DNA of 64,000 nucleotides from Amycolatopsis cihanbeyliensis. Lineage in GTDB: Bacteria; Actinomycetota; Actinomycetes; Mycobacteriales; Pseudonocardiaceae. This document shows, one piece after another, positions 1 through 64,000 of this stretch (the stretch's first letter is position 1; every line of letters begins with the position of its first letter). The position numbers were made by a program, and so were the translations under genes. The DNA is taken from assembly GCF_006715045.1 (NCBI RefSeq), contig NZ_VFML01000001.1, positions 1,890,501 through 1,954,500 of the forward strand. Direction: 5' to 3'. Below the pieces are notes generated by a model. The model did no database searches and was not told the DNA's origin. It was given only the letters and a program-made list of their open reading frames with translations.

Positions 1-196
1 GGACGACGCGGGCACCCTCGGCGACGAAGCGGCGGGCCGCGGCGGCACCCTGGCCGCGGGCGGCGCCGGTGATCAGGGCGACCTTGCCCGCCAGCCTGCC
101 GCTGGGTTCGCTACTCAGTGTTTGTTTTGAAACGCGCGACACGATCGGCTCGGCGGGGCTCGGACTCTGGCCCCGATCGTCACCACCGCGAGTCAT
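1..196 (-). CDS. Short-chain dehydrogenase/reductase, N-terminal part (runs off the window)
   Basis: Only about 65 residues are in the window. The glycine-rich cofactor loop TGAARGQG follows GKVALI, which is the classical SDR nucleotide-binding start, so an NAD(P)-dependent oxidoreductase is expected. I chose the ATG at 196 because GGGGAGG lies about 8 nt upstream. This gives a 34-residue leader before the Rossmann fold. A GTG at 142 is an alternative start without such a clear ribosome binding site. It is the last visible gene of a leftward set with the aldehyde dehydrogenase, SDR and alcohol dehydrogenase, so a role in the same steroid or side-chain catabolism is likely but not shown. The substrate cannot be told. 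Confidence 0.8.
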   Translation of the reverse strand, partial: MTRGGDDRGQSPSPAEPIVSRVSKQTLSSEPSGRLAGKVALITGAARGQGAAAARRFVAEGARVV

Positions 197-282
197 GCGC
201 CCCGCCTCCCCGCTCGTGGGCTGTCGCCGCGCGCGTTCTTCCACTCACCACTCGCAATCCAACCCGGCTCCACGGCGGTCAC

Positions 283-1791
283 TTACATCATCTCCTCGGT
301 CAGCGGCAGCATCACGGTCTTCAGCTCGGTGTAGGCCTCGAAGGCGGACCGGCCGCCCTCCCTGCCGAGCCCGGACTGCTTGAAGCCCCCGAACGGCAGG
401 TGCGGTTCCACCTGGAAGCCGTTGATCCCGATCGTTCCGACCCGCAGCCTGCGGGACACGCGGAAGGCGCGCTGCACGTCGGCGGTGAACAGCCCGGCGC
501 CGAGCCCGTACTCGGTGTCGTTGGCCAGCCGGACCGCCTCCTCCTCGTCGTCGAAGGGGACCACCGCGAGCACCGGGCCGAAGATCTCCTCCTGCGCGAT
601 GGTGGCCGCGTTGTCCACATCGGCGAAGATGGTCGGTGCGACGAAGTTGCCCGCGGCGAGGTCGCCTTCCAGCCGTTCCCCGCCACAGACCAGCCTGGCC
701 TCTCGCTTGCCGGTTTCGATGTAGCCGAGCACCCGCTCCAGCTGGCGCTCGTTGATCAGCGGGCTGGAGATCACCCCGGGGTCGAAGGGGTCGCCGTAGG
801 TGATCCCCGCGGTCATGCCCTGCGCGGCCGCGATGAACTCCTCGTAGACATCCCGCTGCACCAGTGCCCTGGTGTTGGCGACGCAGGCCTGCCCGGACAG
901 GCCCATGGTGACCGCGCCGGTCACGGTCGCGGCGGCCAGCCCCACGTTCGGCGCGTCGCCGAACACGATCGCCGGGCTCTTCCCGCCGAGCTCCAGCGAC
1001 ACCCGTTTCAACGTGCCCGCCGAGGCCTCCACGATGCGCTTGCCCACCGCCCTGCTGCCGGTGAAGCTGACCTTGTCCACGTCGGCGTGGGTGATCAGCG
1101 GTTCGCCGACGGCCTCGCCGGTGCCGGTGACGACGTTCAGCGCACCGGCAGGCAGCCCGGCCTCGGCCAGCAACTCCACCATCCGCAGCACCGCGAAGGT
1201 GGCGTACTCCGAAGGCTTCAGCACCACCGTGCAGCCTGCCGCCAGCGCGGGCGCGACCTTCTGCGCGAACAGCAGGAAGGGTGCGTTCCACGGCAGGATC
1301 GCGGCGACCACGCCGATCGGTTCGCGGAAGGTGGCCGCGAGGTGGTCGCCGCCCTGGTACGGCGGCAGGGTCTGCCCGCCCACCTTGTCCACCCAGCCCG
1401 CGTGATGGTCGAACACGTCGGCGGCCGCGCCGACCGAGGTGGCGTAGATGCCGCCGAAGGACAACGGGACGGAGTTGTCCAGCGCCTGCAGGGCGCGCAA
1501 CTCGTCGGCGTGCTCGCGCAGCAGGTTCGCGTAGCGGTGCAGCACCCCGATGCGCACGCCCGCCCTGGAGTTGGGCCACTCGCCGGAGTCGAAGGCCCTG
1601 CGGGCGGCGGCCACGGCGTCGTCCACATCGGCGCGGCCCGCCGCGGCGAACTCGCCGACATCCTCCCCGCTCGCGGGATGGCGGTGGGTCCAGGTGGCGC
1701 CCTCGCGGGCCGGCCCCCACTGGCCGTCGACGTAGAGCAGACCGGTCTTCAGGCCGAGCGATTCGCGGTGCGGTTGCACGGTGAGCGGCAT
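283..1791 (-). CDS. Aldehyde dehydrogenase family protein
   Basis: 502 residues, the usual length for this NAD(P)-dependent family, which oxidises aldehydes to carboxylates. Visible signatures are PWNAPF near residue 168, FTGS near 243, the catalytic glutamate in LELGGKSP (Glu267) and the catalytic cysteine in GQAC (Cys303), so the enzyme should be active. The ATG at 1791 is preceded by GGAGC. It sits 26 nt downstream of the SDR gene and shares an operon with an alcohol dehydrogenase. An alcohol to aldehyde to acid sequence, as in sterol side-chain C26 oxidation, is a plausible job. That assignment is inferred from the KstR-type neighbourhood. Confidence 0.9.
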   Translation of the reverse strand: MPLTVQPHRESLGLKTGLLYVDGQWGPAREGATWTHRHPASGEDVGEFAAAGRADVDDAVAAARRAFDSGEWPNSRAGVRIGVLHRYANLLREHADELRALQALDNSVPLSFGGIYATSVGAAADVFDHHAGWVDKVGGQTLPPYQGGDHLAATFREPIGVVAAILPWNAPFLLFAQKVAPALAAGCTVVLKPSEYATFAVLRMVELLAEAGLPAGALNVVTGTGEAVGEPLITHADVDKVSFTGSRAVGKRIVEASAGTLKRVSLELGGKSPAIVFGDAPNVGLAAATVTGAVTMGLSGQACVANTRALVQRDVYEEFIAAAQGMTAGITYGDPFDPGVISSPLINERQLERVLGYIETGKREARLVCGGERLEGDLAAGNFVAPTIFADVDNAATIAQEEIFGPVLAVVPFDDEEEAVRLANDTEYGLGAGLFTADVQRAFRVSRRLRVGTIGINGFQVEPHLPFGGFKQSGLGREGGRSAFEAYTELKTVMLPLTEEMM

Positions 1792-1817
1792 GAGCTGGCT
1801 CCTCGGTGTGGGTGGGT

Positions 1818-2711
1818 TCAGGGCAAGGCGAGGATCTCCGGCGCGGCGAACATCCGTGCCGGGTCGCGTTCGGTGAAGTAACCGCCGACGGTGTCCGCGA
1901 GCTCGGCGAGGGTCCAGGTGTCGCCGGTGGTGTCGAACCGCTGCTCCACCGAGGGTGGCCGGAGCAGGGCGACCATGCCGCCGTGCACCACGAACACCTG
2001 CCCGCTGATCCGCCCGGCCGCCTCCCCGGCGAGGAAGGCGACGAACGGTGCGACATGGTCGACCGACAGCGGGTCGGTGCCGGTCTCCGGCGCGTCCCCG
2101 AAGACCTCGGCGGTCATCGCGGTGCGGGCGCGCGGGCAGATCGCGTTGGCGCGCACCCCGTAGCGGCCGAGCCCGCGGGCGGTCGCGACGGTGAGCGCGG
2201 CGATCCCGCCCTTGGCCGCGGCGTAGTTGGGCTGGCCTTCCGCGCCCACCAGGAAGGCCTCGGATGCGGTGTTCACCACCCGGCCGTACACCGGGCGGGC
2301 CTCCGCCTTGGATCGTTGCCGCCAGTAGGCACCCGCGTTGCGGGACAGCAGGAAATGCCCGCGCAGGTGCACCCGCAGCACGGCGTCCCACTCCTCGTCG
2401 GACATGTTGAACAACATCCGGTCGCGCACCACGCCCGCGTTGTTCACCAGGACGTGCAGGCCGCCGAGTCGCTCGGTGGCGGCGCCGATGAGCTCATCCG
2501 CGCAGGACCGCTCCGCGACATCCCCAGCGACCGGCAAGGCCGTGCCGCCACGGGCCTCGATCTCCTCGGCCACGGCCTTGGCGGCGCCACCGAGGTCGTT
2601 GACCACCACCGCGGCTCCCGCGTCGGCCAGCGCCAGCGCCTCGGCCCTGCCCAGGCCGGCACCCGCCCCGGTGACAACGGCGACCTTGCCCTCGAGGCCC
2701 GTCGGACTCAA
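1818..2711 (-). CDS. SDR family oxidoreductase (Rv3502c-like)
   Basis: 297 residues. The NAD(P) loop TGAGAGLG is at residues 14-21, NNAG at 90-93, the catalytic serine at 150 and the Tyr163/Lys167 pair in YAAAK, so all SDR catalytic residues are present. The C-terminal extension of about 45 residues is typical of hydroxyacyl-CoA/17-beta-HSD type 4-like SDRs. Translation probably begins at a TTG whose last two bases overlap the TGA stop of the upstream alcohol dehydrogenase, implying translational coupling; no other start fits the N-terminus. In M. tuberculosis an SDR (Rv3502c) sits beside fdxD-fadE26-fadE27-fadD17, so a steroid or side-chain hydroxyacyl substrate is likely. Confidence 0.85.
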   Translation of the reverse strand: MSPTGLEGKVAVVTGAGAGLGRAEALALADAGAAVVVNDLGGAAKAVAEEIEARGGTALPVAGDVAERSCADELIGAATERLGGLHVLVNNAGVVRDRMLFNMSDEEWDAVLRVHLRGHFLLSRNAGAYWRQRSKAEARPVYGRVVNTASEAFLVGAEGQPNYAAAKGGIAALTVATARGLGRYGVRANAICPRARTAMTAEVFGDAPETGTDPLSVDHVAPFVAFLAGEAAGRISGQVFVVHGGMVALLRPPSVEQRFDTTGDTWTLAELADTVGGYFTERDPARMFAAPEILALP

Positions 2712-3796
2712 TCGAGCGTCACCACCTGACGGATCACCTCGGTGCTGCCCCTGCGCAGCAGGTCCAGGCCGTCGTTGAGGTCGGCGAAGCCGATTCGCCT
2801 CGAGATCATCCCGTCCAGGTCGAGCAGGCCCGCCCGCCAGAATCCCAGCATCCGGCCGGTGTCCCGGTGCACGTGCGCGGAGCCGTAGAACGAACCGAGG
2901 ATCTTCTTGTCGTGCAGGAACAGCTCCTGCGCGCTGAACTCCACCATCGCGTCCGCCTTGCCGGCCCCGACGATCACCACCGAGCCGCCGCGGCGGGCGT
3001 TGTCCCATGCCGAGCGGATCGTGCCGGGCAGGCCGACGATGTCGAAGGCGTAGTCGAAACCCTCCGCCGCGGTCACGGCCTGCTTGAGCTCCTCGAGGCC
3101 CTCCGGAGTGGTCGCGTGGGTGGCGCCGAACCTCCTCGCGGTGTCGTGTTTGGCCTCGACCGGGTCCACGGCCACGATCGTGGTGGCACCCGCGATCCGC
3201 GCGCCCTGGATGACCGAGACCCCGACGCCGCCGCAACCGATGATCACCACGGTGGAGCCTGGTCGGACCTGTGCGGTGTTCAGCACGGCCCCGACGCCGG
3301 TGAGCACTCCGCAGGCGATCAGCGCGGCGGTCTCGAAGGGCACATCCGGGTCCACCTTGATCGCGCCGGCCGCGGGGACCACCACCTCCTCGGCGAAGGT
3401 GCCGAGGCCCGCGTAGCCGAACAGCGGATCCTCGCCGAGCCGGAAACGCGGCGAGCTGAACGCGGCGATCGCGTGCACCGCGCAGAGGTTGGGCTCGCCG
3501 CGCAGGCAGCTCGGGCAGGCACCGCACGGCGGGACGAACGAGACCGTGACGTGGTCACCCGGCGCGAGGTGCTCGACCGCCGAACCCACCTGCAGGACCT
3601 CGCCGGCCCCCTCGTGGCCGACCACGCCGGGCGCCAGCGCTGGCAGGGTGCCGTCCATCGCGGAAAGATCGCTGTGGCAGACGCCCGATGCCCGGACCCG
3701 GATCCGCACCTCGTGCGGGCCGGGATCGACCGTCGTGACGTCGTCCCGCAGCTCGAGCTTGTCATCGCCGATCGCGTTCAGCACGGCCGCTCTCAC
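2708..3796 (-). CDS. Zinc-dependent alcohol dehydrogenase (MDR superfamily)
   Basis: 362 residues. The catalytic zinc site (Cys40 in GVCHSD, His61 in GHE), the structural zinc cysteines 91, 94, 97 and 105, and the dinucleotide-binding GCGGVG at 187-192 are all visible. The family oxidises primary or secondary alcohols with NAD(P). The GTG start at 3796 follows GGGAGGG at good spacing. It is the first gene of the leftward SDR/aldehyde dehydrogenase operon and has a degenerate KstR-like site 60 nt upstream. A paralogue with the same architecture lies at the other end of the window (60816-61895). Confidence 0.9.
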   Translation of the reverse strand: MRAAVLNAIGDDKLELRDDVTTVDPGPHEVRIRVRASGVCHSDLSAMDGTLPALAPGVVGHEGAGEVLQVGSAVEHLAPGDHVTVSFVPPCGACPSCLRGEPNLCAVHAIAAFSSPRFRLGEDPLFGYAGLGTFAEEVVVPAAGAIKVDPDVPFETAALIACGVLTGVGAVLNTAQVRPGSTVVIIGCGGVGVSVIQGARIAGATTIVAVDPVEAKHDTARRFGATHATTPEGLEELKQAVTAAEGFDYAFDIVGLPGTIRSAWDNARRGGSVVIVGAGKADAMVEFSAQELFLHDKKILGSFYGSAHVHRDTGRMLGFWRAGLLDLDGMISRRIGFADLNDGLDLLRRGSTEVIRQVVTLD

Positions 3797-3855
3797 TCCG
3801 ACTGCCCTCCCAGGGTCCACCGAACCGCCGTTGGTTCGTGTCTCAGGCCACAGAC

Positions 3856-3869
3856 TAGAATCTGTTCTC
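3856..3869. promoter_or_regulatory. Degenerate KstR-like operator upstream of the alcohol dehydrogenase operon
   Basis: TAGAATCTGTTCTC matches the KstR consensus TnnAACnnGTTnnA except at two positions (T for the conserved C at position 6, and C for the final A). It lies in the 101-nt gap between fdxD and the alcohol dehydrogenase, 60 nt from the dehydrogenase start. A perfect version of the motif lies about 250 nt away, which raises the chance that this one is real. Binding is inferred. Confidence 0.5.
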
Positions 3870-3897
3870 GTCTTGAGCAAGCCCCTTCTCGCCGGCA

Positions 3898-4089
3898 CTA
3901 CTCCGCCATGAGCAGGGCGTTTTTCGGGCAGGACGCGACAGCTTGCGAAACACGTTCTACATCTTCGGCGGCAGGGTTCGGCTGGATGATCCGAAGCTCC
4001 TCGTCCTCGTCCAACTCGAAGACCTCGGGGGCGACGGCGACGCACACCTCGTTGGCCTCACACAGCGACCGGTCGACACTGACCTCCAT
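3898..4089 (-). CDS. fdxD: Ferredoxin FdxD, [3Fe-4S] type
   Basis: 63 residues, the same length as M. tuberculosis FdxD (Rv3503c). The cluster ligands are Cys10, Cys16 and Cys54 (in SCPKNA). The position where a fourth ligand would sit is asparagine, as expected for a three-iron ferredoxin. Such acidic small ferredoxins pass electrons to cytochromes P450 or flavoenzymes. GGGAGG lies about 6 nt before the ATG. It is transcribed divergently from the acyl-CoA dehydrogenase pair with a perfect KstR palindrome between, so it very likely belongs to the cholesterol regulon. Confidence 0.92.
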   Translation of the reverse strand: MEVSVDRSLCEANEVCVAVAPEVFELDEDEELRIIQPNPAAEDVERVSQAVASCPKNALLMAE

Positions 4090-4121
4090 GACTTCCTCCC
4101 GTCCGCATCCTGCGGTACAAC

Positions 4122-4135
4122 TAGAACTTGTTCTA
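4122..4135. promoter_or_regulatory. KstR operator, perfect 14-bp palindrome
   Basis: TAGAACTTGTTCTA is a perfect inverted repeat and fits the KstR consensus TnnAACnnGTTnnA at every fixed position. KstR is the TetR-family repressor of cholesterol catabolism in mycobacteria and rhodococci, released by steroid CoA thioesters. The site lies 32 nt upstream of fdxD and 55 nt upstream of the first acyl-CoA dehydrogenase, so it can control both directions. The match is seen directly; binding is inferred. Confidence 0.85.
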
Positions 4136-4190
4136 CATTAGCGCGGCGGGTGGACCCGGTACCAGTTCAACGCCCGAGGTGGAGGTTTGG

Positions 4191-5378
4191 ATGCGCATCA
4201 GCTACACACCCGAGCAGGCCCGGCTGCGCGACGAGCTGCGGTCCTACTTCGCGGAGTTGATGACCCCGCAGCGGTCCGAGGCCCTGCGCGGAGAGGGCGG
4301 GGAGTACGGCGACGGAACCGCTTACCAGGAGGTCGTGCGGGAACTGGGCCGGGAGGGCCTGCTCGCGCTCGGCTGGCCGAAGGCCTACGGCGGGCAGCAG
4401 AGATCCATGCTCGACCAGCTCATCTTCACGGACGAGGCGGCCACGGCCGGGGTGCCGGTGCCGTTCCTGACGATCAACACCATCGGCCCCACGATCATGC
4501 GCTACGGCACCGAGGACCAGAAGGCGTTCTACCTGCCGCGGATCGCCGCGGGCGAGGTGCACTTCGCCATCGGCTACTCCGAACCCGAGGCCGGCACCGA
4601 CCTGGCCTCGCTGCGCACCCGCGCGGTACGCGAGGGTGACGAGTACGTGGTCAACGGCCAGAAGATGTGGACCAGCCTGATCGAGTACGCCGACTACGTG
4701 TGGCTGGCCGTACGCACCGACCCGGAGGCACGCAAGCACAAGGGGCTGAGCATCCTCATCGTGCCCACCTCGGCCGAGGGCTTCTCCTGGACCAAGGTGC
4801 GCACCATGGCCGGCCCCGGCACCAGCGCCACCTACTACACGGACGTGCGGGTGCCGGTCGAGGCCAGGATCGCCGAGGAGAACGAGGGCTGGCCGCTGAT
4901 CACGAACCAGCTCAACCACGAGCGGGTCGCGCTCACCTCGGCCGCACCGGTGACCGCGGCGCTGCGGGCCGTGCGGGAGTGGGCCCAGCGGACCACGCGG
5001 CCCGACGGCGGTCGGGTCATCGACGCCGAGTGGGTGCGTATGCACCTGGCGCGGGTGCACGCGCACGTCGAGTACCTGAAGCTGCGCAACTGGGAGATCG
5101 CCTGGACGGCGGGCGAGTCGGCGGATCAGCTCGGGCCGGCGGAGCCCTCGGCGACCAAGGTGTTCGGCACCGAGCTGACCATCGAGGCGTGCCGGCTGCT
5201 GATGGAGGTCCTCGGCACCGGCGCCGTGGTGCGCGAGGGGTCCCCCGGTGCCGTCCTGCGCGGGCGCGTCGAGCGGCTGCACCGTTCCGCGCTGATCCTC
5301 ACCTTCGGTGGGGGAACCAACGAGGTGCAACGCGACCTGGTGGCCGCGACCGCGCTCGGCCTTCCGGTCACCCGCTGA
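4191..5378 (+). CDS. fadE26: Acyl-CoA dehydrogenase, FadE26/ChsE4-like subunit
   Basis: 395 residues with the three-part acyl-CoA dehydrogenase fold. The FAD/substrate signature GYSEPEAGTDLASL is near residue 128, and the C-terminal flavin-contact motif GGGTNEVQR is near 380. The ATG at 4191 follows GGTGGAGG; longer upstream readings would run through the operator and are rejected. In M. tuberculosis the paired FadE26/FadE27 (ChsE4/ChsE5) form an alpha2-beta2 dehydrogenase acting on the sterol side-chain CoA thioester. The same gene order and a KstR site support that role here. The equivalence rests on synteny and family, not on an alignment I could run. Confidence 0.88.
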   Translation: MRISYTPEQARLRDELRSYFAELMTPQRSEALRGEGGEYGDGTAYQEVVRELGREGLLALGWPKAYGGQQRSMLDQLIFTDEAATAGVPVPFLTINTIGPTIMRYGTEDQKAFYLPRIAAGEVHFAIGYSEPEAGTDLASLRTRAVREGDEYVVNGQKMWTSLIEYADYVWLAVRTDPEARKHKGLSILIVPTSAEGFSWTKVRTMAGPGTSATYYTDVRVPVEARIAEENEGWPLITNQLNHERVALTSAAPVTAALRAVREWAQRTTRPDGGRVIDAEWVRMHLARVHAHVEYLKLRNWEIAWTAGESADQLGPAEPSATKVFGTELTIEACRLLMEVLGTGAVVREGSPGAVLRGRVERLHRSALILTFGGGTNEVQRDLVAATALGLPVTR

Positions 5379-5406
5379 CGCCCGTGTCCGATCCAAAGGA
5401 GTTGCC

Positions 5407-6501
5407 GTGGATTTCTCGTTCAGCGAAGCGCAGCGGGAGCTCGCCGCGCTTACCCGCCGCATCCTGACCGACCAGGTACCGCCGGAATCGTTGCCCGGTC
5501 ATGGAACCGGCGGGTTCGATCGGGCGCTGTGGACCGAACTGGGCAAGGCGGGCGTTATCGACGCCGCGCTGCCATCCGCCGCGGGCGGCGGCGGGTTCGG
5601 GCTGCTGGAGCAGTGCTCGATCCTGGTCGAACTGGGCCGGGCCGCCGCCCCGGTCCCCTACCTGCCCGCCGTCACCATGGCCGGGTCGGCACTGGCCGAG
5701 TTCGGCGACGGCGAGTTGCTGGAACGCTGGCTGGTCCCGACCCTGCGCGGTGACCGGCTGCTCACCGCGGCACTGCCGGATCTCGGCACGCCGTGCGGGT
5801 TCACCGCCGAGCGCGCCGGCAGCGGCTGGCGCGTCTCCGGCGGCCAGACCGCGGTGCCCTTCGCCGCCTTCGCCGACGGGTTCCTGCTGCCGGCAGGCAC
5901 CGCGGACGGCGAGGTGCTGCTGCTCGTGGAGCGCGACCGGCCCGGCCTGTCCGTGCTCGAGCAGCGGGTGGTCGACCGGGGCGACGCCGGGCTGGTGGAG
6001 GCGAGCGACCTGGACCTGCCCGCGGGTGCCGCGCTGGGCGAACCCGGCGCCGGCCTGGTGGAGTGGTTGCGGCTGCGCGGAACCGTCGGGCTGGTGGCCG
6101 CGCAGTTCGGGGTGCTGGAACGCGCGCTGGAGCTGACCGCGCAGTACGCGCGCGAACGCACCCAGTTCGACCAGGTCATCGGCGGCTTCCAGGCGGTAAG
6201 GCAGCGGCTCGCGGACGCCTACCTCGACGTGCAGGCCGTGCGGCTGACCCTGTGGCAGGCCGCCTGGTGCCTCGCCGAGGGGGAATCGGCCGACTCGACG
6301 GTCGCCACGGCGAAGTTCTGGGCCGCCGAGGCGGGACACCGGGTGGCGCACACCGCGGTGCACATCCACGGCGGGGTCGGTATCGACGTGGACTACCCGC
6401 TGCACCAGTACTTCGTCGCGGCCAAGCGCAACGAGTTCGCGCTCGGCGGCGCCACCGCGCAGTTGCGTGCCCTCGGCGACCTGCTGGCGGAGGAGACGTG
6501 A
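5407..6501 (+). CDS. fadE27: Acyl-CoA dehydrogenase, FadE27/ChsE5-like subunit
   Basis: 364 residues, shorter than its partner, as is usual for the second subunit of heteromeric steroid acyl-CoA dehydrogenases. It starts with the typical FSEAQRELAALTRRIL, and the C-terminal helix bundle contains the QFDQVIGGFQAV segment. The clear GGTNE flavin motif of the partner is not seen, which fits a shared active site in a heterotetramer. GTG at 5407 is preceded by AAAGGAG at 6 nt. It lies 28 nt after the first subunit and overlaps the following ligase gene by 4 nt, so the three are cotranscribed and probably KstR-regulated. Confidence 0.87.
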   Translation: MDFSFSEAQRELAALTRRILTDQVPPESLPGHGTGGFDRALWTELGKAGVIDAALPSAAGGGGFGLLEQCSILVELGRAAAPVPYLPAVTMAGSALAEFGDGELLERWLVPTLRGDRLLTAALPDLGTPCGFTAERAGSGWRVSGGQTAVPFAAFADGFLLPAGTADGEVLLLVERDRPGLSVLEQRVVDRGDAGLVEASDLDLPAGAALGEPGAGLVEWLRLRGTVGLVAAQFGVLERALELTAQYARERTQFDQVIGGFQAVRQRLADAYLDVQAVRLTLWQAAWCLAEGESADSTVATAKFWAAEAGHRVAHTAVHIHGGVGIDVDYPLHQYFVAAKRNEFALGGATAQLRALGDLLAEET

Positions 6502-8129
6502 GCAGCCCGGCGACCGAGGTACCCACGGTCACCGACCTGCTGCTGGCCAGGGCCGGTGACGACCATCCCGGCCTGCGTTTCGAGGAGCGGACCTGGTCCT
6601 GGTCGCGACACGTCCAGGCGTGCGCCGAGCACGGGGCCGCGCTGCGCTCCCTGCTGGCGGCGGGGTCGCCGGGGGCACCGCCGCATGCCGGGGTGCTGGC
6701 GGACAACGTGCCCTCCTGGTCCTTCCTGCTCGGCGGGGCCGCCTTCGCGGGCGCGGTCCTCGCCGGGCTGAATCCGGTCCGCAGGGGCGAAGCGCTGGCC
6801 AGGGACGTGCGGTTGGCCGACTGCCGGGTGGTGCTGGCCCAGCGCGAGTACCTCCCGCTGCTGGCAGGACTGGATCTCGCCGGAGCCAGGGTGATCGACC
6901 TCGACGGCGGCGAATGGGCGGACCTGCTCGCCGCCCACCGGGGTGCCGCGCCCGACCCGGTCGCCGCGGCACCCGACGACCTGCTGATGCTCATCTACAC
7001 TTCGGGCACGAGCGGCGACCCGAAGGCGGTCCGCTGCACGCACGGCAAGATCGCCTTTCCGGGGCGGATGCTCGCCGACCGGTTCGGACTGTCCACCAGC
7101 GACACCGCCTATGTCGCGATGCCGCTGTTCCACTCGAACGCGGTGCTGGCTGGTTGGTCGGTCGGGCTGGCCGCGGGCGCGACGATCGCGCTGCGCCGCA
7201 GGTTCTCCGCATCCGGATTCCTCCCCGACGTCCGCCGGTTCGGGGCCACCTACGCCAACTACGTGGGTACGCCGCTGTCCTATGTGCTCGCCACGCCACG
7301 GAAACCGGATGACGCGGACAACCCGCTACGGCTGGTCTACGGCAACGAGGGTGCCGAGGCCGACCTCGCCACCTTCGCCGAGCGGTTCGGCTGCGATGTC
7401 GTGGACGCCTTCGGCTCCACCGAGGGTGGGGTCGGGTTCGCGCGCACCCCGGACACGCCGAGTGGCTCGCTCGGCAGGCCGGCCGAGGGCGTGCTGGTGC
7501 TGCACCCGGACACCGGCGAACCGTGCCCACCAGCCGAGTTCGACGGTGCGGGCAGGCTGCGCAATGCCGAGGAAGCGGTGGGGGAGCTGGTGAACGCGGC
7601 CGGGACCGGGTGGTTCGCGGGCTACTACCGGGACCCGGCCGCCGACGCCGAGCGGGTGCACGACGGCAGGTACTTCACCGGTGACCTCGCCTATCTGGAC
7701 ACCGACGGCTTCTGCTACTTCGCCGGCCGCCGCGGCGACTGGCTGCGTGTCGGCGGGGAGAACCTCGGCACCGCGCCGATCGAACGGGTGCTGCTGCGCC
7801 ATCCCGACATCGCGGAGGCCACCGTGTACGCGGTGCCGGACGAGCGGGTCGGCGACGCCGTGATGGCGGCGCTGGTGCTCGCCGAGGGCGCGACACTCGG
7901 GCCTGCGGAGTTCGGCGAGTTCCTCACCCGGCAGGCGGACCTCGGGCCCCGGCAAGTCCCCCGGTACGTGCGGATCAGCGGGGAACTGCCCCGTACCGCC
8001 ACCTACAAGGTACTCAAGCGCGAGCTGTCCACCCAGGGCACGCGCTGCGCCGACCCGGTGTGGCGGCTTCGCGGGAACGACACCCAAACAAAAACCAAAC
8101 CGGCGATCAGGTACTCCCCCGGCTTCTGA
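6498..8129 (+). CDS. fadD17: Steroid/fatty acid CoA ligase, FadD17-like
   Basis: 543 residues of an adenylate-forming ligase. The AMP/P-loop motif YTSGTSGDPKAV is near residue 167, GSTEG near 310, and a YFTGDLAYLDTDGF segment follows, all standard for acyl-CoA synthetases that activate carboxylates via an acyl-AMP. In M. tuberculosis FadD17, encoded next to fadE26-fadE27, activates sterol side-chain carboxylates, so the same is proposed. GTG start overlaps the preceding stop (GTGA). After the last family-conserved lysine region (TYKVLKREL) there is an unusual 29-residue tail rich in Thr/Lys, absent from the family core. Confidence 0.87.
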   Translation: MSSPATEVPTVTDLLLARAGDDHPGLRFEERTWSWSRHVQACAEHGAALRSLLAAGSPGAPPHAGVLADNVPSWSFLLGGAAFAGAVLAGLNPVRRGEALARDVRLADCRVVLAQREYLPLLAGLDLAGARVIDLDGGEWADLLAAHRGAAPDPVAAAPDDLLMLIYTSGTSGDPKAVRCTHGKIAFPGRMLADRFGLSTSDTAYVAMPLFHSNAVLAGWSVGLAAGATIALRRRFSASGFLPDVRRFGATYANYVGTPLSYVLATPRKPDDADNPLRLVYGNEGAEADLATFAERFGCDVVDAFGSTEGGVGFARTPDTPSGSLGRPAEGVLVLHPDTGEPCPPAEFDGAGRLRNAEEAVGELVNAAGTGWFAGYYRDPAADAERVHDGRYFTGDLAYLDTDGFCYFAGRRGDWLRVGGENLGTAPIERVLLRHPDIAEATVYAVPDERVGDAVMAALVLAEGATLGPAEFGEFLTRQADLGPRQVPRYVRISGELPRTATYKVLKRELSTQGTRCADPVWRLRGNDTQTKTKPAIRYSPGF

Positions 8130-8174
8130 TCGCTGGTAGCTTGCCACCACGGAGTTCCTGCTGGGGAGGTATCC

Positions 8175-9335
8175 ATGCGGAAGGCACTGTCCGTCCTCGC
8201 CGCGCTGCTGGTGACGTTCGCGCTGACCGCACCGGCCGCGCACGCGGCGCCCACCCGGATCGACGCGAACGACTTCCGGCTCCGGGCGAGCGGCTACAAC
8301 CCGGTGATCAGCAGGCTGGACGGGGCACTGCGGAACGTCTCCTTCTCGGCTGTGCTGGACAGTGCGAACCGCGCCGGGGTGACCGGAAGCGGGTGCCGTC
8401 CCGGCGCGGCCAACCAGGTGGCTTCGTTCTGCTGGAACTCCGGCGACAACGGCACCGGTGCCTGGTACCCGCAGGGCATCAGCTCCACCGCGGACGCCTA
8501 CGGCAGCGGCACGTACGAGGGCCGGACCGCGCTGTTCGCCAGCTGGTACTACAAGGGTTCCGGCAACAACAAGGGCGTCCGGGTGTCCTTCGTGGACTAC
8601 GCGAACCCGGGTGCGCCACGGTACCGGCACGTGCTCCTGGTCGAGCCCTACACCAACTCGGCGGGACAGCCCGACTTCCGCGCGGTAGGCGTGCACGCGG
8701 GCGGCATCTTCGCCTACGGCCACTACCTGTACGTCGCGGACACCTGGGGCGGGTTCCGCGCCTTCGACCTGCGACACCTCTGGCAGGTCTCCACCGGGGA
8801 CAAGGGCAGGATCGGCAGGCAGGCCGACGGTTCCTACCACGCGCACAACTACCTGTTCGTGCTGCCGCAGGCGCGGACGTTCACCGCGTCCACCACCGAC
8901 GGCACCGCCCGGCTGCGCCACTCCGCGGCCTCGCTCGACCGGACCAGCACCCCGGACAGCGTGGTGGTGCCGGAGTACAGCTCCGGCGGCAGCGGAACCA
9001 GGGTGGTCCGCTTCCCGATCGACTACACCGACCGGATGTTCAAGGAGTCCGCGGACGGCTACACGCACGGCACCGAGGGGTACCGGGTGGACATCCGGAG
9101 CATGCAGGGCGCCACGGCGATCGACGGCGAGTTCTTCGTCTCGGCCAGTGCGGGCTCGGGCAGCCGCGGCTCGCTCTACACCTTCACCTCGGGCAGCGGG
9201 CCGAGCAAGCACAGCGGCGCGCAGCCGATCGGGCCCGAGGACCTCTCCTACCGTGGCCCGAACAACCAGCTGTGGGGCCTGACCGAGTACCCGGGCAAGC
9301 GGTTCGTCTACGCGGTGGACCCACGCCGGTTCTGA
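8175..9335 (+). CDS. Secreted protein of unknown function
   Basis: 386 residues. It begins with a classic Sec signal peptide (MRKAL, a hydrophobic stretch of about 15 residues, then cleavage after AHA near residue 24). The mature part is rich in Gly, Ser, Tyr and Trp, with repeating segments such as YLYVADTWGGFRAFDL and DGEFFVSA that look like beta-propeller blades. I recognise no catalytic motif. GGGGAGG precedes the ATG. It lies 45 nt after the steroid ligase gene on the same strand, but has no obvious functional tie and may have its own promoter. Confidence 0.8.
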   Translation: MRKALSVLAALLVTFALTAPAAHAAPTRIDANDFRLRASGYNPVISRLDGALRNVSFSAVLDSANRAGVTGSGCRPGAANQVASFCWNSGDNGTGAWYPQGISSTADAYGSGTYEGRTALFASWYYKGSGNNKGVRVSFVDYANPGAPRYRHVLLVEPYTNSAGQPDFRAVGVHAGGIFAYGHYLYVADTWGGFRAFDLRHLWQVSTGDKGRIGRQADGSYHAHNYLFVLPQARTFTASTTDGTARLRHSAASLDRTSTPDSVVVPEYSSGGSGTRVVRFPIDYTDRMFKESADGYTHGTEGYRVDIRSMQGATAIDGEFFVSASAGSGSRGSLYTFTSGSGPSKHSGAQPIGPEDLSYRGPNNQLWGLTEYPGKRFVYAVDPRRF

Positions 9336-9613
9336 GCCTGTTCCCGAACTGGGGTCAGCTGCCCGAGATGAGTGGAGAACGCGCGGTGGCGAGGAACCGG
9401 CATTGAGCCCGCGGTCTTCCGCGCCTGACGGTCCGTGTGCGATACTCCGATCGCCAGGCGCGGTCCCGCGCCCAACTCCCAGTCCCGGCGCTCACGCCGC
9501 CGGCCAGAGCGGGAGCAAAGGGGGCTCCAGCCCTCGGGACGCCGGTTACCGATGCCCTTTCCGGCGGGCTTCGCGAGCGTGAGTCGTGGTGCGCCGCCGA
9601 CGAGAGGTGCAGG

Positions 9614-10312
9614 ATGACCAGGCGGAGTTCGTTCAAACGGCTCGTACGCGCGCGGATGGCGAAGACGGGCGAGAGCTACACGGCGGCACGGACGCGATTG
9701 CTGGCGGCGCATGACCAGGAGCCTTCCGGCCGTTCGGCCTCGGGGACCGCTCCCCGGCTGGCGACCTCGGACGAGTCGATCCGGCGGCGGACCGGCCGCG
9801 GCTGGGAACAGTGGTTCGATCTGCTCGACGAGTGGGGCGCCGCGGAGCGATCCCATCGGGATATCGCGCGCTGGGTCGCCGGCCAGTTGGGGATCGAACC
9901 ACTGGCATGGAACGCACAGGCCGTGGCAGGCGGTTACGAGCGTGCCCGCGGTATCCGGGAGGTCGGCGAGCGTGCCGACGGGTTCGCGGTGACGGCACAG
10001 AAGACCATGATGGTGTCCCCGGACCGGCTGTTCGACCTGTTCGTCGACGAGTCGCTGCGGCGGCGCTGGCTGCCCGACGGCGAGCTGCGCGAACGCACCG
10101 CGACGAAACCGCGGTCGGCCCGGTTCGACTGGCTCGACGGGGAGACCCGGGTGCACGTCGTCTTCGACCGGAAGGGAGAGCGCGCAACCACGGTGGCCGT
10201 CGAGCACGCGCGACTCGCCGACGCCGATGAGGCCGAGCGGATGAAGACCTACTGGCGGGAGCGGCTGGCCACGCTCAAGGGACGGCTCGAGCGGGGCGAG
10301 ATCCATGCCTGA
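9614..10312 (+). CDS. DUF4287-like/SRPBCC (AHSA1-type) two-part protein
   Basis: 232 residues. The N-terminus (MTRRSSFKRLVRARMAKTGE) is basic and resembles the short region of DUF4287 proteins. Residues about 60-125 (WFDLLDEWG, RDIARWVAGQLGI) resemble the DUF4287 helical domain, and 130-225 (KTMMVSPDRLFDLFVDE, RRRWLP) the SRPBCC fold that binds hydrophobic ligands. The start was set at the ATG at 9614; the upstream reading back to 9437 has no ribosome site and atypical composition. It overlaps the DUF1761 gene by 8 nt, so the two are cotranscribed. No function can be assigned. The 278 nt before it hold GC-rich hairpins such as GGAGC/GCTCC but no gene. Confidence 0.78.
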   Translation: MTRRSSFKRLVRARMAKTGESYTAARTRLLAAHDQEPSGRSASGTAPRLATSDESIRRRTGRGWEQWFDLLDEWGAAERSHRDIARWVAGQLGIEPLAWNAQAVAGGYERARGIREVGERADGFAVTAQKTMMVSPDRLFDLFVDESLRRRWLPDGELRERTATKPRSARFDWLDGETRVHVVFDRKGERATTVAVEHARLADADEAERMKTYWRERLATLKGRLERGEIHA

Positions 10313-10697
10313 GCTCAACTACCTGGCGATCGGGGTGGCGACGGTGGCCGCGCTGATCGCCAGCGGAGCATGGTACGCGGTGCTCGGCGGCCACCTGGGA
10401 CGGCTGCACGAGGCGTACGCGGGCGACCCCCGGCCCGCCGCGGTCACGGTACCCGTCGAGCTGGTGCGTAACGTGCTCGTCTCCGCAGTGGTGGCCGGGC
10501 TGGCCGGGCCGCTCGGGATCAGCGGCTTCGGCGCCGCGGCGCTACTCGGGCTCGTCCTGTGGGTCGGCTTCCCCTTCGTGTTGCTCACCGGCTCCGTGTT
10601 CCACGAGAGGGTTCCCGCGAAGCTCGCCGCGATCCATGCCGGCGACTGGCTGCTGAAGCTGCTCGCGATCACCGTGATCGTCGGGGGATGGCGATGA
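10305..10697 (+). CDS. DUF1761 family membrane protein
   Basis: 130 residues with four hydrophobic segments (roughly 5-25, 50-65, 75-95 and 110-128) and the family-like SGAWYAVLG motif after the first. DUF1761 proteins are small integral membrane proteins without a known role. It overlaps the preceding SRPBCC gene. The 3' 156 nt are also covered on the other strand by the reading frame of the LacI regulator, an unusually deep convergent overlap. Confidence 0.82.
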   Translation: MPELNYLAIGVATVAALIASGAWYAVLGGHLGRLHEAYAGDPRPAAVTVPVELVRNVLVSAVVAGLAGPLGISGFGAAALLGLVLWVGFPFVLLTGSVFHERVPAKLAAIHAGDWLLKLLAITVIVGGWR

Positions 10698-11666
10698 GCA
10701 GCCACAGCTGCGCCCGACCGCGAGGTCGGCGGGCAGCGGGTCGGCCGGGTCGGCCGGTGAGCCGGCGCCGCCGAGGATCGCGACCGCCCGCTCGGCCATC
10801 GCGCGCAACGGCTGGCGTGTGACGGTCAGCGGCGGGGCGGTGAAACTCGCGTCCGGGCTCCCGTCGCAGCTGATCACGGCGAGCCGGTCCGGTATCCGGA
10901 TGCCGTCGGCGTACGCGGCGGCCAGTAGCCCGATCGCCTGCTCGTCGGTGGCCGCCACCAGCGCGCGGGGCACCCGGCCATCCCGCGCCAGCGAGGCGAA
11001 CAGCTCGGCCGCGGCCGCACGCGTGTAGGCGCAGCGCAGCGGCTCGGTGGCGCCGGTGGCCGCGCACCAGGCGGCGACGCGCTCACCCACCGGGCCGTGA
11101 TCGGTGGGACCGGCGAGGAAGGCGATCTCGGTGTGGCCGTGCTCGCGCAGGTGTGCCACGGCCGCCGCGATCGCCGCGCCGTTGTCCCCGGCGATCAGCG
11201 GCGCGTCCGATCCGGGTGGACGATGGTGGACGTAGACGGCCGGGGTGCCCGCGGCCAGTGCGCGGGCGACCGGGTCGGCCGGGCCACCGGCGGACACCAC
11301 CACCACGCCCTCGACCTGGGCGGTGAGCAGCATGTCCACCGCCAGGGACTGGCGCGGGGCGTCGTAGTCCGAGTTGGCCGTGACGGTCAGCTTGCCCGCC
11401 CCGATCAGTGCGGTCTCCAGGTACCGGCCGAGCGCGGCGAAGTACGGATTGGTGGTGTCCGGCAGTACCAGGCCGACCAGGCCGGACCTGCCGGAGCGCA
11501 GCGCGGCGGCGGCCCGGTTGCGGCGGTAGCCGAGCTCGCGCACGGCCGCCAGCACCCGGGCGCGGGTGTGCTCGGCCACCGGGCGCGGCCCGTCGTTGAG
11601 CACGTAGCTGACCACCGCCGCCGAGGTGCCTGCCCGCCTGGCCACGTCCGCGATCGTCACTGCCAC
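10542..11666 (-). CDS. LacI-family transcriptional regulator
   Basis: 374 residues. The N-terminal helix-turn-helix TIADVARRAGTSAAVVSYVL and hinge are followed by a periplasmic-binding-protein-like sensor (GLVLPDTTNPYFAAL, ending GRSCGC). GTG at 11666 is preferred because AAGGAG precedes it and the DNA-binding domain then begins at residue 2; an ATG at 11705 would add a non-family leader. The family domain ends near nucleotide 10690, but no stop occurs until 10542, so about 48 residues of low-complexity, charged sequence are read antisense to the DUF1761 gene. A late frameshift or lost stop is possible. It likely controls the divergent deaminase through the palindrome between them. Confidence 0.88.
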   Translation of the reverse strand: MAVTIADVARRAGTSAAVVSYVLNDGPRPVAEHTRARVLAAVRELGYRRNRAAAALRSGRSGLVGLVLPDTTNPYFAALGRYLETALIGAGKLTVTANSDYDAPRQSLAVDMLLTAQVEGVVVVSAGGPADPVARALAAGTPAVYVHHRPPGSDAPLIAGDNGAAIAAAVAHLREHGHTEIAFLAGPTDHGPVGERVAAWCAATGATEPLRCAYTRAAAAELFASLARDGRVPRALVAATDEQAIGLLAAAYADGIRIPDRLAVISCDGSPDASFTAPPLTVTRQPLRAMAERAVAILGGAGSPADPADPLPADLAVGRSCGCSSPSPDDHGDREQLQQPVAGMDRGELRGNPLVEHGAGEQHEGEADPQDEPE

Positions 11667-11710
11667 CCGCGTTATCTCCTTGACCGTCTCGGGACACCCG
11701 ATCATGCTGA

Positions 11711-11726
11711 GTCTAAACGTTTAGAC
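11711..11726. promoter_or_regulatory. LacI-type operator, perfect 16-bp palindrome
   Basis: GTCTAAACGTTTAGAC is a perfect inverted repeat with the central CG typical of LacI-family operators. It lies 44 nt from the LacI start and 12 nt from the deaminase start, so occupancy would block the deaminase promoter and the regulator's own promoter. The palindrome is seen; its use by this LacI protein is inferred from position. Confidence 0.8.
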
Positions 11727-11738
11727 ACGAGGATGGTC

Positions 11739-12710
11739 ATGCACACGCGCTACGAACTGCACTGTCATCTGGACGGCTCTGTCCGGCAGGGCACGGTCGC
11801 CGAACTGGCCGCGGACCAGGGTGTCCGGCTCGAAGGACCGGTCGAGAACCTGGTCGTGGCCCCGCCGGTGTGCGCGAACCTGATGGACTACCTGACCCGC
11901 ATCGACGCCGTGCTCGAGGTGCTGCAGACCCCGGACTCCCTGCGCCGGGTCGCCCGGGAGCTGGTCGAGGACTGGGCCCTCGACCGGGTCGGCTACGGCG
12001 AAGTGCGGTTCGCGCCGCAGCTGCACGGGCGAGCGGGGGCGACCATGGACGAGGCGGTGCGCGCGGTCGCCGAGGGACTCGCCGAGGGCCGCGCCGCCAC
12101 CGGGGTGCGGACCGGGCTGCTGCTGTGCTGCCTGCGCCAGCAGTCGCCGGAGGTCAGCGAGCAGGTGGTGGACACCGCGCTGCGGAACCGAACCCTGGTG
12201 GCGGGCGTGGACCTGGCGGGGGACGAGAGCCGCGCGGGTGCTCCCCACCGCCCGGCCTTCGACACCGCACACGCGGCCGGGCTGCCGGTCACCATCCACG
12301 CGGGCGAGGCGGCCGGACCGGAGAGCGTCTGGGAGGCACTGGACGTGCTCGGCGCGGCGCGGATCGGGCACGGCGTGCGGGCGGCGGCCGATCCCGCGCT
12401 GGTGGCCCGGCTGCGTGCGGAGCGGATCCCGCTGGAGTTGTGCCCGGTGAGCAGCGTGCAGACCGGCGCCGTGCCGAGCCTCGCCGAGCACCCCGCGGAT
12501 CGGCTGCTGGCGGCGGGGCTGGCGGTCACCATCAGCACGGACGCGCGCACCACCTCGGCGACCACTGTCGAGCGGGAGTTCACCGAGCTCGGCAGGCAGT
12601 TCGGCTGGGCGGCCGAGCACGAGCGGCGCTGCCAGGACAACGCCCGCGCGGTGATCTTCGCGGCGAGCGCACCGGCGCCTCCTACGGCGGCCGCACCGCG
12701 GGACCGGTGA
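11739..12710 (+). CDS. Adenosine deaminase-family amidohydrolase
   Basis: 323 residues. The metal-binding HCHLDGS (His8, His10), the HAGEAAGPES segment with the third histidine and catalytic glutamate, the IGHGV histidine and the late STDARTTS aspartate all fit adenosine/adenine/AMP deaminases, which hydrolyse aminopurines to release ammonia. ATG at 11739 gives 6 nt after GAGG; an ATG two codons earlier touches that ribosome site. Being under a dedicated LacI-type operator is unusual for housekeeping adenosine deaminase and suggests induction by a nucleoside or modified purine. The last dozen residues are Ala/Pro-rich. Confidence 0.87.
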   Translation: MHTRYELHCHLDGSVRQGTVAELAADQGVRLEGPVENLVVAPPVCANLMDYLTRIDAVLEVLQTPDSLRRVARELVEDWALDRVGYGEVRFAPQLHGRAGATMDEAVRAVAEGLAEGRAATGVRTGLLLCCLRQQSPEVSEQVVDTALRNRTLVAGVDLAGDESRAGAPHRPAFDTAHAAGLPVTIHAGEAAGPESVWEALDVLGAARIGHGVRAAADPALVARLRAERIPLELCPVSSVQTGAVPSLAEHPADRLLAAGLAVTISTDARTTSATTVEREFTELGRQFGWAAEHERRCQDNARAVIFAASAPAPPTAAAPRDR

Positions 12711-12735
12711 CCTCGACCGGCCGGCTCAGTCCGAC

Positions 12736-15438
12736 TCAGTCCGCGGGGGCGGTGATCGGACGCAGCCGGCGGGGGCCGGTGTCCGGCCGGGAAGGGGGCG
12801 GTCCGAGCACGAGCCGGGCGTTGGCCACGAAGGCGCCATCGGGCGAGGTCAGGATCGGTTCCAGCGCCAGCGAGCGGACCTCGGGGTTGTCCTCAGCCAG
12901 CGCGGCCACGCGCAGCACCAGGTCCTCCAGCGCGGCGAGGTCCACCGGGTCGTCACCCCGGTACCCGGTGAGCAGCGGCGCCGTCCGCGGCTCGCGCACC
13001 AGGGTGGTCGCGTCCACATCGGTCAGTGGCACCGCGCGGTAGGCGGTGTCCCCGAGCAGGCTGCTGACCACGCCGGACAGCCCGAAGGACACCAGCGTGC
13101 CGAAGGAAGGGTCGTCCTGCAGCCCGATCACGCAGGACGTCCCCTTCGGCGCCATCCGCTGTACGTACACCTCGTCCATCCCGGACACCTCGCGCAGGTC
13201 ACGGTAGCTGGTGCGCACCGAGTCCTCCGAGGTCAGGTCCAGCCGGACCCCGATCAGGTCCGGCCTGCCGCGCAGGCGCTCGTCCACCGCCTTCAGGGTC
13301 ACCGGGTAACCGAGCTCGGCGGCCGCGGCCACGGCCTCATCCGCCCCTGCCACCACCCGGAACGGCACCACCTCGATCCCGTAGCAACCCAACACCCGCA
13401 AGGCGTCGTCGTCCCCGAGCGAGATCGTCTTCCCCTCGGCCTCCGCGAGCACCTCGCGGACCACGGCCTGGCCCTGCTGGGGATGCGTGCCACCCGGGCG
13501 GGCCGGGTTTCCCTGCGGGCGCTGCCGCCATGCCGCGTACCGCACCACCCTGGCCAGCGCGTTCACCGCCCGCTCGGGGCTCGGGTAGGAAGGGATCGAA
13601 CCGCGGGTCGGCGAGCCGTCCTCGCTCAGCACCGCCAGTTCGTCGGGCACACCTTCGGCGGCGAGGAAGGTGGACACGATCGGCTTCTCGCCCTGCCGCT
13701 CGGTCTCCACCACGGCCTCCCGCAGGGCGCGCGCGTAGCTCGTGCCGGGGATCGCCAGCGGCGGCACGAACACCACCACCAGCGCGTCGACCTCGGCCGA
13801 GGTGAGGGCCTCGGCCACGGCGGCGGCGAAATCCTCCGGGTCGGCCTGCGCGCCCACGTCCACCGGGTCGATACCCAGCCGCAACCCCTGCGCCCGCGCG
13901 GTATCGGCGGCGAGCAGGCCGATCGCGCTGGAGTTTCCGACGATGCCGATCCGCGAACCCGCGGGCAGCGGTTGGTGCGCGAACACCAGTGCGGTGTCGA
14001 ACAACTGGGCCAGGGTGTCCACGCGCACGACGCCCGCCTGTTCGAACAGTGCCTGCACACTGGACTCGTCCACTTCGGCCGAGGTGGCCGCGAGCTGCGG
14101 CCGCACCGCGTGCCGCCCCGATTTGACCGCGACGATCGGCTTGTTCCTGGCCAGCCTGCGCGCGAGCCGGGCGAACTTGCGCGGGTTGCCGAAGGACTCC
14201 AGGTACAGCAGGACCAGGTCGGTGTCCGGGTCGCTCTCCCAGTACTGCAGCAGGTCGTTACCGGACACATCGGCACGGTTGCCCGCGGAGACGAAGGTGG
14301 AGAGACCGAGCCCGCGGGCCTCGGCGTCGGCAAGGATCGCGATGCCGAGCGCGCCGGACTGGCAGAAGAATCCGGTACGTCCCCTGGCCGGCAGCCGTGG
14401 CGCCAGTGTCGCGTTCAGCCGGACACCGGTGTCGGTGTTCAGCACGCCGAGCGCGTTCGGTCCGACCACGCGCATGCCGTGCGCCCTTGCCTCACCGACC
14501 AGCCGCAGCTCGGCGTGCAACCCGTGCGGGCCCGCCTCGGCGAACCCGCCGGAGACGATGAGCAGGGTCTTCACACCTTTCTCCAGCGCGCCGTCGAGTA
14601 CCGACTCGACCTGACTCGCCGGGACGGCCACGACCGCGAGATCGACAGGGTCGGGGATGTCCAGCACCGAAGGGTAGGCGCGGACCCCGCGTACCGAGCG
14701 GTGCTCGGGGTTGACCGGATACACGGTGCCCGCGAAGTCGGCGGACAGCAGGTTGGTCAACGCGACGTAGCCGATCTTGGTCGGATCGGTGGAGGCTCCG
14801 ATGACGGCGACCGAGGTCGGATGCAGCAGGTTGTGCACGCTGCGCGCCTCGGCGGCCTGTTCCCGGGACCGCGCCACCTCCAGCGACTCCTCGGTGGGGT
14901 CGAGGTCGAACTCCAGGTGTACGAGTCCCTCGTCGAACTCCCTGCTGACCTGGTACCCGGCGTCCCGGAACACCCGCACCATCTGGGAGTTCTCGGCGAG
15001 GACCTCGGCGACGAACCGGCGCAGCCCGCGCTCGGACGCGGCGGCGGCGAGATGCTCGAGCAGGATCGAACCGAGCCCCCTGCCCTGGTGCGCGTCATCC
15101 ACCAGGAACGCGACCTCGGCCGAGTCCCCCTCCTCCAGCCGCTCGTACCGGCCGACGGCGACGATCTCGTCCCCGAGCAGCGCCACGAAGGCGGTCCGGT
15201 CGTGGTGGTCGACGGTGGTGAACCGGTCCAGGTCCCGCTGCGGGATACGCGGGTAGGCACCGAAGTAGCGCAGGTACCTCGTCCGTTCGGAGAGCCTGCC
15301 GTGCAGCGCTACGATCGCCTCGGCGTCGGCGGGCACGATCGGCCGCAGGTGCACCGTTCCGCCGTCGGACAGCAGGACGTCGGCTTCCCATCTGCGGGGG
15401 TAGTCGTAGGGGTCGCGGGAGTCGTCGGTGTGCATCAC
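12736..15438 (-). CDS. Pat-like protein acetyltransferase: N-terminal GNAT plus NDP-forming acyl-CoA synthetase
   Basis: 900 residues. Residues about 25-175 are a GNAT acetyltransferase (acetyl-CoA loop QGRGLGS). Residues 205-330 are a CoA-binding Rossmann domain (VAVIGASTDPTKIGY), 340-660 are succinyl-CoA-ligase-like, and 690-890 are ATP-grasp-like. Such fused enzymes acetylate lysines, classically inactivating acetyl-CoA synthetase. The GNAT at the N-terminus differs from the enterobacterial Pat order and is common in actinomycetes. GTG at 15438 (GAGGGA at 7 nt) is favoured over ATG one codon later. It starts 3 nt after the stop of acuC, the deacetylase, so writer and eraser are co-expressed. 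Confidence 0.9.
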   Translation of the reverse strand: MMHTDDSRDPYDYPRRWEADVLLSDGGTVHLRPIVPADAEAIVALHGRLSERTRYLRYFGAYPRIPQRDLDRFTTVDHHDRTAFVALLGDEIVAVGRYERLEEGDSAEVAFLVDDAHQGRGLGSILLEHLAAAASERGLRRFVAEVLAENSQMVRVFRDAGYQVSREFDEGLVHLEFDLDPTEESLEVARSREQAAEARSVHNLLHPTSVAVIGASTDPTKIGYVALTNLLSADFAGTVYPVNPEHRSVRGVRAYPSVLDIPDPVDLAVVAVPASQVESVLDGALEKGVKTLLIVSGGFAEAGPHGLHAELRLVGEARAHGMRVVGPNALGVLNTDTGVRLNATLAPRLPARGRTGFFCQSGALGIAILADAEARGLGLSTFVSAGNRADVSGNDLLQYWESDPDTDLVLLYLESFGNPRKFARLARRLARNKPIVAVKSGRHAVRPQLAATSAEVDESSVQALFEQAGVVRVDTLAQLFDTALVFAHQPLPAGSRIGIVGNSSAIGLLAADTARAQGLRLGIDPVDVGAQADPEDFAAAVAEALTSAEVDALVVVFVPPLAIPGTSYARALREAVVETERQGEKPIVSTFLAAEGVPDELAVLSEDGSPTRGSIPSYPSPERAVNALARVVRYAAWRQRPQGNPARPGGTHPQQGQAVVREVLAEAEGKTISLGDDDALRVLGCYGIEVVPFRVVAGADEAVAAAAELGYPVTLKAVDERLRGRPDLIGVRLDLTSEDSVRTSYRDLREVSGMDEVYVQRMAPKGTSCVIGLQDDPSFGTLVSFGLSGVVSSLLGDTAYRAVPLTDVDATTLVREPRTAPLLTGYRGDDPVDLAALEDLVLRVAALAEDNPEVRSLALEPILTSPDGAFVANARLVLGPPPSRPDTGPRRLRPITAPAD

Positions 15439-15441
15439 GGA

Positions 15442-16614
15442 TCAGTCCCTCGGATCGTCGGGGTCGAGACCGTGCAGCGGGAAGACCGCGCGTCGAGTCT
15501 CCCGGATCGCGATATCCACCGCGTCATCGGCGCCATCACCCCAGTGGCTGAATCCGGTGTCCCGGTCATCGGTCATCGTGGTCGGCAGTTCGACCCGTGG
15601 TGCGGTGTCCCTGACCGTGCGTACCCAGTTGGATGGTACGGGTGTCCGCGGCGCGAGGTCCCGATCGAGCACCGTGGCGATCAGATGCGTCCAGGACCGC
15701 GGCACCACACGGAACAGTTGGTACCCGCCGCCGCCGACGGCGAGCCACCTGCCGTCGGCACAGCTCTCGGCGAGACCACGCAGGGTCCGGTAGATCGTGC
15801 GGTGCCCGTCCACCGAGAGGGAGAGGTCGGCGAGCGGGTCCTCCGCATGCGAGTCGACCCCGCACTGGGTCACCAGGATCTGCGGCTTGAACTGACCCAG
15901 CAGGGAAGGAACCACCGCGTGGAAGGCGCGTAACCAGCCCGGGTCCGCGGTGTTCGGCGGCAACGGGATGTTCACCGCCGAACCCTCCGCACCCTCCGTG
16001 CCGATCTCACTGGAGTACCCGGTACCGGGGAAGAGGGTGAAGGGATGCTGGTGCAGGGAAATGGTCAGCACCCTGGGGTCGCCGTAGAAGGCGGCCTGCA
16101 CCCCGTCGCCGTGGTGCACGTCCGTGTCCACATAGGCCACCCGGCTGAAACCGTTGTCCAGCAGCCAGGAAATCGCGACCGAACAATCATTGTAGACGCA
16201 GAAACCGGAGGCGCGGTCGCGCATCGCGTGGTGCAGGCCACCCGCGATGTTGACGGCACGACGCGCCCCGCCCTCCGCGATGGTGCGCGCGGCGAGCATG
16301 GTCGAGCCGACGACCAGCGCGGAGGACTCGTGCATGTCACTGAAGACGGGATTGTCGGGGGTGCCGAGGCCATGCCCGACGTCATGGCCCACCATGGGTG
16401 CCTGCTTCACCGCTTCGAGGTACTCCGGCACGTGCGCGCGGTGCAGCTCGGCCGCAGTGGCCGGTTCGGGAACCAGCAACGGTATCCCGTCGAGCACACC
16501 GAGGCTGTTGGCGAGCCGGATGGTCAGGTCGAGCCGGATCGGGTTGAACGGATGGTCGCCACCGAGGTCGTAACCCAGCAGCGCGGAGTCCCATACGACA
16601 GCGGACGGACACAT
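15442..16614 (-). CDS. acuC: AcuC, histone-deacetylase-family protein deacetylase
   Basis: 390 residues. The deacetylase fold shows GDHPFNPIRL near residue 18, YNDCSVAI near 140, the zinc/charge-relay segment DTDVHHGDGVQAAF near 165 and the late GGGGYQ loop. AcuC-type enzymes remove acetyl groups from lysine and reactivate acetyl-CoA synthetase. ATG at 16614 has no good ribosome site in the preceding 15 nt, so the mRNA may be leaderless or weakly translated. It is first in an operon with the Pat-like acetyltransferase. The 160-nt gap to divergent ideR must contain both promoters. Confidence 0.9.
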   Translation of the reverse strand: MCPSAVVWDSALLGYDLGGDHPFNPIRLDLTIRLANSLGVLDGIPLLVPEPATAAELHRAHVPEYLEAVKQAPMVGHDVGHGLGTPDNPVFSDMHESSALVVGSTMLAARTIAEGGARRAVNIAGGLHHAMRDRASGFCVYNDCSVAISWLLDNGFSRVAYVDTDVHHGDGVQAAFYGDPRVLTISLHQHPFTLFPGTGYSSEIGTEGAEGSAVNIPLPPNTADPGWLRAFHAVVPSLLGQFKPQILVTQCGVDSHAEDPLADLSLSVDGHRTIYRTLRGLAESCADGRWLAVGGGGYQLFRVVPRSWTHLIATVLDRDLAPRTPVPSNWVRTVRDTAPRVELPTTMTDDRDTGFSHWGDGADDAVDIAIRETRRAVFPLHGLDPDDPRD

Positions 16615-16774
16615 GAGGTGAGCCTAATGGCTTTCCCGGCAGGACAAGGACCGGCGGTGAGCCGAGGCACCGGAGGCCGCCGGTCACGCTGGGGCATTCA
16701 CCGGTTACCCGTAACGCCCGCACTTCCTGTCAGGGGTAGCGACTACCATAGGTAACGCGGACGAAGGGGACAGC

Positions 16775-17473
16775 GTGAACGAGCTCATCGACACCACAGA
16801 GATGTACTTACGAACCATCTTCGAGCTCGAAGAAGAGGGCGTCGTACCACTGCGCGCGCGGATTGCCGAGCGCCTCCAACAGAGCGGGCCCACGGTGAGC
16901 CAGACGGTCGCCAGAATGGAACGCGACGGTTTGGTGGTGGTAGCCGACGACCGGCATCTGCAACTGACCGACCACGGGCGGGAACTCGCCATCGCCGTGA
17001 TGCGTAAGCACCGGCTGGCCGAGCGCCTGCTGGTCGACGTGATCGGACTCGAGTGGGAACACGTGCACAACGAGGCATGTCGGTGGGAGCACGTGATGAG
17101 CGAGGCGGTGGAACGCAAGCTCGTCAAGCTGCTCGACCACCCGACCACCTCGCCGTACGGCAACCCGATCCCCGGGCTGGACAAGCTCGGTGAGGGCGGC
17201 GAGCCGGCCCCGCCCGCGGAGTCGGATCTGGTCCGGCTGGACGAGTTCGCCAGGGCCGGCGGCGGCAAGGTGGAGATCCGGCGGATCGCCGAGCACGTGC
17301 AATTGGACGAGGCCCTGATGACCGAGCTGAAGCTGGTCGGGCTGGCCCCGGGCAACACCGTGCGGGTGGGCAAGGCCAACGGTGCGGGCTCCACGATCGA
17401 GGTCATCGGCGAGAACACCACGGTGCAGGTCCCGTCCTCGGTGCTGCACGCCGTGCTGGCGCAGGCGCGGTGA
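16775..17473 (+). CDS. ideR: Iron-dependent regulator IdeR/DtxR
   Basis: 232 residues. The N-terminal winged helix ([13 protein letters not shown], then [19 protein letters not shown]) binds DNA. The dimerisation/metal domain has HRLAERLL and HNEACRWEH with the conserved metal-ligand cysteine and histidines, and a C-terminal SH3-like domain follows. With Fe(II) the family represses siderophore and uptake genes and activates storage genes. GTG at 16775 follows GAAGGGG. The gene overlaps galactokinase by 4 nt, and galE follows; linkage of ideR/dtxR to galE is known from mycobacteria and corynebacteria. Confidence 0.93.
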
Positions 17474-18645
17474 CGGCGGCCGATCCCGCCGTGCTCGCCG
17501 CCGAGGCTTTCCACGCCACGCACGGGCGAACACCCGATGGAGTGTGGTCAGCACCCGGAAGGGTGAATCTGATCGGTGAGCACACGGACTACAACGACGG
17601 CTTCGTCCTGCCCTTCGCCCTCCCGCACCGCATCGCCGCCGCTGGCGCGGCCAGGGATGACCAGGTGCTCACGGTGTCCACTCTCGGCTCCGACGGGCGG
17701 CTCCAGCAGGCGGACCCGGTGACCATCCCCGGCCTACGCCCCGGCGAGGGCACCGGGTGGTCCGCCTACCCGATCGGGGTGGCCTGGGTACTGCACCAGC
17801 AGGGCGTGGATCGCGGCGCCGACCTGGTACTCGCCGGTGACGTGCCGACCGGCGCCGGCCTGTCCTCCTCCGCCGCGCTCGAATGTGCCGTCGCGCTCGC
17901 CCTGCTGGGCCTCGCCGGTCACGCGGACCCGGACAGCTCCCGGCGTGCCGAGATCGCGAAATGGGCCCAGCGCGCGGAGAACGAGTTCGTCGGCGTGCCA
18001 ACCGGCGTGCTCGACCAGACCGCGTCGATGTGCTGCGTCAGCGGCCACGCGCTGTTCCTCGACGTGCGCTCCGGCGATGCCGAACAGGTTCCCTTCGACG
18101 CGGCCGCCGCGGGGCTGCGTGTCCTCGTGATCGACACCCGCGCCAAGCACGCGCACAGCGAGTCCGGCTACGGCGACCGCAGGCGCGGCACCGAGCGGGC
18201 CGCGGACCTGCTCGGGGTGAAGGCTCTGCGGGACATCGGCCCGCGGGGGCTCGCCGCGGCGGAGCACACCTTGCCCGAGCCGCTCCGCCCCCTGGTGCGG
18301 CACGTGGTCACCGAGAACCAGCGTGTGCTCGAGGTCGTGGAACTGCTGAGGGCGGGACAGCTCGCCGAGGTCGGGCCGCTGCTCGATACGTCACACGACA
18401 GCCTGCGCGACGACTACCAGGTGTCCTCCCCTGAGCTGGACCTCGCGGTCGACGCGGCACGCCAGGCGGGTGCGCTGGGCGCCCGGATGACCGGGGGCGG
18501 GTTCGGCGGATCGGCTATCGCGCTGGTCAGGGAGGCCGACCGGGAGGAGATCGAAGCGGCGGTGCGAGCCCGGTTCGAGCACGCCGGGCTGCGCGCGCCC
18601 CGCATGTTCGTGGCGGTCCCCTCCGCCGGAGCGGGCCGCGCCTGA
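17470..18645 (+). CDS. galK: Galactokinase
   Basis: 391 residues, a normal length. The GHMP-kinase hallmarks are in order: the galactokinase signature [15 protein letters not shown] at residues 30-44, the ATP-binding loop [10 protein letters not shown] at 128-137, and the late [12 protein letters not shown] glycine motif. It phosphorylates galactose at C1 for the Leloir pathway. GTG overlaps the ideR stop (GTGA), so its translation is coupled to an iron regulator, an arrangement worth noting. galE follows after a 148-nt gap containing a strong hairpin. Confidence 0.93.
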
Positions 18646-18665
18646 CCGGTGACCGCGGTTCGGCA

Positions 18666-18683
18666 CCCGGCGCCCGCGCCGGG
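18666..18683 (+). terminator. GC-rich hairpin between galK and galE, possible terminator
   Basis: CCCGGCGC, two bases, then GCGCCGGG form a perfect 8-bp stem 21 nt after the galK stop. No T-run follows, as is common for actinomycete terminators, so it may only attenuate read-through into galE. Confidence 0.4.
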
Positions 18684-18793
18684 CAACCCCGGTCCTTCTC
18701 GGACGTCACTGTCCATGCACACTGAGATTCGTATGCGGAGATCCCGGACCCGGTTCGTGCTCTCCCCCACCAGCGAGAAAGGCCCGGACGAGC

Positions 18794-19789
18794 ATGCCCA
18801 CCGCGACGGAGAAGCAGGACAAGCCCCGCAAGCTGGTCGTCACCGGCGGCGCGGGCTACATCGGCAGCGTCTGCGCCGCACGCCTGGTGGAGGCGGGCCA
18901 TGAGGTGGTGGTGGTCGATGACCTGTCCACCGGGCACGCGGACGCGGTCCCCCATGGCGCACGATTCATCGAGGGCGACGCCGCCGAGACGGCGGAGACG
19001 CTGCTGGCCGAGGGGTTCGACGGGGTGCTGCACTTCGCCGCGAAGTCGCTCGTCGGCGAGTCCATGCAGGCTCCCGGCCTGTACTGGCATGGGAACGTCC
19101 TCACTTCCTTGCGGCTGCTGGAAGCCATGCGCACGCACGGCACACCGCGGCTGGTGTTCTCCTCCACCGCGGCGACGTACGGCGAGCCCGAGCAGGCCCC
19201 GATCCCGGAGTCCGCGCCGACGAGGCCGAGCAACACCTATGGCGCCACCAAACTGGCCATCGACCACGCGATCACCAGCTACGCCCGCGCGCACGGGCTC
19301 GCCGCGGTGAGCCTGCGGTACTTCAACGTCGCGGGCGCCTACGGGAACTACGGCGAGCGGCACACCACCGAAACCCATCTGATCCCGCTGGTGCTCCAGG
19401 TCGCCACCGGCGACCGGACGCAGGTGCAGATCTATGGCGACGACTACCCGACCGAGGACGGGACGGCGGTCCGCGACTACATCCACGTGAACGACCTTGC
19501 CGAGGCCCACCTCCTCGCCGTGGCGCACGCCCGGCCCGGGGAGCACCGGATCTACAACCTGGGCAACGGCACCGGCTTCTCCGTGCAGCAGGTGATCGAC
19601 ACCTGCCGCGCGGTAACCGGCCACGCCATCCCGGCGGTGCTCGCCCCGCGCCGGGCCGGCGACCCGGCGGTGCTGGTGGCCGCCAGCGACCGGGCCAGGG
19701 AGGAGCTCGGCTGGAAGCCCGAGCGGGCCGAGCTGTCCGAGATCGTCGCCGATGCCTGGACCTTCACCCAGGGCCGCGCGGCGCGGTAG
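18794..19789 (+). CDS. galE: UDP-glucose 4-epimerase
   Basis: 331 residues of an extended SDR. The NAD loop TGGAGYIG is at 17-24, the catalytic serine/threonine in SSTAATYG near 124, the Tyr149/Lys153 pair in YGATK, and the FNVAGA and RDYIHV motifs. It interconverts UDP-galactose and UDP-glucose and supplies galactose for wall glycans. It has its own 148-nt leader after galK. The last 26 nt overlap the convergent DUF4192 gene. Confidence 0.93.
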
Positions 19790-20843
19790 CTCGGCCGAAC
19801 GGGCGTTCCAGATCGAGGACGTCCTCCGCCTCGGCGAGCGTCAGCAGCCTCGCCGGCGGCATCCCCGCCCGGAGCGCGCGCACCATCAGTCCGGAAAGGA
19901 CATGCGCGGGGTCCGCTCGTAGCGCACTGTCGAAGGCCATGCCCGCCAAGGCACCTTCCCCGCGCATGTACGCGGAGTAGCCGAGCAGGCAGGCCGCCTC
20001 GGCGCGCTCGGGGGCGGGTACCTCACGGATCAGCCGTAGCCACAGTTGCTCGGCGACCAGTGACCGGTGACTCCCCCGGGGCAGCACGGTGGTGAGGCAG
20101 GCGTCCCGCACGCGGGTGTCGGACAGGGCACGGGCCAGCGCCACCACCCGATCGTCGTCCAGGCCCAGCTCACCACGAGCCAGCTCACCCAGCGCGCCGC
20201 ACACCTCGCGGCAGTGCCGCTCGGTACGCGTGTCCGGGTCCGCGGACTCCTCGCAGGCGGCGGTCAGCCGTTCCGAGCGGCGGGCAAGGACGTCGTCCTC
20301 GACCGGAGCCAGCAGCCGTTCCATGGCTTCCCTGCTGCCGAAGGTGACCTGGCCGGCGCTCGCCACGGCGGCGGCCGCGGCGGTCGTGGTCGGCTCGGGC
20401 AACACTCCGGTACAGGTGGAGTCGACATAGCAGTGATAACGTGCCCCCTTCTCGATCCGCGGTACCCACAGGGCATGCATCGTGCGCATGCCCCACTCGC
20501 CGAGCACGGCGGACACCGCGTCGACCAACGTGCTGTGCACGACGCGCGCGGACCCGTCCTCCGACTCACCCGGGTGCCTGCCGACCACCACGACGGTGAC
20601 GCCGACCGCGCCGTCGGCGACCAGTGGCGCGGCGAGGTGCCGGGCGAGCTCGTGTTCGTGGCCTGGTGGCGGTAGGTCACCGCGGAGCACCAGCCCGATC
20701 CGGTCGCCCCGGGGCATGGCATGTGCGATGAGCACGAGCGAGTCCTCGGGGCGGAATCCGAGCAAGGCTGGCGTGGCCGCCAGCAACTGCGCCGGATCCC
20801 GAAGCTTGATCTTGATCTCGGAAACTGCCGTGGTCGTGGTCAT
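19764..20843 (-). CDS. DUF4192 domain-containing protein
   Basis: 359 residues. It begins [30 protein letters not shown] in spirit (a short conserved LLGF.P..S.V.I segment near residues 24-38), the hallmark of actinobacterial DUF4192, and continues with [10 protein letters not shown] and a C-terminal helical region ([15 protein letters not shown]). The family has no known function. ATG at 20843 directly precedes this domain. It overlaps the end of galE tail to tail and is divergent from a TetR regulator. Confidence 0.85.
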
Positions 20844-20989
20844 GTACTCAGCATGCGGCGGGGTATGGCGGCGACGCGAGCAGGAACGAAACCTGTGGAC
20901 AGTTTCGGACCGGGTTGAACAACTCGGGTCCGAGCGAGGGCTCGGCGCCCGGTTCTGTCGGTGTCCTGTGCTAGGCGCGGCATGAATAG

Positions 20990-21005
20990 TTGACCGACTC
21001 GTCAA
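20990..21005. promoter_or_regulatory. Probable TetR operator
   Basis: TTGAC-N6-GTCAA (TTGACCGACTCGTCAA) is an inverted repeat 21 nt upstream of the TetR start, the usual place for an autoregulatory site, and it resembles operators of LmrA/YxaF-type TetR repressors. It overlaps where the promoter of the four-gene operon should lie. Binding is inferred. Confidence 0.65.
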
Positions 21006-21026
21006 GTATTTGTAGGCTCATTCCTC

Positions 21027-21632
21027 GTGGGACGAACCTCGGATGCCAGGGAACGGATCGTGCGGGCGGCGGCACGGTTGTTCCTGGCCCGCAGCTACGT
21101 GTCGGTCGGGGTGGGTGAGGTGTGCGCCGCCGCGGAGGTGCGGAAAGGCAGCTTCTACCACTTCTTCCCTTCCAAGGCCGACCTGGCGATCGCCGTGATA
21201 GACCTGCACGCCGCCGGGCTGCACGACCGGCTCGACCGCGGCGCACACGCGGACCCCGCGGAGGCACTGTTCGCCATCCCGGACACCATCGGCGAGATCC
21301 AGCTCGGCTTCGAGAGTCGGTTCGGCCAGGTGGTCGGCTGCCCCTTCGGCAACCTCGCCACCGAGCTGGCCACCTGCGAGGACGCCGTCCGCGCGCACCT
21401 GTCCACGCTGTTCGCGAGCTGGACGGGCAAACTCACGGCGACCTGCCGCCGGGCCGCGGAGGCCGGGCTGTTGCGCGCGGACACCGACCCGGACCGGTTG
21501 GCGCACCTGCTGCTCGCCTGCGCCCAGGGGACGATCATGCTCGCCAAGGTCGACCGGTCCCCGGCCGCAGGCATCCCTGAGGCGCTGCGCGGCCTGATCA
21601 ACGCGCACCTGACCGAGGAGGTGGCGGCGTGA
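21027..21632 (+). CDS. TetR-family transcriptional regulator
   Basis: 201 residues. The N-terminal helix-turn-helix ([13 protein letters not shown], then [19 protein letters not shown]) is standard. The C-terminal domain ([12 protein letters not shown], followed by [11 protein letters not shown]) resembles the LmrA/YxaF-like TetR_C group. It starts at GTG 21027 and overlaps the DsbA-family gene by 4 nt, so it probably represses its own operon through the repeat at 20990-21005. Confidence 0.88.
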
Positions 21633-22342
21633 TCACGCCGACCGCGGTCGACTTCCACTTCGACCCGATGTGCCCGTTCGCCCACCAGGCCGCACGTTGG
21701 ATCCGGGCGGTGCGGGAGCAGGCGCCCATCACGGTGAGCTGGCGGTTCTTCAGTCTCGAGGAGGTCAATCGGGCGGAGGGTGAGAAACACCCGTGGCAAC
21801 GCGATTGGTCCTACGGCTGGTCGTTGATGCGGATCGGTGCGCTGCTGCGCCGCAGGGACATGGCCCTGCTGGACGCCTGGTACGACGCGATCGGTCGAGC
21901 ACTGCACGAGCGCGGTGAGAAGCCGCACGAGCAGGCGACCGCCCGGCGCCTGCTCGGCGAACTGGGGCTGGACGCCGAGATCCTCGACCGCGCCCTCGCC
22001 GACCCGAGCACGCACGAGGACGTGTACGCGGACCATGAACACGTGGTGGCGTCCGGCGGGTTCGGCGTGCCCACGCTGTTCTTCGCCGACGGCCAGTGCC
22101 TGTTCGGACCGGTGCTGGTCGACCCGCCCACCGGCCCGGCCGCCCTGCGCCTGTGGGACATCGTCACCGGCGCACTGGAGTTTCCTCACCTGTACGAACT
22201 GCAACGTCCCAAGAGCGGCCGCGACCACCGGGCCATCGCTCAGGCACTCGAACCCTACCTGCGAGGACGGGACTGGGTGAGCGTCGACCGTGGCCGGGTC
22301 ATTCCGATGCCCGGCCCCCACCAGGACGGAGACCACCGTTGA
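21629..22342 (+). CDS. DsbA-family (thioredoxin-fold) protein
   Basis: 237 residues. [16 protein letters not shown] near residue 8 places a single cysteine followed by proline where DsbA/FrnE/2-hydroxychromene isomerase proteins have their redox or glutathione-binding site, and GFGVPTLFF (cis-proline) follows near residue 148. With only one active-site cysteine (MCPF), a classical disulfide exchange is doubtful; mycothiol- or thiol-dependent isomerase or dehalogenase activity is possible. It is translationally coupled at both ends, to TetR (GTGA) and to the TIGR03083 gene. Confidence 0.82.
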
Positions 22343-23163
22343 CCACAGCGAGCATCCCGAAGCAACCGCTGACCGACGCGCTCGACCGGCAGTGGTCGAG
22401 CCTCGCCGAGCTGCTGGCGGAGCTGTCCCCCGCCGAGTGGGACACGTCCAGCGGCCTGCCGGGCTGGACGGTACGCGACGTGGTCGCGCACCTGATCGGC
22501 ACGGAGTCGGTGTTGACCGGTGAGCAGGCGCCGGAAGCCGACATCGACCTCGCGGAACTGCCGCATGTGCACAACGACATCGGGGCGGCCAACGAGCGGT
22601 GGGTACGGGCACTGCGCGACCACACGCCGGAACAGTTGCGTACCCGGTTCGCCGAGGTCACCGCGGCCAGGCGAGCCGCGCTGGCCGCGATGTCACAGGA
22701 GGACTTCGACGCGCCGAGTTGGACCCCACTCGGGCCGGGCAGCTATGCCGATTTCATGCGCATCCGGGTGTTCGACAGCTGGATGCACGAGCAGGACGTC
22801 CGGTGCGCCGTGGGCAGGCCGGGGCACGAGGGCGGGGTCTGCGCGGAGCTCGCCGTGGATCAGATCGAGCGGGCACTGGGGTTCGTCATCGGGAAGAAGG
22901 CGGGCGCCCCGAGGGGGTCCACGGTCACCCTGTCACTGACCGGGCCCGTCCACCGGGACGTGCACGTTCGCGTGGACGAACGTGCCGCGGTGGTCGAGGC
23001 GTTGCCCCGGCCCGCCACCAGCGTACTGAGACTCTCCTCGAGCCTGGCCGCCCGGCTGGCCGGTGGTCGGGCCGAACCGGCCGATCACCTGGCCGAGGTC
23101 GAACTGGCCGGTGATCGGGAGCTGGGCGAACGGATCATTCGTCATCTCGCCTTTACGATATGA
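22339..23163 (+). CDS. TIGR03083/maleylpyruvate isomerase-like (DinB-fold) protein, copy 1
   Basis: 274 residues. [17 protein letters not shown] near residue 40 is the N-terminal signature of the mycothiol-dependent DinB/maleylpyruvate isomerase group, and the histidine is a likely metal ligand. [13 protein letters not shown] near 150 supplies further ligands. The C-terminal part (about 180-270) is an SCP-2-like/MPI C-terminal domain. Translation seems to begin at TTG 22339 overlapping the upstream TGA. Presence with a single-cysteine DsbA protein suggests thiol-dependent detoxification. A paralogue follows 67 nt downstream with a 115-nt identical tract. Confidence 0.82.
22613..22727 (+). repeat. 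115-nt identical tract, copy 1 (partner 23508-23622)
   Basis: This segment inside the first TIGR03083 gene is identical base for base to 23508-23622 in the second, while flanking sequence has diverged clearly, also at third codon positions. It encodes the [20 protein letters not shown] region through SWTP. Confidence 0.9.
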
Positions 23164-23230
23164 GTCCAGGCGGGACACCGGCGGTACGATGCCGCGCCCG
23201 GACCCGGCAGCCGAGGACGGAGGCGAGGCG

Positions 23231-24058
23231 ATGATCACCATGCCGCACCAGGCGAAGCAGTTGCTCGTCGACGCTCTCGCCGAGCAGTGGTCCAGTCTGG
23301 CCCAGGTGCTCGGCGAGCTCACCGCCAGCGACTGGTCCGCCCCCAGTCCCCTGCCGGGCTGGACGGTGCACGACATCGTCGCGCACCTCATCGGCACCGA
23401 AGCCACGCTGAACGGGCAACAGCCACCGACCGACCCCACGGACTACTCGGCGCGGCCGCATGTGCGTAACGAGCTCGGCGAGTTCAACGAGCTGTGGGTG
23501 AGCTCCATGCGCGACCACACGCCGGAACAGTTGCGTACCCGGTTCGCCGAGGTCACCGCGGCCAGGCGAGCCGCGCTGGCCGCGATGTCACAGGAGGACT
23601 TCGACGCGCCGAGTTGGACCCCGCTCGGGCCCGGCACGTACGCGGACTTCATGCGGCTGCGCGTGTTCGACTCCTGGATGCACGAGCAGGACATCCGGTT
23701 CACGGTCGGCAAACCAGGCCACGACCACGGCACCTGCGCGGAGCTGGTGGTCGACGTCATCGTGGACCGGCTGGGCGTGCTGATCGGCAAGACCCTCGAC
23801 GCGCCGCAGGGCAGCAGCGTCACCCTGACCCTGACCGGACCGGTGCGGCGCCAGGCGCATGTGCTCGTCGAGGGCACGGCCAACCTGGTCCACGAACTGC
23901 CCTGCCCGGCCACCGCCACCCTCCGGCTGTCATCCACCCTGTGTACCCGACTGGTGGGCGGCCGTGTCGAGCCGGACGACCACCTCGCCGACATCCGGAT
24001 CACCGGCGACACCGACCTGGGTACGCGCCTGGTACGCAGCTTCGTCTCCACGCCGTAG
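23231..24058 (+). CDS. TIGR03083/maleylpyruvate isomerase-like (DinB-fold) protein, copy 2
   Basis: 275 residues, same architecture as copy 1: [17 protein letters not shown] near residue 43, SWMHEQDIRFTVG near 154, and an MPI C-terminal-like domain. ATG at 23231 follows GGAGGCGAGG; an in-frame ATG about 40 nt upstream is possible. The last 59 nt are overlapped by the antisense gene 24000-24407. Apart from the 115-nt identical tract, the two paralogues differ substantially, so this is an old duplication with later sequence exchange. Confidence 0.82.
   Translation: MITMPHQAKQLLVDALAEQWSSLAQVLGELTASDWSAPSPLPGWTVHDIVAHLIGTEATLNGQQPPTDPTDYSARPHVRNELGEFNELWVSSMRDHTPEQLRTRFAEVTAARRAALAAMSQEDFDAPSWTPLGPGTYADFMRLRVFDSWMHEQDIRFTVGKPGHDHGTCAELVVDVIVDRLGVLIGKTLDAPQGSSVTLTLTGPVRRQAHVLVEGTANLVHELPCPATATLRLSSTLCTRLVGGRVEPDDHLADIRITGDTDLGTRLVRSFVSTP
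23508..23622 (+). repeat. 115-nt identical tract, copy 2 (partner 22613-22727)
   Basis: Identical to 22613-22727 at an offset of 895 nt; the first differences appear at 22728/23623 (A versus G) and 22737/23632. See copy 1. Confidence 0.9.
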
Positions 24059-24407
24059 CGGGAGCCACCGCCGGGCGAATTTCCTCGATCCAGTACGTGC
24101 GGGCAAGCGCGTCGACACCCGCCCTGGTCACGGCACGCAGGTGCAGCACCGTGCCGGTCGTGCCCCGCACCCGGCCGTACGCCTGGAGCCGGAGGATGTG
24201 GAAACGCTCCGGTGGGAAGTCGAGCTCCACGTCGACGGCGAACCGCCCATACCGGTCGGCGTCCTGCCCTACCCCTTCCGCGATCCTGCCCGGCGCGGTG
24301 ACCTCGATCCAGAGGTGGTAGGCGAGAAGGAGTGCCAGCAGCAGAACCAGCACGCGCCCGCCGTCGGTGCGCGGAACCTCACGCAGAATCCGGATCGTCC
24401 TGGACAC
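24000..24407 (-). CDS. Small single-pass membrane protein of unknown function
   Basis: 135 residues. After a basic N-terminus (SRTIRILREVPR), one transmembrane helix (VLVLLLALLLAYHLWIEV, about residues 18-36) is followed by a soluble region rich in charged beta-like segments (RFAVDVELDFPPERFHIL). I recognise no family. GTG 24407 is preferred because GGGAGG lies 8 nt before it; a GTG at 24416 would touch that site. It overlaps the end of the ABC ATPase gene by 29 nt, so it is the last gene of the transporter operon. Codon third positions are GC-rich, consistent with a real gene. Its end overlaps the convergent TIGR03083 gene. Confidence 0.7.
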   Translation of the reverse strand: MSRTIRILREVPRTDGGRVLVLLLALLLAYHLWIEVTAPGRIAEGVGQDADRYGRFAVDVELDFPPERFHILRLQAYGRVRGTTGTVLHLRAVTRAGVDALARTYWIEEIRPAVAPATAWRRSCVPGAYPGRCRR

Positions 24408-25176
24408 TCGGCTCACCTCCCGCCAGCAGATCCATCAGATGACCTGCCGTGCGCCGGAAATCCGGGCTCTCCAGCACCGCACGCCAATACCGCGGCCGGC
24501 CCAGCGGCACAGGGACGATCTCGCGCACCCGGCCGGGGCGGCTGCTGAGGACCACGATCCGGTCAGCAAGGAACACGGCCTCCTCGACGTCGTGCGTCAC
24601 GAAGAACACGGTGGGGCGGCTGGCTTCGACAATGGTCATGAGCTCTACCTGCAAGGTGCGGCGGGTCTGCGCGTCCAGGCTTCCGAACGGCTCGTCCATC
24701 AGCATGATCGCGGGTTCGTTGGCCAGGACCCGCGCCACCCCGAGCCGTTGCTGCATCCCGCCGGACAACTCATGTGGGAACTTCCGTTCGAACCCGGCCA
24801 GCCCGACCAGTTCCAGGAACCGCCTGGCCACCGGTTCGCGTTCCCGCCGGGGAACCCCACGCATGCGCAGCCCGAACAGGACGTTTCCCAGCACCGTCTT
24901 CCACGGGAACAGCGCGAAGTGCTGAAACACCACCCCGCGTTCCGGCGAGGGTCCTTCGACGGGCTCACCGTTGACCTCGACCGTCCCCGCGGTCTGCCGC
25001 TCGAACCCGGCCACGATGTTCAGCAGCGTGGTCTTGCCGCAGCCGCTCGGTCCGAGCACGGCGACGAACTCGCCACGCCCGATACCGAACGAGACCTCCT
25101 CGAGTGCCGGCACCACCTCGCCGGTGCGCGCGTCGACGAACTCCTTGCGCAACCGGTGGATCTCGAGCGCGCTCAT
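24379..25176 (-). CDS. ABC transporter ATP-binding protein, nitrate/sulfonate/taurine type
   Basis: 265 residues. Walker A GPSGCGKTT near residue 42, Q-loop VVFQHFALFPWKTVLGN, signature LSGGMQQR, Walker B IMLMDEPFGSLD and the switch histidine FVTHD are complete. The late SSRPGRVREIV segment is typical of the SsuB/TauB/NrtD group. It powers the import system made with the two permeases and lipoprotein upstream, with 4-nt overlaps between genes. The substrate (sulfonate, nitrate, taurine or a pyrimidine precursor) cannot be fixed from sequence. Confidence 0.9.
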   Translation of the reverse strand: MSALEIHRLRKEFVDARTGEVVPALEEVSFGIGRGEFVAVLGPSGCGKTTLLNIVAGFERQTAGTVEVNGEPVEGPSPERGVVFQHFALFPWKTVLGNVLFGLRMRGVPRREREPVARRFLELVGLAGFERKFPHELSGGMQQRLGVARVLANEPAIMLMDEPFGSLDAQTRRTLQVELMTIVEASRPTVFFVTHDVEEAVFLADRIVVLSSRPGRVREIVPVPLGRPRYWRAVLESPDFRRTAGHLMDLLAGGEPSVQDDPDSA

Positions 25177-25979
25177 CTCCCCACCTCCGCGGTGCGGACC
25201 ATCCCCCAGCGCTGCACCGTGCCGCGCTCGAACGGCGCCAGGATCAGGGCGTCCAGGGCGAACCACAGCACGCCGAGCGTGATCATCCCGACGAACACGC
25301 CGGTCACCTCGGCACCGCGACGCGCGTCGAACATCATGAACCCGATCCCGCTGGTGCCGACGATGATCTCGGCGGCGATCAGGGCGCGCCAACCGTAGCC
25401 GAGGCCGGTCCGGACGCCGGTGGCCAGTGCGGGTAACGCGCCGGGCAGGACGACGTCGAGGAACACGCCGAACCGCCCGGCACCCAGGCTGCGCGCCGCG
25501 CGGGGCAGGTCCCTGGGCAGTTGCTCGACCCCGGCGACGATGCTGATCACGAGCGGGAACACGACCGTGTAGACGATGACGACGGTGACGGCGGTCAGGC
25601 TGAACCCGAACCAGACGATCACGATCGGTAGCCAGGCGATGTCGGCGACGGCCTGGAAGAACAGCAGCAGCGGCCACACCAGCTTGCGGACCCGCCGGGA
25701 CAGGGCCACCAGGAACCCGGCTGGAACGCCGATGAGCAGGCCGAACAGCACTCCGCTGGCCAACCTGGTCAACGAGTCGGACAGGTACGCGGGCAGGATG
25801 CCCTTCTTGATCAGATCGCCGAACTCGGCGAGTACGGTCACCGGGCCGACGAAGAACGCGGGCGGGAACAGTTCCGTTTCCGCCACGACCCACCAGGCGA
25901 GCAGCAGCGGCAGGAACGGGCCGAACGTGCGAACCGCCCGGTGCGTGACCAGTCGGCTCCACCGGGATCCGTCCCGCAC
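25173..25979 (-). CDS. ABC transporter permease, SsuC/TauC-like (first of two)
   Basis: 268 residues with about six transmembrane helices and the BPD permease coupling segment (RAARSLGAGRFGVFLDVVLPGALPALATG, near 160-190, shown only in part by its EAA-like spacing). GTG at 25979 starts immediately after the stop of the second permease gene. The pair of different permeases implies a heterodimeric channel rather than the usual homodimer of SsuC. Confidence 0.88.
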   Translation of the reverse strand: MRDGSRWSRLVTHRAVRTFGPFLPLLLAWWVVAETELFPPAFFVGPVTVLAEFGDLIKKGILPAYLSDSLTRLASGVLFGLLIGVPAGFLVALSRRVRKLVWPLLLFFQAVADIAWLPIVIVWFGFSLTAVTVVIVYTVVFPLVISIVAGVEQLPRDLPRAARSLGAGRFGVFLDVVLPGALPALATGVRTGLGYGWRALIAAEIIVGTSGIGFMMFDARRGAEVTGVFVGMITLGVLWFALDALILAPFERGTVQRWGMVRTAEVGR

Positions 25980-26756
25980 CTACGAGGTCACCGCCTTCAT
26001 ACCCCACCGCTCGACCGTGCGCCGTTCCAGCGGCGCGAGCAGCAGCCGATCCGTCGCCAACCACAGCGCACCGATGACGACCATGCCGGCGATGATCACG
26101 TCCGTGCGGTAGAACTGCTGGGCTCGGAAGATCGCGTAACCCAGACCGCTGCCGGCGGCGATGATCTCCGCGGCGACCAGCCCGCGCCAGCCGTACCCGA
26201 GCCCGACACGGAGCCCGGCGAGAATGTTCGGCAGTGCGCCGGGCAGCAGCACGCCCAGCAGCAGCCGGGGTCCTCGGCCGCCCATGCTCCGTGCGGCCCG
26301 TAGCAGGTCGGTCGGGATCCGCTGGACACCGAGCATCGCGTTGTAGGTGACGGCGAAGAACATCGCGTTCCAGACGATGAAGACAACCGCCCATTCCCCG
26401 AAGCCGATCCACAGGGTGGCCAGCGGGATCCAGGCGATGCCTGCCAACGCGACGGAGAACCGTAGCAGCGGAGCGAACAGTGCGGAGGCCACGCGGCTGG
26501 CGCCGAGCAGGATGCCGAACGGCACGGCGGTCAGCAGCGCCGCCACGGCACCGATGCCGACTCGCCGCAGGCTGGCACCGGTGTACGCGAGTAGCTCACC
26601 CGTGCGGACCTGTTCCACGAGCGCCCCGGCCACCTCGGTGATCTGCGGGAACACCCGTGCCGACACTCCGGTGACCTCGACCGTCACCGCCCAGATCACC
26701 GCCAGCAGCGCGAAGGGAGCCAGGAACCAGCCCGCGGCCCTCAGCCTGCGGGGCAT
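25980..26756 (-). CDS. ABC transporter permease, SsuC/TauC-like (second of two)
   Basis: 258 residues, six predicted helices and the EAA-like loop around LRAARSMGG. It is clearly related to its neighbour at 25173-25979 (both end in a LAPFERxTVxRWGM-like segment), so they arose by duplication. ATG 26756 overlaps the lipoprotein gene by 16 nt, giving the operon order lipoprotein, permease, permease, ATPase, small membrane protein. Confidence 0.88.
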   Translation of the reverse strand: MPRRLRAAGWFLAPFALLAVIWAVTVEVTGVSARVFPQITEVAGALVEQVRTGELLAYTGASLRRVGIGAVAALLTAVPFGILLGASRVASALFAPLLRFSVALAGIAWIPLATLWIGFGEWAVVFIVWNAMFFAVTYNAMLGVQRIPTDLLRAARSMGGRGPRLLLGVLLPGALPNILAGLRVGLGYGWRGLVAAEIIAAGSGLGYAIFRAQQFYRTDVIIAGMVVIGALWLATDRLLLAPLERRTVERWGMKAVTS

Positions 26757-27859
26757 GCCTGCTCCGCCTCCGCGCGGCGGAAGACGTAGCCGGGGCTGAT
26801 CCGCGCCGCCTCCGGGATATCCGGCAGGTCTTCGAACAGTTCGGGGCGCTGCGCCATGACCTCGAGAACGGGATCGGGAACCATGTGGTCGTTGGGGTCG
26901 TAGGTGCCCTCGATGACGCCCTGCTCGGCGAAGGCCCGCACCATGGTGTCCAGCGCCAGGTAATTGCACGCCGAGAAACGCGGGTCGAGTTGCACGATGT
27001 TGTACCGCATCGCCTCCTTGGCCACTTCGAGTTCGGTACCCGGGATCCAGCGCACCGTCACCCCGGCCGCCTCGTCCGGGTGCTGCCGGATCCACCGGTC
27101 CGCCGCGGCACGCGCGGTCAGCAGCGCCGATACCGCGTCGCGGTTGCCTTCCAGGTACTCCCGGGTGGAGACGAGGTAGCCGATGTAGGCGAGATAACCG
27201 CCGCCGCGGACCACCTCGAAGGCACCGTCCACCGACTCCCGCGCCGTGATCGGCCAGGGGTCCCAGGCCGCGATCGCGTCCACGCCCCCGGTCTGCAGGG
27301 CGACGGCCATATCGGGTGGCGGGGTGTTGACGATCCGGACCTCGGAAACCGGGATTCCTTCGGCTTTCAGCAGGTTGAGCAGGTACAGGTGGTTGATGGT
27401 TCCCTCGGACACGCCGATCCGCTTACCCGCCAGGGTGGAGAGGTCATCGGGGTTGATCCCGGAGTCGGGCTCGGCCACCACCGCCATCGTCTCGTCGATC
27501 CCGAGCCGGGTGGCGCTCCCGCTGTAGTTGCCGAGGTACACCAGGTCCATGCCCTCCAGCACGGCACCGAAGCTGGGTACCCCCACCTGGACGAAGTCGA
27601 CATCACCGGCGCTCAACGCGTTGAGCGCGTCCACCCCGGTGGGAAACGGTTGCGCCAGCGTGACGTCCAGGCCGGCCTCCTCGTAGAAACCGAGGTCCAG
27701 CGCGACGGCCGCACCCATCTGGTCTACCGCCGACACGTAGCCGAGTGTCACCCGTGTCGCCTGGCCCGCCGTCCCGCCGTCGCCGTTCGTTCCGCAGGCG
27801 AGAAGTACCAGCGCCAGGCCGCCGGCGAGCATGATTCGTGATCGTGCACGAGAAACCAT
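26741..27859 (-). CDS. ABC transporter substrate-binding lipoprotein, SsuA/NMT1-like
   Basis: 372 residues. Lipoprotein signal with the lipobox LLAC around residue 21, then the NMT1/SsuA fold: LGYVSAVDQMGAAVALDLGFYEEAGL near residue 38 (partial), GKRIGVSEGTINHL, and AIAAWDPW, the ligand-cleft motif of aliphatic sulfonate/nitrate/taurine binders. It captures the substrate outside the membrane for the two permeases. GGGAGG precedes ATG 27859 at 5 nt. A palindrome in the leader (27961-27974) may be an operator. Confidence 0.9.
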   Translation of the reverse strand: MVSRARSRIMLAGGLALVLLACGTNGDGGTAGQATRVTLGYVSAVDQMGAAVALDLGFYEEAGLDVTLAQPFPTGVDALNALSAGDVDFVQVGVPSFGAVLEGMDLVYLGNYSGSATRLGIDETMAVVAEPDSGINPDDLSTLAGKRIGVSEGTINHLYLLNLLKAEGIPVSEVRIVNTPPPDMAVALQTGGVDAIAAWDPWPITARESVDGAFEVVRGGGYLAYIGYLVSTREYLEGNRDAVSALLTARAAADRWIRQHPDEAAGVTVRWIPGTELEVAKEAMRYNIVQLDPRFSACNYLALDTMVRAFAEQGVIEGTYDPNDHMVPDPVLEVMAQRPELFEDLPDIPEAARISPGYVFRRAEAEQACPAG

Positions 27860-28310
27860 GGAACCCTCCCGGTCGGGGCGAGCCGGCGAGCCCGATCGCG
27901 GGTGGCCGCCGCGGTTCAACCAGGTTCATCGGCGGTGCGCACGCCTGTCAATATCGCGGCACCGGAGTTCCGGTCGTATTCACACGAAAATCTGATTCCT
28001 TGTTACACCACCGGGAGCATTGCTCACGCCCAACAGGACCAAGGCACGACTGAGAAAGATCACTCATCAATGACACCACCGGCCGTGAGCGCCGAGGCCG
28101 ACCGTCGAGCATATGCCACTGGGAGGATCGTACTAACGACGACTGGTCTGCTGGAAGTAGATTGATGAGAATCGACCAGGTTCGCTGACCGGCCGGCCGA
28201 AGAATTCCTTGTGAAACAAAAGGCTCTTTGGCCACTACCGTTTTTGCCGTTGGTGGCCGGCAACCACGGCCGAGCCCGGATGGAGTGCAGGTCGAGTTCC
28301 GTGCGGTTGG
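27860..28310. other. Gene-free, lower-GC stretch with one palindrome
   Basis: This 450-nt gap upstream of the transporter operon has visibly lower GC than its surroundings between about 27960 and 28230 and no convincing gene. ACCGGAGTTCCGGT at 27961-27974 is a perfect 14-nt inverted repeat about 100 nt upstream of the lipoprotein gene and is the best operator candidate. TTGACA on the minus strand just downstream of it could be a -35 element, without a clear -10. No riboswitch class is recognised. Confidence 0.5.
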
Positions 28311-28541
28311 GAAACCGGCGTCGCACAGTTGCTCCCACCAGGACCCGCCTCCGTCGAAGTCGGCCGGCACCAGCCGCAGCCAATCGGGGATACCGTAGCC
28401 GAGCTCGATCAGGCGCTGGTGCTTCCACTCCTGGGCACCGGGCTGGTCGAGCTCGAACACCCGGAGGTGACCGGCGAACTCCGGCCTTCGCTGGACGAAG
28501 ATGTCCAGGCCGGCCCCCAGGATGACGTACCGGACGACACC
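28311..28541 (-). pseudogene. Remnant of a class I SAM-dependent methyltransferase (TIGR00027/LCM-like)
   Basis: About 76 residues are recognisable: VVRYVILGAGLDIFVQRRPE, then LRVFELDQPGAQEWKHQRL, then IPDWLRLVPADF and GGSWWEQL. This is the SAM-binding half of leucine-carboxyl-methyltransferase-like proteins (GAGLD loop, E/D at the end of strand 2). The frame loses similarity abruptly after LCDAGF and has no matching N-terminal substrate part, so both ends are missing and it cannot be functional. It lies at the edge of the lower-GC gap. Confidence 0.7.
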
Positions 28542-28659
28542 GTTGCGGCCGAGGCTCCAGCCCTCGCACGGCTCGGCGTTGCCGGACCCCGCGGCGGGAC
28601 CGGACGGGCGGTCGTGCTCGCCGACGACTCCGGTCCCGTGCGGCGGAGGTGCGCAGGGT

Positions 28660-30486
28660 TCAGAAGCTGCGGCGCAGTGCCCAGGTTCCGCCCCGCACCG
28701 GCAGTTCGATCGAGGTGCGGGTGAGGTTGAGCGCCAGCCCGGTACCGGGATCGGGCCGCAGCGTGAAGTCGTGGTCACTGGAGGCCAGCACGAACTCCAG
28801 CTTGTGCCCCGGCTGTAGCAGGTAGTCGTTCGGTTGCAGCTCGAAGGACACCCGGTAGGTCTTGCCAGGGCGGATCGGGGCGGTCCGGCCGATGCTCCAG
28901 CGGTTCTGCGGGTCCGTCCAGCCCCGGGTGATCACCTGCGAGCTGCCGTCCGGTGCGCGGTCGACGAGCACCGCCGTGACGTTCGCCGCGGGCCGGTCGA
29001 AGGCGAGGCCGAGGCTCACCTCAGGGGTTCCGCTGAGCCGTAGCGGTTTCTTCGCCGGACCGGTGGAGTACGCCAGCCGGTTGCCCGAGCGGGGCAGATC
29101 GACCAGCTGCTCGACCGTCTTGGTCGCGTCGTCGGTCAGCCGTTCCACATTGGCCCACCCGGGCACCCGGTGCCGCAGGTCGAGCCGGCCCTTCCCGGTG
29201 CCGCCCGGCCACGGGTACACCCTGGCGTCCCGGGTTCCCGGTGCCGGCCAGTCGGCCTCGTCGGTCCAGGAACCGTCCTCCCGCTGGACGGTGGACTTCG
29301 GCTCGCGCTCGATGCCGTTGTCCACGTCGTAAAGGTAGTGCGAGTACCACCTGTTCAGTGTGGACAACCATTCCTGCCTGCGCAGCGAGATCGGGTCGGC
29401 GTGCCCGGACTGGTGCAGCCAGATCTTGTGCTCGACGCCGTGCCTGCGCAAGGCCTTGTACCACTTGGCGACCTGGCTCACCGTGACGTTCCAGTCGCTG
29501 AGCCCGTGCACGGCCAGCACCGAGGCCCGGACCTTGCGCGCGTCGTCCAGGTAGTTGCGCTCGTGCCAGAACCGGCTGTAGTCACCGGTGATCCGGTCCT
29601 GCCGCTCGGTGAGTCGGTCGATGACCGGGCGGCAGACGTCCCTGTCCTGCCGGGTGTGCACGTACTCGGCGAGCACGTCGGCATCCTCGCCCTGGTATCC
29701 GCCCGGTGCCACCACGGCGCCGTTCTCCCGGTAGTAGTCGTACCAGTTGGAGATGGCGGCGATCGGCACGATCGTCTCCAGGCCCTCCACCCCGGTGCTG
29801 GCCACCGCGTTCGGCAGGGTCCCGTTGTAGGAGACGCCCATCATCGCGGTCCGGCCGGTGGTCCAGTCCGCGTCGACCGGTGCGCCGGTGGCGTCGGCGG
29901 CCCGCGCGCGCCCGTTCAGCCAGTCGACGACGGAGCGTGCCCCAATGGTCTCGTTCTCGCCGCCGGTGGTCGGGCAGCCGGTGGACTGCCCGGTGCCGAG
30001 GGACTCGGCGTACACCACCGCGAAACCGCGGGAGGTGAAGTACTCCTCGTAGTACCAGCCGATATCGGCCGTGCTCGGCCCGGCCAACCCCACGGATGCG
30101 GCCGAGGAGCCCCTGCCCGGCCCGTGCCCGCGCTTGCCCGGCACGTAGAGCTCGACGTCCACGTCGTGGTTCTCGATCGGGTTACCGCCCGAGTAGTACG
30201 GGCTCGCCTGGTACACCACCGGGACGCGCAGCCCGTCCTCGGTCGCCTTGGGCCGTACCACCTCGACGTAGACCTTGTCCTCGGCACCGTCGTGGTCGCT
30301 GTCCACCGGCGCGGTGACCCAGAGCTTGTCCCGCACGACCTCGCCCGGATCGAAGACCGGCTGCGCTTCGCCGTTCTCGAACACCGGCTCCCGCGGGGGA
30401 TCGGCGTGTGCGGCGGGGCTGTTCACGGAGATCAGTGGCAGGGCCACCACGGCGGCAAGGAGCGGGACGAGGCGTGCGGCTCTCAC
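28660..30486 (-). CDS. Secreted Xaa-Pro dipeptidyl-peptidase (S15 family)
   Basis: 608 residues. A Sec signal peptide (cleavage after AHA near residue 28) is followed by an alpha/beta-hydrolase domain with nucleophile GVSYNG near 217, acid GLSDWNV near 345 and histidine QSGHAD near 380. A C-terminal jelly-roll domain (about 430-608) is typical of the S15/CocE group. It should cleave X-Pro dipeptides from peptides outside the cell. GTG 30486 follows GGGGAG. It is monocistronic and divergent from the DUF4139 gene. Confidence 0.9.
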   Translation of the reverse strand: MRAARLVPLLAAVVALPLISVNSPAAHADPPREPVFENGEAQPVFDPGEVVRDKLWVTAPVDSDHDGAEDKVYVEVVRPKATEDGLRVPVVYQASPYYSGGNPIENHDVDVELYVPGKRGHGPGRGSSAASVGLAGPSTADIGWYYEEYFTSRGFAVVYAESLGTGQSTGCPTTGGENETIGARSVVDWLNGRARAADATGAPVDADWTTGRTAMMGVSYNGTLPNAVASTGVEGLETIVPIAAISNWYDYYRENGAVVAPGGYQGEDADVLAEYVHTRQDRDVCRPVIDRLTERQDRITGDYSRFWHERNYLDDARKVRASVLAVHGLSDWNVTVSQVAKWYKALRRHGVEHKIWLHQSGHADPISLRRQEWLSTLNRWYSHYLYDVDNGIEREPKSTVQREDGSWTDEADWPAPGTRDARVYPWPGGTGKGRLDLRHRVPGWANVERLTDDATKTVEQLVDLPRSGNRLAYSTGPAKKPLRLSGTPEVSLGLAFDRPAANVTAVLVDRAPDGSSQVITRGWTDPQNRWSIGRTAPIRPGKTYRVSFELQPNDYLLQPGHKLEFVLASSDHDFTLRPDPGTGLALNLTRTSIELPVRGGTWALRRSF

Positions 30487-30596
30487 GGGACTCCCCAGTT
30501 CGGATCGCGAACGGACGGCAACGTACCTTTCCTCGCCCGCCCGGGGGTGTCAAGAAGTTCGGGGTGCTGCCAGACGAAGGTGGGTACGGTCGGACC

Positions 30597-32162
30597 ATGC
30601 CGACCATCATCGACGCGCCGATCGCCGCCGTCACCGTGTACCCGCGGCACGCGCGGGTCACCCGCAAGGGCCGAGCCGACCTCGGCTCCGGAGATCGTTT
30701 CGTGGTCAGCCGCCTACCGCTGGGGCTGGCACCCGAATCGGTACGGGTCAGCGGATCCGGGCCCGCGACCGTGGTCGGGGTGGACCTCACGCCGGAGGTG
30801 CACGCCCAGTCCGCCGACCCGGTGCTCGAGGAGTTGCTCGAGCGCGAACGCGCGGCCCGGCAACGGCTCGACGAGGTGGTGGACGCCGAAACCGTGCAGA
30901 ACACCCGCAGCACCCTGCTGGACTCGTTGGCCCGACGCTCCGGTTCCGCGTTCGCCAAGGCGCTGTCGACCGGTGAGACCGCACCCGATCGGGTGGCCGA
31001 GGTCGGTGACGCGCTCGCCGAGCAGCTCGCCCAGGTGCTCGCCAGGCGGCGGGAGCTGACCGAGCAGCACACCCGGCTGGCCGAGGAGCTGGCCGCCGCG
31101 AGCCGTGCGGTGGAGCAACGCGGCGCCGAGCAGGGGCCGGATCGCAACGCCGTGACGATCGAGCTGGCGGCCGACGAGGGAGCGGGCGAGGCCGAGGTCG
31201 AGCTGGAACTGTCCTATGTGGTGTCCGAAGCGGGGTGGGACTCCGGCTACGACGTCCGGTTGCGGGACGACACGCTGACACTCACCTGGTACGGCCTGAT
31301 CACGCAACACACCGGCGAGGACTGGCCGGAGTGCGAGCTGGCGCTGTCCACCGCCCGGCCGTCGGCCACGCTCAGCATCCCCGAGCTGGCGCCGTGGTTC
31401 CTGGACCGTGAGCGCAAGGCCGGCGCCGTGCGGGAGATGGCGGCGGGCGGGCTCGAGGCCTACGCGCCGCCGCCCGGCGCGGCGGCGGCGCAGGGCTACG
31501 AGCTCGCCGCGAGCACGGCCGAGGTGCGGCACGGGATCGCGGCGGCGACCTACCGGCCGCGCCGGCCGGTGGCGGTGCCCACCGACGGCGGCGCGCACCG
31601 CACCACGATCACCGAGCTGGAGCTGGCCACCCGGCTCGACCACGTCACCGCACCTTCTCGGGACGAGCACGCCTACCTGCGCGCGGTGGCCACGAACACC
31701 TCCGAACACACGCTGCGGCCGGGCAACGCCTCGGTCTTCCACGGAACCGAGTTCATCGGCACCACCCGACTGGAACCGTGGGCACCGGGCGAGGAGGTCG
31801 AGCTGGCGCTGGGGATCGACGAACGCATCCGGGTGGAGCGAGAGCTGGTGCGCCGCTCGGCGGGCAAGGCGGGACTGCCCGGGCTGCCCGGCGCCCGGCG
31901 CCGGGACGCCGAGTACCGGACCACCGTGCACAACCACGGGCCGCGGCAGGCCACGGTGACGGTCCTGGATCAGGTTCCGGTGTCCAGGGACGAGGCGATC
32001 ACCGTCCGGGACGTCCGCACCAGCCCGGAGCCGGCCGAGCGGACCGATCTCGGTGAGCTGAGCTGGCGGCTGGACCTGCCGCCCGGCGGGAGCGCCGAAC
32101 TCAGCCTCTCCTTCCGCGTCGACGTCGGCAAGGGCGTCGAGCTCACCGGCTGGCGCGAGTAG
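30597..32162 (+). CDS. DUF4139 domain protein (mucoidy inhibitor MuiA-like)
   Basis: 521 residues. The N-terminus (IAAVTVYPRHARVTRKG) is the DUF4140 start of this family. A coiled-coil region follows (about residues 75-180: LEELLERERAARQRLDE, ARRRELTEQHTRLAEEL), then the DUF4139 beta-rich domain (LSYVVSEAGWDSGYDVRL near 205). The function is unknown; the coiled coil suggests assembly. There is no signal peptide, so it is probably cytoplasmic. The ATG has no strong ribosome site. Confidence 0.83.
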   Translation: MPTIIDAPIAAVTVYPRHARVTRKGRADLGSGDRFVVSRLPLGLAPESVRVSGSGPATVVGVDLTPEVHAQSADPVLEELLERERAARQRLDEVVDAETVQNTRSTLLDSLARRSGSAFAKALSTGETAPDRVAEVGDALAEQLAQVLARRRELTEQHTRLAEELAAASRAVEQRGAEQGPDRNAVTIELAADEGAGEAEVELELSYVVSEAGWDSGYDVRLRDDTLTLTWYGLITQHTGEDWPECELALSTARPSATLSIPELAPWFLDRERKAGAVREMAAGGLEAYAPPPGAAAAQGYELAASTAEVRHGIAAATYRPRRPVAVPTDGGAHRTTITELELATRLDHVTAPSRDEHAYLRAVATNTSEHTLRPGNASVFHGTEFIGTTRLEPWAPGEEVELALGIDERIRVERELVRRSAGKAGLPGLPGARRRDAEYRTTVHNHGPRQATVTVLDQVPVSRDEAITVRDVRTSPEPAERTDLGELSWRLDLPPGGSAELSLSFRVDVGKGVELTGWRE

Positions 32163-32170
32163 CCGAGGCG

Positions 32171-32602
32171 TCAGCGGTTGCCGGCGATGTAGGCCTCGAG
32201 CTGCTCCTGGCTGTGCTCGAGCTCGTTCATCCGGATCTTCACCACGTCGCCGATGCTGACGATGCCGTGCAGCCTGCCGTCCACCAGTACCGGTACGTGC
32301 CGGATCCGGCGTTCGGTCATGACCACGCTGAGGCTGTCCACGGACTCCTCCGGCGTGCAGGTGGCGACGACCTTGGTCATGATCGAGGAGACCGGGCGGT
32401 CGAGCAGGCCGGCACCGTACTCGTGCAGCCTGCGCACCACGTCACGTTCGGAGACGATGCCCACGACACCCTCCGAGCCGACGACCACCATCGCCCCGAC
32501 GTTACGTTCGGCGAGGTGACGGAGCAGCTCGGTCACCATCGTGTCCGGCTCCACCGTCGCCACGTCCGACCCTTTGCTCCGCAACACATCGGCAATCCGC
32601 AT
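32171..32602 (-). CDS. Tandem CBS-domain protein
   Basis: 143 residues consisting of two CBS domains (about 8-65 and 75-130), with VGIVSERDVVRRL and GIVSIGDVVKIRM as the two characteristic ends. Stand-alone CBS pairs sense adenosine nucleotides and regulate partners. GGGAGG lies 6 nt before ATG 32602. It is convergent with the DUF4139 gene, and no partner gene adjoins it. Confidence 0.9.
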   Translation of the reverse strand: MRIADVLRSKGSDVATVEPDTMVTELLRHLAERNVGAMVVVGSEGVVGIVSERDVVRRLHEYGAGLLDRPVSSIMTKVVATCTPEESVDSLSVVMTERRIRHVPVLVDGRLHGIVSIGDVVKIRMNELEHSQEQLEAYIAGNR

Positions 32603-32687
32603 GAGGCTCCTCCCGGCGCGGTGAGCTGGTTCACACCAGGCTAGTGGCGACTCCGGCGGGGAGAAAGCCATGAACCGGGCAGAGCAG

Positions 32688-34106
32688 TCATTTCCCCTGG
32701 TCGAACAGCGGACGGAGCAATGTCAGCCCTGGTTCGATCTCACTCGCCGGGATCGAACCGTAGCCGAACACCAGGCCGGCGCGGCCGGGTTGGACCGAGA
32801 AGTCACCCAGGGTGTATAGGCCGACACCGGCACGCCGGGCACGCCGCACCAGCTCGCGCGTGCCGTACTCGGACCAGGCGCTGAGATGCAGCCCGGCCGG
32901 GGACGGGATGGGCGCGCATACCCCGGCGAAGTCCCGCCGCAGGACCTCGGCGACCAACTCGTGCCGCGCCCGGTACTCCCGCCGCATCCGGCGCAGATGC
33001 CGGGCGAACCCGCCCTCGTCGATGAACCGGGCCAGCGCCGACTGGATCGGGCCGGAGGAGTGCCAGTCGGCCAGGTACTTGGCCTTCACCAGTGCCGCCC
33101 GGATCGATCTCGGCGGGACCAGGAAACCCAGGCGCAACGCGGGCGAGAGCGACTTGGAGAACGAGCCGGTGTAGAGCACCCTGCCGTCCTCGTCGAGCCG
33201 GTACAGCGGTTCGAGCGGCCTGCCGACGTAGCGGAACTCGGTGTCGTAGTCGTCCTCGATGAGCACCGCGTCGCTGCGCCGGGCCCATCGGATCAGTTCC
33301 TGCCTGCGCTCCAACGACATCGGCATACCGAGCGGGAACTGGTGCGAGGGGGTGACGTAGACCAGCCGGGTTCCCTCCGGGATCTCCGCCACGACGATCC
33401 CCTGCTCATCCACCGGAACCGGGATGACCGTGACGCCGAAGGTCTCGAACAGCAGCCGCGCCGGTGGATAGCCCGGATCCTCCACCGCCACGCCCTGCCC
33501 CGGCCGCAGCAGCACCTTCGCGATCAGGTCCAGCGCCTGCTGGGTACCACCGGTGATCAGCAGGTCCGCGGGCTCGACCGGCAGGCCACGGGACACCCCG
33601 AGATGCCGTGCGACGGCCGCGCGCAACTCGGGCTGCCCGGCCGGTTCGCCGTAGTTCAGCGTGTCCGCCCGCGCCGCGCGCACCTCGTCCCCGAGCAGGC
33701 GGCGCAGCGTGTCGAAGGGGAACATCCGCGCGTCCGGCAGGCCGGCCCGGAAGTCGTACCGCGGTGCGGGGCCCGCCATCCGTGGTGGGTCCGGCACCCG
33801 TTCCCAGACCTCGTTCGGCCGCAGCGACACCCGCGCGCCCTGGTCCGGATCGGATGGACCACCGCTCGCCCCGGCGCGGACGAAGGTTCCCGCACCCACC
33901 TTGCCCGCCAGGAAGCCCTCGGCGCCGAGCCGGTCGTAGGCGGCGGCGACGGTGTTGCGGGCGACCGCGAGCCGCTGCGCCAGCTCCCGGGTGGGCGGCA
34001 ACGTCTCCCCCTCGCGCAGCCTGCCGTCCAGGATGGCGGCACGTATCTGCAGGTAGATCTCGTCCCTTCGGCCCCGGCCGCGCTCGGTGTCGATCTGGAT
34101 GTCCAC
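32688..34106 (-). CDS. MocR/PdxR-type GntR regulator with aminotransferase domain
   Basis: 472 residues. An N-terminal GntR winged helix (EIYLQIRAAILDGRLREGE, LPPTRELAQRLAVARNTV) is joined to a fold-type I aminotransferase-like domain with the PLP lysine in TGSFSKSLSPALRLG and EDDYDTEF. Such regulators bind PLP or PLP adducts and control B6, GABA or taurine genes. GTG 34106 is chosen because the winged helix follows at once; the ribosome site is weak. It is divergent from a TIGR03086 gene, its probable target. Confidence 0.88.
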   Translation of the reverse strand: MDIQIDTERGRGRRDEIYLQIRAAILDGRLREGETLPPTRELAQRLAVARNTVAAAYDRLGAEGFLAGKVGAGTFVRAGASGGPSDPDQGARVSLRPNEVWERVPDPPRMAGPAPRYDFRAGLPDARMFPFDTLRRLLGDEVRAARADTLNYGEPAGQPELRAAVARHLGVSRGLPVEPADLLITGGTQQALDLIAKVLLRPGQGVAVEDPGYPPARLLFETFGVTVIPVPVDEQGIVVAEIPEGTRLVYVTPSHQFPLGMPMSLERRQELIRWARRSDAVLIEDDYDTEFRYVGRPLEPLYRLDEDGRVLYTGSFSKSLSPALRLGFLVPPRSIRAALVKAKYLADWHSSGPIQSALARFIDEGGFARHLRRMRREYRARHELVAEVLRRDFAGVCAPIPSPAGLHLSAWSEYGTRELVRRARRAGVGLYTLGDFSVQPGRAGLVFGYGSIPASEIEPGLTLLRPLFDQGK

Positions 34107-34120
34107 CGCACCGATCCTAG

Positions 34121-34131
34121 ATTGGCCCAAT
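34121..34131. promoter_or_regulatory. Candidate MocR site
   Basis: ATTGGCCCAAT, a short perfect palindrome, is followed 25 nt later by TTGGTCC, so TTGGCCC and TTGGTCC form a spaced direct repeat within the 83-nt divergent promoter. MocR proteins often bind direct repeats. Weak evidence. Confidence 0.35.
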
Positions 34132-34189
34132 GTGACCTGGCTGATTTTGGTCCTTCAGTAGTGCCTTTGCCGCTCCTAACGTTCGATGT

Positions 34190-34774
34190 ATGGATCTTCG
34201 CGAACCGAACCGGGCGGTGCTGCGGCTGCACGAGAAGCTGGTCAGCACCGTCTCCACCGCCGACTTGGAACGCCCGACCCCCTGTGCCGAATGGGACCTC
34301 GGCGCCCTGCTCCGGCACCTGGTCAGCGAGAACCACGCTTTCGCCGAGGCGGCAACACACGGAAAGGCCACCGACTGGGAGGGCGGCAGGCTCGGGGACG
34401 ACCCGCATCGGGCGCTCGCCGACTCCATCGCCGCCGTCACCTCGGCGTTCGACGGCGACGGGATGCTCGACCGGGAGATCGCGGTGCGCGACTTCGGCAC
34501 CTTCCCCGGCACCGTCGTCGTGGGGATGCACCTGGTCGACTCGGTCGTGCACGGCTGGGACCTGGCCAGGGCGCTCGGACAGCCCTACGAGCCGGACGCC
34601 GGTGCCGTGGACGCGGCCCTGCGGTTCATGGAGGGCGTCCCGGACGACCCCGATGGCCGGGGGCCGGACGGCCCGTTCGACAAGGTGGTCCCGATGCCGC
34701 AGGACGCCCCGCCGCTGCACCGGCTGCTCGGCCTGACCGGCCGGTCACCGGACTGGGCCGCCGGCCCCCGCTAG
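34190..34774 (+). CDS. TIGR03086 family protein (DinB-fold)
   Basis: 194 residues. PTPCAEWDLGALLRHLVSENHAFAEA near residue 29 and HLVDSVVHGWDLARALGQP near 112 carry the conserved histidines of the actinobacterial TIGR03086/maleylpyruvate-isomerase group, which use a metal and probably mycothiol. Function unknown. It is divergent from the MocR regulator. Its stop lies 13 nt before the first 83-nt inverted-repeat element. Confidence 0.87.
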   Translation: MDLREPNRAVLRLHEKLVSTVSTADLERPTPCAEWDLGALLRHLVSENHAFAEAATHGKATDWEGGRLGDDPHRALADSIAAVTSAFDGDGMLDREIAVRDFGTFPGTVVVGMHLVDSVVHGWDLARALGQPYEPDAGAVDAALRFMEGVPDDPDGRGPDGPFDKVVPMPQDAPPLHRLLGLTGRSPDWAAGPR

Positions 34775-34787
34775 CAGCCACCCAAGT

Positions 34788-34870
34788 GCCCTGAACGTGG
34801 CCTTCCGGACGTTGAGCGTCCCAAATGGTCCGTTCGCAACCCTGAGCGTCTCGAACGCCACGTTCAGGGC
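34788..34870. repeat. 83-nt inverted-repeat element, copy 1
   Basis: GCCCTGAACGTGGC at 34788-34801 and its exact reverse complement GCCACGTTCAGGGC at 34857-34870 bound a 55-nt interior. Length and termini equal those of copies 2 and 3, but the interior has diverged. It follows a stop codon and is followed by TTTT, so it could also act as a terminator. Confidence 0.85.
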
Positions 34871-34926
34871 TTTTCGGTCCGGCGGCCACGGACAGCGGTG
34901 GCGTTCGGGGCAGGGGTGCCGGCCTG

Positions 34927-35210
34927 CTACGCGGTGACCACCCGGGGCGGGCGCAGCGGGCGGTGATGGTGTCCAGCGCCGCCTGCGAGGCCGCGTCCGC
35001 GGCGCGGTAGATGACCAGCCGCCGGTCCGGATCCCGCGCGGGGTTCAGCACCTCGAACTCGACGGTCAGTGGCCCTGTCTCCGGGTGGCGCAACGGTTTC
35101 CGCCCGCGCCCGTTCACCTTGACCTCGCGCAGCTCCCACAGCCGGGTGAACTCCTCGCTGCCCCGGTCAGCTCGCCGCCCAGCTCGGCCAGCTCATCGTC
35201 ATCCGGACAC
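34927..35210 (-). pseudogene. Decayed XRE/MmyB-type regulator fragment
   Basis: The minus strand encodes GSEEFTRLWELREVKVNG, then RHPETGPLTVEFEVLN and DRRLVIYRAAD, the C-terminal half of MmyB-like XRE regulators. The upstream DELAELGGEL segment is in another frame, and the natural end (VVTA, stop) is in yet another. The helix-turn-helix is absent. With at least one frameshift and no N-terminus it is not functional. It abuts the truncated STAND/WD40 gene. Between the first repeat element and this fragment (34871-34926) nothing is seen. Confidence 0.7.
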
Positions 35211-35218
35211 TGATCCCG

Positions 35219-38200
35219 ATGGGCAGGGAGCTGGGGTTGGGCGCGCTCGACCTGCGGTTCACCGGGGACCAGCTGGCGACGCTGGAGCGGGCCAGCGCCC
35301 TCGAGCTCGGCTTCCCGCACGACTTCCTGGCCAAGCCGATCACCCGGGGTGTGATGTTCGGCGGGGTGGTGCGGCAGGTCCTGGCCGGCCGGCCCGATGA
35401 CGAGAAACTGCTGCTCGTGGTGGACCAGCTCGAGGAGCTGTTCACGCATTGCCACGCCCTGGACGAGCGGCGTGCCTTCATCGCTTCGCTGGTCACGGCC
35501 GCGCGGGCGGCGGGCGGCCGGTGCCGGGTCGTGCTTGGGGTGCGTGCCGACTTCTACCCGCACTGCACCGGCCACGCCGACCTGATCGAGGCATGGCAGG
35601 ACGGACAGGTCACCGTGGGGCCGCTGACCACCGCCCAGGTCCGCGCGGTGATCAGCAAACCGGCCGCCGCGGCCGGGCTGGTCGTGGAGACCGCGCTGAT
35701 CGCCGAGGTGGTCGCCGAGGCGGCGGGCGAGCCGGCGGTGCTGCCACTGCTGTCGCACGCTCTGCTGGAGACCTGGCGACGCCGTAAGGGCACAACCCTC
35801 ACCCTGGCCGGTTACCAGGCCGCAGGCGGGATCCGCGCCGCGGCGACCCGCACCGCGGAGCAGGTCTACGACGCGCTTTCCGCGGACCGGCAGCACCTCG
35901 CCAGGCAGCTCTTCCTGCGGTTGGTGGCGCTGGGCGAGGGAACCGAGGACACCAAGCGCCGCGTCCCGCTCGCCGAGCTGGGCCAGGACGAGGACACCGC
36001 GGCCGTCGTGGAGGCCTTCACCAGAGCCAGGTTACTCACCCTTGGCGAAGGCAGCGTGGAGGTCTCGCACGAGGTGCTGGTCCGCTCCTGGCCCCGGCTG
36101 CGGGCATGGCTGGACGAGGGCAGGGAGGCCGTGCGGCGGCACCGGCGGTTGACCGAGTCGGCCTCGGAATGGGACCGGCACGGCCGGGACCCGGGGTTCC
36201 TGTACCGGGGCAGCCTGCTGGCGGCGTGGGAAGGGCATCCGCGGACCGGGCTGAACGAGCTGGAGCGGGCGTTCCTCTCCGCGAGCGGGGAACAGCGGCG
36301 GCGCGAGCAGGCCGCGGGGCGCAGGCGCCGCGGCCTGGCGCTGGCCGGGCTGTCCGTGGCGCTGGTCGTGGTCAGCGTGCTCGCGGTCTTGGCCGTGGTG
36401 CAGGCCGACCGCGCGGTGCGGCAGCGGGACCTCGCGGCACACCGCCAGCTGGTGACCGCGGCACGGGCCGAGCTGGATCGCGACCCCGAGACCGGCCTGC
36501 TGCTGGCCACGCGGGCGTTCGACCAGTCACCGTCGGCGGAGGCGACGGCGGTGCTGCGCCAGGCCGTGGTGGACTCGCGGGTCAGGGCGACGCTGCCGGG
36601 CGCGGCCGGGGCCGTGGCGATCGGCCGCCGGCTGGTCGCCACCGGCGGGACTGACGGCGGCCTGCGAATCTGGCGCAGGGAGGGCAGCCAGGTGGCGGGC
36701 GATCCGAGGGTGCTGTCCGGCGTGGGTGCCGTCACCGGCCTGGATCTCGCCCCCGATGGAACGTCGCTGGCCGTGGCGGGCATGGACGGCACGGTAAGCG
36801 TGTGGAACACCGGCACCGGCTCCCGGGAGCAGGCGTGGCGGGCCGCGGACGGCCCCGTGTCCGAGGTCCGGTTCGGTCCGGACAGCCGGAGGGTGGCGGC
36901 AGCGGGCGAAGATGGCGTGATCCGGATCTGGCGGCGGGATCAGCCAGGTTCCGGCCCTGTTCTGCTGCGCGCGCCGGAGCGGGCACTCAGCGTGGCTTTC
37001 GACTCGGCGGGGCGCAGGCTCGCGGCCGGCGGCGCCGACGGAGCGATCCGGCTGTGGGATCTCGCCGATCCGGCCGAGCCCCGCTCGATCCTGCGCGGTC
37101 ACGACTTTCACGTGCCCTCCGTAGCGTTCAGCCCGGACGGTCGGCGGCTGGCCAGTGCGGGCAAGGACGGCACGGTCCGGGTGTGGTACCTCGCCGACGA
37201 CTCACCGCCCGCCGTGCTGCACGGGCACAGCGGCTCCGTCGAAGCGGTCGCATTCAGCCCGGACGGCCAGTACCTGGCTACCGGGGGCAACGACAACACG
37301 CTGCGGCTGTGGAACGCGAAGACGCTGCTCGAGGCGCGCGTACTGCGGGGCCACGGTGGCGTGGTCGTCAAGGTGTCCTTCGGCCCGGAAGGAACCACGC
37401 TGGCGAGTCTCGGGCTGGGCGAGGGCGCGCGACTGTGGGACGTCGGTTCGGGCATGAGCGTCCTGCCGAAGAAACACCGGGGCCCGGCCTGGGGCGCGGC
37501 GACCGCGCCCGCCGGCACGCCGATCGCCAGCGGCGGGCACGACAGTACGGTGCGGCTGTGGCGTCCGGAACATTCCGCGGAGCCGGTTGTGCTGGATGGC
37601 CACGAGGGAGACGTGCACGGCGTCGCGGTGGCCCCGGACGGCAGGCGGGTGGCGAGCATCGGCGCGGACGGCATCCGGCTGTGGGACCCGGCCACCGGGC
37701 GGGAGATCGGCAGGTTCCCAGCGGGCCCGCGATCCGTCGGTGTCGCCTTCAGTCCGGACGGGAACCTGCTGGCGGCGGGCGGCCCCGACGACACCGTCCG
37801 GATCACCCCGCTGGACGGTCGGCCTCCCCGCGTGCTGGAAGGCCATCAGGGCAGCGTGCGCAGGGTCGCGTTCAGCCCGGACGGGCGGCGCCTCGCCAGC
37901 GCATCGGAGGACGGCACCATCCGGATCTGGGACACCGGCACCGGCAAGCAACTGCACCTGCTGCACGGCAAGGTGGGTGCCCTGTGGGATGTGGCGTTCA
38001 GCCCGGACGGCACCCGGCTGGCCGGCGGCGGGGACGCGGGCAGCGTCCTGGTGTGGGACCAGAACAGCATGCGCAGCGACGCCAGGCCGCGCAGGCTGGT
38101 CGGGCACCGGGGCGCGGTGTGGGACCTCGCCTTCAGCCCGGACGGGCGGTGGATCGCCAGCGCCAGCGGGGACCAGTCGGTCCGCTTCTGGCCGGTCACC

Positions 38201-38422
38201 GGGGACGGCACCCCGATCGTGTTCGACGGCTTCGGCACCACCGTGGAGACGGTGGCCTACGGCAGCGACCCTCGCCGAGTGGTCAGCGCGCACGAGGACG
38301 GCACCGTGCGGACCTGGACCTGCACGGCCTGCGCCCCAGCTGGGGAAGTGCGCGCGCTCGCGGCGGGGATGGCCAGCAGGGAGCTCACCGCGGAGGAACT
38401 GGACGCCTACCTCGACCGGTAG
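35219..38422 (+). CDS. 5'-truncated STAND NTPase with membrane helix and 14 WD40 repeats
   Basis: 1067 residues. LLLVVDQLEELF at 64-75 is the Walker B of nSTAND1 NTPases, followed by VVLGVRADFY and the helical arm ending SHEVLVRSWPRL. No Walker A or N-terminal effector domain is present; the first 55 residues do not match the family. One transmembrane helix is at about 372-394, and residues 455-1060 form 14 WD40 repeats (AFSPDGRRLASA type), enough for two seven-bladed propellers. ATG 35219 is the first start after an in-frame stop and has no clear ribosome site. Loss of the nucleotide-binding loop suggests it no longer works as a switch, or that it is a pseudogene. Confidence 0.8.
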   Translation: MGRELGLGALDLRFTGDQLATLERASALELGFPHDFLAKPITRGVMFGGVVRQVLAGRPDDEKLLLVVDQLEELFTHCHALDERRAFIASLVTAARAAGGRCRVVLGVRADFYPHCTGHADLIEAWQDGQVTVGPLTTAQVRAVISKPAAAAGLVVETALIAEVVAEAAGEPAVLPLLSHALLETWRRRKGTTLTLAGYQAAGGIRAAATRTAEQVYDALSADRQHLARQLFLRLVALGEGTEDTKRRVPLAELGQDEDTAAVVEAFTRARLLTLGEGSVEVSHEVLVRSWPRLRAWLDEGREAVRRHRRLTESASEWDRHGRDPGFLYRGSLLAAWEGHPRTGLNELERAFLSASGEQRRREQAAGRRRRGLALAGLSVALVVVSVLAVLAVVQADRAVRQRDLAAHRQLVTAARAELDRDPETGLLLATRAFDQSPSAEATAVLRQAVVDSRVRATLPGAAGAVAIGRRLVATGGTDGGLRIWRREGSQVAGDPRVLSGVGAVTGLDLAPDGTSLAVAGMDGTVSVWNTGTGSREQAWRAADGPVSEVRFGPDSRRVAAAGEDGVIRIWRRDQPGSGPVLLRAPERALSVAFDSAGRRLAAGGADGAIRLWDLADPAEPRSILRGHDFHVPSVAFSPDGRRLASAGKDGTVRVWYLADDSPPAVLHGHSGSVEAVAFSPDGQYLATGGNDNTLRLWNAKTLLEARVLRGHGGVVVKVSFGPEGTTLASLGLGEGARLWDVGSGMSVLPKKHRGPAWGAATAPAGTPIASGGHDSTVRLWRPEHSAEPVVLDGHEGDVHGVAVAPDGRRVASIGADGIRLWDPATGREIGRFPAGPRSVGVAFSPDGNLLAAGGPDDTVRITPLDGRPPRVLEGHQGSVRRVAFSPDGRRLASASEDGTIRIWDTGTGKQLHLLHGKVGALWDVAFSPDGTRLAGGGDAGSVLVWDQNSMRSDARPRRLVGHRGAVWDLAFSPDGRWIASASGDQSVRFWPVTGDGTPIVFDGFGTTVETVAYGSDPRRVVSAHEDGTVRTWTCTACAPAGEVRALAAGMASRELTAEELDAYLDR

Positions 38423-38428
38423 CGGGCC

Positions 38429-40006
38429 TCACCAGCGTGTGGGCATAGCGGTGGCGTTCAATGCGGCGTCGAGTGCGTGGATGGGATCGGGCGGGGCGGT
38501 GCTGGTGCGCCAGGCGATGTAGCCGTCGGGTCGGACCAGGGTGGCCCCGTCGGATTCGAGACCGTAGGCGGTGCGGAAGGCGTTGGGCTCCACCGGTTTC
38601 GCGTCGGCGCCGATGTGTACGAACGTGACCGGGATGTCCAACTGCGCGGCGAGCCGGGCCGCGGTGACTGCCCAGCGGTCGTCTTCGGACAGCAGCACCC
38701 AGTCGCGTTCGAACAGGTCCAGCGTCGAGCTTTCCTTGCCGTCGATGGTGACCCACAGGTGCGGGGCCCTGGTGCCGGGCTGGCCGGCCCACTGGTCGGG
38801 TCGCTGCGCGGGCGGCAGGTTGGCGTCCGCGCCAAGGACCGCGGCCGAGCGGTAGAGCTGGCCGAGTTCGATGGATGCGTCGTCCAGCACCGGCACGTCG
38901 GTTGTGGGGGCCGTCAGGTGGGTCTTGTAGTCGGCGCGCGCGAAGAGCTGGTCGTGTCGTAGGTCCGCGACAGGTCGGCGTTCGGCGTCGTAGGTGTCCA
39001 GCAGTCGCGGCTCGGATTTCCCGGACAGCACGGCGGCCAGTTTCCAGGCAAGGTTGTGCACGTCGTCGATACCGGTGTTGGCGCCGAAACCGCCACGGTT
39101 GGGCGGTAACTGGTGGGCTGCGTCCCCGGCGAGGAACACCCGGCCGGCGGAGAAGCGGTCGGCGATCAGCCCGGCCAGTTCCCAGCGGCCGGTGGTCACC
39201 AGTTCGATGGGGATGTCGGTGCGGCCGATCGCCTGCCGCACCACCTGGATCTGCTCGTCGGCGGCACGCTCGATGTCGTCGCTGAGCATCAGCACCCACC
39301 GTCCGTCGGAGTAGGTGGTCAGGAATGCCGTCAGGTCGGGCTGCTCGATCTCGAACTGGACCACACCGTGCTCCAGGTACTCATCCAAGCGGGCGCGGAA
39401 CAGGATGCTGCGCTGCACCGACAGCGGACCTGCCCCGTGGCGGCCGATGCCCAACGCCGCACGCACGGAGCTGGCCGCGCCGTCCGCGGCCACCATGTAC
39501 TGCGCGCGCAGGCGGTACTCGTGACCGTCGTCGCGACGGCGCAGGGTGGCGGTCACGCCGTCGGTGTCCTGGACGAAGCCGAGCAGTTCGGTGCCCGGCC
39601 GCAGGTCTGCGCCCAGCCCGACCGCTCGCGCACGCAGCAGAGGCTCGAGCCGGTCCTGGGTGATCGCGATCGCGTGCACCGGGGAGTCTTCCGCGCCATA
39701 GGCGCCCTTGCCGCCGGGCGTCCACGGGTACTCCTCGAGCCAGGTCCCGGTCAGGCTCTCCACCCGGGCCCGCCGCGGCGGCTTCATGCCCTGCAGCGAC
39801 GGCGGCACCTCGACCCCGACCTGCCGGAAGTGTTCCACCGTACGGGTGGTGAAACCGATCGCCCGCGGATGCGGGGAGCTGCCGCGGTGCTTGTCCACCA
39901 GCATGACCGGAACGCCCTGCCAGGCCAGGAACACCGCGGCGGACAACCCGACCAGGCTGCCGCCGACGATCAGCACCGGTGTCGTCTCGTTGTCGTCGAC
40001 GTTCAT
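38429..40006 (-). CDS. FAD-dependent aromatic monooxygenase (PheA/TetX-like)
   Basis: 525 residues. The FAD-binding GGSLVGLSAAVFLAWQG is near residue 13, and the second FAD motif FLAGDAAHQLPPNRGGFG near 298. The C-terminal thioredoxin-like extension (about 400-525) is typical of phenol/resorcinol-type hydroxylases. It should hydroxylate an aromatic or polyketide substrate with NAD(P)H. ATG 40006 is preferred over an upstream reading. It is divergent from a TetR gene across an AT-rich intergenic region, a common arrangement for inducible monooxygenases. Confidence 0.88.
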   Translation of the reverse strand: MNVDDNETTPVLIVGGSLVGLSAAVFLAWQGVPVMLVDKHRGSSPHPRAIGFTTRTVEHFRQVGVEVPPSLQGMKPPRRARVESLTGTWLEEYPWTPGGKGAYGAEDSPVHAIAITQDRLEPLLRARAVGLGADLRPGTELLGFVQDTDGVTATLRRRDDGHEYRLRAQYMVAADGAASSVRAALGIGRHGAGPLSVQRSILFRARLDEYLEHGVVQFEIEQPDLTAFLTTYSDGRWVLMLSDDIERAADEQIQVVRQAIGRTDIPIELVTTGRWELAGLIADRFSAGRVFLAGDAAHQLPPNRGGFGANTGIDDVHNLAWKLAAVLSGKSEPRLLDTYDAERRPVADLRHDQLFARADYKTHLTAPTTDVPVLDDASIELGQLYRSAAVLGADANLPPAQRPDQWAGQPGTRAPHLWVTIDGKESSTLDLFERDWVLLSEDDRWAVTAARLAAQLDIPVTFVHIGADAKPVEPNAFRTAYGLESDGATLVRPDGYIAWRTSTAPPDPIHALDAALNATAMPTRW

Positions 40007-40091
40007 CTCGATCACCCCTGCGCAGCGTTGGGTCACACTCTGACCCACCCAGAAAAACACGACTGAATTAAACTAGCAATCGAGTTAATAT

Positions 40092-40107
40092 ATTTAGTGA
40101 GTTAAAT
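40092..40107. promoter_or_regulatory. Candidate TetR operator in AT-rich divergent promoter
   Basis: ATTTA-N6-TAAAT is an inverted repeat between the monooxygenase and its TetR regulator. AGTTAA recurs at 40084 and 40101. The AT-richness is striking in this genome. Binding is inferred from position. Confidence 0.5.
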
Positions 40108-40126
40108 CATCTGCTAGGGTGGTGAC

Positions 40127-40711
40127 ATGTCTGTTGAGCCACCCGGACGCCGGGAACGCAAGAACGCCCAGACGCGCCGGGCGCTGGCCGAGGCCGCGCA
40201 GCGACTGTTCCTGGAGAAGGGCTACGACGAGGTCAGCGTCAAACAGATCGCCGACGCGGTGGACATCTCTGTCCCCACGGTGTTCAAACACGTCCCCGAC
40301 GGCAAGGAGGCGTTGATCTTCGACGACGGCGTCGAACGCAGGGAAAGCCTGCTGGCCGCGGTGCGTGAACGCCCCGCCGGAGTGTCGGCGACGGCCGCGC
40401 TGCGGGAGTTCATGGCCGGGCGTGGGCCGTTCGTGGCCGACCCCACCCCGGAGGTCCGCAGGCTCACCGAACTGATCGTCAACACCCCGGCCCTGCGCGA
40501 CTACTCACGCAAACTGTGGATCCGCTGCGAAGCACCCCTGGCCGAGGCCATCGCCACCGAGCTCGGCCGCGACCCGGACGATCTCACCGCCCGCGCCCTC
40601 GCCCGCTACATCCTCGAGATCCCGCAGTTCCTCAGCGACGAACCCGACCCCCGAGCCGCCCTCGACACCGTGTTCGACCTGCTCGAATACGGACTCCGTG
40701 GCGCACCCTGA
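40127..40711 (+). CDS. TetR-family transcriptional regulator
   Basis: 194 residues. Helix-turn-helix: RRALAEAAQRLFLEKGYDEV, then IADAVDISVPTVFKHV. The C-terminal sensor domain is typical of TetR regulators of oxidoreductases. ATG 40127 is 20 nt after the AT-rich inverted repeat. It most likely represses the divergent FAD monooxygenase and itself. Confidence 0.9.
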   Translation: MSVEPPGRRERKNAQTRRALAEAAQRLFLEKGYDEVSVKQIADAVDISVPTVFKHVPDGKEALIFDDGVERRESLLAAVRERPAGVSATAALREFMAGRGPFVADPTPEVRRLTELIVNTPALRDYSRKLWIRCEAPLAEAIATELGRDPDDLTARALARYILEIPQFLSDEPDPRAALDTVFDLLEYGLRGAP

Positions 40712-40786
40712 CCGCGCCACGGTGGCTCCGCCCGCGTCCCTACCTTTCCCGTGTCTCGGCACCGGGTACTGGCACACTGCTGCACC

Positions 40787-41530
40787 GTGAGTGGAACGGT
40801 AGTGATCCTCGGCGGGCGCAGCGAGATCGGCCTCGCGGTCGGCATCCGGCTGGTGGCCGGTGGCGCCCGCACCGTGGTCCTCGCGGCGCGGCGCAGCCAG
40901 GACCTGGACGAGCAGGAGGCGGCGCTGCGTGCGGCGGGCGCGGACACGGTCGACCGGGTCGAGTTCGACGCCGACGACGTGTCGCGCCATCGCGAGGTGC
41001 TGGACGAGATCGCCAGGCGACACGGGCCCCTCGGTGTGGTGGTCACCGCGTTCGGCATCCTCGGCGACCAGCAGCGCGCCGAGCGGGACACCACTCACGC
41101 ATTGTCCATTGTGCACACCGATTATGTCGCGCATGTCGCCGTGCTCACCGAGCTGGCCAACCTGCTGCGCGAGCAGGGCAGCGGCAGCCTGGTGGTGTTC
41201 TCCTCGGTGGCCGGAGTGCGGGTGCGCCGCGCGAACTACGTGTACGGCTCGGCCAAGGCCGGGCTGGACGGCTTCGCCAGCGGGCTCGCCGACGCCCTGA
41301 CCGGCAGCGGGGTGCGGCTGCTGCTGGTACGCCCCGGCTTTGTGGTCGGGCGGATGACCGAGGGCATGAGCCCCGCGCCGTTCTCCAGCACCGCCGACCA
41401 GGTCGCCGACGCCACCGTCCGCGCCCTGCGCCGTGGCCGGGCCGACGTCTGGGTCCCCGCCATCCTCCGCCCGGTGTTCGCCTTGATGCGCCTGCTCCCC
41501 CGCCCCCTCTGGCGCCGCCTCCCCCGCTGA
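40787..41530 (+). CDS. SDR oxidoreductase, DprE2-like
   Basis: 247 residues. It begins at once with the cofactor loop (SGTVVILGGRSEIGLAVG, residues 2-19), and continues with DADDVSRH, the SSVAG serine and YVYGSAKAG (Tyr/Lys pair). The ILGGRSEIG form and RPGFV segment resemble decaprenylphospho-2-ulose reductase (DprE2), which makes the arabinose donor for wall arabinan. No DprE1 gene adjoins, so a paralogue with another substrate is possible. GTG 40787 lacks a ribosome site and may be leaderless. The second 83-nt element begins 4 nt after its stop. Confidence 0.82.
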   Translation: MSGTVVILGGRSEIGLAVGIRLVAGGARTVVLAARRSQDLDEQEAALRAAGADTVDRVEFDADDVSRHREVLDEIARRHGPLGVVVTAFGILGDQQRAERDTTHALSIVHTDYVAHVAVLTELANLLREQGSGSLVVFSSVAGVRVRRANYVYGSAKAGLDGFASGLADALTGSGVRLLLVRPGFVVGRMTEGMSPAPFSSTADQVADATVRALRRGRADVWVPAILRPVFALMRLLPRPLWRRLPR

Positions 41531-41533
41531 CGT

Positions 41534-41616
41534 GCCCTGAACGTGGCGATCAGGACGCCCACCGTCGCGAACGGCACTATTGGGACATCTGACGTCTCGA
41601 AAGCCACGTTCAGGGC
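41534..41616. repeat. 83-nt inverted-repeat element, copy 2
   Basis: GCCCTGAACGTGGC (41534-41547) and GCCACGTTCAGGGC (41603-41616) flank a 55-nt interior that differs from copy 3 at only one base. The interior contains two related parts about 30 nt apart (GGACG...CACCGTCGCGAACGG and GGACA...TGACGTCTCGAAAG). It sits between the DprE2-like gene and the NB-ARC gene. Confidence 0.92.
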
Positions 41617-41658
41617 CCCGCGGGTAGGTTCGGTGGGCGGAAGGTGGAGGAGGCTCGC

Positions 41659-44151
41659 ATGGAGGATGTCGCGGCGCTGGTCGAGCAGGTCTACCCGGCG
41701 GTGGAGTCGGCGGTCGCCGCCTACGGGTCGGAGGTGCTGACCAAGGCACAGGAGGCCGCGGCCGACGGCACGGTCGGGCTCGGGCAGCACCTGCTGGCGA
41801 AGCTGTTCAGCCGGAAGGACTCGAAGGAGAACGTCGAGCAGGCGGTCACCGACCTGGCCGGGGAACTGGACGACCCGGACTTCCAGGCCGCGTTGCGTGC
41901 CCAGCTGAAGAAGGCACTGCGCGAGGACGCCGAACTCGCCGCGGAGATCGCCGCGCTGCTGCCCTCGGGCGGGGCGAAGTCGATCTCGGTGGGCGGGGAC
42001 AGCGGCGGGATCAACTCCACCGGGGACAACGCCTGGAACATGCAGATCGGCTCGGTCGTGCTGCCGCCGGACACCCCGCCGATCGAGCGGGTGCCCGCAC
42101 CACCCGGCCCGATCGGTGTGCCCGTCCGGCCCGACTTGTTCGTCGGCCGCGAGGCGGACCTGGCTCAACTGGAGGCGGCGATGGCCGCCAGCGATCCGGT
42201 GGTCGTGGCCGCCGTGCACGGGCTCGGTGGCGTCGGCAAGAGCACCCTGGCCGCCCGCTACGTGGCGCTGCACCGGGACGAGCGCACCCTGATCTACTGG
42301 ATCACCGCCGAGCAGGCCGGATCCGTCGAGCAGGCCCTCGCCCGGCTGGCCACGATACTGCGGCCGGAGCTGGCCGAGCTGCCCGCGGAGCTGCTGCCGG
42401 AGCAGGCGCTGCGCTGGCTGGCAGCGAACGAGGGCTGGCTGCTGGTACTGGACAATGTGGACGACCCGGCCGACATCCGGCCCCTGCTCGCCCGCGCCGG
42501 ACCGGGCCGGGTCTTGATCACCAGCCGCAGGGCCACCGGCTGGCACGGCCTGGCCCGGCCGCTCGACCTCGACGTACTGACCGGGGACGAGTCGGTGGAA
42601 CTGCTGACCCGGATCGCCGCCCATGGCACGGACGACCTGACCGGGGCGGAGGAACTGTGCCGGGAGCTGGGCGGGCTGCCGCTGGCGATCGAGCAGGCCG
42701 GTGCCTACCTCGCGCAGACCGGGATCAGCCCGGCCGACTACCACCGGCTGCTGGACCGGCACCCGGCGGTGATGTTCGACGAGGCGGCCGAGGGCGCCGA
42801 CGCGCGGCGGACGGTGGCCCGCATCTGGCGGGTCACCATGGACAAGCTCGACCCGCTGTCCGGAAAGGTACTGCGGGTCCTGTCCTGGTTCGCCCCCGAG
42901 GACATCCCCCGATGGCTGCTGGACGACCTCGCCAGCGAGCCGGAGTTGCTGCGGGCCATCGGGAAGCTCCGCGCCTACAGCATGATCACCGTCGACGGCG
43001 AACTGCTGGCCGTGCACCGCCTGGTGCAGGCGGTCACCCGCGTACTCGACGATGCGTCCGATATGGACTCGGCCAAGCTCGCCCTAGCCGCCCTGGCCGA
43101 AGCATTGGGCGACGCCGGCCACGAAGATCCAGCCAACTGGCCGCTCTACCGGGCGCTGCGGCCGCACGCCGAGGCAGTCGCCGGCCATTGCCCCGACGAC
43201 GACCTGCTCTTCTGGTTGCTCAACCAGTTCGGGGTATTCCAGAACGGGCAGGGGGACGCAGATCGTGCGATCCAGTTCCTCGACCATGCCGCCGCCGTGG
43301 CGGACCGCGTGTTGAGTCCGGACCACCCGAGCCTCCTCTCGGTCCGCCACAACCTCGGCTTGGCACTCGTCTCCGCCGAGCGGATCGAGGAGGCGGTCGT
43401 CTTGCACGAGGCGAACCTGAGGGATACCGAGCGGATGCTCGGCAAGGATGACCCACACACCGCCATCGCCCGGAACTGTCTCGGACTGGCCTACCGAATG
43501 GCGGGCCGCGCCGAGGAGGCCATCACCGCGCATCAGGAATGTCTCGCGGACCAGCAACGGATCCTCGGGTCCGATGATCCCGCCACCCTGCGCACACGGA
43601 ACAACCTCGCTATCGCCTACGAGGTCGCGGGATCTACCGAGCAGGCCATCGAGCTCTACCGGGAGGCCATAGCGGACGCCGAGCGGCTGCTCGGAGACGA
43701 CCACCACGACACCATCCAGCTCCGGCGCAACCTGGCTACCACCTACTTCAATGTGGGCCGGTCCGAGGAAGCGATCACCTTGCTGGAGTGGACCGTCGCC
43801 GACTTCGAACGCACCTTTGGGGTGAAGGCCTGGCAGACCTTCGTCGCTTACGACACCCTCGCCAACGCCTACCATCTGGCAGGGCGCATCGAGGAGGCCG
43901 TGACATTGCACCGAACCACGCTGGCGGGCCGGGAACGGGTACTCGGGCCGGACCATCCGGACACCGTCGGCTCGCGGAACAATCTCGCCACCGCCTGCCG
44001 GGACGCGGGTGAGCCCAGCGAGGCCGTGCGGTTGCTGGAACGCGCTCTTGCCGACTGTGCACGGAGGCTGCCACCCGACCATCCGACGACGGAACTGGTG
44101 CGCCGGAACCTGGAGGAGGCACGCGCGGCCGTTACTGGCTCGGGCGGATGA
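41659..44151 (+). CDS. STAND ATPase: NB-ARC domain with TPR array
   Basis: 830 residues. Residues 1-105 are helical with no recognised family. A linker with VGGDSGGINSTGDNAWN (111-127) resembles a motif found before NTPase domains in actinobacterial STAND proteins. The NB-ARC core has Walker A GLGGVGKST at 188-196, Walker B LLVLDNVDD at 261-269 and GGLPLAIEQ at 338-346. Residues about 500-820 are TPR repeats of the TPR_10/12 type (LGxDHPxT, NNLAxAYxxAGxxEEA). Such proteins are ligand-triggered switches in defence or signalling. ATG 41659 follows GGAGGAGG. An intact P-loop means it should be active. Confidence 0.9.
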   Translation: MEDVAALVEQVYPAVESAVAAYGSEVLTKAQEAAADGTVGLGQHLLAKLFSRKDSKENVEQAVTDLAGELDDPDFQAALRAQLKKALREDAELAAEIAALLPSGGAKSISVGGDSGGINSTGDNAWNMQIGSVVLPPDTPPIERVPAPPGPIGVPVRPDLFVGREADLAQLEAAMAASDPVVVAAVHGLGGVGKSTLAARYVALHRDERTLIYWITAEQAGSVEQALARLATILRPELAELPAELLPEQALRWLAANEGWLLVLDNVDDPADIRPLLARAGPGRVLITSRRATGWHGLARPLDLDVLTGDESVELLTRIAAHGTDDLTGAEELCRELGGLPLAIEQAGAYLAQTGISPADYHRLLDRHPAVMFDEAAEGADARRTVARIWRVTMDKLDPLSGKVLRVLSWFAPEDIPRWLLDDLASEPELLRAIGKLRAYSMITVDGELLAVHRLVQAVTRVLDDASDMDSAKLALAALAEALGDAGHEDPANWPLYRALRPHAEAVAGHCPDDDLLFWLLNQFGVFQNGQGDADRAIQFLDHAAAVADRVLSPDHPSLLSVRHNLGLALVSAERIEEAVVLHEANLRDTERMLGKDDPHTAIARNCLGLAYRMAGRAEEAITAHQECLADQQRILGSDDPATLRTRNNLAIAYEVAGSTEQAIELYREAIADAERLLGDDHHDTIQLRRNLATTYFNVGRSEEAITLLEWTVADFERTFGVKAWQTFVAYDTLANAYHLAGRIEEAVTLHRTTLAGRERVLGPDHPDTVGSRNNLATACRDAGEPSEAVRLLERALADCARRLPPDHPTTELVRRNLEEARAAVTGSGG

Positions 44152-44575
44152 GTTGGGGTCGGCGGGCGAGCCAGGTGGGTGGGACGCGGACAGTGTCGCC
44201 GAGGCGGAGGACGTCGGCAGGGGCGTTCAGTGCGTCCGGTGGGGGTAGCAGGAGCAGGGTGCGGATGGCGTGGGTGGGTGGTCCGGCGTAGACCCAGGCC
44301 ACCGCTTCAGGGGTGAACGGATGCCATCGGGGGTCGCGGTGGGCGCGGTAGGTGACGGCGCGGTCGGGGCCGTGCAGGACGACCACATCGGCGTGGGCGG
44401 GCCACCATAGGACGAAGGCGATGCCCAGCGGGTCGGCCGCGTCGCCGAAGGCCCATTTCTCCCAGCGGCGGTGCGCGAGCTCGTCCAGCAGGGCGTCCAT
44501 GCTGATGGCGGCAAGGCGCCGCTGGTCACCGCTCAGCGCGTGGGCGGGGTCAGCGGTGGCGTCGAACCATTCCAC
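44132..44575 (-). CDS. Hypothetical protein
   Basis: 147 residues, starting at GTG 44575. It is rich in Trp, Ala and Pro (WEKWAFGDAADPLGIAFVLWW near 38), with no motif I recognise. It overlaps the end of the NB-ARC gene by 20 nt and the small membrane protein gene by 26 nt. The two leftward genes form an operon divergent from the XRE/DUF397 pair. Similar small genes often accompany XRE/DUF397 modules in Pseudonocardiaceae, but I cannot name the family. Confidence 0.65.
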   Translation of the reverse strand: MEWFDATADPAHALSGDQRRLAAISMDALLDELAHRRWEKWAFGDAADPLGIAFVLWWPAHADVVVLHGPDRAVTYRAHRDPRWHPFTPEAVAWVYAGPPTHAIRTLLLLPPPDALNAPADVLRLGDTVRVPPTWLARRPQLIRPSQ

Positions 44576-44747
44576 GGTCGGTCACCACCCGGCCGGTGCG
44601 TTCGGCTTCGACGCGCCGCTGGATGGCGGCCACGGTCCAGCGGGGGTGTCTACGCTCCGCCGGGCGCTGCGGCCACACCAGGTGCAGCGCGCCGCAGGTC
44701 GCGATCACGATCAGGCACAACCCGACGATCACTCCGATCGTCTGCAT
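44550..44747 (-). CDS. Small membrane protein
   Basis: 65 residues. One N-terminal transmembrane helix (TIGVIVGLCLIVIATCGALH, residues 3-22) is followed by a basic cytoplasmic tail rich in Arg. ATG 44747 follows GGGGGTGA. An upstream extension to 44855 is possible but has no start with a ribosome site. Function unknown; it is translationally linked to the hypothetical gene after it. Confidence 0.6.
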   Translation of the reverse strand: MQTIGVIVGLCLIVIATCGALHLVWPQRPAERRHPRWTVAAIQRRVEAERTGRVVTDRGMVRRHR

Positions 44748-44949
44748 GACGTCACCCCCTTCTCCGGAGCTGGGGCGGGCGGGGAGGCCGCGCCTGGCGC
44801 ATCCCCGCCCGCTGCCGGTCGGCGGGACCCGAGCCAAGTGGGCGCCGACCGACACCTGAGACTCTAAAACAGCAATGCAAACAGCAGTGTGGTTCTATAG
44901 AGTGAAAGTTGCGTTGCAACCAGACTTACTACGATTGGGTGATGCGGGG

Positions 44950-45816
44950 ATGGCAGGTCGTTCCGGCAGACTGCGCGCCATGGTTGAGGAAGACTCCACG
45001 CCGGTCATCCAGCGGCTGACCTTCGGCGAGCGCGCACGGCAGCACCGCGAGGCGGCCGGGATCGAGTTCGGCGAGGCCGACCGGCAGCTCGGCGGCTACT
45101 CCGGGAAGCTGTCGAAGATCGAGAACGGGATCATCGCGGCCAAGCCGGCCGATGTGGAGATGATGATCCAGCTCTACAAGCTGCGCACCCGGCAGGCCGA
45201 CGACTTCCGCGCCCTGGCCAAGGACGCCCGCCGCCGCTCCGCCCCGCAACGGGTCGGCAGTTCCTCCAGGCAGTATGTGGCGCTGGAACGCGCCGCCTCC
45301 GAGATCCGCATGGTCTACAACGAGATTCCCGGCTTGCTGCAAACCCAGGAGTTCGCGCACGCGGCGTTGTCTGTGTCGCCGATGCTCCCGGCAGGTGAGG
45401 CATTCGGCCATGCCGAGGCACGAGCGCAACGCAGCGAGCGCATCGTGCATCCCGGCGGCCCGGACCTGTGGATCGTGCTCGGTATGGAGGCGCTGTATCG
45501 CGAGGTCGGCGGGTCAGAAGTGCTGCGGCGGCAGCTGGAACGGCTTCGCGAGATCGCCGACATGCCGAACGTCCACTTCCGCGTCCTGCCCTGGTCGGCC
45601 GGAGCCAGCCCCGCGCTGAGCTGCCCGTTCACCCTGCTCTACGTCAAGCCCGACCGCACCCTCGCCTACGTCGAGTCGCTGACCAGGCCGGACTACATCA
45701 AGGCCACCGGACCGCACCTGGTCGCCTTCGATCATGCCTACCGGATCGCCGCTGCCGAGGACGAGTCAAGGGCCATACTGGAGGGGAGGATCGTGGACCT
45801 GAGCCAAGGGAGATAG
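44950..45816 (+). CDS. XRE-family regulator with DUF5753 domain
   Basis: 288 residues. The N-terminal XRE helix-turn-helix (LTFGERARQHREAAGIE, LGGYSGKLSKIENG) is followed by a DUF5753 sensor domain (IPGLLQTQEFAHAAL, then VHFRVLPWSAGA and TRPDYIKATG). These regulators pair with a DUF397 protein and influence development or antibiotic production. Starts at 44875, 44950 and 44980 are possible; 44950 gives the family's normal length. GTTGCGTTGCAAC with flanking AAGT/ACTT lies just upstream and may be its operator. Confidence 0.87.
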   Translation: MAGRSGRLRAMVEEDSTPVIQRLTFGERARQHREAAGIEFGEADRQLGGYSGKLSKIENGIIAAKPADVEMMIQLYKLRTRQADDFRALAKDARRRSAPQRVGSSSRQYVALERAASEIRMVYNEIPGLLQTQEFAHAALSVSPMLPAGEAFGHAEARAQRSERIVHPGGPDLWIVLGMEALYREVGGSEVLRRQLERLREIADMPNVHFRVLPWSAGASPALSCPFTLLYVKPDRTLAYVESLTRPDYIKATGPHLVAFDHAYRIAAAEDESRAILEGRIVDLSQGR

Positions 45817-45821
45817 CGATC

Positions 45822-46028
45822 ATGACGATCTCGGCCGCCAACCTGCCCGGAGCACAGTGGCGCAAAAGCAGCAAAAGCAACGGTGGTGGTGGCGCGCAGT
45901 GCGTCATGCTCACCTGGTTGCCCAACGGCGGCGCCATCGCCGACAGCAAGAACATGACCGGCCCCGCGCTGCACCTCAGCACGGCCGCCCTGCGCGCCCT
46001 GCTCACCAACCCGCCGGAAGTGCCCTGA
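45822..46028 (+). CDS. DUF397 domain protein
   Basis: 68 residues: WRKSSKSNGGGGAQCVML near 13, IADSKN near 40, and LHLSTAALRALL near 52 define DUF397, the small partner of XRE/DUF5753 regulators. AAGGGAG precedes the ATG, which is 5 nt after the regulator's stop. The stop codon (46026-46028) lies inside the left arm of the third 83-nt element, so the last two residues are encoded by or adjoin element sequence. Insertion may have trimmed the original C-terminus. Confidence 0.9.
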   Translation: MTISAANLPGAQWRKSSKSNGGGGAQCVMLTWLPNGGAIADSKNMTGPALHLSTAALRALLTNPPEVP

Positions 46029-46104
46029 ACGTGGCGATCAGGACGCCCACCGTCGCGAACGGCACTATTGGGACATCTGACGTCGCGAAAGCCACGTTCA
46101 GGGC
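46022..46104. repeat. 83-nt inverted-repeat element, copy 3
   Basis: Arms at 46022-46035 and 46091-46104 are perfect 14-nt inverted repeats. It differs from copy 2 by a single interior base (TCGCGAAAG versus TCTCGAAAG). It supplies the stop codon of the DUF397 gene and separates it from the convergent flavoprotein gene. Confidence 0.92.
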
Positions 46105-46116
46105 TCCCGGGTGGGG

Positions 46117-47067
46117 TTAGCGGGGGAGGTGGTGGACGGTGGTCAGGTATTCGTCGGTGATCTGGTGCACGATGCGCTCGGCGGAGATGATCGTGTCCAC
46201 CAAGCCGGCGGACTGCCCGGCCTCCACCTTGCCGTCGGTGACGTCGCCGTGTACCGCGGCCATCCGGAGTGTGGACTTCTCGAACTCCGCGCGCCGCAGC
46301 TCGAGGTCCCGGCCCGCGCCTTCCAGCTCGGCCATGCGGTCGGTGAACTCGTTGGCCACGGCGCGGATCGGGCGCAGGCCGTTGCCGACCATCCTGGTGT
46401 CCGCCACCCCGGCGCGCAGCACCGCGTCCTGGTAGGCGGGGTGCACGTTGGCCTCGGTGCTGAGCAGGAAACGGGTGCCGAACTGGGCGGCTCCCGCGCC
46501 GAGCGCCAGTGCCGCGGCCAGCCCGTGGCCGTCGGCGAACCCGCCGGAGGCGACGACCGGCAACTCGGGTAGCGCCGCGGTGATCGCCCGCACGATGATC
46601 AACGTGGACACCTGGCTCGCGGGCGGGTGCCCGCCCGCCTCCCCTCCGACGACCACCAGACCGTCCACACCGGACGCGGCGGCCTTGACGGCGTGCTCCT
46701 CCCCCGCGACCACGTGCAGGCAGACCGTGCCGATGTCCTGAAAGCGCCGCAGGTAGTGCCGCGGCCCGCCCTGGCCCGCGATCAGCACCGGCGGCCGCTT
46801 GGCGATCAGCAGGTCGAGCACCTCGCCGAGGTCCTTGCGGTGCAGCGGAAGGTTCACCGCGTAAGGCCGGTCGGTGCCGCGCCGGACCTCGTCGATCGTG
46901 TTCGCCAGGTCCGGCAGCCGCATCGGGCCCGCGGCGATGACGCCGAGGCCACCGGCCCGCGACACGGCCAGTGGCAGCGCCGCGGCCGAGGACACCCAGG
47001 ACATCCCGGCCTGCACCACCGGAAGGTCCACGCCGAGCAACCGGGTCACCGAGGTCTCGAGTCTCAT
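46117..47067 (-). CDS. Nitronate monooxygenase/FabK-like FMN flavoprotein
   Basis: 316 residues of the 2-nitropropane dioxygenase/enoyl-reductase TIM-barrel family: LPVVQAGMSWVSSAAAL near 15, VVGGEAGGHPP near 130 (phosphate-binding region), and VVASGGFADGHGLAAAL, then GAAQFGTRF near 180. Members oxidise nitroalkanes or reduce enoyl thioesters. As the last gene of the acyl-CoA operon, overlapping the ligase by 4 nt, an acyl-thioester substrate is more likely than a nitroalkane. That is inference from context. Confidence 0.85.
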   Translation of the reverse strand: MRLETSVTRLLGVDLPVVQAGMSWVSSAAALPLAVSRAGGLGVIAAGPMRLPDLANTIDEVRRGTDRPYAVNLPLHRKDLGEVLDLLIAKRPPVLIAGQGGPRHYLRRFQDIGTVCLHVVAGEEHAVKAAASGVDGLVVVGGEAGGHPPASQVSTLIIVRAITAALPELPVVASGGFADGHGLAAALALGAGAAQFGTRFLLSTEANVHPAYQDAVLRAGVADTRMVGNGLRPIRAVANEFTDRMAELEGAGRDLELRRAEFEKSTLRMAAVHGDVTDGKVEAGQSAGLVDTIISAERIVHQITDEYLTTVHHLPR

Positions 47068-48689
47068 CCGAGTGCACCTTCCCTGAGCAGCCGCTCGGCA
47101 TGCGCGACGAGTTGCCGCTTCTGTACCTTCGCGCTCGCGGTCATGCCGAACCGCTCGAACCCCTCGACCACGAGCAGGTGCCGGGGGACCTTGAACCCGG
47201 CCATCCGGGCCTTCGCCCAGTCCAGCAGCTCCCCGGAGTCGGCAGCCCGGTCCTCGTTGAGCACGACGAACGCGAACGGCACCTCGATCAGCCGCTCGTC
47301 CGGCACGCCGACGACCACCGCCTGCCGGATCTTCGGGTGGCCGTGCAGCACGTTCTCCACCTCGGCCGGAGCCACGTTCTCCCCGCCGACCCTGATGATG
47401 TCCTTCTCCCTGCCGAGGAACTCCAGCCGCCCGGACTCGTCGAGCAGGCCGATGTCGCCGGTGTGCAGCCACCCGTCCCGATCCAGGGCCTCGGCGGTCT
47501 CCGCCGGCATGTCGTAGTAGCCGCGCATCACGTTCCAGCCGCGCACCAGGATCTCGCCCCTGGTCCCGGTAGGACAGTCCATTCCGGTCTCGACATCGCG
47601 GATGCGGACGGCGACGCCGGGCTCGGGTCGCATGCGTCCGGCCACCCGGACCTCCTCCGGTTCCCACCACGCCGACTGCGCCACGTTCGGCGATGCCTCG
47701 GAAAGACCGTAGCCGACCACGCATTCGGCTGCGCCGAGCTCGTCGATCACCCGCCGGGCGATGGTGGGTGAGGCGGCCAGCCAGGCGCCCCGCAGCACCA
47801 GCCTCCGCTCCGGCCGGTCCGGGTGGTTGAGCAGCATCAGCGCGATCGTGTCGTTGCCGGAGAAGTGCGTGCACCGCTCGGTCTCCATCAGCCCCAGCGC
47901 ATCCCCCGGCTCGAAACGCTCGGCCGCGACCAGGGTCGCCACCTGCTGCAGGCAGCCCAGCACGGACAGGGTGCTGCCCGCGACATGGAAGAACGGGCGC
48001 GCGCTGTAGAACCGGTCGCCGGTGCGCAACCCCAGCCTGCCACCGGAGAAGAACGCGTCCGCGCACATCCCGCGGTGGGTGAGCAGGGCGCCTTTCGGGC
48101 GCGAGGTCGTGCCGGAGGTGTACTGCAGCAGCAACACGTCCTCGGGGGTACACCGCGGCTGCACCGGTTCCCCACCCGCCGCGAGGAACTCCGCCCACGG
48201 CAGCGCACCGTCCGGCACGTCATCGCCGAGCACGACGACCGAGGTCAGCTCGGGTACCGCCGGATCGGGCAGCTCCCGGTCCACCCGCGGGCAGATCTCG
48301 CGCAGCATCCCGACGAAGTCGATCTTCAGAAGGCGGTCGGCGAGGAACAGCAGCTTCACCCGCGACTGCCGGAGCACGTAGCCGATCTCCTCGGCGCGCA
48401 GCCGGGTGTTGACCCCGACGGTCACCGCGCCGAGCGAGCCGATCGCCAGGAACAGCGCGACCCAGCGGGGACCGTTGCCGAGGCAGACACCGACGTGATC
48501 ACCGCGTCCGACGCCCGCGGCGGCCAGCGCGGAACGGATCGTGGCGACCTCCGAGGCCAGCTCCGCGTAGCCGACCCGCTCCTGCGGGGTGACCACGGCC
48601 TCCAGCTCGGGCGCGATGCCCACGGCGCGGCGCAGCACGTCCTCGGTGGTGAGCGGGCACACCGCGGCCAGCTCGACGGGGTTCTCCAT
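47064..48689 (-). CDS. Acyl-CoA synthetase (AMP-forming)
   Basis: 541 residues. The P-loop YTSGTTSRPKGALLTH is near residue 190, YGLSEASP near 324, TGDIGLLDESG near 410 and the catalytic lysine region SAKVQKRQL near 527. All domains are complete. It activates a carboxylate to a CoA thioester for the downstream crotonases and lyase. It lies 5 nt after the enoyl-CoA hydratase gene. The substrate is unknown. Confidence 0.9.
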   Translation of the reverse strand: MENPVELAAVCPLTTEDVLRRAVGIAPELEAVVTPQERVGYAELASEVATIRSALAAAGVGRGDHVGVCLGNGPRWVALFLAIGSLGAVTVGVNTRLRAEEIGYVLRQSRVKLLFLADRLLKIDFVGMLREICPRVDRELPDPAVPELTSVVVLGDDVPDGALPWAEFLAAGGEPVQPRCTPEDVLLLQYTSGTTSRPKGALLTHRGMCADAFFSGGRLGLRTGDRFYSARPFFHVAGSTLSVLGCLQQVATLVAAERFEPGDALGLMETERCTHFSGNDTIALMLLNHPDRPERRLVLRGAWLAASPTIARRVIDELGAAECVVGYGLSEASPNVAQSAWWEPEEVRVAGRMRPEPGVAVRIRDVETGMDCPTGTRGEILVRGWNVMRGYYDMPAETAEALDRDGWLHTGDIGLLDESGRLEFLGREKDIIRVGGENVAPAEVENVLHGHPKIRQAVVVGVPDERLIEVPFAFVVLNEDRAADSGELLDWAKARMAGFKVPRHLLVVEGFERFGMTASAKVQKRQLVAHAERLLREGALG

Positions 48690-48694
48690 CCGCG

Positions 48695-49465
48695 TCAGGC
48701 CTCCTGATCCTGGTCCGCCGCCTTCCCGGCGATCGTGTCCACCTCGGCACGCGAGCCACCCTCGGCGAGGTTGCGCTCGATCGCGGCCATCTCGATCCGG
48801 ATCCCCCGGTCAAGGTCGGTCTCGGTGCCCAGGTCCACGGCCTGCTTGGTGAGCGTGATGGCCAGCTCGGGCGCCTCCGCGATCCGGGCCGCGAGCTCGG
48901 CACCGGTCGTGGCCAGCTCCTCCGGTTCGACCAGGCGGGTCACCAGGCCCACCCGGAGGGCCTCCGCGGCGGTCATCACCCGGTTGGTGAAGAGCAGTTC
49001 CTTGGCCCGCCGCGGACCGATCACCCGCTGCAACCGCTGGGTGGCACCGACCGTGCCCCAGTGCGGCTCAGGGAACCGGAAGCTGGCCGAGCTGGTGGCC
49101 ACGGCGAAGTCGCAGCTCATCGCGATCTCGCCACCGGAGCCGACCACGGCGCCGTGCAGCAGCGCGACCACCGGCTTGCTGCACCGCTCGATCGCCTCGT
49201 ACGCGGCGAACGAGGCCTGCCTGCGGCCGCGCACCCACGCGGCGTCCTTCCCCGACCGTTCCTTGAGGTCAGCGCCCGCGCAGAAGGTGGGGCCGTTGCC
49301 CTCGACCAGCACCACCCTGGTGCCGGGCTCGGCGTCCAGCCGCTCGAACGCCTCGCGCAGGGCGAGGCACGTCGGGAGGTTCAGCGCGTTGCGTGCGTGC
49401 GGGCGGTTGAGCACCACCCTGGCAACGGGGCCGGTGGTCTCCACCAGCACTTCGGCGCCGGTCAC
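48695..49465 (-). CDS. Enoyl-CoA hydratase/isomerase family protein (both catalytic Glu present)
   Basis: 256 residues of the crotonase fold. NALNLPTCLALREAF, the oxyanion-hole segment GPTFCAGADLKE and the two hydratase glutamates (GSGGEIAMSCD near 117 and FPEPHWG near 136) are visible, so hydratase activity is expected. GTG start overlaps the CoA-transferase stop (GTGA). Confidence 0.9.
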   Translation of the reverse strand: MTGAEVLVETTGPVARVVLNRPHARNALNLPTCLALREAFERLDAEPGTRVVLVEGNGPTFCAGADLKERSGKDAAWVRGRRQASFAAYEAIERCSKPVVALLHGAVVGSGGEIAMSCDFAVATSSASFRFPEPHWGTVGATQRLQRVIGPRRAKELLFTNRVMTAAEALRVGLVTRLVEPEELATTGAELAARIAEAPELAITLTKQAVDLGTETDLDRGIRIEMAAIERNLAEGGSRAEVDTIAGKAADQDQEA

Positions 49466-50664
49466 GTGATCGTCCCTTCCCGACGCAGCGCGTCGATGTC
49501 CGTGGCGCTCAGTTTCAGCCGGTCGCGCAGCACCGCCTCGGTGTCCGCACCGAGCACGGGCGGCGTGCCGATGTCTGGGACCTGGACGTCGTCGGCGCCG
49601 TTGTCCATGCGTAACGGCGTGCGCAGCGCGGGGAAGGCCCCGGCAACGGGATGGTCGAAGCTGCCGACCAGGTCGCGGGCCACGGTGTTCTCGTCGGTGA
49701 GGATCTCCCGCACGCTGTTCACCTCGCCCGCGGGGATACCGGCGTCGCGTAGCGCCCCGGCCAGTTCGTCCCGCTCCCGCCCGGCGAACGCGGAACGCAG
49801 CGCCGCCATCACCCGGTCCCGCTCGGCCAGCCTGCCCGCGTTGGTGCGCAAGCCGGGTTCCGCGGCCAGCTCGTCCAGGCCGAGCACGGCACACAGCGAC
49901 GGCCAGTGCTGGTCGCTGCAGCTGATCTGCAACCAGCGGCCGTCCGCGCAGGCCAGCGCCTCCGAGGGCACCCTGCCGGGATGCGCGCTCCCGGTGCGCC
50001 CGGGGTCCTCGTCCAGTACGAACAGCCTGGCCGCGGCCAGCGCCAGCAGGCTGACCTGCACATCCATCATGGACAGGTCGACATGGTCGCCCTTTCCGGT
50101 GCTCGCCCTGCCGGCCAGCCCGGTCAGCGCGGCGATGACGATCCAGAGCCCGGAGGTCATATCGGCCACCGGGATGCCCGCCTTGGCCGGTGGTGACTCG
50201 GGATAGCCGGTCATCGACATCAGCCCGGACAGTGCCTGGAACACCGTGTCGTAGCCCCTGCGGTCCGCGTACGGCCCGCGCTGCCCGAAGCCGGTGGTCG
50301 AGACGTAGACCAGCCCGGGGTTGTCCGCGGCCAGCGTGCGGTAGCCGAGCCCGAGCCGGTCCATCCTGCCCGGCAGGAAGTTCTCCACCAGCACATCGGC
50401 CGTGCCCGCCAGCTCCCGGGCCAGCTCGCGGCCGCGCTCGGTTCCCAGGTCGAGGGTGATCGAGCGCTTGCCGCGGTTGAACGCGAAGTAGTACGCGCTG
50501 TCCCCGCTGGGCAGCATCGGCTGCATCAGGCGGGACTCGTCACCCGCGCCGGGGCGTTCGACCTTGATCACCTCGGCGCCGAGCTCGGCGAGGATCTGGG
50601 TGGCCATCGGGCCGGCGAGGACCCTGGAGAAGTCGAGGACGGTGATGCCGGAGAGTGGTCGCAT
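49462..50664 (-). CDS. CaiB/BaiF family III CoA-transferase
   Basis: 400 residues. It begins PLSGITVLDFSRVLAGP, with FNRGKRSITLDL near 63 and the catalytic aspartate in GYDTVFQALSG near 140, all characteristic of family III transferases that move CoA between carboxylates. With a CoA ligase in the same operon there are two routes to CoA activation, suggesting two different acids, or recycling of CoA from product to substrate. It lies 5 nt after the second crotonase gene. Confidence 0.92.
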   Translation of the reverse strand: MRPLSGITVLDFSRVLAGPMATQILAELGAEVIKVERPGAGDESRLMQPMLPSGDSAYYFAFNRGKRSITLDLGTERGRELARELAGTADVLVENFLPGRMDRLGLGYRTLAADNPGLVYVSTTGFGQRGPYADRRGYDTVFQALSGLMSMTGYPESPPAKAGIPVADMTSGLWIVIAALTGLAGRASTGKGDHVDLSMMDVQVSLLALAAARLFVLDEDPGRTGSAHPGRVPSEALACADGRWLQISCSDQHWPSLCAVLGLDELAAEPGLRTNAGRLAERDRVMAALRSAFAGRERDELAGALRDAGIPAGEVNSVREILTDENTVARDLVGSFDHPVAGAFPALRTPLRMDNGADDVQVPDIGTPPVLGADTEAVLRDRLKLSATDIDALRREGTIT

Positions 50665-50669
50665 GGCGA

Positions 50670-51401
50670 TCAGTCCCGGAAGCTTCGCATGATCGTGTTG
50701 ACGTCCCTGCCCGCGCGCATGGCCTCGGCGAAGGGCAGGTCGGCTACCCGGTAGAACAGGTCCTTGGTGGCCGCGATCGCCCGCGGCTCGGCCTCGGCCC
50801 ATTCCCTGGCGATCTCCAGCCCGGCCGCCAGTGCCTCGCCGGGGTCGGTGACCCGGTTGGCGAGGCCCGCCCCGGCCAGCTCCTCGGCGCCGAGCGTCCG
50901 GCCCCTGCTGATCAGCTCGAAGGCGAGCTTGCGGCCGAGGTGGCGTTGCAGGCCGGTCAGCACGATGGCGGGCACGATGGAGTGGGTCAGCTCCGGGTAA
51001 CCGAACCGGGTACCGGTGGCGGCGACCATCATGTCGCAGCCGAGCGCGAGGCCGGCCCCGCCGCCGAGCGCGGCGCCGTGCACGACCGAGACGATCGGCT
51101 TGCGCAGCTGCTGCGGCAGCGCCTGGGTCCGCGCGGTCAGCTCGGCGCGGTGCAGCACGGCGTCCTGGTCGTCCGGGGTCAGCTCGGCGAACTCCCGGAC
51201 ATCCGCCCCGGCGCAGAAGCTGGGTCCCTGCCCGGTGAGCACCACCGCCCGTACGCCCGCGTCGGCGTCGGCGGCCAGCAGCGCCTCCAGCAGGGCCGCG
51301 GTCAGCGGGGTGTTCAGCGCGTTGTGCTTGGCAGGCCGGTTCATCCGCAGCACGCGGACCGCCCCATGCTCCTCGGTCAGCAGCACGTCCTCGTCAGACA
51401 T
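50670..51401 (-). CDS. Enoyl-CoA hydratase/isomerase family protein (first catalytic Glu absent)
   Basis: 243 residues of the crotonase fold. The oxyanion hole GPSFCAGADVREF is near 60 and the second glutamate in GYPEL near 138 is present, but the first hydratase glutamate is replaced (GGGAGLALGCD, Ala in place of Glu). This favours isomerase or another crotonase chemistry over simple hydration, and differs from the crotonase two genes downstream. It overlaps the lyase-like gene by 8 nt. Confidence 0.88.
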   Translation of the reverse strand: MSDEDVLLTEEHGAVRVLRMNRPAKHNALNTPLTAALLEALLAADADAGVRAVVLTGQGPSFCAGADVREFAELTPDDQDAVLHRAELTARTQALPQQLRKPIVSVVHGAALGGGAGLALGCDMMVAATGTRFGYPELTHSIVPAIVLTGLQRHLGRKLAFELISRGRTLGAEELAGAGLANRVTDPGEALAAGLEIAREWAEAEPRAIAATKDLFYRVADLPFAEAMRAGRDVNTIMRSFRD

Positions 51402-52338
51402 TCCGCAGGACCCCCTTCGTCGGCAGGCCGAAACCGGCCCGCGCCACCATGCTGTGCAGTGTCCGGCCCAGCGCCCGCTCGCAGAGCCCGGAGGCGGTCA
51501 GGACCCGGTCCAGGTCGAGCCCGGTGTCCACCCCCATCGACTCGAACAGGTTCACCAGGTCCTCGGTGCAGGCGTTGCCGGTCAGCCCGCCGCCGTAGCT
51601 GATCCCGGCGGGGTGCCCGCCCACCCCGCCGAACGCGCTGTCGAAATGCCTGCAGCCCGCGTCGAGTGCGGCCACACAGTTGGCCAGCGCCGCGCCCCTC
51701 GTGTTGTGGAAGTGAGCCACCACCGGCAGGTCGGGATACTCCGCCGCCAGCCGGGCGAACACCGGCGCGACCGTGGTCGGTGAGCCGAGGCCGGTGGTGT
51801 CGCCGAGGGTGACCAGATCGACGCCGAGCGCGGCGAAGCGTCCGACGTCCTCGACCACCCTGCCGGGGTCGACCGGGCCCTCGAACGGGCAGCCGAAGGC
51901 CACCGAGACGACGCCGACCAGGGTGAACCGGCCACCGGCGAGCCGCACCATCTCGGCGACGTTGTCCCACTGACGGGTGCGGGTCGTGCGCAGGTTGCGC
52001 TCGGTATGCGACTCGGTCGCCGAGACCAGCAGGCTGAGCTCGTCGGCGCCGTGACCGGCATCGAGATCGGCGACGGCACGCCGCACGGCGCGCGCGTTCG
52101 GGCAGGTGGCCTTGAAGGCGACCCCCTCGCGACGGGGCACGGCGGCCAGCACGTCGCTCGCGTCCCGGAAGGCGGGCACCCGTTCCGGATGGCTGTAGCT
52201 GGTGGCCTCGACCCGGGTGAAACCCGCGTCGACGAAGGCGTTCAGTACGGCCAGCTTGGTCGCGGTGGCGACGAAGTCCGGCTCGTGCTGTAGCCCGTCA
52301 CGGGCAAAGCACTCGCAGATCGTGACCCGGTCCCGCAC
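51394..52338 (-). CDS. HMG-CoA lyase-like (DRE-TIM) protein lacking the signature cysteine
   Basis: 314 residues. The DRE-TIM start ECFARDGLQ (Arg13-Asp14), GDTTGLG near 179 and the metal histidines AHFHN (209, 211) fit 3-hydroxy-3-methylglutaryl-CoA lyases. The family signature around GGCP is here GVGGHPAG (239-245): the catalytic-loop cysteine is missing, while the later GLTGN is kept. Another hydroxyacyl-CoA or acyl carboligase substrate is therefore possible. GTG 52338 follows GAGGAG. It is the first gene of the six-gene leftward operon, with a MarR palindrome 44 nt upstream. Confidence 0.85.
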   Translation of the reverse strand: MRDRVTICECFARDGLQHEPDFVATATKLAVLNAFVDAGFTRVEATSYSHPERVPAFRDASDVLAAVPRREGVAFKATCPNARAVRRAVADLDAGHGADELSLLVSATESHTERNLRTTRTRQWDNVAEMVRLAGGRFTLVGVVSVAFGCPFEGPVDPGRVVEDVGRFAALGVDLVTLGDTTGLGSPTTVAPVFARLAAEYPDLPVVAHFHNTRGAALANCVAALDAGCRHFDSAFGGVGGHPAGISYGGGLTGNACTEDLVNLFESMGVDTGLDLDRVLTASGLCERALGRTLHSMVARAGFGLPTKGVLRNV

Positions 52339-52381
52339 GGCACGTCTCCTCCCACCGTTGATGCGAGGAGCGTGTCAGATG

Positions 52382-52402
52382 TCTGTTGATAATGTCAACA
52401 GA
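52382..52402. promoter_or_regulatory. MarR operator, copy 1 (upstream of the acyl-CoA operon)
   Basis: TCTGTTGA-TAATG-TCAACAGA is a perfect 8+8 inverted repeat with a 5-nt spacer, 44 nt before the lyase start and just after the marR stop. It shares arms and 21-bp length with the site at 53008-53030. Confidence 0.82.
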
Positions 52403-52408
52403 CTGCGC

Positions 52409-52939
52409 TCAGCGCTCCTCGGCACGCTCCAGCGCGCGGGCCAAGGTCGCCAGCTTCTCCAGCGCGGTGTCGAGCACCTCGCGTTCCTGGTCGGTGAGGC
52501 AGACCTGGAACGCCTCGTTGCGCTCGTTCGCGGCGACAATCAGTCCATTGTAGACAGAATGTCCGCGGCGGGTCAACGTCAGCTGGGTCGTCCGTCCCGC
52601 GCCGAACTCACGCAGCACCAGCCCGCGCTCGCTCAGCTTGGTGACCACCCTGCTCATCTGCGCCTTGTCCAGCGCGGCGAGCCTGGCCAGCTTGTTCAGC
52701 GTCAGCGGGGCGTCGGCGCCGAGCAACGCGATGGTCCGCCACTCGGCGAGGCTGACATCGAAGTCACGCCGGTAGCGCAGTGCTGCGCTGCGGGACATGG
52801 CGTTGGCGACCCTGCTGAGCCGGTAGGACAGCAGGCCGTGGATGGGCACCGGCGCCGGGGCCGACGCCTCCGTGGACGCCGGAGCCTGCTCGGAGTCCGG
52901 GGTTCCGGGTTCCGGTGAGGTGCGCTTGGGAGCGTTCAT
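52409..52939 (-). CDS. MarR-family transcriptional regulator
   Basis: 176 residues. After a 30-residue Pro/Ala/Ser-rich leader, the winged helix (SLAEWRTIALLGADAPLTLN, then DKAQMSRVVTKLSERGLVLRE) and wing (GRTTQLTLTRRGHSVYNGL) are standard MarR. The family typically responds to aromatic acids or acyl-CoA thioesters. It lies between two catabolic operons, each preceded by the same palindrome, so it probably represses both and itself until an intermediate binds. Its own gene is read toward the leftward operon. Confidence 0.9.
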   Translation of the reverse strand: MNAPKRTSPEPGTPDSEQAPASTEASAPAPVPIHGLLSYRLSRVANAMSRSAALRYRRDFDVSLAEWRTIALLGADAPLTLNKLARLAALDKAQMSRVVTKLSERGLVLREFGAGRTTQLTLTRRGHSVYNGLIVAANERNEAFQVCLTDQEREVLDTALEKLATLARALERAEER

Positions 52940-53007
52940 TCCATGCACTGTAGGCAACCGGGCGGCGTCGTGGGGTACCGGCTCGGGATGGAATCGGAAA
53001 ACAGGCC

Positions 53008-53030
53008 ATCTGTTGACAACAACAACAGAT
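53008..53030. promoter_or_regulatory. MarR operator, copy 2 (divergent promoter)
   Basis: ATCTGTTG-ACAACAA-CAACAGAT is a perfect 8+8 inverted repeat in the gap between marR and the aldehyde dehydrogenase, 69 nt from the marR start and 57 nt from the dehydrogenase start. The TCTGTTGA/CAACAGA arms match copy 1 at identical spacing. TTGACA follows 3 nt later and could be a -35 box. Confidence 0.82.
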
Positions 53031-53086
53031 AGGTTGACACTGTGCCGCCAAGGCCGATGATCGGCACGATCGACGAAGGGCCCCGA

Positions 53087-54544
53087 ATGTCCACTGACTC
53101 CCCCGCGACCCTGCTGATCGACGGCAGGTGGCGGTCCGGCGAGACGAACTTCGACGTGGTCGACCCGGCCACGCAGGCAGTCATCGGCACGGCGACCGAT
53201 GGCGGCGAGGCGGACGCGGCCGATGCTCTGGACGCGGCCTGCCGTGCCTTCGAGGCGTGGCGGTCGACGAGCGCGGAGCAGCGAGGCGAGTTCCTGCGCG
53301 TAGCCGCCGCCGAGATCCGCGACCGGGTCGATCCGCTGGCGGAACTCCTGACCAGCGAGAACGGCAAGCCACTCCGGGAGTCCGCTGGCGAGCTGCTCGG
53401 CAGCGCCCGGATGCTGGAGTGGAGCGCGGAGGAGGGGCGGCGCGCCTACGGCAGGGTGACCCCCTCCTCGCCGAGCGGCCCGGGACTGGTGCTGACCGCC
53501 CCGGTCGGGCCCGCGCTCGCGATCACCCCGTGGAACTTCCCCGCCAGCATGCTGATCCGCAAGATCGGCCTCGCGCTGGCCGCCGGGGTCCCGCTGATCG
53601 TCAAGCCCGCCGAGCAGACCCCGCTGATCGCGACCGAGCTGGTCCGCATCATCGAGGAGACCGGCATCCCGGCCGGGGTGCTCCAGTCCGTCACCACCTC
53701 CCGGCCGGCCGAGGTCGCCGGCACCCTCCTGGCCGACAAGCGGCTGCGCAAGGTCAGCTTCACCGGTTCCACCGAGGTCGGCCTCGGGCTGCTGCGCGGC
53801 ACCGGGACCCACCTTCGCCGCACCTCGCTGGAGATGGGCGGGCACTCACCGGCCATCGTGTTCGCCGACGCGGACCTGCCCGCCGCGGCGGCCGGGGTGG
53901 CGGCCGCGAAGTTCTTCAACGCGGGCCAGAGCTGCATCGCGATCAACCGGCTGTACGTGCACCGGGAAGTGCACGACGAGTTCCTCGGCCTGCTCGAGAA
54001 GAAGGTGGCCGCACTGCGGATCGGTCACGGTGCCGCGACCGGCACCACGATCGGCCCGCTGATCGACCGAGACGGCCTGGACAAGGTGGAACACCACGTC
54101 GAGGACGCGGTGGCGCACGGTGCGCGGGTGCTCACCGGCGGCACCCGGTGGCGGCCGGACGATCCGGAGCTCACCGGCGCGTTCTTCGAGCCGACCGTGC
54201 TCACCGGGGCAGGCGACGACATGGTGATCAGCCGCGCGGAGACGTTCGGCCCGGTGCTGCCGGTGTACTCCTTCGACACCGACGAGGAGGCGATCGAGCG
54301 GGCCAACGCCACCGACTACGGCCTGGCCGCCTACCTCTTTGGACCGGATCTGGACCGGATCTGGACCGCGCTGGACCGGCTGAACTTCGGGGTGATCGGG
54401 GTGAACGAGGGCGCTCCGGTGCGTCCCGAACTGCCGTTCGGCGGGATGAAGAACAGCGGTCAGGAACGGGAGGGCGGCAGCGAGGGTATCGAGGCGTTCC
54501 TGGATACCAAGGCCGTCTCGATCAAGCTGCGGGAGTCGCGGTGA
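53087..54544 (+). CDS. Aldehyde dehydrogenase (succinate-semialdehyde-dehydrogenase-like)
   Basis: 485 residues. TPWNFPASMLIRKIGLALAAG near 148 (partial), FTGST, catalytic Glu249 in LEMGGHSP and Cys283 in GQSCIAINR are present. The FNAGQSC form and length resemble the GabD/SSADH branch. It should oxidise the aldehyde produced by the neighbouring aminotransferase or phospho-lyase. ATG 53087 follows GAAGGG. It is the first gene of the rightward operon, behind the MarR site. Confidence 0.9.
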   Translation: MSTDSPATLLIDGRWRSGETNFDVVDPATQAVIGTATDGGEADAADALDAACRAFEAWRSTSAEQRGEFLRVAAAEIRDRVDPLAELLTSENGKPLRESAGELLGSARMLEWSAEEGRRAYGRVTPSSPSGPGLVLTAPVGPALAITPWNFPASMLIRKIGLALAAGVPLIVKPAEQTPLIATELVRIIEETGIPAGVLQSVTTSRPAEVAGTLLADKRLRKVSFTGSTEVGLGLLRGTGTHLRRTSLEMGGHSPAIVFADADLPAAAAGVAAAKFFNAGQSCIAINRLYVHREVHDEFLGLLEKKVAALRIGHGAATGTTIGPLIDRDGLDKVEHHVEDAVAHGARVLTGGTRWRPDDPELTGAFFEPTVLTGAGDDMVISRAETFGPVLPVYSFDTDEEAIERANATDYGLAAYLFGPDLDRIWTALDRLNFGVIGVNEGAPVRPELPFGGMKNSGQEREGGSEGIEAFLDTKAVSIKLRESR

Positions 54545-54555
54545 GGACGGGAAAC

Positions 54556-55863
54556 ATGACCGTACAGGAAGCGAGCGAGCGGGCTCGGCTGCTCGCCGAA
54601 CTGGATGTTCGCAACATCATCCACCCGCACACCACGATCGGCGCGCCGGCCGAGCCGCTGATCATCGAGCGCGCCGAGGGCGCTGTGCTGTGGGACGACA
54701 CCGGTAAATCCTATGTAGACGGTACATGCGGGCTGTGGCAGTGCCCGGTGGGACACGGGCGGGCTGAGCTGGCCGCGGCGGCCGCCGAGCAGATCGGCAG
54801 GCTGGAGTTCTACTCGTCCTTCGGGGACTACGCCAACGAACCGTCCATTTTGCTCGCCGACCGGCTGCTGCGGTTGGCGCCGCCGGGGTTGCGGAAGGTG
54901 TTCTTCACCAACGGCGGCTCCGAGGGCAACGAGACCGCGATCAAGCTCGCCCGGCTCGCCTGGTACAACGCGGGCAAGCCCGACCGCAACGTCATCCTCG
55001 CCCGCACCGGCGGCTACCACGGCATGGGCGGCGGCTCGCTCGCCGCGACCGGCATCGACGCACTCCACGAAGGGTTCGGGCCACTGCTTTCCGGCGTCGA
55101 GTTCGTCGGCAAGCCACACGGGCTCGAACACGGCGATGACGCGACCTGCATCCTGGTCGCCGAGCTGGAACAGCGGATCGCCGAGATCGGCCCCGAGCGG
55201 ATCGCCGCCTTCGTCGCCGAACCGGTGCTCGGCGTCGGCGGCATGGTGCCGCCCCCGCCCGGCTACTGGCCCCGGGTGCAGGAGGTCCTGCGGCGGCACG
55301 GCATCCTGCTGATCGTCGACGAGATCGTGACCGCGTTCGGCCGGATCGGGCACTGGTTCGCTTCCGAGCACTACGGGATCGAGCCGGACATGATCGTCAC
55401 CGCCAAGGGGATCTCCAGCGGGTACATCCCGATGGGGGCGGTGCTGGTCGGCGAGCGGGTCCTCCGGCTGGCCGACGGCGCGGCCTTCCGGCACGGCTTC
55501 ACCTACAACGGCCATCCGGTCGGCGCGGCGGTCGCCCTTGCCAATATCGACATCCTGGAGCGTGAGGGGCTGCTCGACCGGGCGAAGGAGGTCGGCGCCG
55601 CGATCCGGGCCGGTCTCGAGCCGCTCGCGGAGCTCGAGCACGTCCGCGAGGTACGTGGCGTCGGGTTGATGCTCGGCGTCGAGCTCGACCGCGACGCCGC
55701 GAGCGTGCAGGCGGGCGCACGGCGGGACGGGCTCATCGTGCGCGCCGCCGGGACCAACATCATCATCTCGCCACCGCTGGTGATCAGCGACGAGCAGGCC
55801 CGCACCCTCGTGCGGGTGGTGCGCGAGCACGTGACGGCGGCCGGTAGCCGGCCCGCCCCGTGA
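54556..55863 (+). CDS. Class III aminotransferase (omega-amino acid/amine type)
   Basis: 435 residues of a fold-type I PLP enzyme. NGGSEGNETAIKLARLA near 117, the GGYHGMGGGSLAATG segment near 153, the PLP aspartate in LLIVDEIVTAFGR near 250 and the Schiff-base lysine in VTAKGISSGYIPMG near 282. The family transfers terminal amino groups of beta-alanine, GABA, putrescine or similar amines. ATG 54556 is favoured; a GTG at 54541 would overlap the dehydrogenase stop. Pairing with an aldehyde dehydrogenase implies amine to aldehyde to acid. Confidence 0.92.
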   Translation: MTVQEASERARLLAELDVRNIIHPHTTIGAPAEPLIIERAEGAVLWDDTGKSYVDGTCGLWQCPVGHGRAELAAAAAEQIGRLEFYSSFGDYANEPSILLADRLLRLAPPGLRKVFFTNGGSEGNETAIKLARLAWYNAGKPDRNVILARTGGYHGMGGGSLAATGIDALHEGFGPLLSGVEFVGKPHGLEHGDDATCILVAELEQRIAEIGPERIAAFVAEPVLGVGGMVPPPPGYWPRVQEVLRRHGILLIVDEIVTAFGRIGHWFASEHYGIEPDMIVTAKGISSGYIPMGAVLVGERVLRLADGAAFRHGFTYNGHPVGAAVALANIDILEREGLLDRAKEVGAAIRAGLEPLAELEHVREVRGVGLMLGVELDRDAASVQAGARRDGLIVRAAGTNIIISPPLVISDEQARTLVRVVREHVTAAGSRPAP

Positions 55864-55880
55864 CCCCTTCGGAGGCCGCC

Positions 55881-56909
55881 ATGCGAGGCAGCAGAACAGT
55901 GACCGCCGTGGCGATGGCGTCGGTACTCGCCGGCACCGCCGCGTGCGGATCGGACAACCGGGCGCTGACCTTCGTCTCCACCGGAAGTTCCTTCCAGGAC
56001 AACCAGAAGACGGCGTGGCAGGAGCCGTTCACCGCCGAGTCCGGCATCGAGGTCCGCAATGACGGCCCGGTGGACGAGGCCAAGCTGCGGGCGATGGTCG
56101 ACGCGGGCAAGGTCAGCTGGGACGTGGTGGACACCAGTGCGGCGGCGGCCGAGCAGTACTGCGGCACCTACCTGGAGCCACTGGACTTCTCCATCGTCGA
56201 CCGCGACGCCTACCCGCCGGAGACGGTGAGCGAGTGCGGGGTGCCAGCCTACTTCTACAGCATCATCTTCATGTACGACACCACCAAGTACGGCGACCGG
56301 CCACCGCGGACCATTGCGGACTTCTTCGATCCCGAGCGCTATCCCGGCAGGCGGATGGTTCCCCCGGAGATCGCCGTCGGGCTGCTCGAGGACGCGCTGC
56401 TGGCCGACGGGGCGCACCCGGATCAGCTCTACCCGCTGGATGTCGACCGGGCGCTGCGCAAGGTCGACGTGATCAAGGACGTGACCACGTTCGCGGAGAC
56501 CTACGGCCAGATGCAGCAGGCGATGGTGGACGGCCAGGTGGACATGGCGCTGGTGTCCACGGCACGGGCCCACCAGGCGCTCAGCGCGGGTGCGCCGTTC
56601 GAGCCGGTGTGGGACAAGACGATCGTCAACTGGAATGACCTCGTCGTGCCGAAGGGCTCGCCGAACAGGGAAGAGGCCATGAAGTTCATCGCGTTCATCG
56701 CGGGGGACGAGCCGTCGGCGAGGTTCTCCGAACTGGCCTCGGTACAGCCGGTGAACGAGCAGGTCAAGCCGAACTTCGACGAGGTACAGCGCCGGATCGA
56801 CGCGTTCTCCCCTGAGCACCGGCACAGCGTGGTGCTCGGCAACGCCCGGTGGTGGGCACGCAACTTCGACGCGGTGACCGAGAAGTTCACCGCCTGGCTG
56901 GCCGGTTAG
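55881..56909 (+). CDS. Polyamine-type ABC transporter substrate-binding lipoprotein, copy 1
   Basis: 342 residues. Lipoprotein signal with the lipobox cysteine in TAACGS near residue 22, then the PotD/PotF-like fold: KLRAMVDAGKVSWDVVDTSA near 72 (partial), IADFFDPERYPGRR near 140, and TYGQMQQAMVDGQVDMAL near 205. It delivers the substrate to the two permeases that follow. ATG 55881 follows GGAGG. A related second binding protein lies at the end of the same transporter set. Confidence 0.9.
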   Translation: MRGSRTVTAVAMASVLAGTAACGSDNRALTFVSTGSSFQDNQKTAWQEPFTAESGIEVRNDGPVDEAKLRAMVDAGKVSWDVVDTSAAAAEQYCGTYLEPLDFSIVDRDAYPPETVSECGVPAYFYSIIFMYDTTKYGDRPPRTIADFFDPERYPGRRMVPPEIAVGLLEDALLADGAHPDQLYPLDVDRALRKVDVIKDVTTFAETYGQMQQAMVDGQVDMALVSTARAHQALSAGAPFEPVWDKTIVNWNDLVVPKGSPNREEAMKFIAFIAGDEPSARFSELASVQPVNEQVKPNFDEVQRRIDAFSPEHRHSVVLGNARWWARNFDAVTEKFTAWLAG

Positions 56910-56923
56910 GTGGTGCGGGTGCG

Positions 56924-57814
56924 ATGAGCTCATCCACGGTGGCCACCGGCACGGCCGGCACGGCTTCCACCGGGCGCGGGAGGCGGCCCCGCATGGTCAA
57001 CTGGACCCTGCTGCCCGCCGCCGCGGTACTCCTGGTGTTCTTCTTCTACCCGCTGGCCACGATCGTGTGGCGCAGCATCACCGAGCCCGCGTTCGGCCTG
57101 GACAACTACACCGTGCTGTTCACCGACGGGGTCTCGGTCACCGTGCTGCTGCGCACGCTGCGGACCGCCCTGATCGTCGCGCTGGTGGCGCTGGTGATCG
57201 CCTACCCGTACGCGTACGCCATGACGAGGGTGTCGAAACGCGGCCGGGCACTGCTGACCGTGCTGGTGCTGCTGCCGTTCTGGACCTCGGTGATGGCGAG
57301 GAACTTCGCCTGGTACCTGCTCGAGCAGCGGGGCGGCCTGATCGAGCGGTTCCTCGCCGCGCTCGGCATCGACGGCGTGGTGCTGCTCGGCAGCGTGACC
57401 GGGGTGACCGTGGCCATGGTGCAGGTGATGCTGCCGTTCATGGTGCTTCCGCTGTACAGCGGGATGAGTGCCATCGACCGGCGGCTGCTCGACGCGGCGA
57501 CCAGCCTCGGCGCGTCGTGGCGCACCGCCTTCGCCAAGGTGTACTTCCCGCTGTCGCTTCCCGGTGTGGTCTCCGGATTCTCCCTGGTCTTCATCGTGAC
57601 ACTGGGGTTCTTCATCACGCCCGCGCTGCTCGGCACACCGCAGCAGTCGCTGGTGGCGCAGGTGATCGAGACCAGGGTCAGTGACCTGCTGGACTTCCCG
57701 GGAGCGGGCGCGTTCGGTGCGGTGCTGCTGGTGGTCACGCTGCTGGTGCTGTTCGCCGTGAGCCGGATCGCGCGCCCGACCGCGGCACTGAACCAGGCGG
57801 TGGACCGTGGCTAG
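56924..57814 (+). CDS. ABC transporter permease, PotB-like
   Basis: 296 residues, six transmembrane helices after a 25-residue Thr/Gly/Arg-rich N-terminus. The EAA loop (LLDAATSLGASWRTAFAKVYFP, around residue 190) contacts the ATPase. FWTSVMARNFAW is typical of spermidine/putrescine permease PotB. It lies 14 nt after the binding-protein gene and overlaps the PotC-like gene by 8 nt. Confidence 0.92.
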   Translation: MSSSTVATGTAGTASTGRGRRPRMVNWTLLPAAAVLLVFFFYPLATIVWRSITEPAFGLDNYTVLFTDGVSVTVLLRTLRTALIVALVALVIAYPYAYAMTRVSKRGRALLTVLVLLPFWTSVMARNFAWYLLEQRGGLIERFLAALGIDGVVLLGSVTGVTVAMVQVMLPFMVLPLYSGMSAIDRRLLDAATSLGASWRTAFAKVYFPLSLPGVVSGFSLVFIVTLGFFITPALLGTPQQSLVAQVIETRVSDLLDFPGAGAFGAVLLVVTLLVLFAVSRIARPTAALNQAVDRG

Positions 57815-58619
57815 CGCGGACCGGCCCCGCGCCGGGCGGCAGGGAATCGGCTGGGGTCTGCGTATCTGGGTGGTGCTGGTGGCCGCGCTGCTGCTGGCCC
57901 CGACGCTGGTGGTCATCCCGATGAGCTTCAGCGCGAGCGAGACCTTCGAGTTCCCGCCGCGGGAATGGTCGCTGCGCTGGTACGAGGAGTTCTTCTCCTC
58001 GCACGCCTGGATGTCCTCTGTGCTCAACTCGCTGCAGATCGGCCTGCTGACCGCGGTGCTGGCCACCGCGGTCGGGGTCGCGGCGGCGATCGGCCTGGAC
58101 CGCACCGGGTTCCGGGGCAGGGAGATGCTGCGTTCGGCCGCGATGGCCCCGATGATCGTGCCCGGGATCGTGGTCGCGGTGGCGATCTACGGGACGTTCC
58201 TGCGCTGGCAGCTGAACGGGACGTTGCTCGGGTTCGTGCTGGCGCACACCGTGCTCGCGCTGCCGTTCGTGGTGACCTCGGTCGCCACCAGCCTGGCCGG
58301 CTACGACCGGGTGGTCGAGACCGCAGCCGCCAGCCTCGGCGCGTCCTGGTGGACGACGTTCCGGAAGGTGACCCTGCCGCTGCTGGCGCCAGGGGTGGCT
58401 TCCGGTTTCGTGTTCGCCTTCGTCGTCTCCCTTGACGAGGTGATGATCGCCCTGTTCCTGCAGACTCCGGACATCCGCACGCTGCCGGTGCAGATGTACA
58501 ACTCGATCACTCTGGAAATCGACCCGACGATCGCCGCGGCCTCCAGCCTGATCGTGGCGATCACGACCATCGCCCTGCTGCTGCCGCAGCTGGTCCGCAG
58601 ACGCCGGAGCGAATCATGA
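57807..58619 (+). CDS. ABC transporter permease, PotC-like
   Basis: 270 residues with six helices. The family's [23 protein letters not shown] segment follows helix 1 (recognisable from SFSAS and [11 protein letters not shown]), and the EAA loop is around [21 protein letters not shown]. It pairs with the PotB-like permease. GTG start; it overlaps the ATPase gene by 4 nt (ATGA). Confidence 0.92.
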
Positions 58620-59710
58620 GCGCACAGCCGTCCACACCCACCAGTCACGGGATCCGGATCGCGAACGTGACCAAGGAGTTCCCCGCGCTGCCCCGGCCCG
58701 CCGTCGATGACGTGTCGCTGGACATCGCGCCGGGCGAGTTCATGACCTTTCTCGGCCCGTCCGGGTCCGGCAAGACGACCATGCTGTCGATGATCGCCGG
58801 ATTCGTGCCGTTGAGCGAGGGCTCGATCTCCATCGACGGTGAGGACGTCAGCAGGCTCAAGGCACACAAGCGCGATCTCGGCGTGGTGTTCCAGCAGTAC
58901 GCGCTGTTCCCGCACATGACGGCGGCACGCAACATCGCGTTCCCGTTGCAGCAGCGGAGCATGCCGAAAGCGGAGATCGCGACCAGGGTGCGCGAGGCGT
59001 TGCGGCTGGTCGACCTCGAGGAGGTCGCCGACCGGCTCCCGAAACAGCTCTCCGGCGGGCAGCAGCAGCGGGTCGCGCTGGCCCGCGCGGTGGTCTACGA
59101 GCCACGGGCGCTGCTGCTGGACGAGCCACTCGGCGCACTGGACAAGCGGCTGCGCGACCAGCTGCGCCGGGAGATCGCCCGGATGCACCGGGAACTGGGC
59201 ATGACGTTCATCTTCGTCACCCACGACCAGGAGGAGGCACTCACCCTTTCCAACCGGATCGCGGTGTTCCACGAGGGGAAGGTCGAGCAGGTCGGCACTC
59301 CCGACGAGCTCTACGAACGCCCGCGGACGCTGTTCGTGGCGCGCTTTCTCGGCGAGTCCAACGTGTTCCACGGTGCCGCCGGTGCGGGCGAGCTCGCGGT
59401 GGTCCGGCCGGAACGGCTGGAACTGCACGCCGACCCCGCTGAGGCACCGGCAGGTTGCCCGCGGCGGGACGCGACCGTCACCGACGTCGTGTACGTGGGC
59501 AACCATCACCGGATCGGGCTGCGGTTCGCCGACGGCACCAGCGGCTCGGCGATGCGCCTCGCCGGCGCCGCTCTCCCGGCCGCGCCCGGCGAGCCCGTGG
59601 TGGTGAGCTGGAGCTCCCGGCACCAGGCCGTCATCCCGGACCCCGAGACCGCGGGCTCCCGGCTCGACCCGGCAGGTATGGACCAGACCGCCGCGACGGT
59701 CATCGGCTGA
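58616..59710 (+). CDS. ABC transporter ATP-binding protein, PotA-like
   Basis: 364 residues. Walker [10 protein letters not shown] near 44, Q-loop [17 protein letters not shown], signature LSGGQQQR, Walker [12 protein letters not shown] and [10 protein letters not shown] are complete. A C-terminal TOBE domain (about 285-350, [17 protein letters not shown]) is typical of PotA/FbpC transporters and may sense substrate. It energises import by the flanking permeases. Confidence 0.93.
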
Positions 59711-59737
59711 CCGCGGCGACGAACAAGGAGAATGCCA

Positions 59738-60778
59738 GTGCGTCGAACAAGAACAAGAATGGCGGGAGCGGCCGGGTTCGCGGTCGCACTGCTCGCGGGC
59801 TGCACCGCGGGCACCGACGACCAGTCGCTGACCTTCGTGTCCTACGGTGAGGGCGCCTACCAGGACGGTCAGCAGCAGGCATGGCTGGAACCGTACGAGG
59901 ATAAGTCCGATGTGGACATCACACTGGACGGGCCTTCGGACAACGCGAAGCTGCGTGCCATGGTCGAGGCGGGCAGGGTCACCTGGGACATCATGGACAC
60001 CGACGCGTTCATGGCCAGGGAACACTGCGGCACCCTGCTGGAGAAGATCGACGTCGGCGACCTACGGGATTCGTTTCCGGAGGGAACCCTTTCCGACTGC
60101 GGGGTTCCGGCGGCGCTGTTCGGCCTGATGCCGATGTACAACGAGAACACCTACGGCGAGAACCCGCCGTCCACGCTCGCGGACTTCTTCGACACCAGCA
60201 AGTTCCCCGGTAAGCGGGTGATCTACGGCAAGGATCCGGCCATCGGCACGCTGGAGGCGGCCCTGCTCGCCGGCGGTGTGCCCGAGGACCAGCTCTACCC
60301 GCTGGACGTGCAGCGCGCCCTCGGCGTGTACGACCGGATCCGGTCCGACCTCATCTTCGCGCAGACCTACGGCCAGCAGCAGCAGGTGATGGTGGACGAC
60401 CAGGCGGATATGGCGCTGGTGGTCAGCGCGCGGGCATACTCCGCGTTGCAGGCCGGTGGCACGCAGTGGAAGGCCATGCGGACCAAGGTTCCGGTCACCT
60501 GGGACGTGCTGGTGATCCCGAAGGGCAGCCCGCACAAGGACACCGCCGTGGACCTCATCCGGTTCGCCTCGCGGCCGGAGCAGGCCGCGAGGTTCGCCGA
60601 GATCTCGGGTGCGGGCCCGGCCAACGTCGCCGCCGAGCCGCGGGTAAACGAGCTGCAGCAACGGGTCGACGTGCTCGGCGCCGAGCACGTCGACCGCCAG
60701 GTGTTCATCGATGCCGACTGGTGGACCCCGAACTACACCTCGGTCGTGCAGGCGTGGTCGGCATGGCAGACCGGATGA
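59738..60778 (+). CDS. Polyamine-type ABC transporter substrate-binding lipoprotein, copy 2
   Basis: 346 residues, lipobox LLAGC near residue 20. It is paralogous to copy 1: both share LTFVS, KLRAMV.AG, CGT.LE, ADFFD, QLYPLDV.RAL and TYGQ.QQ.MVD. GTG 59738 gives 7 nt after AAGGAG, whereas the ATG two codons earlier is only 1 nt from it, so GTG is preferred. Two binding proteins on one permease set suggest two related ligands. Confidence 0.88.
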   Translation: MRRTRTRMAGAAGFAVALLAGCTAGTDDQSLTFVSYGEGAYQDGQQQAWLEPYEDKSDVDITLDGPSDNAKLRAMVEAGRVTWDIMDTDAFMAREHCGTLLEKIDVGDLRDSFPEGTLSDCGVPAALFGLMPMYNENTYGENPPSTLADFFDTSKFPGKRVIYGKDPAIGTLEAALLAGGVPEDQLYPLDVQRALGVYDRIRSDLIFAQTYGQQQQVMVDDQADMALVVSARAYSALQAGGTQWKAMRTKVPVTWDVLVIPKGSPHKDTAVDLIRFASRPEQAARFAEISGAGPANVAAEPRVNELQQRVDVLGAEHVDRQVFIDADWWTPNYTSVVQAWSAWQTG

Positions 60779-60815
60779 GCCGGGCGAGCGGGCCGGACGG
60801 GCGAGGGAGGGCGTG

Positions 60816-61895
60816 ATGCGCGCTGCCGTGCTGCGGCATGCCGGGCTGGACGGGATCGGCATCCGCGACGATGTCGAGACCGTCGCGGTGTCCGATGTGC
60901 TCGTCCGGGTGCGGGTACGGGCCGCCGGCGTCTGCCACTCCGACCTGTCCGCGGCCACCGGGCGGCTCGGCCTCGCTCCCCCGGTGGTGCTCGGCCACGA
61001 GGCTGCCGGTGAGGTGGTCGAGGTCGGTGACCAGGTGCGGGACTTCGAACCCGGCGACCGGGTGATGGTCTCCTGGGTGCCGCAGTGCGGCTCCTGCCCG
61101 TGCTGCCTGCGCGGGCAACCGGAACTGTGTGGCTACGCCCTCGAACCGGGCTACCGCAGGCCGCGGTTCCTGGTCGGGAGCAAGCCGGTGGCCGCGCAGG
61201 CCGGTTGTGGCGCGTTCGCCGAGGAGGTCGTGGTCACCCAGCACAACCTCGTGCGGCTGCCGGACGGTGTGCCGTACGAGATCGGTGCGCTGGTCAGCTG
61301 CGGGGTCAGCACCGGGGTGGGTGCGGTGCTGAACACCGCGGAACTGGCGGAGGGCGCCACGGCGGTGGTGATCGGCTGTGGCGGTGTCGGCATGTCGATC
61401 GTGCAGGCCGCCCGTGCCGCGGGCGCGGCCACCGTGGTCGCGGTGGATCCGGTACCGGCCAAGCGCGAGCTGGCCCGCACGCTGGGTGCCTCGATCGCCG
61501 CCGCCCCTGCCGAGCTCGCCGAGCACCTGCCCACCGCGGGCGGCGAGGCCGGGTTCGACGTGGCCTTCGAGGCGGTCGGTCTCCCGGAGACCATCCGGTC
61601 CGCCTACGACGCGACCAGGCGCGGCGGAACCACCGTGATCGTCGGCGTCGGAGCCGCGGAGGCCACGGTGCCGTTCTCCGCACGCGAGCTGTACGCGAGC
61701 GGCAGGCGCCTGGTCGGCTCGGTATTCGGTTCGTGCGACATCCACCGGGACTTTCCCCGCAACATCGAGTTGTGGCGCAAGGGTGAACTGGAGTTGGAAG
61801 CATTGATCAGCGATCGGATCGGCCTCACCGACCTGCCGGACGCGCTGCGGGCGCTGCGCTCCGGTTCCGCGCTTCGTTCGGTGGTGATCTTCTGA
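60816..61895 (+). CDS. Zinc-dependent alcohol dehydrogenase (MDR superfamily)
   Basis: 359 residues. The catalytic zinc ligands (GVCHSD, GHEAAGE), four structural cysteines in CGSCPCCLRGQPELC and the cofactor loop GCGGVG near 184 are intact. It is closely similar in plan to the dehydrogenase at 2708-3796 but has a different insertion after the structural zinc. GAGGGAGGG precedes the ATG. Its stop overlaps the ATG of the fusion gene (TGATG), so the two are coupled. It may oxidise an alcohol or reduce the aldehyde formed by its neighbours. Confidence 0.9.
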   Translation: MRAAVLRHAGLDGIGIRDDVETVAVSDVLVRVRVRAAGVCHSDLSAATGRLGLAPPVVLGHEAAGEVVEVGDQVRDFEPGDRVMVSWVPQCGSCPCCLRGQPELCGYALEPGYRRPRFLVGSKPVAAQAGCGAFAEEVVVTQHNLVRLPDGVPYEIGALVSCGVSTGVGAVLNTAELAEGATAVVIGCGGVGMSIVQAARAAGAATVVAVDPVPAKRELARTLGASIAAAPAELAEHLPTAGGEAGFDVAFEAVGLPETIRSAYDATRRGGTTVIVGVGAAEATVPFSARELYASGRRLVGSVFGSCDIHRDFPRNIELWRKGELELEALISDRIGLTDLPDALRALRSGSALRSVVIF

Positions 61896-64000
61896 TGACC
61901 GCCGACCAGCGGTACCGGCGGATCACCGCGGAGCCGCCCCGGATGGGCGAGAACCGGCAGCGGGAGATCCTGCGCACGGAGTTCGGCGTGACGCCGGCGG
62001 CCGTCCGGCCGCTGGCCGGAGAGACCGACCGCAACCTCTGGGTGGCGGACGGCTCCGGTGCCGAGTATGTACTCAAGGTCTGCGCTGCCGCCGAGGAGCG
62101 GGCGGTGCGGTTCCAGGCCGAGTTGCTGCGGCACCTGGCCGAGCGGGACCCGGAACTGGCGGTACCGCGGGTGGTGCCCGGCACCGCGGGCGCCGATGTG
62201 GTGGCCTGCCAGGACGGGAGCCTGGCCCGGCTGCTGACCTGGCTGCCGGGCACCCCGCTGGCCGAGGTCTCCAGGTACTCGCACGAGCTGCTCACCGACG
62301 TCGGCACGGCCGCGGGCCGGCTGGCGGCGGCGACCGGCGCCTGGCAGCCCGCGCACGCACCCCAGCCGCACTACTGGGAGTTCCCGCACGCCGTTACCGT
62401 GCTGGCCGACTCGCTGCCCCGCCTCGCCGATGCGGACCTGCGGGCCGCGGTCACCGGCATCCACGCCGAGTTCGTGCCGTTGCTGGACCGGCTACCGGAC
62501 CTGCCGCAGGCTGTGGTGCATCACGACCTCAACGCCTTCAACGTGCTGGTCGAGCGGCGCGGTCAGCGGCGCAGGGTCTCCGGGCTGATCGACTTCGGGG
62601 ACGCGCTGCGGACCGCGCGGGTGGCGGACCTCGCGGTGCTGCTGTCCAGCGCGATGCGCGGCAGTGCCCGCCCGCTGCGGGTCGCCTCCCTGCTCACCGC
62701 CGCCTACCACGCGGCATGCCCGCTCACCGAGGCCGAACTCGACCTGGTGTTCCCGCTGGCCGCCATCCGGGCGGCGGCGGTGGCGGCCACCACGGCGCGG
62801 CTGGACTCCTCCGGGGAGCACGGCGACCCCCGGCATCGCTCCCCCGCGGCCGCCGCGCTGGTCCGCACCCTCGCGCAAACCCCGGCCGCCGTCGGCACCG
62901 GCGTGATCCGGCGGGCGTGCGGGCTCCCGGCAGGCCCGGACACGGCCGCGGTCACCGGATGGCTCGCGGACAACGCGGGCACCTTCCGCGGGGTGGTGTG
63001 CGCGCGGACCCGGCCGGTGGACCTTTCCGCCGGCAGCCCGGTCTTCGACGAGGCCGACCCGCGCGATCCCGCCACGCTGCGGGCCGCGGCCCAGGCCGCG
63101 ATCGTGGCGGCCCGGCCCGCGGTGCCGGTCACCCGCTACGGGGAGCCACGTTTCCTGGCACCGGCACGACGTGGCACGGCGACCGGGGAGCCCGCGAACG
63201 TACCGACCGGCGTCGAGCTGTTCCCCGCCGGGGACGAACCGGTCTTCGCCCCGGTCGCCGGTACGGTCGAGGCGACGGACCCGGACCTCGTGCTCCGGCA
63301 CGAACCGGTGCGCGGCGTCCGGTTCTGGACCGGCTACTCCGGGCTGGCAACCGGGCTCGAGACCGGCGCCGAGGTTGCCGCGGGCCGGCGGATCGGGACC
63401 GTCCGCGCGGACGCGGGCGTCCCGTCCCCGCCGCGCCTGGGGATCCGGCTGTCGACCGTGCCGGTCACCTCGTGGTCCGACATCCCCGCGCTGGTGCCGC
63501 CTTCCGAGGCACCGGTGTGGCAGGAACTGCTGCCCGACCCGACGGCGCTCACCGGTCAGCCGGAACCGGCCGCGTGGTCTCCCGTGCTCGACCGCGTACT
63601 GGGCACCAGGGCCGAGCGGCTGCCCGCCACCCACCCGACCTACTACGACGAGCCGATCACCATGGTGCGGGCACGGGACTGCTGGTTCTACGACGAGCAC
63701 GGCCGGTCCTACCTGGACTCGCTGAACAACGTGACACTGCTCGGCCACGGGCACCCGCGGCTGGTCGACGCGGCGACCCGGCAGCTGCGCAGGCTCAACA
63801 CCAACAGCCGGTTCGTCTACCAGTCGCTGACCGAGTACGCGGACGCGCTCACCGCGACCCTGCCGGAAGGCCTGGACGTGGTGTACTTCGTCAACTCCGG
63901 CAGCGAGGCGAACGACCTCGCGCTGCGGATGGCGCGCTACGTGTCGGGACGCCAGGACGTGGTGATCATCGACGACGCCTACCACGGCTACACGGCCGCG
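61895..64000 (+). CDS. Kinase/M23-like/class III PLP enzyme fusion, N-terminal 702 residues (runs off the window)
   Basis: Three modules are visible. Residues about 20-330 are an APH/choline-kinase-like phosphotransferase, with catalytic HHDLNAFNVLV at 209-219 and Mg-binding LIDFGD at 231-236. Residues about 435-505 (PVFAPVAGTVEATD, WTGYSGLATGLETGAEVAAG) resemble the M23/biotinyl beta-fold, without the zinc-peptidase His-x-His. From about 570 a class III PLP domain starts (YLDSLNNVTLLGHGHP, VNSGSEANDLALRMARY); its lysine would lie beyond the window. Kinase plus such a PLP domain recalls human hydroxylysine kinase and the phosphoethanolamine/phosphohydroxylysine phospho-lyases, here in one chain. 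It would phosphorylate an amino alcohol and then eliminate phosphate and ammonia to give an aldehyde. No stop occurs in the window. Confidence 0.88.
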   Translation, partial: MTADQRYRRITAEPPRMGENRQREILRTEFGVTPAAVRPLAGETDRNLWVADGSGAEYVLKVCAAAEERAVRFQAELLRHLAERDPELAVPRVVPGTAGADVVACQDGSLARLLTWLPGTPLAEVSRYSHELLTDVGTAAGRLAAATGAWQPAHAPQPHYWEFPHAVTVLADSLPRLADADLRAAVTGIHAEFVPLLDRLPDLPQAVVHHDLNAFNVLVERRGQRRRVSGLIDFGDALRTARVADLAVLLSSAMRGSARPLRVASLLTAAYHAACPLTEAELDLVFPLAAIRAAAVAATTARLDSSGEHGDPRHRSPAAAALVRTLAQTPAAVGTGVIRRACGLPAGPDTAAVTGWLADNAGTFRGVVCARTRPVDLSAGSPVFDEADPRDPATLRAAAQAAIVAARPAVPVTRYGEPRFLAPARRGTATGEPANVPTGVELFPAGDEPVFAPVAGTVEATDPDLVLRHEPVRGVRFWTGYSGLATGLETGAEVAAGRRIGTVRADAGVPSPPRLGIRLSTVPVTSWSDIPALVPPSEAPVWQELLPDPTALTGQPEPAAWSPVLDRVLGTRAERLPATHPTYYDEPITMVRARDCWFYDEHGRSYLDSLNNVTLLGHGHPRLVDAATRQLRRLNTNSRFVYQSLTEYADALTATLPEGLDVVYFVNSGSEANDLALRMARYVSGRQDVVIIDDAYHGYTAA

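Follow-up and report, generated by a model that had tools for sequence, protein, structure and literature searches.

A gene in Amycolatopsis cihanbeyliensis encodes a kinase, an M23-like domain and a predicted class III PLP phospho-lyase in one chain, and raises the question of what such a fusion does and to what pathway it belongs. The window analyzed is a stretch of 64,000 nucleotides (contig NZ_VFML01000001.1, forward strand). The gene is at nt positions 61895–64870 (plus strand), with positions 61895–64000 inside the window, and sequence past the window end completes an open reading frame of 991 aa. An earlier note, made from the sequence of the window, had placed the fusion in an amino-alcohol/polyamine degradation system at positions 53087–64000. 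Amino-alcohol catabolism as a general role is supported by the analysis described here, and all of the genes named in the note are present; a second solute-binding protein (SBP2) had gone unmentioned.

The kinase domain (residues 1–330, nt positions 61895–62884, plus strand) has an APH fold. Pfam places APH at residues 38–262 of the completed fusion (94.5 bits, cut-off 23.2) and Aminotran_3 at residues 587–987. The H, D and N of the HxDxxxxN motif and the Asp that follows it are invariant in all 71 aligned full-length sequences. Outside of the fusions, the nearest named family is homoserine kinase (61.7 bits, below its cut-off of 271).

The phospho-lyase domain (residues 567–991) begins at nt position 63593 (plus strand), runs to 64000 and continues past the window. 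The PLP lysine, K833 in an MGKxMGNG motif (read in L005), lies beyond position 64000 and is likewise invariant (71/71); both it and the kinase motif are intact in the completed fusion. The earlier note had regarded its reading as wrong if this lysine were missing, and the downstream sequence carries it. In a tree of 58 sequences, which includes human ETNPPL and A1RDF1 and leaves out PHYKPL, the lyase domain is in one clade with both of these solved phospho-lyases (support 100/98) and 11 transaminases fall outside. Six sequences that were short, partial or duplicate (L022, L043, L059, L062, L065 and L066) were removed before the alignment. At 14 positions picked post hoc from that alignment, the window lyase has the lyase-type residue at all 14 and A1RDF1 at 11.

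ETNPPL (6tor) is the closest characterized lyase. Unlike the fusion, its solved chain is a lyase without a kinase or M23 domain; several positions are fixed differently in the cluster clade, which is separated from ETNPPL by a long stem branch. A1RDF1 (Arthrobacter aurescens, 5g4i), also a chain without kinase or M23 domain, is on the opposite side of the main fork. PHYKPL is absent from the solved structures matched. The 50 structure matches span mainly residues 393–982 and so do not bear on the kinase domain; none of them is named as an M23 or kinase chain. The full-length structural model is that of the Saccharothrix ortholog P0002 rather than of the window copy. Motifs, clade and fold support the presence of a kinase and a phospho-lyase in one polypeptide, as the earlier note proposed, with predicted reactions.

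The fusion itself is not new because its architecture is already catalogued. NCBIfam NF004799 (PRK06148) and NF004800 (PRK06149), multi-domain aminotransferase-like proteins of equal length and identical domain order, match nearly end to end, at residues 14–989 and 8–991 of the fusion, with scores under the curated cut-offs (827.2 against 1128, and 784.4 against 973). What sets the window fusion apart from these is a decayed middle domain and a location in an actinobacterial island. No assayed member of the fusion family was found in the literature searched, and no paper on the fusion or the island is among the matches listed; papers on hydroxylysine kinase and the ammoniophospholyases (2012) and on the A1RDF1 structure may contain a prior account of bacterial fusions.

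The new part of this analysis is that the fusion-containing operon is one half of a two-sided island common to related bacteria. On the minus strand the conserved unit reaches back to about position 46117; in the other direction it crosses the end of the window and takes in an amidohydrolase gene that follows the fusion (about 64870–66537 in extended coordinates). The unit of the earlier note is thus too narrow: it should run from ~46117 on the other strand to ~66537 and include a CoA-thioester pathway. The first gene of the divergent block, an HMG-CoA-lyase-like (HMGL-like) gene, is present in 19 of the 21 relatives open to this check; the full CoA block is present in all nine stretches fetched, and a search across the order found the HMGL-like gene in 3 of 298 genomes. 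Some of the gene calls come from a crude gene caller, and some of these are wrong-strand shadows. The fusion looks like an optional entry enzyme because two genomes carry the island without it.

The island apparently breaks down a nitrogen compound. The reading preferred here, to which we assign a probability of roughly 0.58, is that the fusion acts as a two-step amino-alcohol deaminase within a two-sided, probably MarR-controlled island that comprises an importer, an amidohydrolase, two routes to one aldehyde, an aldehyde dehydrogenase (ALDH) and the CoA block. A GABA/opine-type ABC importer would take up an amino-acid-like amine or its amide, and the amidohydrolase would open the amide. The omega-aminotransferase would convert a plain amine, R-CH2-CH2-NH2, to the aldehyde R-CH2-CHO. 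With the beta-hydroxylated analogue, R-CH(OH)-CH2-NH2, the APH-fold domain may phosphorylate the hydroxyl of the vicinal amino alcohol and the class III PLP domain may then eliminate phosphate and ammonia, giving R-CH2-CHO again. Most likely, two enzymes supply one aldehyde, the aminotransferase acting on an amine and the fusion on the beta-hydroxylated form of that amine. A single ALDH would oxidize it, and the divergent block would form the CoA ester, hydrate it and cleave it with the HMGL-like enzyme. We infer the order of the steps, the common aldehyde and the identity of R. With this reading a catalogued fusion family becomes a testable system, whose substrate should be held by a GABA-type binding protein, opened by an amidohydrolase and finished by a CoA lyase.

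The forward operon (all genes on the plus strand) begins with an SSADH-like ALDH (53087–54544; open reading frame from 53042) and a class III omega-aminotransferase of the putrescine or polyamine:pyruvate type (54556–55863). These are followed by a first solute-binding protein of the GABA-binding type (SBP1, 55860–56909), permease 1 (56924–57814), permease 2 (57807–58619), a PotA-like ATPase (58616–59710) and SBP2, also of the GABA-binding type (59732–60778). The best solved relatives of both binding proteins are the GABA-binding proteins Pf622 and Atu4243. SBP1 is 36.1% and SBP2 34.0% identical to Atu4243, and a GABA-type ligand is predicted. The structure matches of SBP1 score 210.8 bits with Pf622 and 188.3 bits with Atu4243, against 87.2 with 8jv1 and 29.3 with 1pot, whereas the PotD profile gives 26.9 and 22.2 bits on the two proteins (cut-off 582), which places them outside the PotD type. 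Arg203, which we take to be the carboxylate contact, is shared with these relatives and has an equivalent in all 27 sequences compared; Asp226 is kept in 21 of the 27, SBP2 included, and is Asn in SBP1. The importer looks to be of the GABA/opine type. The earlier note had called it PotABCD-like, but a polyamine is no longer the best guess, since each of the two binding proteins has its highest scores with GABA- and opine-binding proteins and retains Arg203. The Atu4243 entry 4eq7 carries the title ‘Polyamine’, though Atu4243 is a GABA protein.

A zinc alcohol dehydrogenase (ADH) of the MDR type (60813–61895, plus strand) precedes the fusion. The TGATG overlap at their junction is confirmed, and TGATG is also found at the fusion/amidohydrolase junction. 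As an integral partner the ADH was rejected: it is present in 2 of 19 relatives with a contiguous block and is an accessory gene here.

The divergent block (minus strand) consists of the HMGL-like gene (51394–52338), an enoyl-CoA hydratase/isomerase family protein (50670–51401), a CaiB/BaiF (class III) CoA-transferase (49462–50670), a second enoyl-CoA hydratase/isomerase family protein (48695–49420), an AMP-binding acyl-CoA ligase (47064–48689) and a nitronate monooxygenase/FabK-like flavoprotein (46117–47136). The best profile of the CoA-transferase is succinate-glutarate CoA-transferase (309.8 bits, cut-off 750). The HMGL-like protein just reaches the HMG-CoA lyase (6nds, 2cw6) profile NF004283 (246.6 against 246) and keeps its RDGLQ and HFHNTRG motifs. 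Unlike HMG-CoA lyase, however, it has GGHP with four extra residues in place of the loop GGCP, whose cysteine is presumably human Cys266. The altered loop is present in the window copy and in 12 of 12 others, with L082 and L083 outside this count.

Several other substrates have to be weighed. Use of ethanolamine or 1-amino-2-propanol, with the fusion producing acetaldehyde or propionaldehyde while the remaining island genes handle other amines, is rather unlikely. ETNPPL is the nearest characterized lyase, and bacteria have a kinase/phospho-lyase route for amino alcohols known from older enzymology, but the stem branch between the fusion lyases and ETNPPL is long, the importer looks to be of the amino-acid/opine type, and acetaldehyde needs no CoA block of six genes that includes an HMGL-like lyase. 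Hydroxylysine degradation by a hydroxylysine kinase and a 5-phosphohydroxylysine phospho-lyase is unlikely as well. In its favor, homoserine kinase, to which the kinase domain comes closest, acts on an amino-acid alcohol, and P0015 is labeled ‘hydroxylysine kinase /5-phosphonooxy-L-lysine phospho-lyase’; this label is a database name and not a test, and the product of the hydroxylysine route, 2-aminoadipate semialdehyde, leaves the amidohydrolase and the HMGL-like block unexplained.

Quite improbable is beta-hydroxy-GABA (4-amino-3-hydroxybutyrate), where GABA would pass through the aminotransferase and its hydroxylated form through the fusion, both to succinate semialdehyde. The binding proteins fit a GABA-like ligand, and the best ALDH profile is SSADH (TIGR01780, 487.8 bits, under the cut-off of 646.35). 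Human SSADH contacts the carboxylate, we assume, through Arg213, Arg334 and Ser498. All 19 readable rows retain the Arg213 equivalent, but those of Arg334 (19/19) and Ser498 (20/20) are replaced, in the window copy too, which speaks against a true SSADH; the row of L021 is gapped at three of the four positions compared. Succinate semialdehyde is weakened as the aldehyde because these contacts are replaced, and the CoA block is unnecessary for succinate. Very improbable is a PLP domain that is a transaminase or racemase, joined to a kinase of the modifying or resistance type that belongs to a different pathway: the fold family does include transaminases and racemases and resistance-kinase APH profiles match weakly (26.9 bits and less), but clade and residue comparison favor a phospho-lyase, both active sites are invariant together (71/71), and separate kinase and lyase genes stay neighbors.

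Such separate, adjacent genes are found at eight loci (L036–L041, L047 and L048). The earlier note had explained the fusion by channeling of an unstable phospho-intermediate. These eight loci make channeling unnecessary as a reason, and a phospho-amino-alcohol like phosphoethanolamine is a stable compound.

The middle domain (residues 331–566, nt positions 62885–63592, plus strand) was described in the note as M23-like and non-catalytic. The likeness is weak in the window copy, where the Peptidase_M23 profile gives 18.4 bits, under the gathering cut-off of 28.7, and clear in the relatives, where all four scanned pass (32.6, 44.7, 46.0 and 54.1 bits). The zinc ligands of M23, HxxxD and HxH, were looked for in the window copy and are absent. 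Both motifs are found in distant fusions (L028, L029, L051, L052, P0099, P0105, P0110 and P0114), and L049/L050 show the first clearly and the second as AHIHA only. The patterns are loose and some matches occur by chance (e.g. P0010, P0040), so the count is of both motifs in an M23 context. Judged by its sequence, this puzzling segment is a decayed M23 metallo-domain whose relatives keep the zinc motifs, and most likely it now serves as a spacer. It is missing in four direct fusions (L030, L031, L032 and L046) and in the eight split-gene loci.

A more speculative and doubtful proposal is that the ancestral fusion had three activities on N-acylated amino alcohols, the central M23 zinc domain deacylating, the kinase phosphorylating and the lyase forming the aldehyde. 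In the island, takeover of the deacylation by a separate amidohydrolase would account for the loss of zinc from the M23 domain, and split-gene proteobacteria, which lack the domain, would use a nearby histone-deacetylase-type or M20 deacylase. In its favor, 20 of the 22 loci of the cluster clade (all but L018 and L033) have the amidohydrolase directly 3′ of the fusion, and a search for three hydrolase families, on small numbers of loci (8, 4 and 4), finds a deacylase in the flanks of six split-gene loci (L036, L037, L039, L041, L047 and L048; none at L038 and L040) and in none of four long-flank loci whose M23 domain has at least the first zinc motif (L029, L050, L051 and L052). Against it, none of the four direct fusions without an M23 domain has a deacylase in this search, and L052 has an annotated membrane dipeptidase ~6 kb away.

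A MarR-family regulator (52409–52939, minus strand, 176 aa from ATG) lies between the two halves of the island. A predicted operator, TGTTG-N7-CAACA, which contains TTGACA, precedes the ALDH operon (53011–53027), and a second is between the MarR and HMGL-like genes (52384–52400). Of 21 genomes, 20 have the palindrome TGTTG-N6/7-CAACA before the ALDH, and all 21 have it on the far side of MarR. One MarR protein probably controls both sides, and the predicted operators offer a reporter with which to search for the inducer. In L021, two palindrome sites precede the aminotransferase gene, and the sites on the MarR side are in the overlapping stretch L073.

The fusion gene starts within the window at position 61895 and runs past its end; when read on into the genome it encodes 991 aa, with the stop at 64870 (extended window coordinates). 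The PLP lysine, K833, lies outside the window at about 64391 in the motif VTMGKSMGNG, and the next gene, an amidohydrolase of the Amidohydro_3 family, is joined to the fusion by a TGATG overlap. No substitution of the PLP lysine or of the kinase His, Asp, Asn and Asp occurs in any of the 71 aligned full-length sequences (the query and 70 picked from 120 relatives listed of 2898). An earlier note, made from the window alone, had predicted an amino-alcohol/polyamine degradation system built around this kinase-phospholyase. The genes it named are all found within the window and its observation is confirmed; its interpretation is supported in part. The present work adds a wider and apparently co-regulated island, the recognition of the middle domain as a decayed M23 domain, and an optional place for the fusion within the island.

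The architecture of the fusion is known. Two catalogued NCBIfam families with the same architecture, NF004799 and NF004800, span the protein nearly end to end and it scores below both cut-offs; the fusion counts as a novel form within an existing family. A close relative, P0015, carries the database label hydroxylysine kinase/phospho-lyase. No description of the fusion was found in the literature searched. In a profile search, homoserine kinase is the family closest to the kinase domain once the fusion families themselves are set aside (61.7 bits, cut-off 271). A protein search scored 8000 candidates and gave 2898 relatives at E ≤ 0.001 (120 listed), which do not all share the whole architecture. 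Reading frames were checked in 24 loci outside the clade of close relatives (L028–L032, L034–L052). Kinase and lyase share a reading frame that includes the middle domain in L028, L029, L050, L051 and L052 (the S. meliloti gene of L050 recurs in L049, from another strain), share a frame that lacks it in L030, L031, L032 and L046, and form separate adjacent genes, again lacking it, in L036–L041, L047 and L048. The flanks of the lyase-only loci L034, L035 and L042–L045 show no kinase match.

The middle domain exceeds the Peptidase_M23 cut-off of 28.7 bits in all four relatives scanned (54.1, 46.0, 44.7 and 32.6 bits) and reaches 18.4 bits in the window copy. Both zinc motifs are kept in L028, L029, L051, L052, P0099, P0105, P0110 and P0114, many Actinomadura copies have only the first, and neither was found in the window copy. 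The domain is wholly missing in 12 loci. The loss of the motifs, together with these loci, makes a catalytic role in this fusion unlikely.

The gene set of the earlier note is about half of a conserved unit, since a second conserved block, the CoA block, lies beside the amine block. Among 22 loci of close relatives (L007–L027 and L033), genes for an aldehyde dehydrogenase (ALDH), an aminotransferase, at least one solute-binding protein (SBP), two permeases, an ATPase, the fusion and the amidohydrolase are contiguous in 19; a second SBP is present in 4 of these 19 and an alcohol dehydrogenase in 2. In L018 the fusion is accompanied by an SBP alone, the short contig of L022 carries the fusion and the amidohydrolase, and in L033 the block is rearranged. 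On the other side of a MarR gene is the CoA block (window 52338 back to 46117, minus strand), whose order, HMG-CoA-lyase-like (HMGL-like), ECH, CaiB, ECH, ligase, NMO, is the same in 9/9 stretches fetched. A search of 12 genome handles gave an HMGL-like ortholog of 74%–82% identity in 11 (G114 and G124, with matches at identical places, were counted as one genome); the best match in the genome of L024 is only 41%. The ortholog is beside MarR in 19 of 21 relatives, L022 being too short to count: 16 were seen directly (L007–L017, L019, L020, L025–L027) and three through overlapping stretches (L021 by L073, L023 by L076, L033 by L077). It is missing there in L018 and L024. In the genome of L023 the two blocks run in the same direction.

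The HMGL-like protein (51394–52338) just passes the HMGL profile cut-off. In 13/13 active-site loops read, His stands in place of the cysteine and the loop is four residues longer.

A scan of 37 sequences totalling 761 kb, which include overlapping stretches of one genome, gave 71 copies of TGTTG-N6/7-CAACA and 0 of each of four scrambled controls. Sites were placed in the window and in 20 relatives where MarR, ALDH or both are seen (L007–L017, L019–L021, L023–L027, L033). A palindrome is upstream of ALDH in 20/21, the exception being L033/L077, where both sites are between MarR and HMGL; on the other side of MarR one is present in 21/21, before HMGL or, in L024, before another gene. L018 has two upstream of its SBP and fusion. 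A longer form with at most two mismatches gave 3 matches in the window against 0.08 expected, two of them being both strands of one palindrome. With at most one mismatch it has matches at two places in the 7.4-Mb genome, one of them this island; its reversed control has none forward and one in reverse. We infer that the MarR of the island binds these predicted sites. The other place (G000:C1:1660583–1660730; L078 6584–6731) has two sites between an SDR gene and a gene for an alpha/beta hydrolase with a signal-like N-terminus, as judged by eye; the two genes may belong to the same regulon or be targets of a related regulator. L021 has two more MarR-type palindromes, at 2561 and 2709, before its aminotransferase gene and some 2.4 kb downstream of where ALDH matches.

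The importer had been taken to be of polyamine type, a reading that its binding proteins do not favor. Both match GABA-binding proteins best among solved chains: Pf622 (E = 2.9e-61 for SBP1, 1.8e-49 for SBP2) and Atu4243 (2.1e-54 and 3.7e-46; 36.1% and 34.0% identity), followed by agropine and mannopine proteins. Chains named spermidine/putrescine-binding score lower with SBP1 (best 8jv1, 87.2 bits; 1pot, 29.3). Atu4243 contacts GABA through Arg203 and Asp226, and its chain numbers 203 and 226 are R and D in the aligned sequence. The Arg203 equivalent is kept in 27/27 SBPs; that of Asp226 is Asp in 21 and Asn in 6, including SBP1 of the window. The agropine protein, read by eye, also has Arg at this position, thus Arg alone is not diagnostic of GABA. 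One report, where it deals with proteins predicted to bind polyamines, describes PA0222 as GABA-specific (PMC6829864). The ALDH is nearest to SSADH, and the equivalents of Arg334 (19/19 rows) and Ser498 (20/20), in human SSADH numbering, are missing.

In a survey of 120 genomes of the family the fusion looks like an optional extra entry to the island. An HMGL ortholog (72% or more) is present in 8; a cluster-type fusion of at least 68% identity occurs in 3, each of which also has the ortholog. Two genomes of one genus, G040 and G074, have an island without the fusion, in which the ATPase is followed directly by the amidohydrolase, together with an MFS transporter; G040 has a 38% fusion elsewhere. 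The CoA block occurs with an MFS transporter in G082, G085 and G107, of which the last two also have ALDH and, elsewhere in their genomes, lyase matches of 39%–40%. An acid taken up from outside may thus feed the CoA block, and the amine block would seem to be one route to that acid. These two points, the optional fusion and the amine block as one acid source, are the basis of a proposed funnel. From the known reactions of both enzyme families, the aminotransferase would convert R-CH2-CH2-NH2 to an aldehyde and the kinase-lyase would convert R-CH(OH)-CH2-NH2 to the same aldehyde, R being presumed identical in the two substrates.

Beside MarR in the fusion-less islands (L082–L086), an MFS transporter replaces or joins the ABC importer. 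Profile scans of three of these five MFS proteins gave matches to galactonate and 4-hydroxyphenylacetate permeases, below the cut-offs.

Other kinase-lyase genes have varied neighbors: histone-deacetylase-type (acetylpolyamine-type) genes in L036, L037, L039, L047 and L048, an M20 gene in L039 and L041, and an SDR gene with an amino-acid ABC transporter in S. meliloti. In a Rhizobiales locus (L038 6367–9134) a diol dehydratase, with large and medium subunits in one frame plus a small subunit, is beside an SDR gene and the kinase-lyase pair. All these contexts are compatible with small amino alcohols, or amides of these, as substrates, and none singles one out.

In the Acrocarpospora island (L033 5101–6954) the Amidohydro_3 protein matches a TAT signal weakly, at 22.0 bits against a cut-off of 22.7, so that an amide may be opened extracellularly in this version. 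About 10 kb past the window end (L006 757–4881) is what by eye looks like a long ribonucleotide-reductase-like frame with an intein-like insertion.
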